A stretch of 38,501 nucleotides of DNA from a virus. The notes under the pieces are model-generated. The model saw nothing but the letters and a program-made list of their open reading frames with translations, ran no database searches and was not told the origin of the DNA. The DNA is taken from positions 1 to 38,501 of the IMG/VR virus record IMGVR_UViG_3300013103_000025; one strand, written 5' to 3'. The position numbers and the translations under genes were made by a program. Below are positions 1-38,501 of this stretch, in pieces (the first letter of the stretch is position 1; each line of letters begins with the position of its first letter).

Positions 1-155
1 CCCATTGTAGCATATATCTCATTTTCGTATTTTTTTAATTTGGGACCGTAGCATGGTTCTGACAATTTTAATAATTCAACACTCGATAACTTGTGGAATA
101 ATGATTTTAATTTCGATTTATGGTTTTTCCATTCTGGGGTTATTAACTCTTTCAT
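1..155 (-). CDS. Unknown protein, partial (runs off the left end)
   Basis: A reading frame begins with ATG at 153-155 and stays open to the left edge, giving at least 51 residues. It starts MKELITPEWKNHKSKLKSLF and is rich in Lys and Leu. The start is supported by an AAGGAACG ribosome site in the 9-nt gap after the stop of the gp6-like gene, so it is the next gene of the baseplate operon. The visible part matches no family I recognise. Position suggests a baseplate or tail role, but this is inference only. Confidence 0.7.
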   Translation of the reverse strand, partial: MKELITPEWKNHKSKLKSLFHKLSSVELLKLSEPCYGPKLKKYENEIYATM

Positions 156-164
156 AATCGTTCC

Positions 165-2657
165 TTATATAACCGTAATATCAATATTATCTTCAGTAAA
201 ATACATATATTCAGGGGAATATTTTAACAATTCATCTTCCGTTAAATCTGTTAATTCAAAATTGTAAAAAATATTAAAAAATGGTTCGATTACTTTACAG
301 TGGTCTACACCATCAATATTTTGCACAACTGAAATAATTTCAGATCTAGCTAAAGTAGTTTTATTCCCAAATCGACCTGAGAAAGATTCAATAATTTTCT
401 TCTTAATACTATCAATAATTTCAATAACATCTTTGGATGAATCAGATGATTTTTCAACATCAATATCTAATTTCAAAGGAACATTAAAAATTGGTTTAAC
501 CCACCCTTTTGTGCAGTAAATATATTTACAATCTTTACTTGTCACATATACAATATCATCCATCTGTGGTTCATATGTTGACCACGAATTTGTTAATATT
601 TCATATTGAGCGATGTAATGAGATTTCCCTTCAAATTCTGGTAATTCATTCCCGCCTATTATATATCTTTCTTTATCAATAGGTGAAGCGGGCAATGTAT
701 TTAAATACATATCTTCGACTGCAATTAAAGTTGGTAAATTATGCAACATATTTTCCATTGGGCCAAAAGCATTTGGAAATTTGATATTGGTGAAATCTGT
801 CATCATACGTTTATCATCAATATCCAATGTTGTTAATAACCTTTGTAATACAAAATATTCAAATTCGTCATATGATTGAATGTTGTCATAATAACTTTTT
901 AATACCATTGGGATATCTGAAATGTTTATCTCGCCTGTTATTTCATCTACGAATGTATTTGATAACATTGTATCATCTAGATTTTTTCGTAACATTAATT
1001 TTATTTGATATTCTGAAAATTCGCCGTGATCCGGATGAGTTAATATAAAATAAAATGTTTGCTCACCTTCTGGTATAATTGTATATGGGTCAAAATGTAT
1101 TATAAATTTTTGATTGGGTATATCGATATCCATATCATACATTATCATATTTTTTTCAATGACAAATTTGCAGGTAGTCAATTCAGGAAAGTTTCCAGAA
1201 GATTGATATTGACATTCAAAAAATACATCTGAATCCCCAGTCATGACAGTTGAATTAATCAGTTCAAAAATATACCCACTATCATTTGTTTTAATTAATT
1301 GCGGATTTATATTCATATGATTTACAATATATGTATACCGGCTTAATTCATTAGCCGAATCTATATTTAAATCAAATAATGTAATGTATTCTTCACCTTT
1401 TTCTATAAATACTGTATGCCTTGGAATTTCTGTCGTTCCGTTGGGTAGTGTTAAATATATATTGCGTGTTGGGATTATATCTTCATCGTATTTTAATGTT
1501 GTAAATAACATTATTTCATTATTTTTAATATCTGATCTTTTTAATATCGGGATTGAATTAACAAGTAATGGGATATCAGGATGTATATTAAGAGCATTCT
1601 TATAATCATCTTCGCTAACAAATCTATGCAATGATGTCAAATTATCAATTGCGCCAGATTTTATTTCCTCCAACGATTGAACATTTGAACCACCGATTGC
1701 TGGCGATGCATTATATACTTGATAATTGATATTTTCAATTGACCCATCTGTTTTTAAGTAATTTATTTTAGTACCAGACACAATTGAATTAGCAATAATA
1801 TTCCCGCGACTACCTAGCGTTGTAGAAATCGTTATTTTTATTGTCCCACCACTAGGAGGCTGGACGCCGATTAAATCATTACCGAAATAAATTGTATACC
1901 CACTATCATTTGGTTTTGCAACATATCCATAATCAGTTGCTTTCATTAAATACAATGAATTATATCTGGTGTATATTCTCCATTCGTCAGTGTATGGATT
2001 TTTTACTTCGACAGATATATCAGATAACTGACCTTCAAATCTAACATTGTATTCGCTGAAACGATACTGTGGCATATCTTGAGCTATTTGAAACTCAAAA
2101 TTTTTCACTTCCTTTTGAACAACGGGTATCATTAAACTAAATGTATTATGTGTATTATCAATAATAACTATTAAAGGCGTAGACGAATTTTCACTTATTG
2201 CAAATGCATTTACAGTATGAGCAGGGGGGTCAACAATAATTTTTGTTTCATACGTACTTACGAATTGGATACCATCTCCAGTTTGGAATTTTGAATTGTT
2301 TGGAATTGTAAATTCTACGTGTGGATGTTGGAATGTGAATGGGAAAGTCATCGTAACATTGCAAGATGCATAGTTGGCTTCAAGCGGGGTATACCCAATA
2401 AACGCGGAAAGATTTAAAACACTCTCAGGCAATTGTGCTTTTGTTAAAAAGAATTCCTTATATACAGACACTTGATAAAAAAGCATGTTGGCTGATAAAG
2501 TCGATAACACATCTATTATATATGTAATAAATGAAGACTTGGTCAAATCCACATCAACCAATTCCAAATAATTTTGAATTTGACCAATTAATTGTTCGCG
2601 TATTTGATCACGAGATAAAAATAATTGATTGGATAATTTAGGATCTATTTCAGCCAT
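165..2657 (-). CDS. Baseplate wedge protein, gp6 / baseplate J-like
   Basis: An 830-residue protein. The N-terminal about 90 residues follow the T4 gp6 pattern: a helical segment (LSRDQIREQLIGQI), then a 'Fxxxyi.dvLs.l..nmlfyq' stretch, and 'SVLNLSAFIGYTPLEA', which matches the gp6 'lGYtp' turn. Around residues 325-355 lies a baseplate-J-like signature, IGGSNVQSLEEIKSGA followed by 'HRFVSEDDYKNAL' (the GG.e.ie.ik.......r.vt..Dy pattern). In T4, gp6 dimers tie the wedges into the inner baseplate ring. The gene follows the gp25-like gene with one unknown gene between, a common wedge-gene neighbourhood. It is longer than T4 gp6 (about 660 aa); the extra length is mainly in the C-terminal half. 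The ATG has a GGTGATATAAC leader with a weak ribosome site. Confidence 0.85.
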   Translation of the reverse strand: MAEIDPKLSNQLFLSRDQIREQLIGQIQNYLELVDVDLTKSSFITYIIDVLSTLSANMLFYQVSVYKEFFLTKAQLPESVLNLSAFIGYTPLEANYASCNVTMTFPFTFQHPHVEFTIPNNSKFQTGDGIQFVSTYETKIIVDPPAHTVNAFAISENSSTPLIVIIDNTHNTFSLMIPVVQKEVKNFEFQIAQDMPQYRFSEYNVRFEGQLSDISVEVKNPYTDEWRIYTRYNSLYLMKATDYGYVAKPNDSGYTIYFGNDLIGVQPPSGGTIKITISTTLGSRGNIIANSIVSGTKINYLKTDGSIENINYQVYNASPAIGGSNVQSLEEIKSGAIDNLTSLHRFVSEDDYKNALNIHPDIPLLVNSIPILKRSDIKNNEIMLFTTLKYDEDIIPTRNIYLTLPNGTTEIPRHTVFIEKGEEYITLFDLNIDSANELSRYTYIVNHMNINPQLIKTNDSGYIFELINSTVMTGDSDVFFECQYQSSGNFPELTTCKFVIEKNMIMYDMDIDIPNQKFIIHFDPYTIIPEGEQTFYFILTHPDHGEFSEYQIKLMLRKNLDDTMLSNTFVDEITGEINISDIPMVLKSYYDNIQSYDEFEYFVLQRLLTTLDIDDKRMMTDFTNIKFPNAFGPMENMLHNLPTLIAVEDMYLNTLPASPIDKERYIIGGNELPEFEGKSHYIAQYEILTNSWSTYEPQMDDIVYVTSKDCKYIYCTKGWVKPIFNVPLKLDIDVEKSSDSSKDVIEIIDSIKKKIIESFSGRFGNKTTLARSEIISVVQNIDGVDHCKVIEPFFNIFYNFELTDLTEDELLKYSPEYMYFTEDNIDITVI

Positions 2658-2668
2658 GTTATATCACC

Positions 2669-3325
2669 TTATATAAAATAAAAGCCTGTATTTTTGTCAA
2701 ATGATGTTTTTAATTTCATTCTCAATTTATCGTTGTTGTCCATTAATTTTAATAACTTTTGAGCATTTTCGATGGTGTGAATTTGTTTATCATAATCCAA
2801 AAATGAATATGTATCAATCGTTTGATTTTCAACATCTTCAATTCTTCGTGATTGGTCTGTTTCAACATTTAACTTCCAAAATCTCCGTGAAGTATTGGGG
2901 CCAATTTCTGCACCCGTAACATGAAACAGGGGATATGTATCAGGGGAATCTTGCAAATATGATTGTTCAAATTTTACAATGTCATGCGCATATGGGGTAA
3001 AACCATATTCACTTGGGATAACAAAAGTTGTTTCATTTAATTTATTTTGGCCGATGTCGGATGCATCAAATCTGGTTGTTGATATTTCATCGACCCAAAA
3101 GACTGGTAACAAAAGGATCTTATCCCAGCGAATACCTGTTAAATCACCTATTTCTTCATACGCCCCGCCCATAGCAAATTCATCATCCCAAATGGTTTCA
3201 GCCTTATTTAAATGATAATAAGTAACCAAAAAGGCATGGGCATCTTTTGCATAATATTCATAAACCAGATGTTGGTACTCATGAATATAATCATAAATTC
3301 TTTCCCATAATTGAGGACTGGTCAT
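2669..3325 (-). CDS. Probable baseplate/neck structural protein, unknown family
   Basis: A 218-residue protein located between gp25-like and gp6-like genes, 4 nt after the first and 11 nt before the second. It has no TM segment or signal peptide. The middle contains a 'YG.TP...D.VkFeq' stretch and 'YPLFHVTG', followed by 'FWKLNVE', which resembles the beta-rich core of T4-type neck/baseplate adaptor proteins such as gp14 or gp53, but the likeness is too weak to name it. It ends with a charged helical tail and a GFYFI terminus. The operon position makes a wedge or connector role likely; this is inference. Confidence 0.75.
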   Translation of the reverse strand: MTSPQLWERIYDYIHEYQHLVYEYYAKDAHAFLVTYYHLNKAETIWDDEFAMGGAYEEIGDLTGIRWDKILLLPVFWVDEISTTRFDASDIGQNKLNETTFVIPSEYGFTPYAHDIVKFEQSYLQDSPDTYPLFHVTGAEIGPNTSRRFWKLNVETDQSRRIEDVENQTIDTYSFLDYDKQIHTIENAQKLLKLMDNNDKLRMKLKTSFDKNTGFYFI

Positions 3326-3329
3326 ATTA

Positions 3330-3770
3330 TTATACCGACACGGAAGTTGGGGATGTTAATGCTATTGTTACTTCATCGCTTTGTCCATCATATTCAGCAC
3401 TAATTTTTACAGCAAAACCGTGCATATCTTTTAGTTTAAAAATTTGCATTGATTTAATCATAACTCTATTATCATAATGACCCAGACTATTTGTTATTTC
3501 TTGTTGTAATCTATTTTCTGTATTTTCATCAACTGGTTCCATAATTAATTTATGGATGTCACTACCATATGTTGGGTCGTGGTCATATGAACCCCGAGGG
3601 GTTAAAAGAATATTACGCCAAGAATTTAAAATTGTATTTAAATTCTTATTCTTTGAAAAATCCCCCGAAGAACATATGCTCTGTGTAAAATCACGAAAAC
3701 TATCTGAAATACTATTATGTGATATATCGGGGAAGAAACGCCTCAATGGATTATTAGCCATTTGATTCAT
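3330..3770 (-). CDS. Baseplate wedge protein, gp25/GPW family
   Basis: A 146-residue protein, close to the usual 130-150 of gp25/W family members. The diagnostic segment lies at about residues 52-110: NILLTPRGSYDHDPTYGSD, then 'IHKLIMEPVDENTENRLQQEI', then 'DNRVMIKSMQI', which fits the family pattern 'lLtpkGe...dp.yGs.l..lifep....t......i..al...epRv....'. In T4 gp25 joins the sheath base to the wedge. The start at 3770 has a GGAGAATGA leader; an alternative ATG lies three codons inside. The first 17 nt overlap the end of the frameshift extension of the gp26-like gene. Confidence 0.88.
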   Translation of the reverse strand: MNQMANNPLRRFFPDISHNSISDSFRDFTQSICSSGDFSKNKNLNTILNSWRNILLTPRGSYDHDPTYGSDIHKLIMEPVDENTENRLQQEITNSLGHYDNRVMIKSMQIFKLKDMHGFAVKISAEYDGQSDEVTIALTSPTSVSV

Positions 3771-3957
3771 TCTCCATTATTTTTTGTTTTTCTTCTTCTA
3801 ATTTTGATTTCCATGATAAATAATCTTTTAGCCTTTTTACAGGCATACTCATTACTGCGGAATAGGGTTGTTTGCCCATTTCCATACATGAAAATATTTC
3901 TTCCCTCAATGTATCTTTATAGTCGTCAATCCCTGCGCTATTCGTATAATGCGCGAA
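3754..3957 (-). CDS. Candidate +1 frameshift extension of the gp26-like hub protein
   Basis: An open frame that has no credible own start. ATG codons near 4056 lie deep inside the gp26-like gene, and the in-frame ATG at 'MEMGK' has no nearby ribosome site. Just before the gp26-like stop, the mRNA reads AAC-TTT-TTT-CGC. A +1 slip of tRNA-Phe from TTT to TTC joins 'LVENFF' to AHYTNSAGIDDYKDTLREEI and a Lys/Glu-rich helical tail ending ENESNG. The extension adds about 68 residues, including 'YSAVMSMPVKRLKDYLSWKSK', which looks like the short C-terminal partners of frameshifted tail-assembly chaperones. A -2 slip would give the same frame. A short GGAGGTGGA sits upstream and could stimulate slippage. 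This is inferred from layout, not proven. Confidence 0.6.
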   Translation of the reverse strand, partial: FAHYTNSAGIDDYKDTLREEIFSCMEMGKQPYSAVMSMPVKRLKDYLSWKSKLEEEKQKIMENESNG

Positions 3958-4723
3958 AAAAGTTTTCGACCAAGTCGATATCCACCTCCTGGGTATGCCC
4001 GCACGATGTGCACTGAGTTGACATTTTGAGGTTGATACGATAATCACCAAATGCATCCATATATGCTTTAGTGATTAGTTTTTTATCTTTTGAAGGGAGA
4101 CTTAAATATGCATGAATTTTATCAATCGGGTCTTCGATTATTTCTGGTGATGTAGCTTCCTCGGGCTGATACTCAAAAGATTTAACAATTAAACTTTCAA
4201 GAATCATTTCCTTTGACCACGGGCGAGACCCAAGTGTTCGAAGAGCTTCATTTTCATCTGCAAGTGTTGGTTGTTTAATTTTAGCTGTTACAGATTTTGT
4301 AATTTTCAAGGGGCAATCAACAACTTCTTCAAGAACATTTTTATCTGCTGGGTAAGGGTTCATTGAAAATGTATCAGATGCTTTTACAGTAATTTCATAA
4401 CCAGCATCACAATTTTCACATGTTACTTTATAATTTCGAATGTCTTCATATGTAATATGATGAAGACCATACAAAAGAGCATCACGGTCACGAACTGTAA
4501 TTTTAGTTAAAAATTCTTTGTAATTTTTTAAATCTGTAGGCATGTCTTTAACAGAATCAAAAATACATTTATTCAAATGGTCTAAAATTTTTGATTCACT
4601 AACCAAGCTGGCTTTTAATTTTTCTTCGCCACCAACGGTTAGAGATGTGAGCATTAAACTTCTTGCTGTCTGTGGGGTGATTACTTCATATACGGGTAAT
4701 TCTGATTGGAAGCCTGTAAACAT
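3938..4723 (-). CDS. Baseplate hub protein, T4 gp26-like (T4_baseplate family)
   Basis: A 261-residue protein matching the general plan of gp26/T4_baseplate hub proteins. The N-terminus reads LPVYEVITPQTARSLMLTS ('vp..g..v.fRp...lt' region). A central Cys-x2-Cys (VTCENCDAGY, about residues 120-130) and a C-terminal Cys-x2-Cys (TQCTSCGHTQ, about residues 236-246) can make a zinc site. The final 'V.ffRalYe' is the end typical of these proteins. In T4 this protein acts in hub assembly. The ATG has AGGAGGATACATTAAA before it. The gene starts a transcription unit after a terminator. Its 3' end contains a slippery run that may feed a +1 extension. Confidence 0.75.
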   Translation of the reverse strand: MFTGFQSELPVYEVITPQTARSLMLTSLTVGGEEKLKASLVSESKILDHLNKCIFDSVKDMPTDLKNYKEFLTKITVRDRDALLYGLHHITYEDIRNYKVTCENCDAGYEITVKASDTFSMNPYPADKNVLEEVVDCPLKITKSVTAKIKQPTLADENEALRTLGSRPWSKEMILESLIVKSFEYQPEEATSPEIIEDPIDKIHAYLSLPSKDKKLITKAYMDAFGDYRINLKMSTQCTSCGHTQEVDIDLVENFFRALYE

Positions 4724-4839
4724 TTTAATGTATCCTCCTGAGATTTTAAATTCGTAAACCGTTTAACTTCAAAAATTATTTAATGTATTTGTATCAAGTT
4801 ATTCAGATTAGATCTTAATAACTCTTGGGTAGAAAAAAT

Positions 4840-4873
4840 AGGGGTCCATTTTTCAAATAAAAAACAGACCCCT
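4840..4873 (-). terminator. Rho-independent terminator
   Basis: On the minus strand AGGGGTC pairs with GACCCCT around an inner T5/A5 pairing, followed by ATTTTTTC. It lies 17 nt after the stop of the gene at 4890-5852 and closes the operon made of the HAD, tube and Cys-rich TM genes. Confidence 0.8.
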
Positions 4874-4889
4874 AGTTACAGAAATTTAT

Positions 4890-5852
4890 TTATGCAAGTT
4901 TTGCGCGAAGAACCTGAATTTTCTTGTCGGCTTTTGCACGACATGCACCCGGATCCTTAGTGTTTTTGCACATAGATTTACCACGATTATACTGGGTAAT
5001 TTGGGCTTTAATGGCTTCATTTTTAGCTTTGCGCATACATGCTTTTTTCGCATCACCATTCAATTTAGCACACTGGCCTTCTTTCTTTTTCTTATATGTC
5101 TTATAAGCCATATAACCAATCATAGAAATTACAGCAATAGCAACGGCTGCGCCAACATTGCGACCATTGTTGCCTTTTTCAAACCAACCTTTTGCAGTCT
5201 GCCAAGCTGTTGAAACTTTATCGCCAGCTTCACCTTGGAATTTTCGAAGTGTAGCCATCAATCCGGCTAGCCCAGTCTGAGTTGAAGTTCCGGTATTACC
5301 GCCGCCAGCTTCACTCGCACCAGCAGCATCGGCTGCCTGTTGACGTTCATTGTTATCTACAATTTCATCGCCAACACCACCCATACTACTTGAACCACCA
5401 TGTTGGGTGCCAAATTCGCCGGCCTTATAATCGTTATTAGCTTTAGCAGCCCGAACTTTTATCATATCCGGGCGAGCACCTTTGATAGCTTCAAGCAATT
5501 CAGATTCGTTTAACAAACCAGCTGAATTTACATCAGAATCAAGAACACTCAATCCAAGAGCACATTCACAAATGATTTCAGGATCAATTTCTGCTTCAAT
5601 GCCTTCTTTAATAAGCATTGTTTTTACTTGTTCAATCATCATTGATACAGCTATATCACGATCGATATCTTTTGGGATGCTATCGCCGGTCATTGCATAA
5701 GCAAGGACATCGCCATCCGAGGCTTCACGGATAACATATTCAAGCTGTTCTTTTGAACCGCCCAAATCTTTTACCTGCTCAGCCAGGCTCTGGCGAACAA
5801 AACCCATAAAGATGGCAGAGTTTTCAACATTTGTACTTTCTGTAATAAACAT
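4890..5852 (-). CDS. Cys-rich single-TM protein, family member A
   Basis: A 320-residue protein, one of four paralogues in this window. The N-terminal domain (about 1-120) has 'AIFMGFVRQSLAEQV', 'ASDGDVLAYAM' and 'IPKDIDRD', shared with the copies at 26986, 30504 and 32171. A Gly/Ser/Ala linker containing SSSMGGVGDEI and ADAAGASEAG is almost shared with the copy at 30504. One TM helix follows (about 230-250, AAVAIAVISMIGYMAY), then a Lys-rich cytoplasm-type tail with four Cys: 'QCAKLNGDAKKAC' and 'SMCKNTKDPGACRAKADKKI'. The tail motif C-x7-C-x2-K is conserved in all four. It sits directly downstream of the tail tube in the same operon, so it is expressed late and may be a virion or ejected protein (inference). 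Function unknown. Confidence 0.85.
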   Translation of the reverse strand: MFITESTNVENSAIFMGFVRQSLAEQVKDLGGSKEQLEYVIREASDGDVLAYAMTGDSIPKDIDRDIAVSMMIEQVKTMLIKEGIEAEIDPEIICECALGLSVLDSDVNSAGLLNESELLEAIKGARPDMIKVRAAKANNDYKAGEFGTQHGGSSSMGGVGDEIVDNNERQQAADAAGASEAGGGNTGTSTQTGLAGLMATLRKFQGEAGDKVSTAWQTAKGWFEKGNNGRNVGAAVAIAVISMIGYMAYKTYKKKKEGQCAKLNGDAKKACMRKAKNEAIKAQITQYNRGKSMCKNTKDPGACRAKADKKIQVLRAKLA

Positions 5853-5893
5853 TTTAATATGCTCCTAAATTTTTAAATTAAAAACTTCACTTA

Positions 5894-6613
5894 TTATGAA
5901 CTGCGAGCAGTCCGTTTTAATATAGCTTCCTTGTGACCAGATGCTTTCGTAAAACCGGATATCGCATCCTTCACCCAATTTTCATGCCATACGTAATCAA
6001 CATTAAATTCGATTTCGGGTTCAATTTTACCAACATTTTCAACATCGCTTGACATAAGATCCTGGGGATCCTTCAATGGGAAAACACCATCATAACACGC
6101 ATAATATTCAACAGTCTCACCATCTGGCGCGGTTGTCCAATAATATAGCAAACCAGCATATGTAGATTTGTTATATCCTGATCTATCAGATTTGACATCC
6201 AGATTTGTGGCACCCGAACGATAATCCCGAATCATACGTGCCCAGCCATGAAAAATACTTGTGATAGGAAGCCCGGAATATTCTAGGAATTTAATAGACA
6301 CGGAATCACCGTAATCCATATTACCAGGTACAGCCCATTTGGTTCCACCCAAACCAGTAAATGAAACCTTATTTAAAGTACCACCCGGCGGTGTTACCGA
6401 CAAACAAGATGCTGATAACAAATCAATGATTTCAGCTTTCTGTAAGCCACCTTGAGACCCAGTCACCCCAACATAATCCTCTAATTTAGCAGGAATCCTT
6501 TCAAAATAAATATGGTGATAACCAGTGAGATACGGCTCAGCAATACCAATGGTCGTACCACCAAAATTCCTTGAAAAGGTATTGTTAGGTACATTCTGGA
6601 ATGAACTCTGCAT
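5894..6613 (-). CDS. Tail tube protein, gp19-like
   Basis: A 239-residue protein. The central and C-terminal segments are characteristic of gp19-type tubes: GLPITSIFHGWARMIRDYRS, then 'YAGLLYYWTTAPDGETVEYY', 'YDGVFPLKDPQDLMSSDV' and 'KIEPEIEFNVDYVWHENWV'. The tube protein stacks in hexameric rings inside the sheath, forming the DNA conduit. The length is somewhat greater than T4 gp19 (163 aa). The start has a GGAGGAAAGTATA leader. In T4 the tube gene directly follows the sheath gene; here the sheath lies about 2.5 kb upstream, beyond a regulatory island, and a HAD phosphatase gene takes the upstream place. Confidence 0.9.
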   Translation of the reverse strand: MQSSFQNVPNNTFSRNFGGTTIGIAEPYLTGYHHIYFERIPAKLEDYVGVTGSQGGLQKAEIIDLLSASCLSVTPPGGTLNKVSFTGLGGTKWAVPGNMDYGDSVSIKFLEYSGLPITSIFHGWARMIRDYRSGATNLDVKSDRSGYNKSTYAGLLYYWTTAPDGETVEYYACYDGVFPLKDPQDLMSSDVENVGKIEPEIEFNVDYVWHENWVKDAISGFTKASGHKEAILKRTARSS

Positions 6614-6637
6614 TATACTTTCCTCCAGCGTTAAATT

Positions 6638-7111
6638 CTATATTAATTTTTCACTTTTTAAATTGGCAAGTGTTTTAGACCAATTTTGAAAACGAAAAGC
6701 ACGGTCATCAATATATGCGGCCGCTGCTAACTTATCACCAGTAATCAGATCAAAATAAATTTCATTTTCAAACAAATATTTACTTACGTATTTCTTAGAA
6801 TTTTCAACTTCCTGTAAATTATTATCATGCTGTCCCAATGAGACACGGGTTGTAAAGATAACAATTTCATATTTATTCTTGAGGATTTCTATAGCTTCTT
6901 TAACGCCTTCGATAATTGGGTTTTGGGGCTCCGGGTTGAATGAATCTTCGGAATTCCATTGATGAATAACACCATCAAAATCAATCATTATTCTTGGCTT
7001 ATCAACACTTTCATTTAATGGAACATATGTTGGCCTATCTGCAGTATGATAATTCTTCGCCAAAACCATGTGCGGCGAATCAATCGCAAAGATAGACTCA
7101 AATACAGCCAT
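6638..7111 (-). CDS. HAD-family phosphatase/nucleotidase-like protein
   Basis: A 157-residue protein with the HAD core. Motif I is IMIDFDGVIHQW (Asp nucleophile and second Asp, about residues 42-53). Motif II is the Thr in 'IVIFTTRVS' (about 84-92). Motif IV is the acidic pair in 'AAAYIDDRAFRFQNW' (about 130-144). There is no obvious cap domain, so the substrate may be small or a nucleic-acid end. The 5'(3')-deoxynucleotidase and 3'-phosphatase families have this plan, but which applies cannot be said. The gene is first in the operon with tail tube and TM protein A, with a class II promoter motif 33 nt before the ATG. Nucleotide metabolism in a late operon is unusual. Confidence 0.8.
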   Translation of the reverse strand: MAVFESIFAIDSPHMVLAKNYHTADRPTYVPLNESVDKPRIMIDFDGVIHQWNSEDSFNPEPQNPIIEGVKEAIEILKNKYEIVIFTTRVSLGQHDNNLQEVENSKKYVSKYLFENEIYFDLITGDKLAAAAYIDDRAFRFQNWSKTLANLKSEKLI

Positions 7112-7144
7112 TAATTTTCTCCAATAAGTAAATTTATATTCCTC

Positions 7145-7157
7145 ATATTTATGTTCT
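7145..7157 (-). promoter_or_regulatory. Class II promoter-like motif
   Basis: The minus strand reads AGAACATAAATAT, 33 nt before the HAD gene start. It matches the motif found ahead of other minus-strand operons. Confidence 0.55.
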
Positions 7158-7184
7158 AATTATAAAAGGAAAGTGTTAGTTCTG

Positions 7185-7199
7185 AGAACATATATATGA
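7185..7199 (+). promoter_or_regulatory. Class II-like promoter motif for the nuclease gene
   Basis: The plus strand reads AGAACATATATATGA, 37 nt before the nuclease ATG. This is the only clear plus-strand copy of class II. Its second half also resembles class I. It forms a divergent pair with the motif at 7145. Confidence 0.5.
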
Positions 7200-7236
7200 C
7201 CATATAATTTATTTTAACTTTTATTGAGGTGTTCAT

Positions 7237-7590
7237 ATGTTATTGAATAATATTTATACTTATAAAGCGAAGATTACAAGAGTTGTTGACGGCGATACTG
7301 TGGACGCTGAAATTGATTGTGGCTTTGGTATTATAATATCCAAACGGTTACGAATATTAGATTTGGATACACCGGAGACTTGGCGACCTTCATGCGAGAA
7401 GGAGTATGCACACGGGTTAAAAGCCAAAGATAAGGCCGTGGAATTGTTGGAAAATAAAGAATTGTATATTGAGACAGGGAAAGATAAAGGTGTATATGGG
7501 CGCTATCTGGCTAACATTCAGATGGAAGATGGAAATGATTATGCTCAATATATGAAAGATATTGGGTTTGAAAAACTGGATAAATATTAA
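7237..7590 (+). CDS. Staphylococcal-nuclease-like (thermonuclease) protein
   Basis: A 117-residue SNase-fold protein. It begins with 'YKAKITRVVDGDTVDAEID' (typical strand with DGDT). The catalytic region follows: RLRILDLDTPETWRP supplies the first Arg, the metal-binding Asp and the Glu. GVYGRYLANI supplies the second catalytic Arg. All key positions of the SNase active site (Arg35, Asp40, Glu43, Arg87 in the staphylococcal enzyme) therefore seem present. There is no signal peptide, so it should act in the cytoplasm, perhaps on host or competing DNA/RNA (inference). It is a compact single gene between a class II-like motif and a terminator. The ATG follows a TTGAGGTGTTC leader. Confidence 0.88.
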   Translation: MLLNNIYTYKAKITRVVDGDTVDAEIDCGFGIIISKRLRILDLDTPETWRPSCEKEYAHGLKAKDKAVELLENKELYIETGKDKGVYGRYLANIQMEDGNDYAQYMKDIGFEKLDKY

Positions 7591-7594
7591 CAAA

Positions 7595-7632
7595 AAAAGA
7601 AGGCGGGGCATAATCAACCCCGCCTTCTTTTT
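7595..7632. terminator. Bidirectional rho-independent terminator
   Basis: AAAAGAAGGCGGGG pairs with CCCCGCCTTCTTTT around a 9-nt loop, with A and T tracts on the two sides. It serves the nuclease on plus and the convergent MerR-like gene on minus. A near copy of this stem lies at 8372-8414. Confidence 0.9.
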
Positions 7633-8329
7633 ATATAGCTATTTCTTCTTTTGTAAATGTTGTTCGAAATTCATAATGCCTTCTTGCTATGTCTTTCAAA
7701 TCTAAAATAAATGCACTTCCGCTATTTTCACAAAATTTAAATCCTTCAAATTTTGGGCTGCGTTTCTTCCTGTTTTCATTTTGTTCAATCATAAAATATT
7801 TTGGGTCAAAACCGTCCCCATTGAACCCATTATGAGTTATAGTATAACCATTGGTTTCGATATTAGTTATAATTCCCCCAACTGGTTCCTTAGTTAATCT
7901 TGGTATCTCAAACCACATATATAAACAATATTGATTAATTAAAAATATTTCATTTAAAAAATATGTTGTAATTAAATCAGTTGACTTTATATCTTCAAAA
8001 AATTGAGCAATCAATATCACAATTTCTTTTCCCAAACCAATATGAAGACATTCAACAATAACATAAAGTTTAAATAATTCACCGTTTGAATATTCGTTGG
8101 GAAACCCCCGCCCTTTTTTTATCTTTCGTTTCCTCATGGTTATCTTATCAGAACTGAAATCGACAGTTGTAATTGGATATAATAAATTATAATATTCTTT
8201 TGTTATATGTTGAATAGCTGAAATAGAAGCCCCAGTTGCTTTTGCAACATCAATTGTTTTGTATAATTTTTCTTGTGGATTTTTTTCTATTATTGATGTT
8301 ATCGTTTGTTTTGTTATGCCCTTTGTCAT
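7631..8329 (-). CDS. MerR-like DNA-binding protein, copy 1
   Basis: A 232-residue protein. The N-terminal region has a MerR-type winged-helix pattern: 'LYKTIDVAKATGASISAIQHI' (helix-turn-helix, residues about 22-42) and then 'GRGFPNEYSNGELFKLYVIVEC' (the '.R.Yt..dl..l..i..l' segment). The rest aligns with the protein at 8414-8983: 'GLGKEIVILIAQFF', 'YMWFEIPR', 'VGGIITNI', 'F.EGFKFCENSGSAFILDL' and 'AR.HYEF'. The shared C-terminal domain is not one I recognise. The two copies probably arose by duplication. It likely regulates phage transcription, perhaps through the promoter motifs nearby (inference). TAA overlaps the terminator edge. Confidence 0.75.
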   Translation of the reverse strand: MTKGITKQTITSIIEKNPQEKLYKTIDVAKATGASISAIQHITKEYYNLLYPITTVDFSSDKITMRKRKIKKGRGFPNEYSNGELFKLYVIVECLHIGLGKEIVILIAQFFEDIKSTDLITTYFLNEIFLINQYCLYMWFEIPRLTKEPVGGIITNIETNGYTITHNGFNGDGFDPKYFMIEQNENRKKRSPKFEGFKFCENSGSAFILDLKDIARRHYEFRTTFTKEEIAI

Positions 8330-8371
8330 ACTATTTTTCTCCTTTGGTTGATTATTTTATAATTTGTAAAT

Positions 8372-8414
8372 GAAAAGAAGGCGGGGTGAGTATAATCAAC
8401 CCCGCATTCTTTTC
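8372..8414 (-). terminator. Rho-independent terminator, near copy of 7595-7632
   Basis: GAAAAGAAGGCGGGGT pairs with ACCCCGCATTCTTTTC around a loop of about 10 nt. The GGCGGGG stem and the ATAATCAA loop sequence repeat those at 7595. It follows the MerR-like gene at 8414-8983. Gene plus terminator may have been duplicated as one unit. Confidence 0.8.
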
Positions 8415-8983
8415 TACTTCATGGTTATTTTTTTAGCCACCTTTTTACGCCTTATTCCCTTTTTACTGTAATTGTTTTCAAACTCATATTGTTTTTTTGC
8501 GAGGGATCCCAGATCCAAAATTAAAATACTTGCGCTACCGGGTGCAAAATTAAAACCATTGAAAATGATATCACCATTTTCATTTGAGATTTTAAAATAT
8601 TTTTCATCAATTTGTTTATTTGTCATGTTGGTTAAAATTCCCCCAACAATATCTAGATCATTATGGGGCATTTCACACCACAAATTAAAATACCGATTAG
8701 GATCTGTAATTAATGACATTTTAAATAACTCTTTATATTCCATTATTTCTATAATGTTTTTGAATAACTCTAAAATATTTTGCAGCATTGATTTGTTTAA
8801 TCCCATCTGATGACATTCTGACAAAATATAAAATTGAAACAATTCACTACTATCAAATTTATATCCAGACCCTCTACCACAATTTCTCCCAAATCTCAGG
8901 TTAATTACATTTTTTTCTATATAATATTGAATTTGCCTCACTGATAACTCTGTTGCTTTCGATACATCTTGTGTTAAATACAT
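8414..8983 (-). CDS. MerR-like DNA-binding protein, copy 2
   Basis: A 189-residue protein with a clear MerR-like N-terminus: MYLTQDVSKATELSVRQIQY (HTH, with the 'vR.iqYYiekn' segment following) and a wing region containing GRGSGYKFDSSELFQFYIL. The C-terminal domain contains 'WCEMPHND', 'VGGILTNM', 'GFNFAPGSASILILDLGSLA' and 'KKQYEF', parallel to copy 1. It ends in a basic tail (KKGIRRKKVAKK). A class I promoter motif lies 50 nt before the ATG and an AAAGGAG site precedes the start. It is likely a phage regulator; its target is unknown. Confidence 0.78.
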   Translation of the reverse strand: MYLTQDVSKATELSVRQIQYYIEKNVINLRFGRNCGRGSGYKFDSSELFQFYILSECHQMGLNKSMLQNILELFKNIIEIMEYKELFKMSLITDPNRYFNLWCEMPHNDLDIVGGILTNMTNKQIDEKYFKISNENGDIIFNGFNFAPGSASILILDLGSLAKKQYEFENNYSKKGIRRKKVAKKITMK

Positions 8984-9033
8984 CTTTTTCTCCTTTGGTT
9001 AGTTGTTATAAATTGAAAATTATTTTTTCATTA

Positions 9034-9047
9034 TTTAATATATATAG
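9034..9047 (-). promoter_or_regulatory. Class I promoter-like motif
   Basis: The minus strand reads CTATATATATTAAA, 50 nt before the MerR-like gene start. It differs by one base from the TATATATATTAAT form shared by five other sites. Confidence 0.55.
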
Positions 9048-9077
9048 CAAAGGAGGGCAAAAGAAGAAAAATCACGT

Positions 9078-9116
9078 AAAAAATGGGGCAGCAGAATGAT
9101 TAAATTCTGCTGCCCC
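9078..9116 (-). terminator. Rho-independent terminator of the sheath gene
   Basis: A perfect 13-bp stem (GGGGCAGCAGAAT with its complement, 6-nt loop) is followed on the minus strand by ATTTTTTACG. It lies just after the sheath stop. Confidence 0.9.
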
Positions 9117-9132
9117 AAAGGGAAAATTAAGC

Positions 9133-11163
9133 TTAATAAATAAAGAAATTCAGCTCAATTTTTTCAACAACTCTTGTCGGAGTTAGCGAAACATTAATAT
9201 GAAAAGTTTTGGTTTTCTTTTCATATTCGGATGCACCAACATCAACACTATATGAGTAAAGGCCACGTTTAGCTTTTACTGCCTCAAGAAAATCTACCAC
9301 ATCATTTCGAACTGAATTCCAAGTAATTTCATCATTCAATTCAAAGATATAAAATTTGGCATATTGTTCAAGAGCACGTTTGCAATAAAGAATCAAACGA
9401 ACAATATTAAGATCCTGTAAAGCACTCGGTTTCGCCTGAGTTGTAAGCTGACCCCAAACACTATAACCAACCGCAAATTTAACAATGGGGTTAATCTGTT
9501 TGAGATACAATTGATCCCGTTGACCAAGGCGCGGATTAAAACGAAGATCCATAATTGTATCAATAGACCCACGCTGGAATCCTGCAATAGCATACCACAC
9601 TTCAGCTACATTATCATTTCGCGGAGCTAAGTATGACATATGATAAACCGGAGACACCCAAATATCATTGCCCGTAAAAGAATCATAAATCTTATTGTAA
9701 GATTCATAAAGAGCACAGAAATAATTATTAAAACTGTGATCACTCTCACGTTTAGAAATTGAATGTTGGAATGTTGAGTTATCACCATTATCAAGCAATG
9801 CAACACAATCACGCCGAGTTTGAACTAATGTGCTGATTTGCTGTTTTACAGATGTGGAATAACCACAATCAAATACCATGGTGAAATAAATCTTTTCGGT
9901 GTCCATGATATTATCATCAATGTCACCGCTGTAGCCTGACGCCAATAGACGCTCAGCTTCCGGGTAATCAACATTACCATTTACATCAAGTAATGAACCA
10001 TCACTACCCTTACGAAGCGGAATGGGGTCACTGGTCATAAATGCATCTGAAACATAATCCAATTCTTTACGAATGTAGTATGTAACACTTGCTTCCCAAT
10101 CAAAATGAGATAATTGCTGACCAGGTGTCTCGGTACCAGGATCGCCAAGTTCATGGAGCCAAGTTTGATTCGCACCTGTAAGATTGCGATTATCAAAAAT
10201 ATTTATCATTTGATTATCGGAACCAGATGAAGCACCCAACCAACCCCATACACGATTACCACGCTGGTCAATAGCAAGAATGCTATATACAGCTTCGCCA
10301 AGTTCGGTAGAATTTTGCCAATCACTAAAATCTTGTTTAGCATCTTCAATTGTTGCAGGAATCAAATCAAAGTTATTACTACCAACTGGATTTTCAACTA
10401 CGGTTGTAACAGCAGACCAACCTTGGTTTTGGTCATATGAACGAACTAGCAATTCATAGCCACTTGAATATTCACCATTTGCAAGTTCCATTACGCCTCG
10501 CAATACAGCAGAATATTTTCCAAGAATGTCAACAATGAAAATAGAATCGCCGGAATTATCTCGGGCAGTTGGGTCAAATGATACAACATACGATTCGATA
10601 ATTACTTCATCACCATCTTTCTGCAACTCATAAATATCAAGGTTATATACGCCTTCAAACATCGGGTTTGCATGTTTGGTAATACGGATAGATAAACCAT
10701 TATAATAGTCACCACGACCAATTGGGTGTAGAATACAAAGCGGATAAATATCGCTTGTAGGATCCCGATCCAGTGAAGATACAATTTCAGTATGCGTATT
10801 AAGCGTTTCTACCCAAGTCAATTGAATATCAGATGTAGCATCGCCAGCAGCATGAACAACATCAATTCGAAGATTTGAATAAGCAGAATCATCGGGCATA
10901 CAACGCATATAATAAAGGGAACCAGATTCCCCCAAAAAGTTATATGCACAATACTGACCCTGGCCATAATTTTTACCATATGTGGTAATGTCAGGTTCGC
11001 CCCATTCTCCAATCAATTCATTTCGGCCACTTAGAAAAAGAACTTCGTTATCACGACCCTTTTTTGTAAGTGCACAAATAAAACCAGTGGTAGAGGGAAC
11101 CGCTTGTACATACGTTGATAAATCAATTATCTTTGTATATACACCCGGAGAGATGTTAGACAT
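9133..11163 (-). CDS. Tail sheath protein, gp18-like
   Basis: A 676-residue protein, close to T4 gp18 (659 aa). It opens with SNISPGVYTKIIDLSTYVQ and 'VPSTTGFICALTKKGRDNEV', then GRNELIGEWGEPDI and YGQGQYCAYNFLGESGSLYY, the standard phage sheath N-terminus. The C-terminal quarter has 'ISKRESDHS..NYFCALYESY', 'GSIDTIMDLRFNPRLGQRDQ' and 'DEITWNSVRNDVVDFLEAVK', typical of the contractile core domain. The sheath contracts to drive the tube into the host. The GGAGGACATATT leader is strong, fitting high expression. It is a one-gene unit with its own strong terminator, separated from the tube gene by the regulatory island. Confidence 0.93.
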   Translation of the reverse strand: MSNISPGVYTKIIDLSTYVQAVPSTTGFICALTKKGRDNEVLFLSGRNELIGEWGEPDITTYGKNYGQGQYCAYNFLGESGSLYYMRCMPDDSAYSNLRIDVVHAAGDATSDIQLTWVETLNTHTEIVSSLDRDPTSDIYPLCILHPIGRGDYYNGLSIRITKHANPMFEGVYNLDIYELQKDGDEVIIESYVVSFDPTARDNSGDSIFIVDILGKYSAVLRGVMELANGEYSSGYELLVRSYDQNQGWSAVTTVVENPVGSNNFDLIPATIEDAKQDFSDWQNSTELGEAVYSILAIDQRGNRVWGWLGASSGSDNQMINIFDNRNLTGANQTWLHELGDPGTETPGQQLSHFDWEASVTYYIRKELDYVSDAFMTSDPIPLRKGSDGSLLDVNGNVDYPEAERLLASGYSGDIDDNIMDTEKIYFTMVFDCGYSTSVKQQISTLVQTRRDCVALLDNGDNSTFQHSISKRESDHSFNNYFCALYESYNKIYDSFTGNDIWVSPVYHMSYLAPRNDNVAEVWYAIAGFQRGSIDTIMDLRFNPRLGQRDQLYLKQINPIVKFAVGYSVWGQLTTQAKPSALQDLNIVRLILYCKRALEQYAKFYIFELNDEITWNSVRNDVVDFLEAVKAKRGLYSYSVDVGASEYEKKTKTFHINVSLTPTRVVEKIELNFFIY

Positions 11164-11234
11164 AATATGTCCTCCAAAAATGTTTTATTCCACGTTAATA
11201 AATTATCAATTTTTTTAAAAAAATACCCATGCGT

Positions 11235-11891
11235 CTATGTATAAATGTACCATATAAATAACAATTGTCTTGTATTCGTTTTAACAATTGTTGGAAATGT
11301 AACACGTGAAAATAAATGAAACGGGCCAGAAGCACCAGGTGAATTGTCAACCGCAGAAAACAATCCAGCTTCGCTTATATTTAACCCAAGAGAATCACTT
11401 ACACCAATGCGCGAAGTTGTTTGAAGGATGATCCATGCATTATCATTATAAGGATCTTGTTGAAATTCAATTGCTTCAATTGGTTTTTTGTAATAATCTG
11501 TTCCCCGCAAATCACCACATGCAACATCGGTCGCACTAATGGGGAGACTTTCATACAAATCATCATCCGTAGAAATGGGGGGGTTTGGGTTGAATGGATC
11601 GCCAACACTAACCCCACCTGATCCAATGCCAAGCCAATACAAACCTTCTTCATATTGGGTGTCAACCGAAGGATTATTTAAACGTGTAATTTTCTGAGCT
11701 ATTAATTCTCTTCCAACATAAACAACTAGATTTGATTTACCCACCAGTTGCTGATTTCCATCTTCATCAATTTCATATATTTCGACGTATCCTTCTGGCT
11801 TACGACTTCCACCACAAGCTTCATCCCCCATCGTAGCGGCGAGGCAATTTTTACCATATTCATCTTTAATAATAAATTTGCTGGTTTCCAT
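11235..11891 (-). CDS. Probable virion structural (baseplate/fibre-base) protein
   Basis: A 218-residue protein. I start it at the ATG at 11889-11891; a TTG six codons upstream lies inside the GAGGATAAAAAG ribosome site. No TM or signal is seen. The pattern 'YVEIYEIDEDGNQQLVGKSN' followed by 'YWLGIGSGG', 'ISEAGLFSAV' and 'LFSRVTFPTIVKTNTRQLLF' is beta-rich and typical of phage baseplate-to-fibre adaptor proteins, though I cannot name the family. It is the last gene in a unit with two baseplate-type proteins upstream and has its own class II motif 38 nt before the start. Confidence 0.75.
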   Translation of the reverse strand: METSKFIIKDEYGKNCLAATMGDEACGGSRKPEGYVEIYEIDEDGNQQLVGKSNLVVYVGRELIAQKITRLNNPSVDTQYEEGLYWLGIGSGGVSVGDPFNPNPPISTDDDLYESLPISATDVACGDLRGTDYYKKPIEAIEFQQDPYNDNAWIILQTTSRIGVSDSLGLNISEAGLFSAVDNSPGASGPFHLFSRVTFPTIVKTNTRQLLFIWYIYT

Positions 11892-11929
11892 ATTTCTTTT
11901 TATCCTCAATAAGTTGGAAGCTATATCTC

Positions 11930-11942
11930 ATTATTATGTTCT
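11930..11942 (-). promoter_or_regulatory. Class II promoter-like motif
   Basis: The minus strand reads AGAACATAATAAT, 38 nt before the ATG at 11891, in the 66-nt gap between two structural genes. Confidence 0.5.
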
Positions 11943-11957
11943 ATGTTTAATTTGTTA

Positions 11958-13811
11958 TCACGCCACCTGCAATTCAACATTACTTCTATAAGGAGCAGAA
12001 TAAGTTTCATCTGAATAAAAATCAAATACAACATCGGGTGTAATATTATCATCAATTATTATAAAACAAACATCGCTTGCATATTGGTCATCGAAATAAC
12101 CACCTTCATCAAATACAACAAATCCACCTGACTGAACGGCGTATGATGTTGTACCAACCGTATCACTTTCGATTAATGCAGATGGTATGATTTCACCATG
12201 CTTTCGCATAGCCAATTTATCAACAAAGTGATCTGTAATTGTTGTTTGGAATGAATCAGGTGGATCACAGGCTGCACCAATATCATAATATGAGCCACAA
12301 TCATATGTATCACGGGAATATGATAAAGCATTCCCAGTTGGACAATTTAGACTCTGGTCATTACAACACGGTCGGCTATTACAAGTATCCCAATCTACAA
12401 TTTGTTCAACAATGATATCTGTGCAATAATCTTTTAAACGAATTGATTCTTCAAGGCGATCATTAAAAATCAAACCAAAATCTGTTAATAATAATCTTGC
12501 ATGATAAGGTTTGAAGAAATTAATTATCCCGCCAAGATCCCGCAACAATTCTTCCTGACCTAAAATCATATACCCTAAGTTAGGCACATATATTGAAAAA
12601 TAGGTTTTTACCCATGATGAAAATTCTTCTGACAATTGCCCGAGAATTGTTGCACCTGGTGTAATTGATAATAAACCATCTAATCTATCTTTCGACTCTG
12701 GAAAAATGCTTGATAATATATCTTCAGCACTCCCAGAACCGGGAAAAATATGCTCAGAAAAATCAACCGTAAAATCATTATAATATTGGCGTATATTTTC
12801 TTCCCGCTCATCTCGGGAATGTTGCTCACCATGAAGAGATTCATAATCTGTAGTAATAGCTGTATAACTATTTGGGTTTTTATTGTATTTATAAATTAGA
12901 GTTTGATCCGGTGTTCCGTATTCTTCATCTGGGAAAGTTTTGTCAAATACATACACCATCGAAGCATACAACTCCAATAATGAAACATATTTATTCAACA
13001 CAACTGAAAATAGATCAGTTGCTGGATATGTATGATTGGTTAATATGTAATCATATTGGTCTGCCATATGTCGATTTATATGAGCAAATAACAAACTCAA
13101 TTCTGACATATCCAAATATATTCGCAATGAATAATATGGACTTTTGGCAGGAAGATGATTATTTAAAGCAAGTTGTTGATTTACCATCTTGGATTCAGAG
13201 GTCATCCAATGTGGATCCCAATCAGTTCCTTCTTCAAATGTTAATACTGTTGGAAGGGTATCAACATTATACCCAACGCTTTTGGCTAATATGCTTTCAA
13301 AATAAATTCTTGCTTCAGGTGAAACATTATCACCATAATTCATTTTAACCATATATTCAAAAATCTGAATACTTGGTATGCCATGATATCTTAAAGCGTG
13401 TGCAACAGACCCGGGTGAGCCTTTTATTTTATACAAATTCACCAGATCTAAAAAGAAACTTACTTTATTATAATTAATGCGATTATTTACATATGTAAGT
13501 TTATTTGAATAAGGATAACCATAACTACGAAATAGTTCATCCAAATGAGAATTGGGCAATACATATAGATCGCTTATATCTTTTTGAACTGTAGTTAAAG
13601 TTCTGTGACTTGCAAACCAATCAATTAAAAATGCACGAAGTCTTTTATAATCTTCAGAAGCAAAAGCTACCTGGTCAAGAGTTTTTTCAAAAAATACTTC
13701 AAGCGTCCCTTTATCAGATTGGGCTATTGCATATAGAGGTTCATATAATTCAACATTCGTATCACCAGATAGATGTTTGAATATTGCATCGAAATCTTCT
13801 TTAGTCCACAT
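11958..13811 (-). CDS. Baseplate-associated protein with gpI-like segment
   Basis: A 617-residue protein. Residues about 85-150 (LPNSHLDELFRSYGYPY ... 'NRINYNKVSFFLDLVNLYKIKGSPGSV' ... ALRYHGI) resemble the P2 gpI-type tail protein segment 'l..La..~g......r.....li.n...ly~.KGT..al...l~..Gi'. The C-terminal part holds a Cys-rich cluster (CNSRPCC ... LNCPTG ... YDCGSY ... ACDPPD, about residues 490-535) that could bind metal or be disulphide-bonded. The gene overlaps the preceding one by 11 nt, so the two are translationally coupled. It ends TGA immediately followed by TAA. The baseplate/fibre role is inference from context and the gpI-like stretch. Confidence 0.75.
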   Translation of the reverse strand: MWTKEDFDAIFKHLSGDTNVELYEPLYAIAQSDKGTLEVFFEKTLDQVAFASEDYKRLRAFLIDWFASHRTLTTVQKDISDLYVLPNSHLDELFRSYGYPYSNKLTYVNNRINYNKVSFFLDLVNLYKIKGSPGSVAHALRYHGIPSIQIFEYMVKMNYGDNVSPEARIYFESILAKSVGYNVDTLPTVLTFEEGTDWDPHWMTSESKMVNQQLALNNHLPAKSPYYSLRIYLDMSELSLLFAHINRHMADQYDYILTNHTYPATDLFSVVLNKYVSLLELYASMVYVFDKTFPDEEYGTPDQTLIYKYNKNPNSYTAITTDYESLHGEQHSRDEREENIRQYYNDFTVDFSEHIFPGSGSAEDILSSIFPESKDRLDGLLSITPGATILGQLSEEFSSWVKTYFSIYVPNLGYMILGQEELLRDLGGIINFFKPYHARLLLTDFGLIFNDRLEESIRLKDYCTDIIVEQIVDWDTCNSRPCCNDQSLNCPTGNALSYSRDTYDCGSYYDIGAACDPPDSFQTTITDHFVDKLAMRKHGEIIPSALIESDTVGTTSYAVQSGGFVVFDEGGYFDDQYASDVCFIIIDDNITPDVVFDFYSDETYSAPYRSNVELQVA

Positions 13812-14607
13812 AATCAGGCCCGCTTTCAGAAATTAATTTAAATATTTGATTTATAACAAATACCTCAACTAAACAATCCAATGGTCGATTTGCAATTGGC
13901 TCATCAGGGTTGTAATATTGGTGGTCACCTGTTTTCAATGTATAAATGTAAATGCTAATAAGACGCGAAAATACGGTCAACAATGATAGATTAACACTTA
14001 GTAAATATGAGCTACCAGGCAATTCAATAAGGGTAGGGGCTTCGTTATTTTCGTGTATATAAATGTTAATTGAATCTGGATCAATTCGATAATGAGCCAA
14101 AGCATCTAAAACAATTACATCACACCAACAAAGTTGAAATACATTTAGACCAACTTCATCTGGTTCTTCCTGAATAACTGTATAAATGGATGTCGAATCC
14201 GTCGGTATCAAATCCCCAGTTGTCGTGTCCACATATAAATAACAGCTTGTGCTATCAGGATCGCAACTTGTGCTATCACCATTTGGTAAATTTGAAAATT
14301 GTGGCTGACGATATGATATTCTATTAGGCACGTAGTATTGAGAATAATGATAAATAGATAATCTATCTAACATTGATGTTGGCCACGATCTCATATCAGT
14401 TTTATTTTCATAGCCAATTGTATAATCCAATCCATGTATCCATTCATCTGAAAATAACAATTGCAGAAAACTTTGATTAAACATCATGTGTTCGGGATAA
14501 ATATGCCCAGGTTGAAAAGTTACCCCCTTATCTAACATATTCGTTTTTCCAAATTCAGAAAAATAGAATTGTAAATCGGACATAAATTTTGCACTTTGTG
14601 GTAACAT
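13801..14607 (-). CDS. Virion structural protein, unknown family
   Basis: A 268-residue protein, first gene of a three-gene structural unit. It has no TM, signal peptide or motif I recognise. It contains 'FQPGHIYPEHMMFNQSFLQLL', a Ser/Thr/Asp/Cys-rich stretch with DSTSCDPDSTSC (about residues 111-122, a short internal repeat of D-S-T-S-C), and a beta-rich C-terminus with LLSVNLSLLTVFSRLISIYI. The 3' end overlaps the gpI-like gene by 11 nt. A class II motif lies 40 nt before the ATG; the ribosome site is a weak AAGGGAAA. Partner of the downstream baseplate protein is a reasonable guess. Confidence 0.75.
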   Translation of the reverse strand: MLPQSAKFMSDLQFYFSEFGKTNMLDKGVTFQPGHIYPEHMMFNQSFLQLLFSDEWIHGLDYTIGYENKTDMRSWPTSMLDRLSIYHYSQYYVPNRISYRQPQFSNLPNGDSTSCDPDSTSCYLYVDTTTGDLIPTDSTSIYTVIQEEPDEVGLNVFQLCWCDVIVLDALAHYRIDPDSINIYIHENNEAPTLIELPGSSYLLSVNLSLLTVFSRLISIYIYTLKTGDHQYYNPDEPIANRPLDCLVEVFVINQIFKLISESGPDYVD

Positions 14608-14647
14608 TCAATTTCCCTTATACATTATTATATAATACGTTAAACCT

Positions 14648-14661
14648 TTTTATTATGTTCT
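14648..14661 (-). promoter_or_regulatory. Class II promoter-like motif
   Basis: The minus strand reads AGAACATAATAAAA, 40 nt before the gene at 14607. It is only 7 nt from the class I motif on the opposite strand, making a compact divergent promoter. Confidence 0.55.
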
Positions 14662-14668
14662 GGTTTAC

Positions 14669-14681
14669 TATATATATTAAT
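14669..14681 (+). promoter_or_regulatory. Class I promoter-like motif
   Basis: TATATATATTAAT, 44 nt before the ATG at 14726. It is identical to copies at 16141, 28528 and 33601. Confidence 0.6.
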
Positions 14682-14725
14682 AGTTGAAAGTAATTATTAT
14701 ATTCAAAATTAATAAGGAGAAACAC

Positions 14726-14938
14726 ATGCTAAATGTAAATATTGGCGTACCTAGAGAAAAAATAAAATTAATTAAAGTTATTGAAGATGAGTTGGATGTG
14801 GCAGGTGTTTATTTTGATAATGATGGAGGCGATGATTTTACATATAATATTAATGCGGGATTTGATGATTTAATTCAGGGGAGGATATTTGAAAAAAAGT
14901 GGGCTAAGATAACTTATGTTGAAACAGAATTATTTTAA
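14726..14938 (+). CDS. Small unknown acidic protein
   Basis: A 70-residue protein, MLNVNIGVPREKIKLIKVIE and onward, acidic in the middle (VYFDNDGGDDF). I start it at 14726, 5 nt after AAGGAGA; an upstream TTG at 14684 has no ribosome site. It looks like a compact alpha/beta protein of no family I know. It is the first gene after a class I motif and is followed 21 nt later by a MerR-like gene, so the two probably share a transcript. Confidence 0.7.
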   Translation: MLNVNIGVPREKIKLIKVIEDELDVAGVYFDNDGGDDFTYNINAGFDDLIQGRIFEKKWAKITYVETELF

Positions 14939-14959
14939 TTTTAAAAAACGGAGAATGGA

Positions 14960-15322
14960 ATGAAACTAACAAAAAAAGATATGGCAGAAATGTCAGGAAT
15001 GAATTTAAGAAAAATTCAATATTATACTGAGGCCATAAGTGTATTTAAAATTTTTAACTCTGGCAATGGTACAGGAAATCGGAGGCAATACACGATCCAA
15101 GATGCATATTTATTCAGGGTTATAAAATATTTAACTAAATGGAATATTAGCAGCACAGCAATTGATAAGGTTATAACAAGCATTGTTCAAGGTGATTTAT
15201 ATTTTGAAGATCTTATTATTACCGAAGATTTTCATGCACATAAATATTTCGCATCAGCTAATTATTCTCAATTTATGGTATTGCATATTGAAAAATTTCA
15301 CAAATATTTAATTCCTGATTAA
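14960..15322 (+). CDS. MerR-like DNA-binding protein, copy 3 (short)
   Basis: A 120-residue protein with a MerR-type N-terminus: MKLTKKDMAEMSGMNLRKIQ and 'YYTEA', the same '.lt..d......s.RkIqYY.e' layout as the protein at 8414, then 'GNRRQYTIQDAYLFRVIKYL' as the wing region. The C-terminal effector domain of copies 1 and 2 is absent, and 'IDKVITSIVQGDLYFEDLII' follows instead. The ribosome site is CGGAGA. Within this window three proteins share the fold, so the phage seems to run several related regulators. Confidence 0.75.
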   Translation: MKLTKKDMAEMSGMNLRKIQYYTEAISVFKIFNSGNGTGNRRQYTIQDAYLFRVIKYLTKWNISSTAIDKVITSIVQGDLYFEDLIITEDFHAHKYFASANYSQFMVLHIEKFHKYLIPD

Positions 15323-15328
15323 TATGCA

Positions 15329-15367
15329 CAAACCAAGATGGGTAGGTATCTTATTCATCTTGGTTTG
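15329..15367. terminator. Hairpin, probable terminator between convergent genes
   Basis: A perfect 12-bp stem (CAAACCAAGATG with its complement) and a 15-nt loop directly follow the MerR-like gene on plus. The T tract is weak on both sides. The hairpin overlaps the last codons of the minus-strand ORF at 15351. Confidence 0.55.
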
Positions 15368-15524
15368 TTGCTAAACTTTCAACTACATATTGAGCAGGCC
15401 CATCAACCTCAATCATTTTTTTACCTGGTTCGACATTTAATTTTTCTGTAACCAATCTACCAAGCTTGTCAAAGAATCGAATATTAATATTAAATTTCAT
15501 ACCGACCGTATGAAAATGTAACAT
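15351..15524 (-). CDS. Small ORF, possibly a UGA-readthrough extension
   Basis: A 57-residue frame (ATG at 15522-15524; a second ATG at 15498-15500). It contains FNINIRFFDKLGRLVTEKLN and ends ESLATNQDE. Neither ATG has a ribosome site. The frame is exactly in phase with the gene at 15528-15713, whose stop is TGA followed by C; only TGA-CAA separates them. It may be made by reinitiation or by readthrough of that UGA, giving a 120-residue product. Unknown function. Coding status is uncertain. Confidence 0.5.
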   Translation of the reverse strand: MLHFHTVGMKFNINIRFFDKLGRLVTEKLNVEPGKKMIEVDGPAQYVVESLATNQDE

Positions 15525-15527
15525 TTG

Positions 15528-15713
15528 TCACGTTAAGAAAGGAAACAAATAACAATGATCGTTTGGGATATTATCATATGCCGTTAATCCGTTTTTTATT
15601 TCCTCTGGGCTTTTCATCATTATAACTTTCTTGAATGAAGCCAATAATAAATCCATATCAGATTCATCTTGCGATTTTTTTATCATTGCCTCCAATAAGG
15701 GGGTGGTCGCCAT
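15528..15713 (-). CDS. Small unknown protein
   Basis: A 61-residue protein, MATTPLLEAMIKKSQDESDM and onward, mostly helical. It has a good AAGGAGC site and a class II motif 17 nt upstream. It ends ACG-TGA-CAA; the same ACGTGACA octamer occurs at the UGA junction of the virion gene at 21671. The in-frame ORF downstream makes a readthrough product possible. No family recognised. Confidence 0.65.
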   Translation of the reverse strand: MATTPLLEAMIKKSQDESDMDLLLASFKKVIMMKSPEEIKNGLTAYDNIPNDHCYLFPFLT

Positions 15714-15730
15714 ATTATGCTCCTTGTAAT

Positions 15731-15747
15731 TATTTATAATATGTTCT
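15731..15747 (-). promoter_or_regulatory. Class II promoter-like motif (best match)
   Basis: The minus strand reads AGAACATATTATAAATA, containing TATAAATA, the T4 late promoter consensus, 17 nt before the ATG at 15713. Confidence 0.6.
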
Positions 15748-15756
15748 GAAAATTAG

Positions 15757-15777
15757 CAAAAAAAGCCCGAAGGCTTT
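15757..15777 (-). terminator. Rho-independent terminator with TTCG loop
   Basis: The minus strand reads AAAGCC-TTCG-GGCTTT followed by TTTTGC. It is 12 nt after the stop of the gene at 15789. It is short but has the extra-stable UUCG tetraloop and a U run. Confidence 0.85.
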
Positions 15778-15788
15778 GAGTCAAAGAT

Positions 15789-16061
15789 TTAAAGATCGTG
15801 AAGGAATCCATTAACCCTGATAATCTGCTCAGGTATCAACATCCTCATTCGAAATGTTTCTATCGGACGCGCACCTTCCTTCGCGGCATTTGGGGATTCA
15901 TACCAGCTAACATTCAACTGGTGTGAATCCAACCGTATTGACATTGCTTTAGATGTTAAATCTTTAGCAATAATCAAACAGTTTTCAAACCCTTTTATTT
16001 TTTTACACTTAAGCCCCCACCCACGCGAAATATTGCGAATAGCTTTTTCCAAATCTTTCAT
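15789..16061 (-). CDS. Small unknown protein
   Basis: A 90-residue protein with a strong ACGGAGGGGCT leader. It begins MKDLEKAIRNISRGWGLKCK and has a basic, alpha/beta look with 'SIRLDSHQLNVSWYES'. Two Cys (KCKK, ENCLI). No family recognised. It is a single-gene unit between a class I motif, 46 nt before the start, and the TTCG-loop terminator. By promoter class it would be expressed with the regulators, not with structural genes. Confidence 0.75.
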   Translation of the reverse strand: MKDLEKAIRNISRGWGLKCKKIKGFENCLIIAKDLTSKAMSIRLDSHQLNVSWYESPNAAKEGARPIETFRMRMLIPEQIIRVNGFLHDL

Positions 16062-16106
16062 AGCCCCTCCGTTAATTTGTTATAGGTAAAATTGTTATCT
16101 TTAATA

Positions 16107-16120
16107 ATTAATATATATAG
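16107..16120 (-). promoter_or_regulatory. Class I promoter-like motif
   Basis: The minus strand reads CTATATATATTAAT, 46 nt before the gene at 16061. With the copy at 16141 it forms a divergent class I pair. Confidence 0.6.
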
Positions 16121-16140
16121 TCATTTTAATAATTCATTGC

Positions 16141-16153
16141 TATATATATTAAT
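16141..16153 (+). promoter_or_regulatory. Class I promoter-like motif
   Basis: TATATATATTAAT, 44 nt before the ATG at 16198, preceded by GC as in the opposite-strand copy at 9034. Confidence 0.6.
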
Positions 16154-16197
16154 CGGTGAAATGAAATATTTTAAACTTTAAATTTTCGGAGGGTATG

Positions 16198-16665
16198 ATG
16201 GACGTAGAAACAATAAGACCAGAAGATAAAAAGGAATTAAAAAAATTAATTGAATGGCATGAAAAAATGCTCGACCAAGGCAATCGCCTGATTAGTTTAT
16301 CTGAGATGTTAATTGTACCTACGGTTGAGTTAAGCAGATGTCAATCATCAGGCGGTAGTAAGATTGGAAGTATTACAGCTCCATTTATGAGATTGGTAGA
16401 AATGCTTGGTTATCCTCATTGGGTTCATATGGAGATTGGTGCTAAAACAACTGTGGAATGGTGTTTTACATTAAACAATATGAAATTTTACATTTATGAT
16501 TATTGTTCTTGTATACATTATGATAAACATTATGGGGTAACCATATTTGAAAATACGAGATGGTCAATTGGCGGAATGGAAATGGGTGTTGTAAATGACA
16601 TTCGGGCAATATTATCCGATGCGGAAGATGTAATTGTCGAAGATGAGATGGGGAGGAATTATTAA
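16198..16665 (+). CDS. Unknown phage protein
   Basis: A 155-residue protein. I choose the second ATG (16198), 4 nt after GGAGGG; the ATG at 16195 is too close to it. The N-terminal half is helical (KKELKKLIEWHEKMLDQGNR). The second half has 'MRLVEMLGYPHWVHMEIGAK' and 'TTVEWCFTLNNMKFYIYDY', a pattern I have seen in uncharacterised phage and mobile-element proteins with 'K...eW...~~g..f.iYdyk'. Function unknown. Its stop overlaps the leader of the next gene, so the two are co-translated. Confidence 0.75.
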   Translation: MDVETIRPEDKKELKKLIEWHEKMLDQGNRLISLSEMLIVPTVELSRCQSSGGSKIGSITAPFMRLVEMLGYPHWVHMEIGAKTTVEWCFTLNNMKFYIYDYCSCIHYDKHYGVTIFENTRWSIGGMEMGVVNDIRAILSDAEDVIVEDEMGRNY

Positions 16666-16666
16666 A

Positions 16667-17029
16667 ATGGGGTGTTTTTCATTTCGGTGCCTGGTATGCG
16701 ACCAAGATATATTATCAAATTCTTCGCGCGGTGAAAGAGTTAGATTATTTCTCTTAAAAGATGGTAAAACCATTGAACAATATGAAGGAGAATATGATTC
16801 TTATGGGCGGGTGTTTGATGAAGAAGGCAAATCCATTTATTGGAAAATGGATTGGATTGAAATTTGTGCATTGATGGATAATAAAAATACTGGTGATGGG
16901 ATAGCTGCTATTCATACGTCATGTAACAATTCATTAATTCCAACCAAACAATCTAAAAATGGACACAACCAGGGTTGGGGGGATGATTTTGAGTGTCTTG
17001 AAGATGATTCGTGGTTACCAGAAAGATAA
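16667..17029 (+). CDS. Small Cys-containing unknown protein
   Basis: A 120-residue protein beginning MGCFSFRCLVCDQDI, with a Cys-x2-Cys zinc-knuckle look (Cys3, Cys8, Cys11). The rest has 'GEYDSYGRVFDEEGKSIYW', 'GIAAIHTSC' and 'NGHNQGWG', a pattern recurring in uncharacterised phage/bacterial proteins. The ATG directly follows the upstream stop, with GGGAGGAATTATTAAA before it. A start 33 nt further upstream would be inside the previous gene and is unlikely. Function unknown. It is the last gene before the structured non-coding stretch. Confidence 0.75.
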   Translation: MGCFSFRCLVCDQDILSNSSRGERVRLFLLKDGKTIEQYEGEYDSYGRVFDEEGKSIYWKMDWIEICALMDNKNTGDGIAAIHTSCNNSLIPTKQSKNGHNQGWGDDFECLEDDSWLPER

Positions 17030-17040
17030 TTAAAAATATT

Positions 17041-17236
17041 ATTGTGGCGGTATAGCGGGAAAGCGAATAATATACTTAGACGGCCACGCGGTCAATTTAA
17101 TTGATCCAGAGCCGGTCCGGCAAGGGGTATAAATCTAGTGTTTTGCGGGGAGAGAAAGTCGATGTTCGAATTCTTGGTGATTAGCATAACATATATGGAT
17201 TAACCCAATAACCGTGTCGGGGAGGAACCGGCCCAC
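17041..17236 (+). ncRNA. Candidate structured RNA (unassigned)
   Basis: A non-coding stretch with visibly higher G+C than its surroundings, directly after two plus-strand genes. Helices visible by eye: GTGGC (17044) with GCCAC (17083) enclosing GTATA (17050) with TATAC (17071); GGCC-ACGC-GGTC (from 17082); TCAAT-TTA-ATTGA (from 17092); and a long-range GCCGGTCC (17111) with GG-A-ACCGGC (17224-17232). A 13-codon ORF at 17162 (MFEFLVISITYMD) has a GGGGAGAG leader but is too short to judge. The strand is inferred from the upstream genes. I do not recognise an RNA family. Could be a phage small RNA, a 3' UTR structure or a decayed element. Confidence 0.4.
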
Positions 17237-17244
17237 AATATAGC

Positions 17245-17291
17245 GTAAAAAATCCCCAGTTGAAGAATGCATTTAAATTCTTCAACTGGGG
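17245..17291 (-). terminator. Rho-independent terminator of the holin gene
   Basis: A perfect 15-bp stem (CCCCAGTTGAAGAAT with its complement, 8-nt loop) is followed on minus by ATTTTTTACG. It ends the long minus-strand operon. Confidence 0.9.
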
Positions 17292-17311
17292 TTGGTGGTA
17301 TAATAATAAAT

Positions 17312-17833
17312 TTATTCTTTTTTTGGTGTTGTTAACAATTTGGATTTGTCAGAACTGCCTTTCGAACTACCAAAAAAGTAACCTAACACCAATGTAAATC
17401 CAGATGACATTGATCCAAGCAATATATATAAAATTTTACTCGACTCTTCTGGAATAGGGCGCCACATTAATATTCCAACTAATACATAAAACCCGATAAC
17501 TGTAAGCCACGCTAATAAATAAAGATTTATATCTCGCGTATTAATTATTTTTTTGTCTGATGATTCCATTTTATTTTCCATAATTAATTTAGGTTTTGGT
17601 AAACTAATCATTCGATGGTTTTCTAATTCTTTGACCATTTTCATTGTTTGTTCATAGTTCAAATTATCAAGATTTATTAATATATCGTCGGGTGTGTTTT
17701 CACATTTAAAGTAATCGGAGAGAAGCACAGATGTCAACCCACCTGTGTCGACATTTAATTTTTTGGCCAGAATAATTGAAACTGCCCCTATATAGTCTTT
17801 AATAATTTCCCAGAATACGGCATCTTCATCCAT
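17312..17833 (-). CDS. Holin-like membrane protein
   Basis: A 173-residue protein with an N-terminal soluble helical part and two C-terminal TM helices (about 105-125, YLLAWLTVIGFYVLVGILMW; about 134-153, LYILLGSMSSGFTLVLGYFF). The second helix runs into GSSKGSSDKSKLL, the 'yyFGsS.gs..K..ll' ending common to phage holins of the three-TM gene-transfer-agent type. It lies directly after the endolysin gene. A holin makes the inner-membrane holes that release or activate the endolysin. The N-terminal domain of about 100 residues is longer than usual. The class II motif 11 nt upstream overlaps the endolysin stop, so the holin may also have its own transcript. Confidence 0.7.
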   Translation of the reverse strand: MDEDAVFWEIIKDYIGAVSIILAKKLNVDTGGLTSVLLSDYFKCENTPDDILINLDNLNYEQTMKMVKELENHRMISLPKPKLIMENKMESSDKKIINTRDINLYLLAWLTVIGFYVLVGILMWRPIPEESSKILYILLGSMSSGFTLVLGYFFGSSKGSSDKSKLLTTPKKE

Positions 17834-17844
17834 GCTTCAACTCC

Positions 17845-17857
17845 ATATTTATGTTCT
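17845..17857 (-). promoter_or_regulatory. Class II promoter-like motif
   Basis: The minus strand reads AGAACATAAATAT, overlapping the TAA of the endolysin gene, 11 nt before the holin ATG. Spacing is shorter than at other sites, so it may be fortuitous. Confidence 0.35.
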
Positions 17858-18460
17858 ATATATCCGCCTGTATCTCCGATTAGATCTGCTCATCCAACCT
17901 CTAATAAATACCCGCTGTTTTGGTCGCTTTAAACAAAGATTGATATAATGAATTGTATGATATGAATAAAGCATATCTTCAATTCTCTTATCATTGCCTT
18001 GATAACTCAAAGCATCATTTAATGCTTTTACTGTATGTTTGCCGCAAATACCATCCACAACAATATCACCATTTAAAACAAATAAACACTCCTGTAAATA
18101 TTCGCCAGCTTTTCGTGTTCCTAAAGAAACTGCCATATCAAATAATTTAATTGAGATTTCATCAATATCAATTTTATCACAATTCATCACTTCCCAATAA
18201 TGAATGCGATAATACGATTTAACATTTTCAGTCAATCCGACTGCATGTGATAAATTTTTTGGGAAGTCATTTTCTTTTCTTTTTTCATCTATTATATTCC
18301 AGCCATCCCACCGAGGATTGTAATACCGAGATATCCCCATGTAAGTTTCTTTGCCCAAATCATCTGCATGGTTCGAATACCCACCTTCATTGCTAACGGT
18401 AAAATCAAATGCTAAATTAAAGGGGTCTTCAATATACATATTCAAATCCTCATCATTCAA
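17849..18460 (-). CDS. Endolysin, GH108 muramidase with PG-binding C-terminus
   Basis: A 203-residue protein, the usual size of GH108 endolysins (170-210). The catalytic region is near residues 20-45: 'FTVSNEGGYSNHADDLGKETYMGISR', with the conserved E-G-G-Y glutamate and the D-x-G-x-T-x-x-G-I motif. 'LFDMAVSLGTRKAGEYLQ' follows as the 'fd~av~~G...A...lQ' segment, then 'DGICGKHTVKALND', the PG_binding_3-type region. It should cut peptidoglycan glycan strands. There is no signal peptide, so release needs a holin, which the next gene could encode. The C-terminus ends in Arg/Tyr-rich RSNRRYRRIYRT, unusual and possibly membrane- or wall-binding. Confidence 0.85.
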   Translation of the reverse strand: MNDEDLNMYIEDPFNLAFDFTVSNEGGYSNHADDLGKETYMGISRYYNPRWDGWNIIDEKRKENDFPKNLSHAVGLTENVKSYYRIHYWEVMNCDKIDIDEISIKLFDMAVSLGTRKAGEYLQECLFVLNGDIVVDGICGKHTVKALNDALSYQGNDKRIEDMLYSYHTIHYINLCLKRPKQRVFIRGWMSRSNRRYRRIYRT

Positions 18461-18492
18461 TTAAAATTTGTCTACCATCCTTATGGATAATT

Positions 18493-18888
18493 TTATCTTC
18501 TTCGATTGGGTTGTTGTTTTTCGTACACGAGCATTCTTTCACACTTGGGGCATTTACCTTCTTGCACAATGGGCATTGCCACCCGGATTGCACATTCTCT
18601 ACGCTGTTGTTCATTGCATTCTCCCTTTTGAAATTTTTCGCAACAATCGGCAGGTGGCATAGATTCCCACCTAGCTATTTTATACAATTGTTGCGCGGTT
18701 TCTTCAAATTCATCTTTATGCTCTTTAGCCAAATTCATAATCAATTCATATGCATCTTCCCCAACATTAGGTTTAAAAGCTTCATTATATGCATAAAAAT
18801 AATTTGATGCTATAATAAGAGTTAATATTTCAATTGCTTCTTCAGTCGACTGAGGGCCTGGCAATCTTTTTTGATTATTAATACACAT
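18493..18888 (-). CDS. Unknown protein with Cys-rich C-terminus
   Basis: A 131-residue protein. The N-terminal 80 residues are helical. The C-terminal part has Cys-Cys (PPADCCEKF), Cys (GECNEQ), Cys (RECAI) and then a Cys-x2-Cys knuckle (GKCPKCERM), so a zinc site is likely. It follows the PAAR tip gene by 10 nt and precedes the endolysin by 32 nt. No family recognised. Position suggests a tail or lysis accessory role (inference). Confidence 0.7.
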   Translation of the reverse strand: MCINNQKRLPGPQSTEEAIEILTLIIASNYFYAYNEAFKPNVGEDAYELIMNLAKEHKDEFEETAQQLYKIARWESMPPADCCEKFQKGECNEQQRRECAIRVAMPIVQEGKCPKCERMLVYEKQQPNRRR

Positions 18889-18898
18889 TATATATTCC

Positions 18899-19222
18899 TT
18901 AATTTATAAATACATTATCGCTTCCGGATATAATTGTACCATAACCTCCGCAACATATTGTTCTATCCCCAACTCTTACAGATCCATGCCCATTTACAAA
19001 AGTATCATTTGAGCCAACTAAAGTTTTCCATATTTTTGGACCACAACAATATGAATGTCTCCCACCATCAATTTGATCTGCCCGAGCTGCACCCCAATTA
19101 TTCATAAATGTATCATCAGCAACCCATGAAAAAGGCCCTCGTACTTCATGGGGGCAATGTTTACATCCACATCTATCGCTTGGGTTGTAGTGCATATCAG
19201 ACCATCTTGCGGCACCTGGCAT
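18899..19222 (-). CDS. PAAR-type tail spike tip protein
   Basis: A 107-residue protein, the size of single PAAR proteins. It starts MPGAARWSDMHYNP and carries repeats typical of the PAAR cone: 'CCGPKIWKTLVGSNDTFVNG', 'GSVRVGDRTICCGGYGTI' and a final ISGSDNVFIN. Several Cys/His residues (CGCKHC, HSYCC, ICC) could hold the metal at the tip. PAAR proteins sharpen the spike of contractile tails, as gp5.4 does in T4. The ATG is 1 nt after the stop of the preceding gene, so the tip is probably made together with the large virion protein just upstream. Confidence 0.85.
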   Translation of the reverse strand: MPGAARWSDMHYNPSDRCGCKHCPHEVRGPFSWVADDTFMNNWGAARADQIDGGRHSYCCGPKIWKTLVGSNDTFVNGHGSVRVGDRTICCGGYGTIISGSDNVFIN

Positions 19223-19223
19223 T

Positions 19224-20573
19224 TTAATTATCCTTTATATAACGAATTAAAAATCTTATTGTGCTAACTTTTCTGGGCTTATGAAAATTCAATCTAGTTG
19301 GATTTATATAATCAACATTTCCCGGATGAATATATCTATTGAATGAAAGACACGCTTTTTTATACGAACAATTACGACATGCATTAACATCTGAATTTAC
19401 CTCAGTTATAATCCCAATTGTATTTCCATTTTGACTTACTGTATCTCCTACCACTGGAGTGCCTTCAATTGAAGAATCGTGTAAATCGCCATAATACTCG
19501 ATATTTGTAGCACTTGCAAAAATTTGATTTGGGTTTGGGATAATGATATAGTCTGGTTCAGCCGGCGGTGGGTCCAATGGAGGATCTGGTTCAAATACAA
19601 TTTTTATTGTATCTCTCACATTCAATTTTTTAATTGTAAATTGTTCCATTAAATCTTGAATCATAAAATCTTCAAGCATACCACCCTTTTCAATATTAAT
19701 TAATTCATCTACAATTGGTTCATGATTAGGATTAATATATTCCCCGTCATCATTTGTTTCTCTAATATCTTCAATTGTTCGATCGGGTGGCATATTATAT
19801 TGTTCAACAACCATGTACCCACTACCAACTTCCACCACTTCTCCAAATACATAATTTCTAACAACACTGTCTGAAGCTGTATCATTTTCATAAGGACGAA
19901 CTGTCCAAGATAAAAATTCATTTGGGTCATATGGATTGGCGTTATCTGTAACAACCCATTCATTTACATTTTCTGGAATCGGAGTTGTTGCAGGTGCAAA
20001 AATTGGTTTATCAACAAGTGCGCTAGATACATATGGTGTTTTGCAAGTAACCAATAATGGCATTTCTACAATTTCGCCTTCAACATCCATTTCATAAGAA
20101 GAACGAATTGTATCCATTTCTTTATAAGAATGATTTGGTTGCCATTCTTCTTGAGAGAAGTAATCAAAAGTCTTTTGGGCTAAATAATCTCCAACCTGAA
20201 TATCAGCACCTGTATTTGTATAATAAATCTTTATGCGTGAAACATTTAATGAATATAATTTAGATGTCGCCCCGCTCGAATATTCAACTTCTTCAAATAA
20301 ATTGTATTTAATATGATTTAAATCATCATACGGGAGATTATCTCTTTCCCCATATGAAATTTTTAAAACATTTGTATTTTGAATTAATGAAAAATGTGCA
20401 AAAAACCCAAAACAAATTGGTTCTCGGGAAGTTGAGTTATGCTCATTTGTTGGAGATGGGTCGCCGTAAGAAGTGCCGGGTTTCCAGTTCGAATAAGGTA
20501 CACCGGAAGGGCAATCTACAACTCCAATTATATACAAAAATTTACCAGGTATTAAATTATGGGGTATGTCCAC
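19224..20573 (-). CDS. C-terminal extension A of the MGLQE virion protein (after UGA)
   Basis: A 449-residue open frame beginning at a GTG (20571-20573) that lacks a ribosome site. It lies exactly in frame with the gene at 20589-21401, separated only by TGA and five codons. Read through, the two give about 725 residues. The frame is beta-rich, with a Pro-rich linker (DPPLDPPPAEPD, about residues 333-344), a 'VVGDTVSQNGNTIGIITEV' beta segment, and a Cys cluster CRNCSYKKAC (about residues 403-412) that could bind metal. It precedes the PAAR tip gene by 1 nt. No family recognised. I think it is made as a readthrough product; translation from the GTG is the alternative. Confidence 0.7.
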   Translation of the reverse strand: MDIPHNLIPGKFLYIIGVVDCPSGVPYSNWKPGTSYGDPSPTNEHNSTSREPICFGFFAHFSLIQNTNVLKISYGERDNLPYDDLNHIKYNLFEEVEYSSGATSKLYSLNVSRIKIYYTNTGADIQVGDYLAQKTFDYFSQEEWQPNHSYKEMDTIRSSYEMDVEGEIVEMPLLVTCKTPYVSSALVDKPIFAPATTPIPENVNEWVVTDNANPYDPNEFLSWTVRPYENDTASDSVVRNYVFGEVVEVGSGYMVVEQYNMPPDRTIEDIRETNDDGEYINPNHEPIVDELINIEKGGMLEDFMIQDLMEQFTIKKLNVRDTIKIVFEPDPPLDPPPAEPDYIIIPNPNQIFASATNIEYYGDLHDSSIEGTPVVGDTVSQNGNTIGIITEVNSDVNACRNCSYKKACLSFNRYIHPGNVDYINPTRLNFHKPRKVSTIRFLIRYIKDN

Positions 20574-20588
20574 ACCCGAAATACTTCG

Positions 20589-20591
20589 TCA
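20589..20591 (-). other. Candidate programmed UGA readthrough site A
   Basis: The mRNA reads GGT-UGA-CGA. UGA followed by C is a known leaky context. The frame stays open for 450 codons afterwards. A hairpin, GGGTGT-GGAC-ATACCC, lies about 12 nt downstream and could stimulate readthrough or serve as a SECIS-like element. Confidence 0.5.
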
Positions 20592-21401
20592 ACCAGAGCC
20601 TACATTTTTATAAACTATAATTCTATCTGTTTCGGTCGATGGGGTATTTATTGACAATCTTATAAAATTAACCCAATATTCTTTTCTTAATGTATGTATT
20701 AAATCTGGAAAAAATTCATGTATTAAATTCCAATGTATTCTATGATAAGATGCATCTTTTAATTCATCGTAAAAATTTACTCGTTGTGGGGGCACATAAT
20801 TTTTATCTAATAATACATCAAAATCCATTAAATCACTTTTGTATAATTGTAATTGAAAAGGTGAAACCATTTTTTGTTTTGGGCTATAATACAATGGAGA
20901 AATTGAATAAGCTAAAATGTATAACGATTCTAAATTACTGCGAATATTTCCATACGAATTTAAAATCGAGACCCATATTTGAATATTTTCAATGGGGATA
21001 TCTTCATCTTCATCATAACTTATTCGTATGGCATTGGGATCTTTTAAAATATTTTGTTCATTTAAAAATTCATATACATGAACACATGCACCATGATTAG
21101 TTGTTACTGCAGTTGGTGTTTTAAAACCATCGCTAGTTCCTGAGTTATCGGAGGTTTCAAAATTTTTTGAAATTCCAGCTTGCGTTACCTGCCGCTCCGT
21201 TGTAAATGGTGTAATTGCCCTTTCAATTAAATCCCAATTATCCCAATTCCAATCATTTGGGTGTTCTTCATCGAATCCGATAATATATTCTCCTAATACA
21301 TGTTGGAGAATAAATTGAGATCTTTCAATGTATTCTTTCATTTTATATAGGCCCATTAAAAACAAAGTCGAATGAGCACATGGAACTTCTTGCAGACCCA
21401 T
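20589..21401 (-). CDS. Virion protein A, MGLQE family (N-terminal part)
   Basis: A 270-residue protein starting MGLQEVPCAHSTLFLMGLYK. The start MGLQE-x-PC and the following 'lymm.l' helix are shared with the gene at 21671, so the two are paralogues. The middle has 'NWDLIERAITPFTTERQVTQ', which corresponds to 'WKNITDIFKAFNTQKLVSTG' in the paralogue, and later 'SPFQLQLYKSD' parallels 'SPGQLLFYGSK'. It is rich in aromatic residues, with no TM or signal. The ribosome site is AAAGGATAAATAA. It ends at a UGA-C with a long in-frame continuation. Probably a baseplate or fibre-linked protein (inference from neighbours). Confidence 0.75.
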   Translation of the reverse strand: MGLQEVPCAHSTLFLMGLYKMKEYIERSQFILQHVLGEYIIGFDEEHPNDWNWDNWDLIERAITPFTTERQVTQAGISKNFETSDNSGTSDGFKTPTAVTTNHGACVHVYEFLNEQNILKDPNAIRISYDEDEDIPIENIQIWVSILNSYGNIRSNLESLYILAYSISPLYYSPKQKMVSPFQLQLYKSDLMDFDVLLDKNYVPPQRVNFYDELKDASYHRIHWNLIHEFFPDLIHTLRKEYWVNFIRLSINTPSTETDRIIVYKNVGSG

Positions 21402-21418
21402 TTATTTATCCTTTTTTA

Positions 21419-21643
21419 TTAAATTCGTCGTAATTTATTATAATACATTTTATATGCTGTTTGAAACCATGGCCCAGAACTTGCAGAAGGAAAACGAGCT
21501 ACATAATCCTCAGTTCCATTTCCGACTGGAAAATCGTCTGGTATACAACAACAATATTGAAATTCCTGAATTGATTCTTCTACATCATTGAGACAAATAT
21601 GCAAAGATGCAGTATCATATTTACCACCGGAATATAGGCTCAC
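21419..21643 (-). CDS. C-terminal extension B of the MGLQE virion protein (after UGA)
   Basis: A 74-residue open frame from a GTG (21641-21643), in frame with the gene at 21671-23002 and 27 nt after its TGA. The GTG has only AGGG touching it as a possible ribosome site. Read from the UGA, the junction is HGRPTGPQGVSLYSGGKYD, a Gly/Pro turn like a linker, then an acidic segment with a triple Cys (YCCCIPDD) and an aromatic end (YKMYYNKLRRI). The junction DNA (GGACGTCC, GGGCCC) is far more GC-rich than its neighbours. A fusion product of about 527 residues is the likeliest output. Confidence 0.65.
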   Translation of the reverse strand: MSLYSGGKYDTASLHICLNDVEESIQEFQYCCCIPDDFPVGNGTEDYVARFPSASSGPWFQTAYKMYYNKLRRI

Positions 21644-21670
21644 ACCCTGCGGGCCCGTTGGACGTCCGTG

Positions 21671-21673
21671 TCA
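21671..21673 (-). other. Candidate programmed UGA readthrough site B
   Basis: The mRNA reads ACG-UGA-CAC, a UGA-C context like site A, followed by a short GC-rich island (21644-21670) and 82 more open codons. The octamer ACGTGACA also occurs at the UGA of the small gene at 15528. Confidence 0.5.
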
Positions 21674-23002
21674 CGTAAATCGAGGTTTGAAGAATTCTTC
21701 GCTTTTACTTTCACACCAATCATAGAATTTTTCTGGATCACCGAAATCAACTATTGATTCCCAATGCGAAAATTGATATGGTGTTGGCGAACAATTCGGA
21801 ACAATTACCTCTAAACTATTCTGGCTACTAATTGCAGGTCTAGCCATATTATAATACATTACAGACTTTAATTGTTCTGTAGTAAAATCCAGTTGTGTTG
21901 CACTTCCACCACCCCTAGCTCCCAATTTTCCACCACCCCATGATTCTGGATTATCTGGTTGTGCTGGCATCGTGCATTTAATGCGTGTATTAAATGCTCC
22001 AACTTCACGGCCGTCACCAATTAATATTGATTTGTCTTTATATGTAAATGTTCCTTCTTGTATTAAATCTAATTCGAAGATAATTTCTGGAACATTAATA
22101 TACCATATATCATTTATATCTTCAGTTATAATTACATTAATATCCGAAAATAAAACATCAATAATATCCCAAGGCATTTGGGCGAATATATGGGGACCAA
22201 CTCTAGAATAACTCATAGACCCAACAAAACCTTCAATGGAACTTGGAAATGATTCATTTCCATATGACCATATATCTACCAAATGGTCAGGGACCCATTC
22301 ACCTTCTGAACCTTTGTCTGGGTTAAATTCATCATCATGTTCTTCCACTTGACGTATTTTAGAATCATCAGGCCTTGATATAACAGTTGACTGACCAAAA
22401 TCATCAGTTAATATTTCATGTTTAAATAAAAGTGAACCATGAGTATATTTACTACCATAAAATAATAATTGACCTGGGGATTTTGTTTCAGGCCTATTGT
22501 TATCAATATTGGATTTAAAATTCATATAAATTGATAATAATATCATACGAACTGAATCTTCTAATTCAAATATTGTTTCAAATGTTGTAATCAACATTGA
22601 CCATCTTCTCATCGGCCCTTGATTATCAATCATATCTGCATTAGGGTCAACAAATAATAAATTCATCATATCGTCATTTAAAAATAGATTTTTCTTTTTT
22701 GCAACTTTCCACATAATCATATAATTGATAGTACTTTTTCCAATCATAAATTGTGTAGGTGAAGAATCAGATGTTCTATAATCCTTGGATGGGGTCGCCC
22801 CAGTTGAAACCAATTTTTGGGTATTAAAAGCCTTGAATATATCAGTTATATTCTTCCACCCTTCTTTTGTTGAGCCGTCAATAAAATATTTACAAAACGT
22901 ATCCGCAATAATTTTATTACGTCTATTTAATTCTCCGAATACATTTAATAAAGACATCATATATAACCCAGCAGGACGACAGGGCATTTCTTGTAAACCC
23001 AT
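21671..23002 (-). CDS. Virion protein B, MGLQE family (N-terminal part)
   Basis: A 443-residue protein starting MGLQEMPCRPAGLYMMSLLN, paralogous at the N-terminus to the gene at 20589. It is longer by an insert that includes an acidic loop (EEHDDEFNPDKGSEGEW), followed by 'GFVGSMSYSRVGPHIF' and a Gly-rich run (WGGGKLGARGGG, about residues 361-372). No TM or signal. Duplicated, large, aromatic-rich proteins between the fibre genes and the PAAR tip suggest baseplate or fibre attachment parts, but I do not recognise the family. It ends in UGA-C with an in-frame continuation. The ATG overlaps the preceding unit by few bases with GAGGAATAAATAAA before it. Confidence 0.78.
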   Translation of the reverse strand: MGLQEMPCRPAGLYMMSLLNVFGELNRRNKIIADTFCKYFIDGSTKEGWKNITDIFKAFNTQKLVSTGATPSKDYRTSDSSPTQFMIGKSTINYMIMWKVAKKKNLFLNDDMMNLLFVDPNADMIDNQGPMRRWSMLITTFETIFELEDSVRMILLSIYMNFKSNIDNNRPETKSPGQLLFYGSKYTHGSLLFKHEILTDDFGQSTVISRPDDSKIRQVEEHDDEFNPDKGSEGEWVPDHLVDIWSYGNESFPSSIEGFVGSMSYSRVGPHIFAQMPWDIIDVLFSDINVIITEDINDIWYINVPEIIFELDLIQEGTFTYKDKSILIGDGREVGAFNTRIKCTMPAQPDNPESWGGGKLGARGGGSATQLDFTTEQLKSVMYYNMARPAISSQNSLEVIVPNCSPTPYQFSHWESIVDFGDPEKFYDWCESKSEEFFKPRFT

Positions 23003-23007
23003 TTTAT

Positions 23008-23457
23008 TTATTCCTCAGTTGGTGGTGTAGCTTTATCATGTCTAGATAATATTTCTGGTTGATACCCATCTTTTGCTACAAGGGTTTTTATTAATTGTGA
23101 ACAACGAAATTTAATACTTTCAGGCAAATTTTTAATTTGTTTCGCAAGTCGAGAATTTAAATGCAAATTCCCTTTATGTGATTCTATATAAATATTTCCT
23201 TTTTTATTAACCCAATTAAAATCGCCAACAGTATTTATTGCAATTGGTTTATATAAAGTTAATTCAATTTCGTTATCTTTTACATCCACTTCTAATAAAG
23301 GATCTCCTGAGTCATCCACCATCTTAATAGTTTTAAAAGTTTCCACATTTTGTAGTAGTGTTGATTTCTCAACTGACTTTAAATTATGTTTTAATGGGAT
23401 TTTACGTAAGCAATTAAAAAGTGGATGACTCAGGAAGGTGTTTGGTGATTTTGACAT
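23008..23457 (-). CDS. Unknown, probably virion-associated
   Basis: A 149-residue protein starting MSKSPNTFLSHPLFNCLRKI. I use the ATG at 23457, directly after the upstream stop, rather than the ATG at 23475, which overlaps the upstream gene. The middle is beta-rich ('FKTIKMVDDSGDPLLEVDVK' then 'NEIELTLYKP', 'GNIYIESHKGNLHLNSRLA'), giving a sandwich look like small baseplate or head decoration proteins. No motif recognised. It lies 5 nt before the MGLQE-B gene in the long operon. Confidence 0.7.
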   Translation of the reverse strand: MSKSPNTFLSHPLFNCLRKIPLKHNLKSVEKSTLLQNVETFKTIKMVDDSGDPLLEVDVKDNEIELTLYKPIAINTVGDFNWVNKKGNIYIESHKGNLHLNSRLAKQIKNLPESIKFRCSQLIKTLVAKDGYQPEILSRHDKATPPTEE

Positions 23458-23458
23458 A

Positions 23459-23740
23459 TTACATTTCGCCTTCATTTTCTTCAGTAATTTCGTTTACGAT
23501 TTCTTCGACTGGGGTAACATCAAAGCTCAATTCATACCCAAATGTTTCATGGATAGCATCGGCAAGAAGTTTGAATAAAATAAGAAGTTCGTCAGAATCA
23601 ATTTTTCCATCTAACTTGGATTTCTTATACCAATCTTTTCCTTTTGAATAAACCTTCCACCCAATCTTCATTAATTTAAATGTTGAAATTTCTACTTTTT
23701 CTTTTTCTGGAGTGTTCACACTAACTTCGGGTTGGGGCAT
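23459..23740 (-). CDS. Small unknown protein
   Basis: A 93-residue protein starting MPQPEVSVNTPEKEKVEIST; the ATG at 23740 follows GAGGAGATTTAAA, while an in-frame ATG at 23755 overlaps that site. It is helical, with a basic segment (VYSKGKDWYKKSKLDGKIDS) that reads like an EF-hand-type 'DGKIDSDEL' loop, and an acidic tail (EEIVNEITEENEGEM). No family recognised. It sits in the virion operon, 1 nt before the next start. Confidence 0.7.
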   Translation of the reverse strand: MPQPEVSVNTPEKEKVEISTFKLMKIGWKVYSKGKDWYKKSKLDGKIDSDELLILFKLLADAIHETFGYELSFDVTPVEEIVNEITEENEGEM

Positions 23741-23769
23741 TTTAAATCTCCTCATTCATTTATGATAAT

Positions 23770-24099
23770 TTAGGGCCAAATATTAGTTTCTTTATAATTA
23801 TATGTTATATTATTAATTATCTCATTCTCAATCATATTGCTGGCTGCACGAATAGCATTTATCTGATTGGCTAATGCTTTATTTTCTTCAATTTCATTTA
23901 ATTCATCCTGGCTAATTGAACCATCAATTTTCTTATTTAAAAGTTCATTGCTTCGCATTAACATATTCATTTCTTTTTCAATATAATTTTCTTCATTTGC
24001 TCCAGGTATAAGAGCAATTATTTTTTGTTTAGCTGTATTTTTAACATCTGCAAAATAACATTTTCTGAGATATTCATCTTTATTTGATATAATTGCCAT
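23770..24099 (-). CDS. Small helical unknown protein
   Basis: A 109-residue protein with an AGGAGAATAAATACA leader. Almost all of it looks alpha-helical and could form a coiled coil ('EKEMNMLMRSNELLNKKIDG', 'QDELNEIEENKALANQINAI'). It contains one 'DGSISQDEL' segment similar to the 'DGKIDSDEL' of the next gene. No TM or signal. Possibly a tail or head chaperone or scaffold (weak inference). Confidence 0.7.
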   Translation of the reverse strand: MAIISNKDEYLRKCYFADVKNTAKQKIIALIPGANEENYIEKEMNMLMRSNELLNKKIDGSISQDELNEIEENKALANQINAIRAASNMIENEIINNITYNYKETNIWP

Positions 24100-24104
24100 T
24101 GTAT

Positions 24105-24404
24105 TTATTCTCCTGTAGGCTCTTCTACAATTTCATCTCTATTAATTGAAGGAATTTCTGGGTATGCGTTTTCAAAATCTTCATTTATCAATCCTTCAAT
24201 GAAACTATATTTCATTGGTTTTTCAACAAAATCGTCAGGGCATGTTGAACTTGTTATTTCAAAATCAACATTATCCCAATTGATTCCATATATAGATGAA
24301 CCCTTTGAAATAACATTTTTACATCCAATTTCAAAATTTGTCGGTATATCTTCTGAAGCTAAAATTATTTGGTTGGGTGAATTTTTTTCAAAAAGAAAAA
24401 ACAT
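24105..24404 (-). CDS. Small acidic unknown protein
   Basis: A 99-residue protein, MFFLFEKNSPNQIILASEDI and onward, with a GTCGGAGATAAAA leader. It is acidic and ends in 'NRDEIVEEPTGE'. It follows the fibre gene by 27 nt. No TM despite the hydrophobic first residues. Small acidic proteins next to fibre genes are often fibre assembly chaperones, which is a guess here. Confidence 0.65.
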   Translation of the reverse strand: MFFLFEKNSPNQIILASEDIPTNFEIGCKNVISKGSSIYGINWDNVDFEITSSTCPDDFVEKPMKYSFIEGLINEDFENAYPEIPSINRDEIVEEPTGE

Positions 24405-24431
24405 TTTTATCTCCGACTATTTTAATATTAT

Positions 24432-25652
24432 TTAAAGAAGTATATTAGTAGTTGCTTGTAAATTACCTGTGCCTGTTGCTAATGTTGTACCAACTGAGCC
24501 TTGTGGATAGTAATTACTAAATACAGATGCTCCTGTAAATGGAAGTTCAAATGTATATTTAGGTGCTATTCCAGACGGATGTATTGCGCCGTTGAAACAA
24601 GTCAATGTGGAATTTAAATAAACTTTAAAAATCGACTTGTATTGGCTGTAATAATTTGCTATGGCATATACACAGCTATTCCACCCAATGTCAAAACACC
24701 TACCATCAACATTTGAATTCGCCCAAAAATTAATACTATCAGCAAGAATAAATGCAGGTGTATTACGAATTCTAAAACATGCCGAATCTTGCTCAACATT
24801 ATGTTGGTGTATATTAAAACACATTATTGTGATTTGTGATACATTACAATTATTTATATAAATCCCAGAACCATATGAGCTAGATGTATTTGTAAAATTT
24901 AAATCAACATCATAATTAGTATGGGCACCACCACCGACATAAGAATTATCACCCCATAAAGTTATATCACCAGGCCCATAAAATCTATCCAAATTGATAG
25001 AAGATGTTAAATTATATATGCCATCTTCAAATTTTATTAAATACCCACCCCACCCATATGTATTTGGAATATATCGTGGTAAGCTATCAATTACGTTTTG
25101 AATATAAGTGATGTTTGAATTTGCTGGGATGGTAATTTGTTTATGATATATTTTATCACCATTAAATAACAAATCCAAATTTTGTTTATCAACCCCAGTC
25201 ATAAATCCAGATGCGCCTTCTGAAACTACATCCGCATGTCCATGTGTAGTCGGGGAAAAATAAGAAGCTGGATGCCCTCCTAGAGTATCTGCATCACCAC
25301 CATTTTGATTTAAATCATCTAATTTCATTTTATCTTGGGCTGACATGAAGCCATGCTTTGCCCCAGTTGTATCAAAGCGAACAGCTAAATCATGAACATG
25401 TGAGGCTTGGGCGAAATAGGAAGATGGGTGTCCTTGTAAAGTATCAGCATCAACACTACCGCCGCCGGGTGTCTCTAAATTGGTAATTCGAACACCCAGC
25501 GAATCGGTTTCATCTTTTAAATATACTGAACGATTGGTTAATTGAGATATAGCTAGGTTTGCTCGACCTGCATTACCACCTACTATAACTTCACCGGTTT
25601 CAACCTGATTAACAACAGGTGCCCAATTGCTTACTTCTGTAATATTACTCAT
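24432..25652 (-). CDS. Tail fibre protein with beta-helix domain
   Basis: A 406-residue protein. The N-terminal third carries two fibre repeats: 'VDADTLQGHPSSYFAQASHV' with 'HD', and 'GDADTLGGHPASYFSPTTHG' with 'HAD', each followed by a 'GFMSAQDKMKLDDL' / 'GFMTGVDKQNLDLL' unit. This is the repeat of phage side-tail fibres. The C-terminal two thirds look like a right-handed beta-helix with Asn/Ser/Gly-rich rungs ('DITLWGDNSYVGGG', 'YGSGIYINNCNVSQITIMCF'), typical of receptor-binding or polysaccharide-degrading fibres. No clear catalytic motif was seen. It most likely mediates host recognition. Confidence 0.85.
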   Translation of the reverse strand: MSNITEVSNWAPVVNQVETGEVIVGGNAGRANLAISQLTNRSVYLKDETDSLGVRITNLETPGGGSVDADTLQGHPSSYFAQASHVHDLAVRFDTTGAKHGFMSAQDKMKLDDLNQNGGDADTLGGHPASYFSPTTHGHADVVSEGASGFMTGVDKQNLDLLFNGDKIYHKQITIPANSNITYIQNVIDSLPRYIPNTYGWGGYLIKFEDGIYNLTSSINLDRFYGPGDITLWGDNSYVGGGAHTNYDVDLNFTNTSSSYGSGIYINNCNVSQITIMCFNIHQHNVEQDSACFRIRNTPAFILADSINFWANSNVDGRCFDIGWNSCVYAIANYYSQYKSIFKVYLNSTLTCFNGAIHPSGIAPKYTFELPFTGASVFSNYYPQGSVGTTLATGTGNLQATTNILL

Positions 25653-25655
25653 TTT

Positions 25656-26750
25656 TTATTTCCTTAAATTATCCATCAATGAACCAGAAGAATTGTCTTT
25701 AAATTTACTTGACATAAATTTGATTTGTTCTTCCATTGAAGATGATGAATCAACATTAGGTTTTAACATATTATTAATTGTTGAATATACAGCAGGCCAT
25801 ATAATTTTATCACTACCGCCAGTTGCACTTTCAATCATTCTTTGTTGAGATGTTGATTTTGTCATTCCATGAGATATCATCAAATTAATTACGTCCGATT
25901 CATTTATTTCCCCATTATCAATATCGTTTGAAACATGATCATTTAAAATCATTTGGGTTTGTTTATCTTCGATTGATTCTTTTATTGTTTTTTGTTTATT
26001 AACAACAACCTTCTTCGATTCATTTTTTGATTCTTTTATAGCCTCCAATAATTTATCACGAACTCTAGTTCTAAATTTCAAAGCTACAATATCATCATTC
26101 TTATTTGTTTCAGACAGGGGTTTACCATTTCGAACCGCATCAATTTCTTGCGCCATAATCTGTTTTTTGTCAGTCTTATTTAAAGTCCGACATACGGGGG
26201 ATCTATCAAGAGACGGATCCGCAATTTGCCGGTATGTTGGAAAGTCTAATGGTGACGATGATACAGCTTGTTCACCATCAATTGCTAAACCATTATTATC
26301 ATTTGCTTCCATGGGTTTTGTTTTTGAAGATTGGTCGATATACCCTTCGCTTCCTTTGCTATCACTATCAGGAATATTGAATTGGTCAAACAAAGCTTTA
26401 TCTTCATCCAATAATGATTTTTTATGGCGCTGTGGTTTTTCTCTCACGGATTCAACATATACGGACGTAGAAGCTTCATAGCTCGAACTCCATGGATTCC
26501 AATAGTATCCCTCACCAAATATTAACAAATTACAATCGACCTTGGAACCGACCGGTATGCTGTCTTTTAGAATGGATTGGATTGCAGGGATTTCGGTTAG
26601 CATTTTTGCCTCACGGATTTCAACAGGGAATGTCAAAACAACCTCATTAAATGTAACCTGAAATTGGCCGGTTAATTTTGTATGATCAATTCCCCCAATG
26701 GAAACGTCGAACTGTAAGGTTTTTGGTTTTGATACATCTAAGCTTTCCAT
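25656..26750 (-). CDS. Probable prohead core / virion structural protein
   Basis: A 364-residue protein. The first about 115 residues form a compact beta domain ('LQFDVSIGGIDHTKLTGQFQ', 'VLTFPVEI', 'IPAIQSILKDSI', 'GEGYYWNPWSSSYE'). The remainder is low-complexity, charged and helical (KESKNESKKVVVNKQKTIKE), ending near 'MEEQIKFMSSKFKDNSSGSL'. A small folded domain plus a charged coiled tail suits a scaffold or head-core protein; I recall comparable N-termini in uncharacterised T4-like virion proteins, but I am not sure. It overlaps nothing and is 4 nt before the fibre gene. Confidence 0.6.
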   Translation of the reverse strand: MESLDVSKPKTLQFDVSIGGIDHTKLTGQFQVTFNEVVLTFPVEIREAKMLTEIPAIQSILKDSIPVGSKVDCNLLIFGEGYYWNPWSSSYEASTSVYVESVREKPQRHKKSLLDEDKALFDQFNIPDSDSKGSEGYIDQSSKTKPMEANDNNGLAIDGEQAVSSSPLDFPTYRQIADPSLDRSPVCRTLNKTDKKQIMAQEIDAVRNGKPLSETNKNDDIVALKFRTRVRDKLLEAIKESKNESKKVVVNKQKTIKESIEDKQTQMILNDHVSNDIDNGEINESDVINLMISHGMTKSTSQQRMIESATGGSDKIIWPAVYSTINNMLKPNVDSSSSMEEQIKFMSSKFKDNSSGSLMDNLRK

Positions 26751-26754
26751 ATTT

Positions 26755-26985
26755 TTAATCCCCTAACTTAATTGAAACGCCGCTTATGTCAATGGTGACA
26801 TTTTTCATTTGACCCAAAAATACTTCGTTCTCTGTAAAAGCCTTAATCACTTTAATTGTTGGCTTTGGTTTTTCATATTCTTCCCTAATTACACCACCCC
26901 CGCCCACAATTGGTGCGGGGCCTCCCCCTTCTTGTAATCTATAATCACAGATAAAACCTCGTGTTACAAGCGATAAACCTGTCAT
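26755..26985 (-). CDS. Small unknown virion-operon protein
   Basis: A 76-residue protein starting MTGLSLVTRGFICDYRLQEG, then a Gly/Pro-rich turn (GGGPAPIVGGGG) and a beta-rich end. The ATG directly follows the stop of TM protein B, so translation is coupled. Small proteins of this 'SLVTRGFI' kind occur near head or tail genes in T4-like genomes as I recall, but no function is known to me. Confidence 0.7.
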   Translation of the reverse strand: MTGLSLVTRGFICDYRLQEGGGPAPIVGGGGVIREEYEKPKPTIKVIKAFTENEVFLGQMKNVTIDISGVSIKLGD

Positions 26986-27930
26986 TTATTTACTCTTTAA
27001 CTTTGTCAGAGATTCTTCGGCAGTTTTCAATTTTGTTTTATACTTCAAAATTTTATCACCTAATTTCTCTTTGCATTTAGAGGGATTTTTTGTGTGGTCA
27101 CATAAAGGTTTCCCTTTTTCATATGCTTCAATTTGTTTCTTTAATGCATCTATCTTTACCTGAACATAACATTGCTTTCTTTCAGCACCCTTTTTACCTA
27201 CGCATTTTTTCGAAGCTTTTGAAAAATATCTCTGATAAACTTTAAAGCCAATATAAGCTGCAGCAGCTACAACGATTGATATACCAACAATATCTTTGAT
27301 ACCTTCTCGATTATCGAATACGTCTCTGGTAAATTTTTCCCAACCTTGGGATGCATCTGATTTAAAATCTTTCCATGCAAATTTCATTTTATCACCAACT
27401 GAGCCAACTTTAGCAGCATTTTTTTCGTCTAGGCCCTTTTTATATGCGGATTCCATTTTTTCATTTACTTGCCGCATATGTTCTTGTGCTTTTTTAATTT
27501 CTTCCTCTGATCCATATCTTTTTGTCTCACCATATTTTTTAGTTGCCGCATTCCATGCATCTCTTAACTCCATTGAGATGGAAGCTTCTTTCAAAATTTC
27601 ACGGGAATCAATGCCTTCTAATGACAGACTATTTATCTCATTCATGAAATCAACAGCTTTATAATTATCATCAAAAGCAAATTGATCTGAGTTTTCAATT
27701 ATAAGTTGTTTCACATCATTCAATATCTGGGTTTCAACAAAAGCATTATCATCAACATCTGAAATTTTACCATACATTGCAAATGACAATACATTTGCAT
27801 CAGACGCCGTCTCTTTTATATATTTGATTATTTTTTCATCTCCGTTTTTTTCTTGGACATCTTCAATAAGAGTTTCTCGGAGTATGGTCATAAATAAAGC
27901 ACTGTTTATCTGATTTTCTTTTAACATCAT
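26986..27930 (-). CDS. Cys-rich single-TM protein, family member B
   Basis: A 314-residue protein starting MMLKENQINSALFMTILRET; a GTG two codons upstream overlaps the AAGGTGACA ribosome site. It keeps the family plan: N-terminal domain with 'ASDANVLSFAM', here 'DANV' where others have 'DGDV/NGDI', then a long charged helical linker (EEIKKAQEHMRQVNEKMESA), one TM helix (about 218-240, IVGISIVVAAAAYIGFKVYQ) and a Lys-rich tail with four Cys ('KKCVGKKGAERKQC', 'PLCDHTKNPSKCKEKLGDKI'). It lacks the Gly/Ala linker of members A and C. The tail spacing C-x7-C is preserved. It lies near the head of the long virion operon. Function unknown. Confidence 0.85.
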   Translation of the reverse strand: MMLKENQINSALFMTILRETLIEDVQEKNGDEKIIKYIKETASDANVLSFAMYGKISDVDDNAFVETQILNDVKQLIIENSDQFAFDDNYKAVDFMNEINSLSLEGIDSREILKEASISMELRDAWNAATKKYGETKRYGSEEEIKKAQEHMRQVNEKMESAYKKGLDEKNAAKVGSVGDKMKFAWKDFKSDASQGWEKFTRDVFDNREGIKDIVGISIVVAAAAYIGFKVYQRYFSKASKKCVGKKGAERKQCYVQVKIDALKKQIEAYEKGKPLCDHTKNPSKCKEKLGDKILKYKTKLKTAEESLTKLKSK

Positions 27931-27942
27931 TGTCACCTTTTG

Positions 27943-28434
27943 TTAATTTTGGGTTAATTGATTTCTTGATTTAATTATTCCAGCTAATGAAGCTGCAAAA
28001 ATCAAACCTATATTTTTATTATGAACAATTCGAATATTGGGATCATTATACATAGCAACAACCCCACCAATTGCAATTGAGAATATAAACAATTGCACAT
28101 ACAACTTAACCATCAATTGATTTCTTGTATCTGACAATTTTGCTTTTATTATATTATGTAAAATAATTTCATTTATGCGCACAGATTTTTGAGTAAATAA
28201 CATTGATGAATCTTCTAATATTTCATCAATTTCTCCCATGCTATCTTTTGCAACATTTTTCATTTTATGTATATTGACTTTTGAATTCTTTAAAGTTTTT
28301 TCAATAGTTGATAAAATTCTTTTTACATATTTAGCATCACCATTCATTATTTTTTTCTTTAATGATAGTATTATTGAAGAAGATAAATCCATTTCATTTA
28401 AATAATGATTCTCCAAAAATGTATATGTATTCAT
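27943..28434 (-). CDS. Unknown membrane protein
   Basis: A 163-residue protein, first gene of the long minus operon. Residues 1-100 are helical and Lys/Ser-rich ('LKKKIMNGDAKYVKRILSTI', 'MGEIDEILEDSSMLFTQKSV'). Two hydrophobic segments follow: about 107-128 (LMVKLYVQLFIFSIAIGGVVAM) and about 143-155 (IGLIFAASLAGII). The likely topology is a hairpin with the N-terminal domain in the cytoplasm. No family recognised. The next gene is TM protein B, so the two may form a membrane-linked pair. A class II motif lies 21 nt before the ATG. Confidence 0.7.
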   Translation of the reverse strand: MNTYTFLENHYLNEMDLSSSIILSLKKKIMNGDAKYVKRILSTIEKTLKNSKVNIHKMKNVAKDSMGEIDEILEDSSMLFTQKSVRINEIILHNIIKAKLSDTRNQLMVKLYVQLFIFSIAIGGVVAMYNDPNIRIVHNKNIGLIFAASLAGIIKSRNQLTQN

Positions 28435-28455
28435 TTGAATTTTTCCCTCGTGTAT

Positions 28456-28473
28456 TCATTTATAATATGTTCT
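28456..28473 (-). promoter_or_regulatory. Class II promoter-like motif
   Basis: The minus strand reads AGAACATATTATAAATGA, 21 nt before the ATG of the long operon's first gene. It is nearly identical to the copy at 15731. Confidence 0.6.
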
Positions 28474-28527
28474 TTGTAAATGTTATAAATATAGTGGAGA
28501 AATAATATATTTCTGAGATCTTTTTAT

Positions 28528-28540
28528 TATATATATTAAT
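28528..28540 (+). promoter_or_regulatory. Class I promoter-like motif
   Basis: TATATATATTAAT followed by CGAC, 40 nt before the ATG at 28581, divergent from the class II motif at 28456. Confidence 0.6.
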
Positions 28541-28580
28541 CGACGATATAAAATTTAAACTTTTTAAAGGAGAATGGCAA

Positions 28581-29246
28581 ATGGTACAGACGAATTACGA
28601 AGGGATTTTAGAAATTTTAGGCGAAGATATAAATATGATAAAAACAATAATTGATTTGGACGATAACAAAAGAATTAAGTTATCAATGCATCTAATAGAT
28701 TCGACATGTATTAATTTTGATAGATTGGTTAATTCACTTGTTGAAGAAAAGATTTGTAACACAAATGATATAAAGGATTACGTTAACAATTCATTTGATA
28801 TTGAAGATGTATATAATGAATATGAAATTGTCAATGCAGCTAAAGATCTTCCAATTGGGACCATATTTGATAATATTGAAATTGGTCGATATATTAAATG
28901 TGACATTGGTCTAGCCGGAATATATTCAACACAGGAATTAACTGAAGAAATAAAACGAAGTTTTGAAATTGATGAAGTTTTTTCATTGGAGTCTATTAAG
29001 GAATGGGCAAAATATAATTTCAGACCGGATGATATATTTTCAGATATGTATTTAACTGAGTGTATGGAGAATTCGATAATCAAAGATAACCCAGATATGT
29101 TAGGATCTCTATTAACAACTGGGTATTTAACGCTAGATGAAAAAATTGAATTAATCGAAAAATATATTGGTGGGATTAAAGTAACAAAGGTTAAAGAAAT
29201 GGCTGGATTATCATGGTGGGGGAAAATTAAAAGTTTAATTTTTTAA
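28581..29246 (+). CDS. Repeat protein with ~24-residue acidic units
   Basis: A 221-residue acidic protein with an AAAGGAGAATGGCAA leader. From about residue 60 to 165 it is built of repeats of about 24 residues: 'FDIEDVYNEYEIVNAAKD', 'LPIGTIFDNIEIGRYIKCD', 'IGLAGIYSTQELTEEIKRS', 'FEIDEVFSLESIKEWAKYN', 'FRPDDIFSDMYLTECMENS'. The consensus is F-x-(I/P)-(E/D)-(D/E)-(V/I)-(F/Y)-x4-(I/L)-x2-(W/Y)-x2. This is a helical solenoid pattern, probably for protein binding. The end is 'GLSWWGKIKSLIF', a short amphipathic membrane-like tail. It is the only gene of a class I unit, closed by a strong terminator. Confidence 0.75.
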   Translation: MVQTNYEGILEILGEDINMIKTIIDLDDNKRIKLSMHLIDSTCINFDRLVNSLVEEKICNTNDIKDYVNNSFDIEDVYNEYEIVNAAKDLPIGTIFDNIEIGRYIKCDIGLAGIYSTQELTEEIKRSFEIDEVFSLESIKEWAKYNFRPDDIFSDMYLTECMENSIIKDNPDMLGSLLTTGYLTLDEKIELIEKYIGGIKVTKVKEMAGLSWWGKIKSLIF

Positions 29247-29250
29247 CTGC

Positions 29251-29294
29251 AAAAACAGCCATCACAATATTTTATTATTGTGATGGCTGTTTTT
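29251..29294. terminator. Bidirectional rho-independent terminator
   Basis: A 17-bp stem (AAAAACAGCCATCACAA with its complement, 10-nt loop), with A and T tracts on both sides, lies between convergent genes at 28581-29246 and 29319-29840. Confidence 0.92.
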
Positions 29295-29318
29295 ATTATA
29301 TATCTTTTTTTATAAAAA

Positions 29319-29840
29319 TTATACCTTTTCCATATTATAAGCAATCATTTTATTTTCTGAATCATAAACTGCTGACATATTATATTCGCCAATAACATTC
29401 ATGCCAGTACCAACTGAAATTGAATCACTATAAATGCGAACTCTTGAATTGGTTAAATTTTTATTTGCATCATATACAGCATTATCAATCGCATAATTCT
29501 CAGATGAAAGACCAAGTATTCTTATAACCATTTCACCAATTGAATCAAAGCCGTATTTGGAAATAAATATCTCAGAGCATTTCCCCCACGGAAAATAATT
29601 AGGATGGCGTAATGTAACATACCAATTACCAATTACATTGGGAGTAAAACTAATCTTATAATTTCCATTGCCAATATGATGAATGCTGCGGTTAGAAGTA
29701 GACAAGACTCCTTGAGGCTCATATATTTCACATACAAACTCTGAGTCATCAATATCTGGGACCGGGTCATAATTCTGATCATTGACCGTAAAATATTCTA
29801 TAACCTCTTGTCCGAGTACCTGTGACATTGACACCCCCAT
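29319..29840 (-). CDS. Unknown beta-rich protein
   Basis: A 173-residue protein. It has an Ig-like look: 'FTVNDQNYDPVPDIDDSEFV' then 'GVLSTSNRSIHHIGNGNYKI' then 'NVIGNWYVTLRHPNYFPWG', as in carbohydrate-binding or bacterial Ig-like domains, followed by a second part 'ENYAIDNAVYDANKNLTNSR' and 'VIGEYNMSAVYDSENKM'. No signal peptide. An internal ATG (29828) has GGGGGTG before it and may be the true start. It is the last gene of the lipoprotein unit and may be a virion decoration or fibre-associated protein (inference). Confidence 0.7.
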   Translation of the reverse strand: MGVSMSQVLGQEVIEYFTVNDQNYDPVPDIDDSEFVCEIYEPQGVLSTSNRSIHHIGNGNYKISFTPNVIGNWYVTLRHPNYFPWGKCSEIFISKYGFDSIGEMVIRILGLSSENYAIDNAVYDANKNLTNSRVRIYSDSISVGTGMNVIGEYNMSAVYDSENKMIAYNMEKV

Positions 29841-29852
29841 GTTGCTCTAAAA

Positions 29853-30032
29853 TTAAATCTCATCTTCGGGTTTGGTAAAATATGTTTCTGCTTTAGGCAC
29901 CCTATTCCGAAGAGCTGTGATATCCTCCAACGTGGGATTTGTAACTTCCCAATCCTTCATAATTTGCAAGGCAGTTGGGACGCCATATTTTAAAATCATT
30001 TCACCGATAGCTGTGATTAAAGCTAACTCCAT
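29853..30032 (-). CDS. Small unknown protein
   Basis: A 59-residue protein starting MELALITAIGEMILKYGVPT; the ATG at 30032 follows TAGGTGAATATT, with a GTG three codons upstream as the alternative. Helical with a hydrophobic N-terminal half that is borderline for a membrane helix, then 'PTLEDITALRNRVPKAETYF', a pattern common in small phage proteins. Placed between a lipoprotein and the Ig-like gene. Function unknown. Confidence 0.65.
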   Translation of the reverse strand: MELALITAIGEMILKYGVPTALQIMKDWEVTNPTLEDITALRNRVPKAETYFTKPEDEI

Positions 30033-30041
30033 AATATTCAC

Positions 30042-30473
30042 CTATTCCTTATTATCAATTTTTTTCAAGCGATGCATATAATCATCTGCAATCTGCAAGA
30101 ATTCAAGAAGAGCCATATTCAATTCATTTAAAGCTACATCCATATCTGCTTTTAATTTAGCTTTATCTGCATTGCCGTCAATTTGATTGGATCTTTCATA
30201 TACCTCAAATGCAATTACTGCAGAATGGTATGCTCCCCAATATACATCTCCAGCAGCAACAATTTTGTCTTTCGTATCTTCTGAGATTTTACCCTGTCTG
30301 TAATAATCCCCCAACACCGTCATAGTTTGTTCATATGACGTAGCAGCGGCAGACAAAGTTTTAAATGCAACTTCGCGTGTTGTTAGCTGATGTGAGCAGC
30401 CAATAATAAATGTTGCAATAATCAACCCAACAACTAATTTAAAACTTTTGTCTTTTCGATATTTCATTTTCAT
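30042..30473 (-). CDS. Phage lipoprotein
   Basis: A 143-residue protein with a lipoprotein signal peptide: basic start (MKMKYRKDKSFK), hydrophobic core (LVVGLIIATFII) and lipobox IIGC, so Cys26 would be lipidated. The mature part is helical ('TREVAFKTLSAAATSYEQTM', 'DTKDKIVAAGDVYWGAYHSA', 'LNELNMALLEFLQIADDYMH'). It fits a periplasmic helical bundle attached to the membrane, for instance an o-spanin-like or superinfection-exclusion protein; the sequence does not decide between these. It lies in the operon downstream of TM protein C, close to the C92-type hydrolases. Confidence 0.78.
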   Translation of the reverse strand: MKMKYRKDKSFKLVVGLIIATFIIGCSHQLTTREVAFKTLSAAATSYEQTMTVLGDYYRQGKISEDTKDKIVAAGDVYWGAYHSAVIAFEVYERSNQIDGNADKAKLKADMDVALNELNMALLEFLQIADDYMHRLKKIDNKE

Positions 30474-30503
30474 TTACTCCTTCGTAATATTAATTGTTCG
30501 TAT

Positions 30504-31508
30504 TTATTTCTTTTGTAATTTTGCAATTTTTGCATCAATCTTTTTATTACATTCGGTTCTATTTTTTGTTTTAGCACAAAGGCTTTTTGATTTACGCAAA
30601 GCATCAATTCGAGCCTTCTGAGCTGCTTCTGCTTGATTCGCTTTACCAGCATTTCTTTTCTTTGCATATTTATATGCGGCATATGAAAGCGTAGCAATCA
30701 ATGCAACACCAACAGCAACTGAAATACCACCTTTGTGTTGTTCAAAGAAATCGCTCATCCCAGTTCTAGCTTCACCGACTTTACCAGTGCTCATCCAGTT
30801 CGTTATCTTCGTCCACAAACCTGCTGTATCGGCTGGATTGGTTGGCTTGCCGCCATTTCCGGCTGGGCCTGCTTCACTTGCTCCGGCGGCATCAGCTATT
30901 TCTTGGCGATCTGCTTTATCTTGAATATCATCGCCCACGCCACCCATATCACTAGAGCTTTTTTTACCAGATTCTTCCATTCGGTTGGCCATAAATTTTT
31001 CACGCTTTTGTGCATCTGCTGTTACCGCTGCGGCACTTGCACTTGGTTTACTTTTATAAGGCGCACTTGCATCAGACGAATTTTTATACGGACCAGTTAT
31101 CTTAGCCTGATGCGTGGATGTATCATTTCCAGCAGCTTTCATTCGAGCCAACATTGCCCGACGCGACTTATTATAATCATCCATCTCACTTTCAAGCAAA
31201 CAATTTCCCAAACCATGGATTTCGGAAAGGCTGAAAGCACATTCGGAAATTAATTTTTTGTCTTCAATAATATCTGAATTTTCAATTAATACACCTTGTA
31301 TATATCCAACCATTGCTTCTGTAAACAATTCATGATCAATATTTTCAGGGATGAATTCTTCAAACAAAGCCATTGACAATACATCACCATCAGTTGTATT
31401 TTCAACAAAATGTTTTAATTGTTCAGGTGTGCCGCCATTTTCTTTTAATTTCATAGCTAGATCTTGACGAAGAAATCCCATAAATACATTGGGTATTGAT
31501 AAATCCAT
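30504..31508 (-). CDS. Cys-rich single-TM protein, family member C
   Basis: A 334-residue protein. The N-terminal domain ('NVFMGFLRQDLAMKLKENGG', 'TTDGDVLSMAL', 'IPENIDHELF', 'LISECAFSLSEIH') is close to member A. The linker contains SSSDMGGVGDDI and IADAAGASEAG, also shared with A, but with a longer Ser/Ala-rich part. One TM helix (about 255-275, GISVAVGVALIATLSYAAYK) is followed by a Lys/Ala-rich tail ending 'SLCAKTKNRTECNKKIDAKI', keeping one Cys pair (C-x7-C). The upstream Cys pair of A and B is lost. It follows a C92-type hydrolase gene, and that two-gene arrangement is repeated just upstream. The class II motif lies 32 nt before its ATG. Confidence 0.85.
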   Translation of the reverse strand: MDLSIPNVFMGFLRQDLAMKLKENGGTPEQLKHFVENTTDGDVLSMALFEEFIPENIDHELFTEAMVGYIQGVLIENSDIIEDKKLISECAFSLSEIHGLGNCLLESEMDDYNKSRRAMLARMKAAGNDTSTHQAKITGPYKNSSDASAPYKSKPSASAAAVTADAQKREKFMANRMEESGKKSSSDMGGVGDDIQDKADRQEIADAAGASEAGPAGNGGKPTNPADTAGLWTKITNWMSTGKVGEARTGMSDFFEQHKGGISVAVGVALIATLSYAAYKYAKKRNAGKANQAEAAQKARIDALRKSKSLCAKTKNRTECNKKIDAKIAKLQKK

Positions 31509-31540
31509 TTTAAACTCCTGTATAAATAAAAGATTTTAAT

Positions 31541-31557
31541 AATTTATATTATGTTCC
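31541..31557 (-). promoter_or_regulatory. Class II promoter-like motif
   Basis: The minus strand reads GGAACATAATATAAATT, 32 nt before the ATG of TM protein C. Confidence 0.55.
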
Positions 31558-31573
31558 ATTTTATATGTTTAAT

Positions 31574-32149
31574 TTAATGCCTATAATCTCTCAAGGCTTC
31601 TACCTTTTTAGAATTGAATAATCCATCAGGTGTTAATGAAAATCCACCACCTGGATCTTTTGCAAAATCATCTTCAAAAATACAATCATATACAATATCA
31701 ATTAATTCAGTGCAATATACTTTGCCATTGAAATCTTTGAAATCATAATCATAGGGGATATTTAATTTGACCATACGCTTGGCTTTGGATAATGCTATTT
31801 CCACCATTTCATGTGTACGCCCTTTTACCCGTAACAACGCGGCGCTATCACATCTAAAGAAATCTAAAACATCTTCTTGCATTACCCCATGCGTCGTTGC
31901 TTGAGCAACCATATTATTACCGATGTATAATCCGGCATGTGCCCAAAACCCAGGTATAGCCATCCCACTTAAATACCCATCGTGGCTTCTGACAAATATA
32001 TCACCGGGTTCCATATCGTTAAATATATTTCGTATTTCTCTCCCCTTCAATTTATGGAATTGGGGATTGTATGTTATAAAAGGGGGTTGTTTCGCAACAT
32101 GTATTTTACCCCCGAAATCCACCAACCATTTCGGCATTCGAAAACCCAT
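31574..32149 (-). CDS. Permuted papain-fold hydrolase, YiiX/C92-like, copy 1
   Basis: A 191-residue protein with the YiiX/NlpC-P60-permuted layout. 'MEPGDIFVRSHDGYLSG' is the 'pGDi~~~r' strand; 'IPGFWAHAGLYIGNNMVAQA' carries the catalytic His (FWAHAGL); 'KVYCTELIDIVYD' carries the catalytic Cys (YCTEL), preceded by the 'IPYDYDFKD' segment. Such enzymes cut peptidoglycan peptides, lipids or acyl chains; the substrate here is unknown. There is no signal peptide. Sequence and length match the copy at 32922. It alternates with the Cys-rich TM genes on both sides, so the two types probably work together. Confidence 0.82.
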   Translation of the reverse strand: MGFRMPKWLVDFGGKIHVAKQPPFITYNPQFHKLKGREIRNIFNDMEPGDIFVRSHDGYLSGMAIPGFWAHAGLYIGNNMVAQATTHGVMQEDVLDFFRCDSAALLRVKGRTHEMVEIALSKAKRMVKLNIPYDYDFKDFNGKVYCTELIDIVYDCIFEDDFAKDPGGGFSLTPDGLFNSKKVEALRDYRH

Positions 32150-32170
32150 TCGTAACTCTCCTTCGCTGTA

Positions 32171-32902
32171 TTAAATTTTTGATTTTATTTCTGCAATTTT
32201 TTCATCAATTCTTTTTTTACATTCTGCTGGGGTTTTGCTTTTTGAACATAATGCTTTAGCTTTATTCAATTCTTGAATTTGAACACGCCGAGCCAACTCT
32301 TCAACATTTTCTTTTGATTGTTGTTTTTGTTTATATTTTTTATATGCTACAAATGCCAATGTTGAAATTAATGCAACCAACAAACCAGATTTTATTTGAC
32401 CGCTGTGTTTTGTTAAAAAATTGCTTACTGCTGAAACTTGCCCAGACTTAGCCATAGATCTAGCTTTTTCTGATGCCGCCTTCATTACTATTGGGACAGG
32501 GGATCCGTTTGAATTGTGGTTATTCACATCACCCATATCAAAACCTTGACCAGGCATATTTTTAAAATCCAGTTCATTTATAAATATAGAATTATTATCA
32601 CCCTCGATAAAATCAAGCGAAGCAATTGTTTCATTTACAATGTCTTGATCATCATTCAAGGAATCCGAACTCTCTCTAATCAATTCTTTAATTGTTTCAA
32701 CAAAAGCTTCATTGACAAAATGTTTATCTACATTATCTGGTATAAATGATTTAGTTAATATCAAACTTAATATATCGCCATTTGAAGTTTCTCTAAGAAA
32801 CCGTTTCAAATCATTATTGGATAGACCTTTTGATTTTAATTCAATTGCCAACTCTTCTCGTAAATTATTGATAAATAATTTAGCAATATTTGATTTTTTC
32901 AT
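32171..32902 (-). CDS. Cys-rich single-TM protein, family member D
   Basis: A 243-residue protein, the shortest member. The N-terminal domain has 'KLFINNLREELAIELKSKGL', 'TSNGDILSLIL' and 'IPDNVDKHFVNEAFVETIKE', clearly alignable with members A and C. The linker is short ('MGDVNNHNSNGSPVPIV'). The TM helix is at about 171-189 (GLLVALISTLAFVAYKKYKQ), and the tail ends 'ALCSKSKTPAECKKRIDEKI' with the C-x7-C motif. It lies 21 nt upstream of C92-like copy 1 and 19 nt after copy 2, giving the order C92-TM-C92-TM. Confidence 0.85.
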   Translation of the reverse strand: MKKSNIAKLFINNLREELAIELKSKGLSNNDLKRFLRETSNGDILSLILTKSFIPDNVDKHFVNEAFVETIKELIRESSDSLNDDQDIVNETIASLDFIEGDNNSIFINELDFKNMPGQGFDMGDVNNHNSNGSPVPIVMKAASEKARSMAKSGQVSAVSNFLTKHSGQIKSGLLVALISTLAFVAYKKYKQKQQSKENVEELARRVQIQELNKAKALCSKSKTPAECKKRIDEKIAEIKSKI

Positions 32903-32921
32903 AATATGTAACCTTTACAAT

Positions 32922-33491
32922 TTAATGCCTAAATTCGATTAAGGTGCTTACCTCATCACTATTTTGAATACCGTCAGGGATTAATACAGAACCACCGCCG
33001 GCATCTTTTGCATAATCATCTTTGAACAATCCTTCATACATCATGTCAACAAACTCCGTGCAATATATAGCACCATTATCTGCCTTAAATTCGTAATCAT
33101 AGGGTATATTCTTTGCCGTTGTAACCATAACCCTTTTAAGCAGAGAATCGATGTCAACAGGCGTTTTAGGCCGCAAAACAGCAGCACCATCGCACCGAAA
33201 GAAATCAAATTGATTTTCTGTTCCAGTCCCCTTTCCAATTGCATGTCCAATTAAATTATCATTTATTGAAATTGCAGCATGAGTCCAATACCCAGGAATT
33301 GCTAATGTATTTACATACCCACCTTGACGGCTAAGTAATATATCACCTGGCTCCATTACGTCTATAATTTGTTGGATTTCAAAGCCTTTCAATTTATGAA
33401 ATTGAGGGTTGTATGAAATAAACATTGGAGTTTTTGAAAGGTATATTTTACCGGTAAAATCTAATAACCACTTAGGTACACGAATTGACAT
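32922..33491 (-). CDS. Permuted papain-fold hydrolase, YiiX/C92-like, copy 2
   Basis: A 189-residue protein, paralogous along its full length to the gene at 31574. Start chosen at 33491 (MSIRVPKWLLDFTGKI), which aligns with MGFRMPKWLVDFGGKI of copy 1 and follows CAGGAGATTTATATT; an upstream in-frame ATG at 33563 would add 24 residues absent in copy 1. The catalytic His is in 'IPGYWTHAAISI' and the Cys in 'GAIYCTEFVDMMYE'. The shared 'FFRCD.AA.LR' segment lies between them. As in copy 1, no signal peptide. A class II motif lies 42 nt before the ATG, so this gene heads the C92/TM operon. Confidence 0.82.
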   Translation of the reverse strand: MSIRVPKWLLDFTGKIYLSKTPMFISYNPQFHKLKGFEIQQIIDVMEPGDILLSRQGGYVNTLAIPGYWTHAAISINDNLIGHAIGKGTGTENQFDFFRCDGAAVLRPKTPVDIDSLLKRVMVTTAKNIPYDYEFKADNGAIYCTEFVDMMYEGLFKDDYAKDAGGGSVLIPDGIQNSDEVSTLIEFRH

Positions 33492-33533
33492 AATATAAAT
33501 CTCCTGATAAGATCGTATTTTTGGGTTAAAGCT

Positions 33534-33550
33534 ATACAATAATATGTTCT
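33534..33550 (-). promoter_or_regulatory. Class II promoter-like motif
   Basis: The minus strand reads AGAACATATTATTGTAT, 42 nt before the ATG of C92-like copy 2. Confidence 0.5.
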
Positions 33551-33600
33551 TATTAAAGGCCATTATTAAATGCCAAATGATCTTAATATGTGTTCATATC

Positions 33601-33613
33601 TATATATATTAAT
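33601..33613 (+). promoter_or_regulatory. Class I promoter-like motif
   Basis: TATATATATTAAT, 49 nt before the ATG at 33663, divergent from the class II motif at 33534. Confidence 0.6.
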
Positions 33614-33662
33614 TAATAGAGAAAATAATTTGGTCATTTAATTTTTAAATAGGGAGGTAAAG

Positions 33663-33722
33663 ATGGATGCAGTACAACAGGGCGGCTTAAGGTTACCGTG
33701 CGAAGTTATAGGCACGGGGTAG
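33663..33722 (+). CDS. 19-codon leader ORF or broken gene start
   Basis: ATG with a strong GGGAGGTAAAG leader encodes only MDAVQQGGLRLPCEVIGTG before TAG. A second ATG at 33667 gives just MQYNRAA. The next gene's frame (33698) is open through this same stretch but has no ATG. Either this is a regulatory leader peptide, or one gene whose start has been put out of frame by an indel. Confidence 0.35.
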   Translation: MDAVQQGGLRLPCEVIGTG

Positions 33723-33877
33723 CAAAATTCATTTCTCCTAAACCAGAGATTGGTGAAGATCGAATGATCTTTATTAAATATGGTGTTGGAAATTTGGTGA
33801 ATTGTTGCAAATCTTCTAATTTTGAAGAAGTGGTTGAGGCTTATAAAAATGAGTCTTTTCCTGATCTTCGTAACTAG
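33698..33877 (+). CDS. Small unknown protein, GTG start
   Basis: A 59-residue protein, VRSYRHGVAKFISPKPEIGE and onward, ending ESFPDLRN. The GTG at 33698 has AAGG 5 nt upstream and is the only likely start. The frame stays open further left to the strong ribosome site at 33653 without an ATG, so the original gene may have been longer. The composition is protein-like ('DRMIFIKYGVGNLVNCCKSS'). Unknown family. Confidence 0.5.
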   Translation: MRSYRHGVAKFISPKPEIGEDRMIFIKYGVGNLVNCCKSSNFEEVVEAYKNESFPDLRN

Positions 33878-34031
33878 GGGTTGGAGGTACCCTATTCAAA
33901 TAAATGATGATTATATTATATCATTTATTTTCACTCAAAAATCGAATCCGCTATATACATATGCGGTTGTATATAAAATTAAATTCATTTTAAACACAAT
34001 GGAGAATGATTATGAATTTACATCCAGGTAA
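33849..34031 (+). CDS. Small possible gene
   Basis: A 60-residue frame starting MSLFLIFVTRGWRYPIQIND after GAGGCTTATAAAA, overlapping the previous gene by 29 nt and the next by 20 nt. The second half ('DDYIISFIFTQKSNPLYTYA') looks protein-like. Overlaps on both sides are typical of this cluster, but AT-rich chance frames can look alike, so coding is uncertain. Confidence 0.4.
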   Translation: MSLFLIFVTRGWRYPIQINDDYIISFIFTQKSNPLYTYAVVYKIKFILNTMENDYEFTSR

Positions 34032-34380
34032 AATAATGTCAAACAAAAATAACGATCTTGTAATAATTTCTTCTAAAGTTCTTAAAATAAAACATGGTGA
34101 AAAGAAAATTCCTTGTTACAGACTTTATAAAGAATTTACTGATGAGATTGATATAAACGATAATTTTGAAAGTGCGCGTATATTTAATCTAAAAACTGGA
34201 AATTTTGAATGGTTTTATTATAATCATCAATGGGGGCAAACTGTATCAGCCCATGAAATAAATGAATCCCATTATTCAGACGATTGTAATTTTGAAAATG
34301 GGTGGGATTTAGATTGTGGGGATGGCCCAGACAGAACACCTATGGATGGATTATATGAAATAGTAGTTAGTTGGGCGTGA
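34012..34380 (+). CDS. Small acidic unknown protein
   Basis: A 122-residue protein starting MNLHPGKIMSNKNNDLVIIS after GGAGAATGATT; the ATG eight codons later (34036) is an alternative that would avoid the overlap. It is acidic at the C-terminus ('NFENGWDLDCGDGPDRTPMD') and beta-rich in the middle. It ends 'VVSWA' with TGA. No family recognised. It is part of the class I accessory cluster. Confidence 0.7.
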   Translation: MNLHPGKIMSNKNNDLVIISSKVLKIKHGEKKIPCYRLYKEFTDEIDINDNFESARIFNLKTGNFEWFYYNHQWGQTVSAHEINESHYSDDCNFENGWDLDCGDGPDRTPMDGLYEIVVSWA

Positions 34381-34459
34381 AGAAGATCTTCTTGGTGTTG
34401 GCGGGCCGAGCGTGATAAGGTTTTTTCACACCCAGGATGAACAGGCTGTAACATTAACC

Positions 34460-34492
34460 ACATACAATGATCGAAAATTAGTCATTGTATGT
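34460..34492 (+). other. Stem-loop upstream of the small TM gene
   Basis: ACATACAATGA pairs with TCATTGTATGT (11 bp, 11-nt loop) in a 138-nt gap (34381-34518). The gap also starts with a palindrome AGAAGATCTTCT (34381-34392). There is no T tract, so it is more likely an mRNA stability or processing element than a terminator. Confidence 0.45.
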
Positions 34493-34518
34493 AAATTATA
34501 AATGAGGAGGAAAAATTA

Positions 34519-34644
34519 ATGTATAATGATCGTCATGTAATAATGAAAGCCCGACATGGGAAAGTTAAAGCGTGGGTATTTTCAGATGGCGCAGCAACAG
34601 TTTTGTTAGCTATCGTTTGGTTGGCTGTAATGTTTAATATTTAA
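34519..34644 (+). CDS. Small single-TM protein
   Basis: A 41-residue protein starting MYNDRHVIMKARHGKVKAWV, with a GAGGAGGAAAAATTA leader. The C-terminal half is a TM helix (AATVLLAIVWLAVMFNI) and the N-terminal half is basic, so the C-terminus would face outward. Such mini membrane proteins in phages often block or modify host membrane processes (general knowledge). Target unknown. Confidence 0.65.
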   Translation: MYNDRHVIMKARHGKVKAWVFSDGAATVLLAIVWLAVMFNI

Positions 34645-34657
34645 GAAGGATTATAAA

Positions 34658-34879
34658 ATGGCAAAAACAATTGAATTAAAAACAATTAAAGGATTCATTT
34701 CTTTCGAAGATGTTAAAAAAGAAATTATAAAGATGGGCGAATTGATAGGTTCAACTGAATATGATCCAGAAGAATTGCTCACATCTGTTATAGTCATGAA
34801 CACCCGATGTGAGTCAATGCGTTCTTTATTATCATTGTACGAATTGTACATTGAACAATTAAGCAAACAAAATAAATAA
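34658..34879 (+). CDS. Small unknown helical protein
   Basis: A 73-residue protein starting MAKTIELKTIKGFISFEDVK, with AGAAGGATTATAAA upstream. It is helical, acidic-basic mixed, with 'DPEELLTSVIVMNTRCESMR' and ends 'EQLSKQNK'. It is the last gene of the plus-strand cluster, followed at once by a terminator. No family recognised. Confidence 0.75.
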   Translation: MAKTIELKTIKGFISFEDVKKEIIKMGELIGSTEYDPEELLTSVIVMNTRCESMRSLLSLYELYIEQLSKQNK

Positions 34880-34886
34880 TAAAATG

Positions 34887-34921
34887 TCACCCCTCATATT
34901 GAAGTCTAATATGAGGGGTGA
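34887..34921. terminator. Terminator between convergent genes
   Basis: A perfect 14-bp stem (TCACCCCTCATATT with its complement, 7-nt loop). On minus it is followed by CATTTTATTATTT, on plus by a delayed T run at 34933. It separates the plus cluster from the minus gene at 34942. Confidence 0.8.
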
Positions 34922-34941
34922 TACAAACAATTCTTTTTTTG

Positions 34942-35517
34942 CTAATTAACAACTCGACTAAAATTTACCTCAATTAATACAGGGTGTGGGAGATAATCAA
35001 TTTCATATTTAACCTTGATATTAATTTGGGAATGGGGGAGGGGTAAGCCTATATACCAATCACCTTTTTCATCTCTAAATCGTTTATAATTTAAAGCTTT
35101 GAAAAGCCATCCTTTTTTTCGGGTTGGTAATTTCCACGGGAGGTCTGCAAATCGACATAGCAGAAATCCAATAAAAGTTCTTATCCGAACATTCGTTTCT
35201 GGAAATGAATTTTTCCATTTACCACGTTTCTCGGTTACCATAAATGCAACTTCATCAACCTCTATTGGAAACCGGCCCATATATTTTTTCATCCACTTAT
35301 CAATCTTAACTATCAATTGTTTATTGGAGTTTTCTTGCCAATCCAAACAATCAACATACGTTTTAATATCCGTACCAACTTTCTCTGCTACCATGTTATG
35401 CACGTCTATAATTTCATCTTCGATTTCTTCCCGCGTTGGTTTTTTCTTAGCTTCTGTAGTATTAGTTTCTTCAGTCAAAGTATTTTTCTCCTTATTAAAT
35501 GGACGCTCTCCCATCAT
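34942..35517 (-). CDS. Unknown protein
   Basis: A 191-residue protein with a Lys/Glu/Thr-rich start (NKEKNTLTEETNTTEAKKKP), a helical middle ('EIIDVHNMVAEKVGTDIKTY') and a more globular end ('FIGFLLCRFADLPWKLPTRK', 'WYIGLPLPHSQINIKVKYEI'). No TM or signal. No family recognised. It overlaps the preceding gene by 23 nt, so their translation is probably coupled. Confidence 0.75.
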   Translation of the reverse strand: MMGERPFNKEKNTLTEETNTTEAKKKPTREEIEDEIIDVHNMVAEKVGTDIKTYVDCLDWQENSNKQLIVKIDKWMKKYMGRFPIEVDEVAFMVTEKRGKWKNSFPETNVRIRTFIGFLLCRFADLPWKLPTRKKGWLFKALNYKRFRDEKGDWYIGLPLPHSQINIKVKYEIDYLPHPVLIEVNFSRVVN

Positions 35518-35701
35518 GATAACCTTTCATATATATTTGATATTCATGAAGGTCACGTTTACTTTTTTTGGTCTCCACCATACTGCCGAGAATTGACACC
35601 CTACATATTCGCTTCGGTGGTGGGGGTGGCGCAATTGGTCTTAAATTATTTATGTTAGGTTTGCTTGCATTCTGCATTGTACCTTCGGTTAGATAATTCA
35701 T
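35495..35701 (-). CDS. Small Pro-rich unknown protein
   Basis: A 68-residue protein, MNYLTEGTMQNASKPNINNL and onward, with a PIAPPPPPKR run and a basic tail ('ETKKSKRDLHEYQIYMKGYH'). The ATG has AGAAGGATAATATGAT upstream. The overlap with the next gene and the ribosome site support it. The poly-Pro segment may bind a partner protein. No function recognised. Confidence 0.6.
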   Translation of the reverse strand: MNYLTEGTMQNASKPNINNLRPIAPPPPPKRICRVSILGSMVETKKSKRDLHEYQIYMKGYHDGRASI

Positions 35702-35728
35702 ATCATATTATCCTTCTAATATGCACAA

Positions 35729-36028
35729 TCATTTGTTTGTTTTCTTTATATCTTTTTTATACATGATATATTTTTTACCATATAAATACAAAGCATACGC
35801 ACATAAGATAACCCAAGCCACAGTATGAGTGTCCATCCAATTATTTTTTATATATTCAATATATTGGTCTTTCCCCATAAAATCAGATACAAACCCCATT
35901 ATAGATAAAGTCACAATACATCCAAGGATAAAAAATACAGCTGGTAAATCTTCAACATTTCTATGAATATTTACATACAAATGTAATAAACCAATAAATA
36001 AAATAAAACAAATAGATTCGACAATCAT
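35729..36028 (-). CDS. Small membrane protein with three hydrophobic segments
   Basis: A 99-residue protein with hydrophobic segments at about 3-19 (VESICFILFIGLLHLYV), 29-48 (AVFFILGCIVTLSIMGFVSD) and 68-85 (VAWVILCAYALYLYG), then a Lys-rich tail (KKYIMYKKDIKKTNK). The size and three-TM layout fit a holin or other inner-membrane protein, but it lies far from the lysis genes, so I do not call it a holin. The gene follows the methyltransferase by 4 nt. Confidence 0.7.
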   Translation of the reverse strand: MIVESICFILFIGLLHLYVNIHRNVEDLPAVFFILGCIVTLSIMGFVSDFMGKDQYIEYIKNNWMDTHTVAWVILCAYALYLYGKKYIMYKKDIKKTNK

Positions 36029-36032
36029 TTCA

Positions 36033-36695
36033 TTATCCCTTTTTAAAAAACATTATTGTATGCTCTTCACCAGATGATTGGAATGTATTACTGTATTCCA
36101 ACATTAGCGATTGCTCAGCAAAAAGCATTTTGTAATTGTTATCACTTCTAAACTTTAAATAATTTGAATCCTTATTATTAGATGTATTCTCAGTGCATAT
36201 AATAAAACCATCCTTATTTAATAAATTATTAAATTGGGATATGTAATTTGAAAGGAGTTTATCATCCACAATATGTTGAAGACAAACACAAGTCCATATC
36301 AAATCAAACTTTGCATTAAATTGAGGAATGGTTTCGTTGGTCATTAATTCAAAATTTATATTTTCAAATGGGGTTTCATTTAATCTAGCTTTATCAATGG
36401 TAGATTGAACAATATCAACACCATAATAATTTGAAAAATATTGATATAATAAAGACATCCATCTCCCAACCCCACAACCAAAGTCTAATACATTAGTCAT
36501 TTTAAAAGGAATGGTATTTAAAATTGTAATATATCTTTCAGCCCATGAATTTAATTCAGCTTCATATTTATTTTTATCCCAATCAATATGACCAACAACA
36601 TTACTATCTGGCATTTCAGAATATCTATTAGCCCAATATTCTTTATCAAGATTATAATCTATCTTATTCAAAATCAAACCTTCCCATTGAAACAT
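36033..36695 (-). CDS. Class I SAM-dependent methyltransferase
   Basis: A 220-residue protein with the Methyltransf_11/25 fold signature. Motif I is VLDFGCGVGRWMSLLYQYF (SAM-binding Gly-rich loop, about residues 70-88). 'YYGVDIVQSTIDKAR' is the acidic end of strand 2. Motif IV is FDLIWTCVCLQHIVDD; 'NLLNKDGFIICTENTS' is the late strand. I start it at ATG 36695 (MFQWEGLILNKIDYNLDKEY); an earlier GTG at 36752 would overlap the previous gene by 89 nt and has no ribosome site. The substrate is not evident. It may modify a small molecule, a cap or virion sugar (inference). It belongs to a class II unit with small unknown genes. Confidence 0.85.
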   Translation of the reverse strand: MFQWEGLILNKIDYNLDKEYWANRYSEMPDSNVVGHIDWDKNKYEAELNSWAERYITILNTIPFKMTNVLDFGCGVGRWMSLLYQYFSNYYGVDIVQSTIDKARLNETPFENINFELMTNETIPQFNAKFDLIWTCVCLQHIVDDKLLSNYISQFNNLLNKDGFIICTENTSNNKDSNYLKFRSDNNYKMLFAEQSLMLEYSNTFQSSGEEHTIMFFKKG

Positions 36696-36882
36696 AGAAT
36701 TGCTCTTGTACTTCTTCAATAGCTTTGATATATTCCTCGCTTTTATTATCACATCTATTTTTCAAGGTGTTTCTTAAGAACTGAGAAAAATTAAATATCT
36801 CAATTGACATATCTATTGCACTATTGGTTATATCATATTCGTTTTGATCTTCCGGTAAATTAAATTCGATTATTGCTTTCAT
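36664..36882 (-). CDS. Small conserved phage protein of unknown function
   Basis: A 72-residue protein starting MKAIIEFNLPEDQNEYDITN, then 'MSIEIFNFSQFLRNTLKNRC' and 'QEQFYVSMGRFDFE'. The opening 'MKa.IeFnLPed..ef....n' and '...l.df...LR..lK' match a small protein very common in phages and mobile elements (general knowledge), whose function is not established. GGAGAAAATAA precedes the ATG. It overlaps the methyltransferase start by 32 nt. Confidence 0.82.
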   Translation of the reverse strand: MKAIIEFNLPEDQNEYDITNSAIDMSIEIFNFSQFLRNTLKNRCDNKSEEYIKAIEEVQEQFYVSMGRFDFE

Positions 36883-36893
36883 TTATTTTCTCC

Positions 36894-37268
36894 TTATTTC
36901 ATATAAATTAACAATTGATCGTATTGACCTATTAATTTTTTCTTTAAATCATAATTACTTGTGAATTCAATATTTGATTTATGTACTTTAATTGTAGTCA
37001 TTGTTACAGTTGAATATTGCAAATCATTTTCAATTAATAAATCGATTAGCATATTATGAATTCTCGAGATATCCAGAGATACTTCAACAATACATAATAT
37101 TCTTTTTGTTTCATTATATATTTCCCCAATTACATCATAACAAGATGCAAATGTTTTTCCACAATGACGACCTTTCAATTCGCCTAAACAAACTTGATGT
37201 AATTTATCAATATCTGTTTTGATTGGGTATGCAGATGAATACGCTTGAGGTTCCCATTTCTTGACCAA
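36894..37268 (-). CDS. Unknown protein, TTG start
   Basis: A 124-residue protein with a TTG start supported by AAGGAG-AATCAAA; no ATG lies nearby. It begins VKKWEPQAYSSAYPIKTDID and contains 'ELKGRHCGKTFASCYDVIGE', a basic Cys-containing segment, then 'ILCIVEVSLDISRIHNMLID' and 'YSTVTMTTIKVHKSNIEF'. No TM. The 'GKT' has no proper Walker context, so I do not call an NTPase. It heads the minus operon down to 34942 with a class II motif 32 nt upstream. Confidence 0.7.
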   Translation of the reverse strand: MVKKWEPQAYSSAYPIKTDIDKLHQVCLGELKGRHCGKTFASCYDVIGEIYNETKRILCIVEVSLDISRIHNMLIDLLIENDLQYSTVTMTTIKVHKSNIEFTSNYDLKKKLIGQYDQLLIYMK

Positions 37269-37300
37269 TTTGATTCTCCTTCATAAATTCGAAATTCTTA

Positions 37301-37317
37301 TTTTTATATTATGTTAT
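37301..37317 (-). promoter_or_regulatory. Class II promoter-like motif
   Basis: The minus strand reads ATAACATAATATAAAAA, 32 nt before the TTG start at 37268. It is a weaker match (ATAACAT instead of AGAACAT). Confidence 0.45.
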
Positions 37318-37335
37318 GAGATTGAAAGATTTTAC

Positions 37336-37362
37336 ATAACCCTATGGGAAATCGTATAAAAT
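37336..37362 (+). repeat. 27-bp direct repeat, left copy
   Basis: It contains CCCTATGGGAAATCG followed by TATAAAAT. A perfect second copy lies at 37479-37505. The pair flanks the AT palindrome at 37384 inside a 264-nt gene-free gap. Confidence 0.85.
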
Positions 37363-37383
37363 GCTACTACAAATACCCTAACG

Positions 37384-37420
37384 CAATTTATAAATTTAAA
37401 ATATTTAAATTTATAAATTG
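37384..37420. repeat. Perfect AT-rich palindrome
   Basis: Two 17-bp arms (CAATTTATAAATTTAAA and its complement) around ATA. All A/T apart from the outermost C/G. It has no terminator-like T tract. A cruciform-forming or protein-binding site is likelier. Confidence 0.85.
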
Positions 37421-37478
37421 AAATTTACAGATGCCAACCTGACGGACTTAAAGCAATATTCATTAATATTTATTCTAT

Positions 37479-37505
37479 ATAACCCTATGGGAAATCGTAT
37501 AAAAT
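37479..37505 (+). repeat. 27-bp direct repeat, right copy
   Basis: Identical to 37336-37362. It lies 27 nt from the stop of the LamG gene at 37533. Repeats, palindrome and gap together suggest an operator, origin or recombination site. Confidence 0.85.
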
Positions 37506-37532
37506 TGGAGTTTGAGATTCTTTAATAAATAA

Positions 37533-38294
37533 TCAATATCCATTGCCATTATTGTATAATTCAGTTATTTCAGCACCCGATAATGCTTTACTAAATAATC
37601 TTACTTGGTCAATACCACCTGAAAATCCCTCAGAGCCAGTGTGGCCCATATAAAATGAACCTAAATTCACTGCTGCGATTCCTACACTATGTGTTGTTAG
37701 CAAATCTGTATTTCTATACAATTTAATATCTAAATCTGCATGTGACCAAACAGAAGTATACATAGTCCAAACACCAGTTGGCATACCGCCAAACTGTATT
37801 CCGTGTAAATTATTATTTATATCTCTTATATAAAGATGTTCATTCCCTGAATTGTTTCTAAATACAAAATCGTCTCCACTCCATATCATTCTTTGAACGT
37901 AATTATGCCCAGTGGAATGAAGATATGTCCAACCGGTCATTGTAAAACCTTGAGACATATTATATGAAAATGGTGGATACGCAAAGCAATCATTCCCATT
38001 TGTATTCCACATACAATTTCCAAGTTTACCGTTTGTTATATATCCTGTGGTCATATGCGCATCTGAGGGTGACCCATTTGGAGTTGTATCATATATAGTT
38101 GAACCCGATACATCATCAAATGTATATTCATGAATTAAATTTGGGTGGTTATATAATCGATCTGTGAAATAAGGTTTCCAAATGCCCGCATCTCTTATAT
38201 AACCTTTATTAACATTCTTCCATGCACCGGATTGTTTAGAATATTGCTTTGAAGCTTTCTTCCATGTACCTGCATCTTCACGATATAAAGACAT
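37533..38294 (-). CDS. LamG/concanavalin-A-like fibre or adhesin protein
   Basis: A 253-residue protein. Residues 1-45 hold three short repeats of about 14 residues: 'DAGTWKKASKQY', 'QSGAWKNVNKGY', 'DAGIWKPYFTDR'. They are followed by a LamG-like jelly roll: 'HPNLIHEYTFDDVSGSTIYD', 'GKLGNCMWNTNG', 'QGFTMTGWTYLHST', 'VWTMYTSVWSHADLDIKLY', and the end 'GGIDQVRLFSKALSGAEITE' with 'LYNNG', the standard LamG closing strand. This fold binds sugars. It is likely a fibre tip or receptor-binding part of the virion. The stop is TGA followed by T. The homologous end at 38316 uses TAA at the same place, so this UGA does terminate. Confidence 0.85.
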   Translation of the reverse strand: MSLYREDAGTWKKASKQYSKQSGAWKNVNKGYIRDAGIWKPYFTDRLYNHPNLIHEYTFDDVSGSTIYDTTPNGSPSDAHMTTGYITNGKLGNCMWNTNGNDCFAYPPFSYNMSQGFTMTGWTYLHSTGHNYVQRMIWSGDDFVFRNNSGNEHLYIRDINNNLHGIQFGGMPTGVWTMYTSVWSHADLDIKLYRNTDLLTTHSVGIAAVNLGSFYMGHTGSEGFSGGIDQVRLFSKALSGAEITELYNNGNGY

Positions 38295-38315
38295 TTTATG
38301 TTTACCCCTTATAAA

Positions 38316-38501
38316 TTAATATCCAGCTCCACCATTATATAATTCAGATATCTCGGCGTCGGTTAAAAACTTATTAAAAATTCTGATTGAATCCATTCTT
38401 CCATTTAAACTTTCTGTTCCAGTATTTGAAATCATTATTGTATTAGTAGTTCTTGCAGTTCCATTTAAAGTTTTGTTTCCAATAAAATTAGCGCCATAAA
38501 A
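38316..38501 (-). CDS. LamG-like fibre/adhesin protein, partial (C-terminal end)
   Basis: A frame open to the right edge, giving the last 61 residues: 'LNGRMDSIRIFNKFLTDAEI' and 'SELYNGGAGY', then TAA. It aligns with the end of the gene at 37533 ('SGGIDQVRLFSKALSGAEIT', 'ELYNNGNGY'), so the two are tandem paralogues. Its stop lies 21 nt before the ATG of that gene. The start is outside the window. Confidence 0.8.
   Translation of the reverse strand, partial: FYGANFIGNKTLNGTARTTNTIMISNTGTESLNGRMDSIRIFNKFLTDAEISELYNGGAGY

Follow-up and report, generated by a model that had tools for sequence, protein, structure and literature searches.

Two adjacent paralogous genes, here called A and B, of an uncultured tailed phage each run into an in-frame UGA followed by C, beyond which the same frame stays open and coding and lacks a normal start of its own. 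Readthrough of the UGA, which would give a short and a long form of each putative tail-region protein, is the best-supported mechanism and the simplest account of the arrangement, and we give it about an even chance of being correct. The window, by which we mean the whole stretch of DNA analysed, is a fragment of 38,501 bases (33% G+C) from virus record IMGVR_UViG_3300013103_000025. The features of the two genes are as follows.

21671-23002, minus strand: gene A, first part; 443 codons, ATG with SD (GAGGAAUAAAU), ending ACG TGA C
21671-21673, minus strand: the TGA that interrupts the frame of A; next base C
21419-21670, minus strand: continuation of gene A; 83 codons in the same frame, ending in TAA
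20589-21401, minus strand: gene B, first part; 270 codons, ATG with SD (AAGGAUAAA), ending GGT TGA C
20589-20591, minus strand: the TGA that interrupts the frame of B; next base C
19224-20588, minus strand: continuation of gene B; 454 codons in the same frame, ending in TAA
21656-21676, minus strand: ACG TGA ... ACG, the pre-stop codon of A repeated in frame 18 nt downstream
20574-20594, minus strand: GGT TGA ... GGT, the pre-stop codon of B repeated in frame 18 nt downstream
21636-21671, minus strand: G+C-rich stretch (about 74%) directly after the A stop

The original prediction held that both genes begin with MGLQE-x-PC and end in TGA followed by C, and both points were verified in the sequence, the full stop contexts being ACG TGA CAC in A and GGT TGA CGA in B. 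The open same-frame continuations that it described are also present, with lengths of 83 and 454 codons in place of the 82 and 455 first given. That A and B are adjacent paralogues is borne out by alignment of their N-termini, for which BLASTP gives 28 identical residues over 90 aa (31%, E 8e-9), the similarity being confined to the N-terminal domain. When the two continuations were compared with each other, homology between them was unsupported. Gene A has a weak internal match, equalled in 3 of 300 shuffles and one among several comparisons made. Structure prediction for the two read-through proteins gave no reliable model (mean pLDDT 31 and 30). By G+C content, the stretch after the A stop ranks in the top two for its length in the window.

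The window carries a contractile-tail module, parts of which, together with other genes of the region, are listed here.

165-4723: baseplate wedge and hub proteins
5894-6613: tube-like protein
9133-11163: tail sheath (PHROG and Pfam matches)
17849-18460: endolysin (Glyco_hydro_108 family match)
18899-19222: PAAR-motif protein (family match)
24432-25652: protein with a tail-fibre-like N-terminus

Genes A and B lie between the PAAR gene and the tail-fibre-like gene, and it is solely on this map position that we take them to be probable tail-region or virion proteins; in family searches, including PHROG and Pfam, neither A nor B matches any family. Paralogues also occur elsewhere in the window. 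Four members of one family, with conserved ends, lie at 4890-5852, 26986-27936, 30504-31508 and 32171-32902 (24-27% identity to the first), and the family is repeated in relatives too. An adjoining pair at 31574-32149 and 32922-33563 is 51% identical and resembles, by eye, papain-like NlpC/P60-type enzymes; a family search with one member gave no convincing match. Three short proteins that look by eye like MerR-type regulators are encoded within the tail gene cluster (7631-8983 and 14960-15322).

Codon statistics, trained on the window's other genes, favour the shared frame both before and after both stops. The continuation of A scores 0.12 bits/codon in frame 0 (74 codons) and that of B 0.25 bits/codon (449 codons), the other frames being clearly negative in each case; the gaps between stop and GTG (9 codons in A, 5 in B) are below the length that these statistics can judge. 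As potential starts, the A continuation offers a GTG at 21641-21643 (SD energy -2.5 kcal/mol), a TTG (+0.6) and an ATG only at codon 75, and the B continuation a GTG at 20571-20573 (-0.6 kcal/mol), a TTG (-2.8) and, as its first ATG, codon 158. The window's other genes, by comparison, start with ATG, usually with an SD, and have a median SD energy of -6.1 kcal/mol. The claim that the downstream open reading frames begin at GTG codons with no ribosome site is borne out to the extent that all the GTG and TTG candidates are weak, the GTG of B being without an SD. We also scanned 235 kb, made up of the window and its relatives with partly overlapping loci, for pairs of open reading frames in the same frame. 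Nearly all of the 31 pairs found have an ATG, mostly with an SD, a few codons on; A and B alone combine a clearly coding continuation with the lack of a start. The anatomy of the two genes, their coding continuations, the missing starts and the rarity of the arrangement are established, and a long coding continuation with no normal start makes passage of ribosomes through the stop, to give a long form, probable in this phage.

The identity of the stop is a further point to note. TGA is rare as a stop in the window (5 of 45 genes), and the three TGA stops outside A and B are followed by T and then by another stop in the same frame 0, 6 and 15 codons later. UGA followed by C is a weak, leaky stop context. 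If nonsense codons arose at random by single-base change, A or B would acquire TGA then C with a probability of 0.028, and both genes with a probability of 0.0008, figures that were computed post hoc and constitute support, not proof. Tryptophan insertion, which the original prediction had offered as one variant, is contradicted as a genome-wide code by the presence of 135 TGG codons against 2 internal TGA codons, TGA also serving to terminate genes, and genome-wide recoding of TGA is rejected on this ground.

If readthrough does take place, a fraction of ribosomes would insert an amino acid at the leaky UGA-C and go on to the C-terminal 83 (A) or 454 (B) residues, termination at the UGA yielding the short form of each protein. 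The inserted residue would most likely be Trp or Cys, brought in by a near-cognate tRNA. Alternatively, the decoder could be a suppressor tRNA whose gene would lie beyond the window; none with a UCA anticodon was found in the window, itself a fragment, or in the relative sequence scanned. In Escherichia coli, near-cognate Trp and Cys tRNAs read UGA and the nucleotide that follows it has an influence, readthrough in bacteria being rarer than frameshifting (PMC5373646). Compared with dinucleotide shuffles, the RNA following the stops has no added stability (z +0.7 and +1.3), so that readthrough would rest on the weak UGA-C together with a near-cognate tRNA, or on a suppressor tRNA. We infer the passage of ribosomes through the UGA, the identity of the inserted residue and the presence of both forms in the virion.

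Relatives of the phage were sought through a conserved peptide, FFKPYHARL(L), and a DNA pattern encoding it retrieved ten further contigs sharing the tail module, besides a 5.4-kb contig, L002 (IMGVR_UViG_3300033146_003191), the closest relative. Sheath identity to the window is 78% in L002 and 59-65% in the contigs aligned across the sheath. In the flanking sequence of the relatives, the slot bounded by the counterparts of 13801-14607 and 25656-26750 contains different genes, and the read-through proteins A and B gave no match to the whole records of the relatives; A and B are therefore accessory genes. Wider searches of viral contigs and of phage and plasmid records, which started from A and B themselves, from their N-terminal motif and from neighbouring genes, returned no A or B homologue, and matches of the N-terminal motif in two contigs (L003 and L023) were rejected as chance. 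In genome contigs the scan was limited to the tail protein encoded at 11958-13811, of which it found no relative. Readthrough keeps the support of the frame, the coding continuations, the lack of a start, the rare stop in a weak context and the occurrence in both members of a paralogous pair, and it stays inferential because the collections searched yielded no homologue to show whether the stop is kept or replaced by a sense codon.

The main rival is that A and B are normally uninterrupted genes carrying two nonsense mutations, for instance from a Trp or Arg codon, or two contig errors, in a variant or in early decay; we regard this as a rather unlikely but serious possibility. Loss of accessory genes may be tolerated, given that the relatives fill the slot with other genes, and the searches that returned no homologue give no sign that the stops are conserved. 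The related contigs are also not free of damage. The sheath gene of L002 has an in-frame TAA at 5146-5148, at a position that is Tyr in the window and with an open frame to either side, and in another contig (L014:5325-5356) the gene corresponding to the 617-aa tail protein of the window is divided between two frames. This lone nonsense codon and this frameshift indicate that isolated disruptions occur in such contigs. They are, however, the only two disruptions in some 35,500 aligned residues of the relatives, among which paired disruptions in adjoining genes are absent, whereas mutation or error would need two independent events in adjacent paralogues, both of which happened to create TGA-C. 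Neither gene has a frameshift or a further stop, coding statistics are retained in both halves, and the window's conserved genes are intact when aligned to relatives, which argues against a general decay of the sequence. A less probable reading, and to us an unlikely one, is that the genes are split, the second halves being started separately at the GTG codons by termination-reinitiation or by leaderless initiation. The GTG codons lie close to the stops, 27 nt past that of A and 15 nt past that of B, each inside GGGTGTG, and translational coupling is common in phage operons. Both second halves would nevertheless break the ATG rule of the window and have SD energies far from its median, and promoter-like sites in the region are no more frequent than expected by chance. 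The shared frame in both pairs would moreover be a needless coincidence, of about 1/9 before the stop-free gaps are counted.

Two other ways of passing the stops were considered, both of them far less probable. In-frame bypassing, in which the peptidyl-tRNA would let go of the ACG of A or the GGT of B, pass over the UGA and pair again at the second copy of that codon, 18 nt further on, strikes us as very improbable. The residues between the identical codons are HGRP in A and RSIS in B. A repeated codon of this kind is what a stop-hop would leave as its signature. For two random sites, an offset in common within 2-20 codons has a probability of ∼0.02, and for these particular codons the value is 0.003, again as post hoc figures for a pattern that was spotted after the fact and may be chance. 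In-frame bypassing functions in synthetic E. coli constructs, although a 2016 review knew of no natural in-frame stop-hop (PMC5009743). The shuffle test revealed no stem-loop above chance at either site, whereas bypassing in T4 gene 60 requires several stimulators. Selenocysteine, inserted at both UGA codons, was another variant put forward in the original prediction, and we consider it the least probable of all. In the fold and SECIS search of the RNA after the UGAs, 18-28 nt past each UGA there is a hairpin that satisfies the bacterial SECIS rule loosely, with G at the start of the loop, but its stability lies within that of the shuffles. Among random TGA sites, 2% are followed by a hairpin as good as that of A and 9% by one as good as that of B, base composition accounts for the hairpins (z positive or near zero), and an Rfam search of the region gave no match of note. 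Neither the window nor the scanned sequence of relatives yielded a tRNA-Sec, and the contexts FT-U-HGRPTG and GSG-U-RSISG are without a nearby Cys and so form no redox motif. The selenocysteine variant is thus left with no positive support.

Readthrough of UGA-C, the reading that we prefer, can be set beside several known systems. In-frame readthrough was first discovered in phage Q-beta (PMC8310308), whose coat and A1 proteins share with A and B an in-frame UGA, a long open continuation and short and long forms of a virion-associated protein, both forms being predictions for A and B. Q-beta, however, is a small RNA phage in which the event has been demonstrated experimentally, whereas the present case concerns tandem paralogues of a dsDNA tailed phage and is drawn from sequence alone. 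Phages with reassigned stops, such as the crAss-like phages of code 15, likewise have in-frame stops within late or structural genes, but with its 2 internal TGA codons against 135 TGG, and no suppressor tRNA found, the window gives no indication of a code change. Bypassing in T4 gene 60 resembles A and B in that the stop comes right after a codon that recurs downstream. There, however, the gap is 50 nt and out of frame, with a stem-loop, an SD and the nascent peptide as stimulators, whereas the distance in A and B is 18 nt and in frame, and no structure was detected. In E. coli nudL and pheL a near-cognate tRNA also reads UGA with no SECIS element, but readthrough in these genes has been ascribed to weak release factor 2 and not to selection for the extended product.

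The matched codons around the two stops supply a specific discriminator between readthrough and hopping. If readthrough is real, gene callers wrongly split genes of this kind, and what would be new is a known mechanism at work in a tailed DNA phage, in two paralogous tail-region genes that lie in tandem. A tailed dsDNA phage would then set the ratio of short to long forms of two tandem tail-region proteins by means of a leaky UGA, a form of virion-protein variation already well known from small RNA phages.
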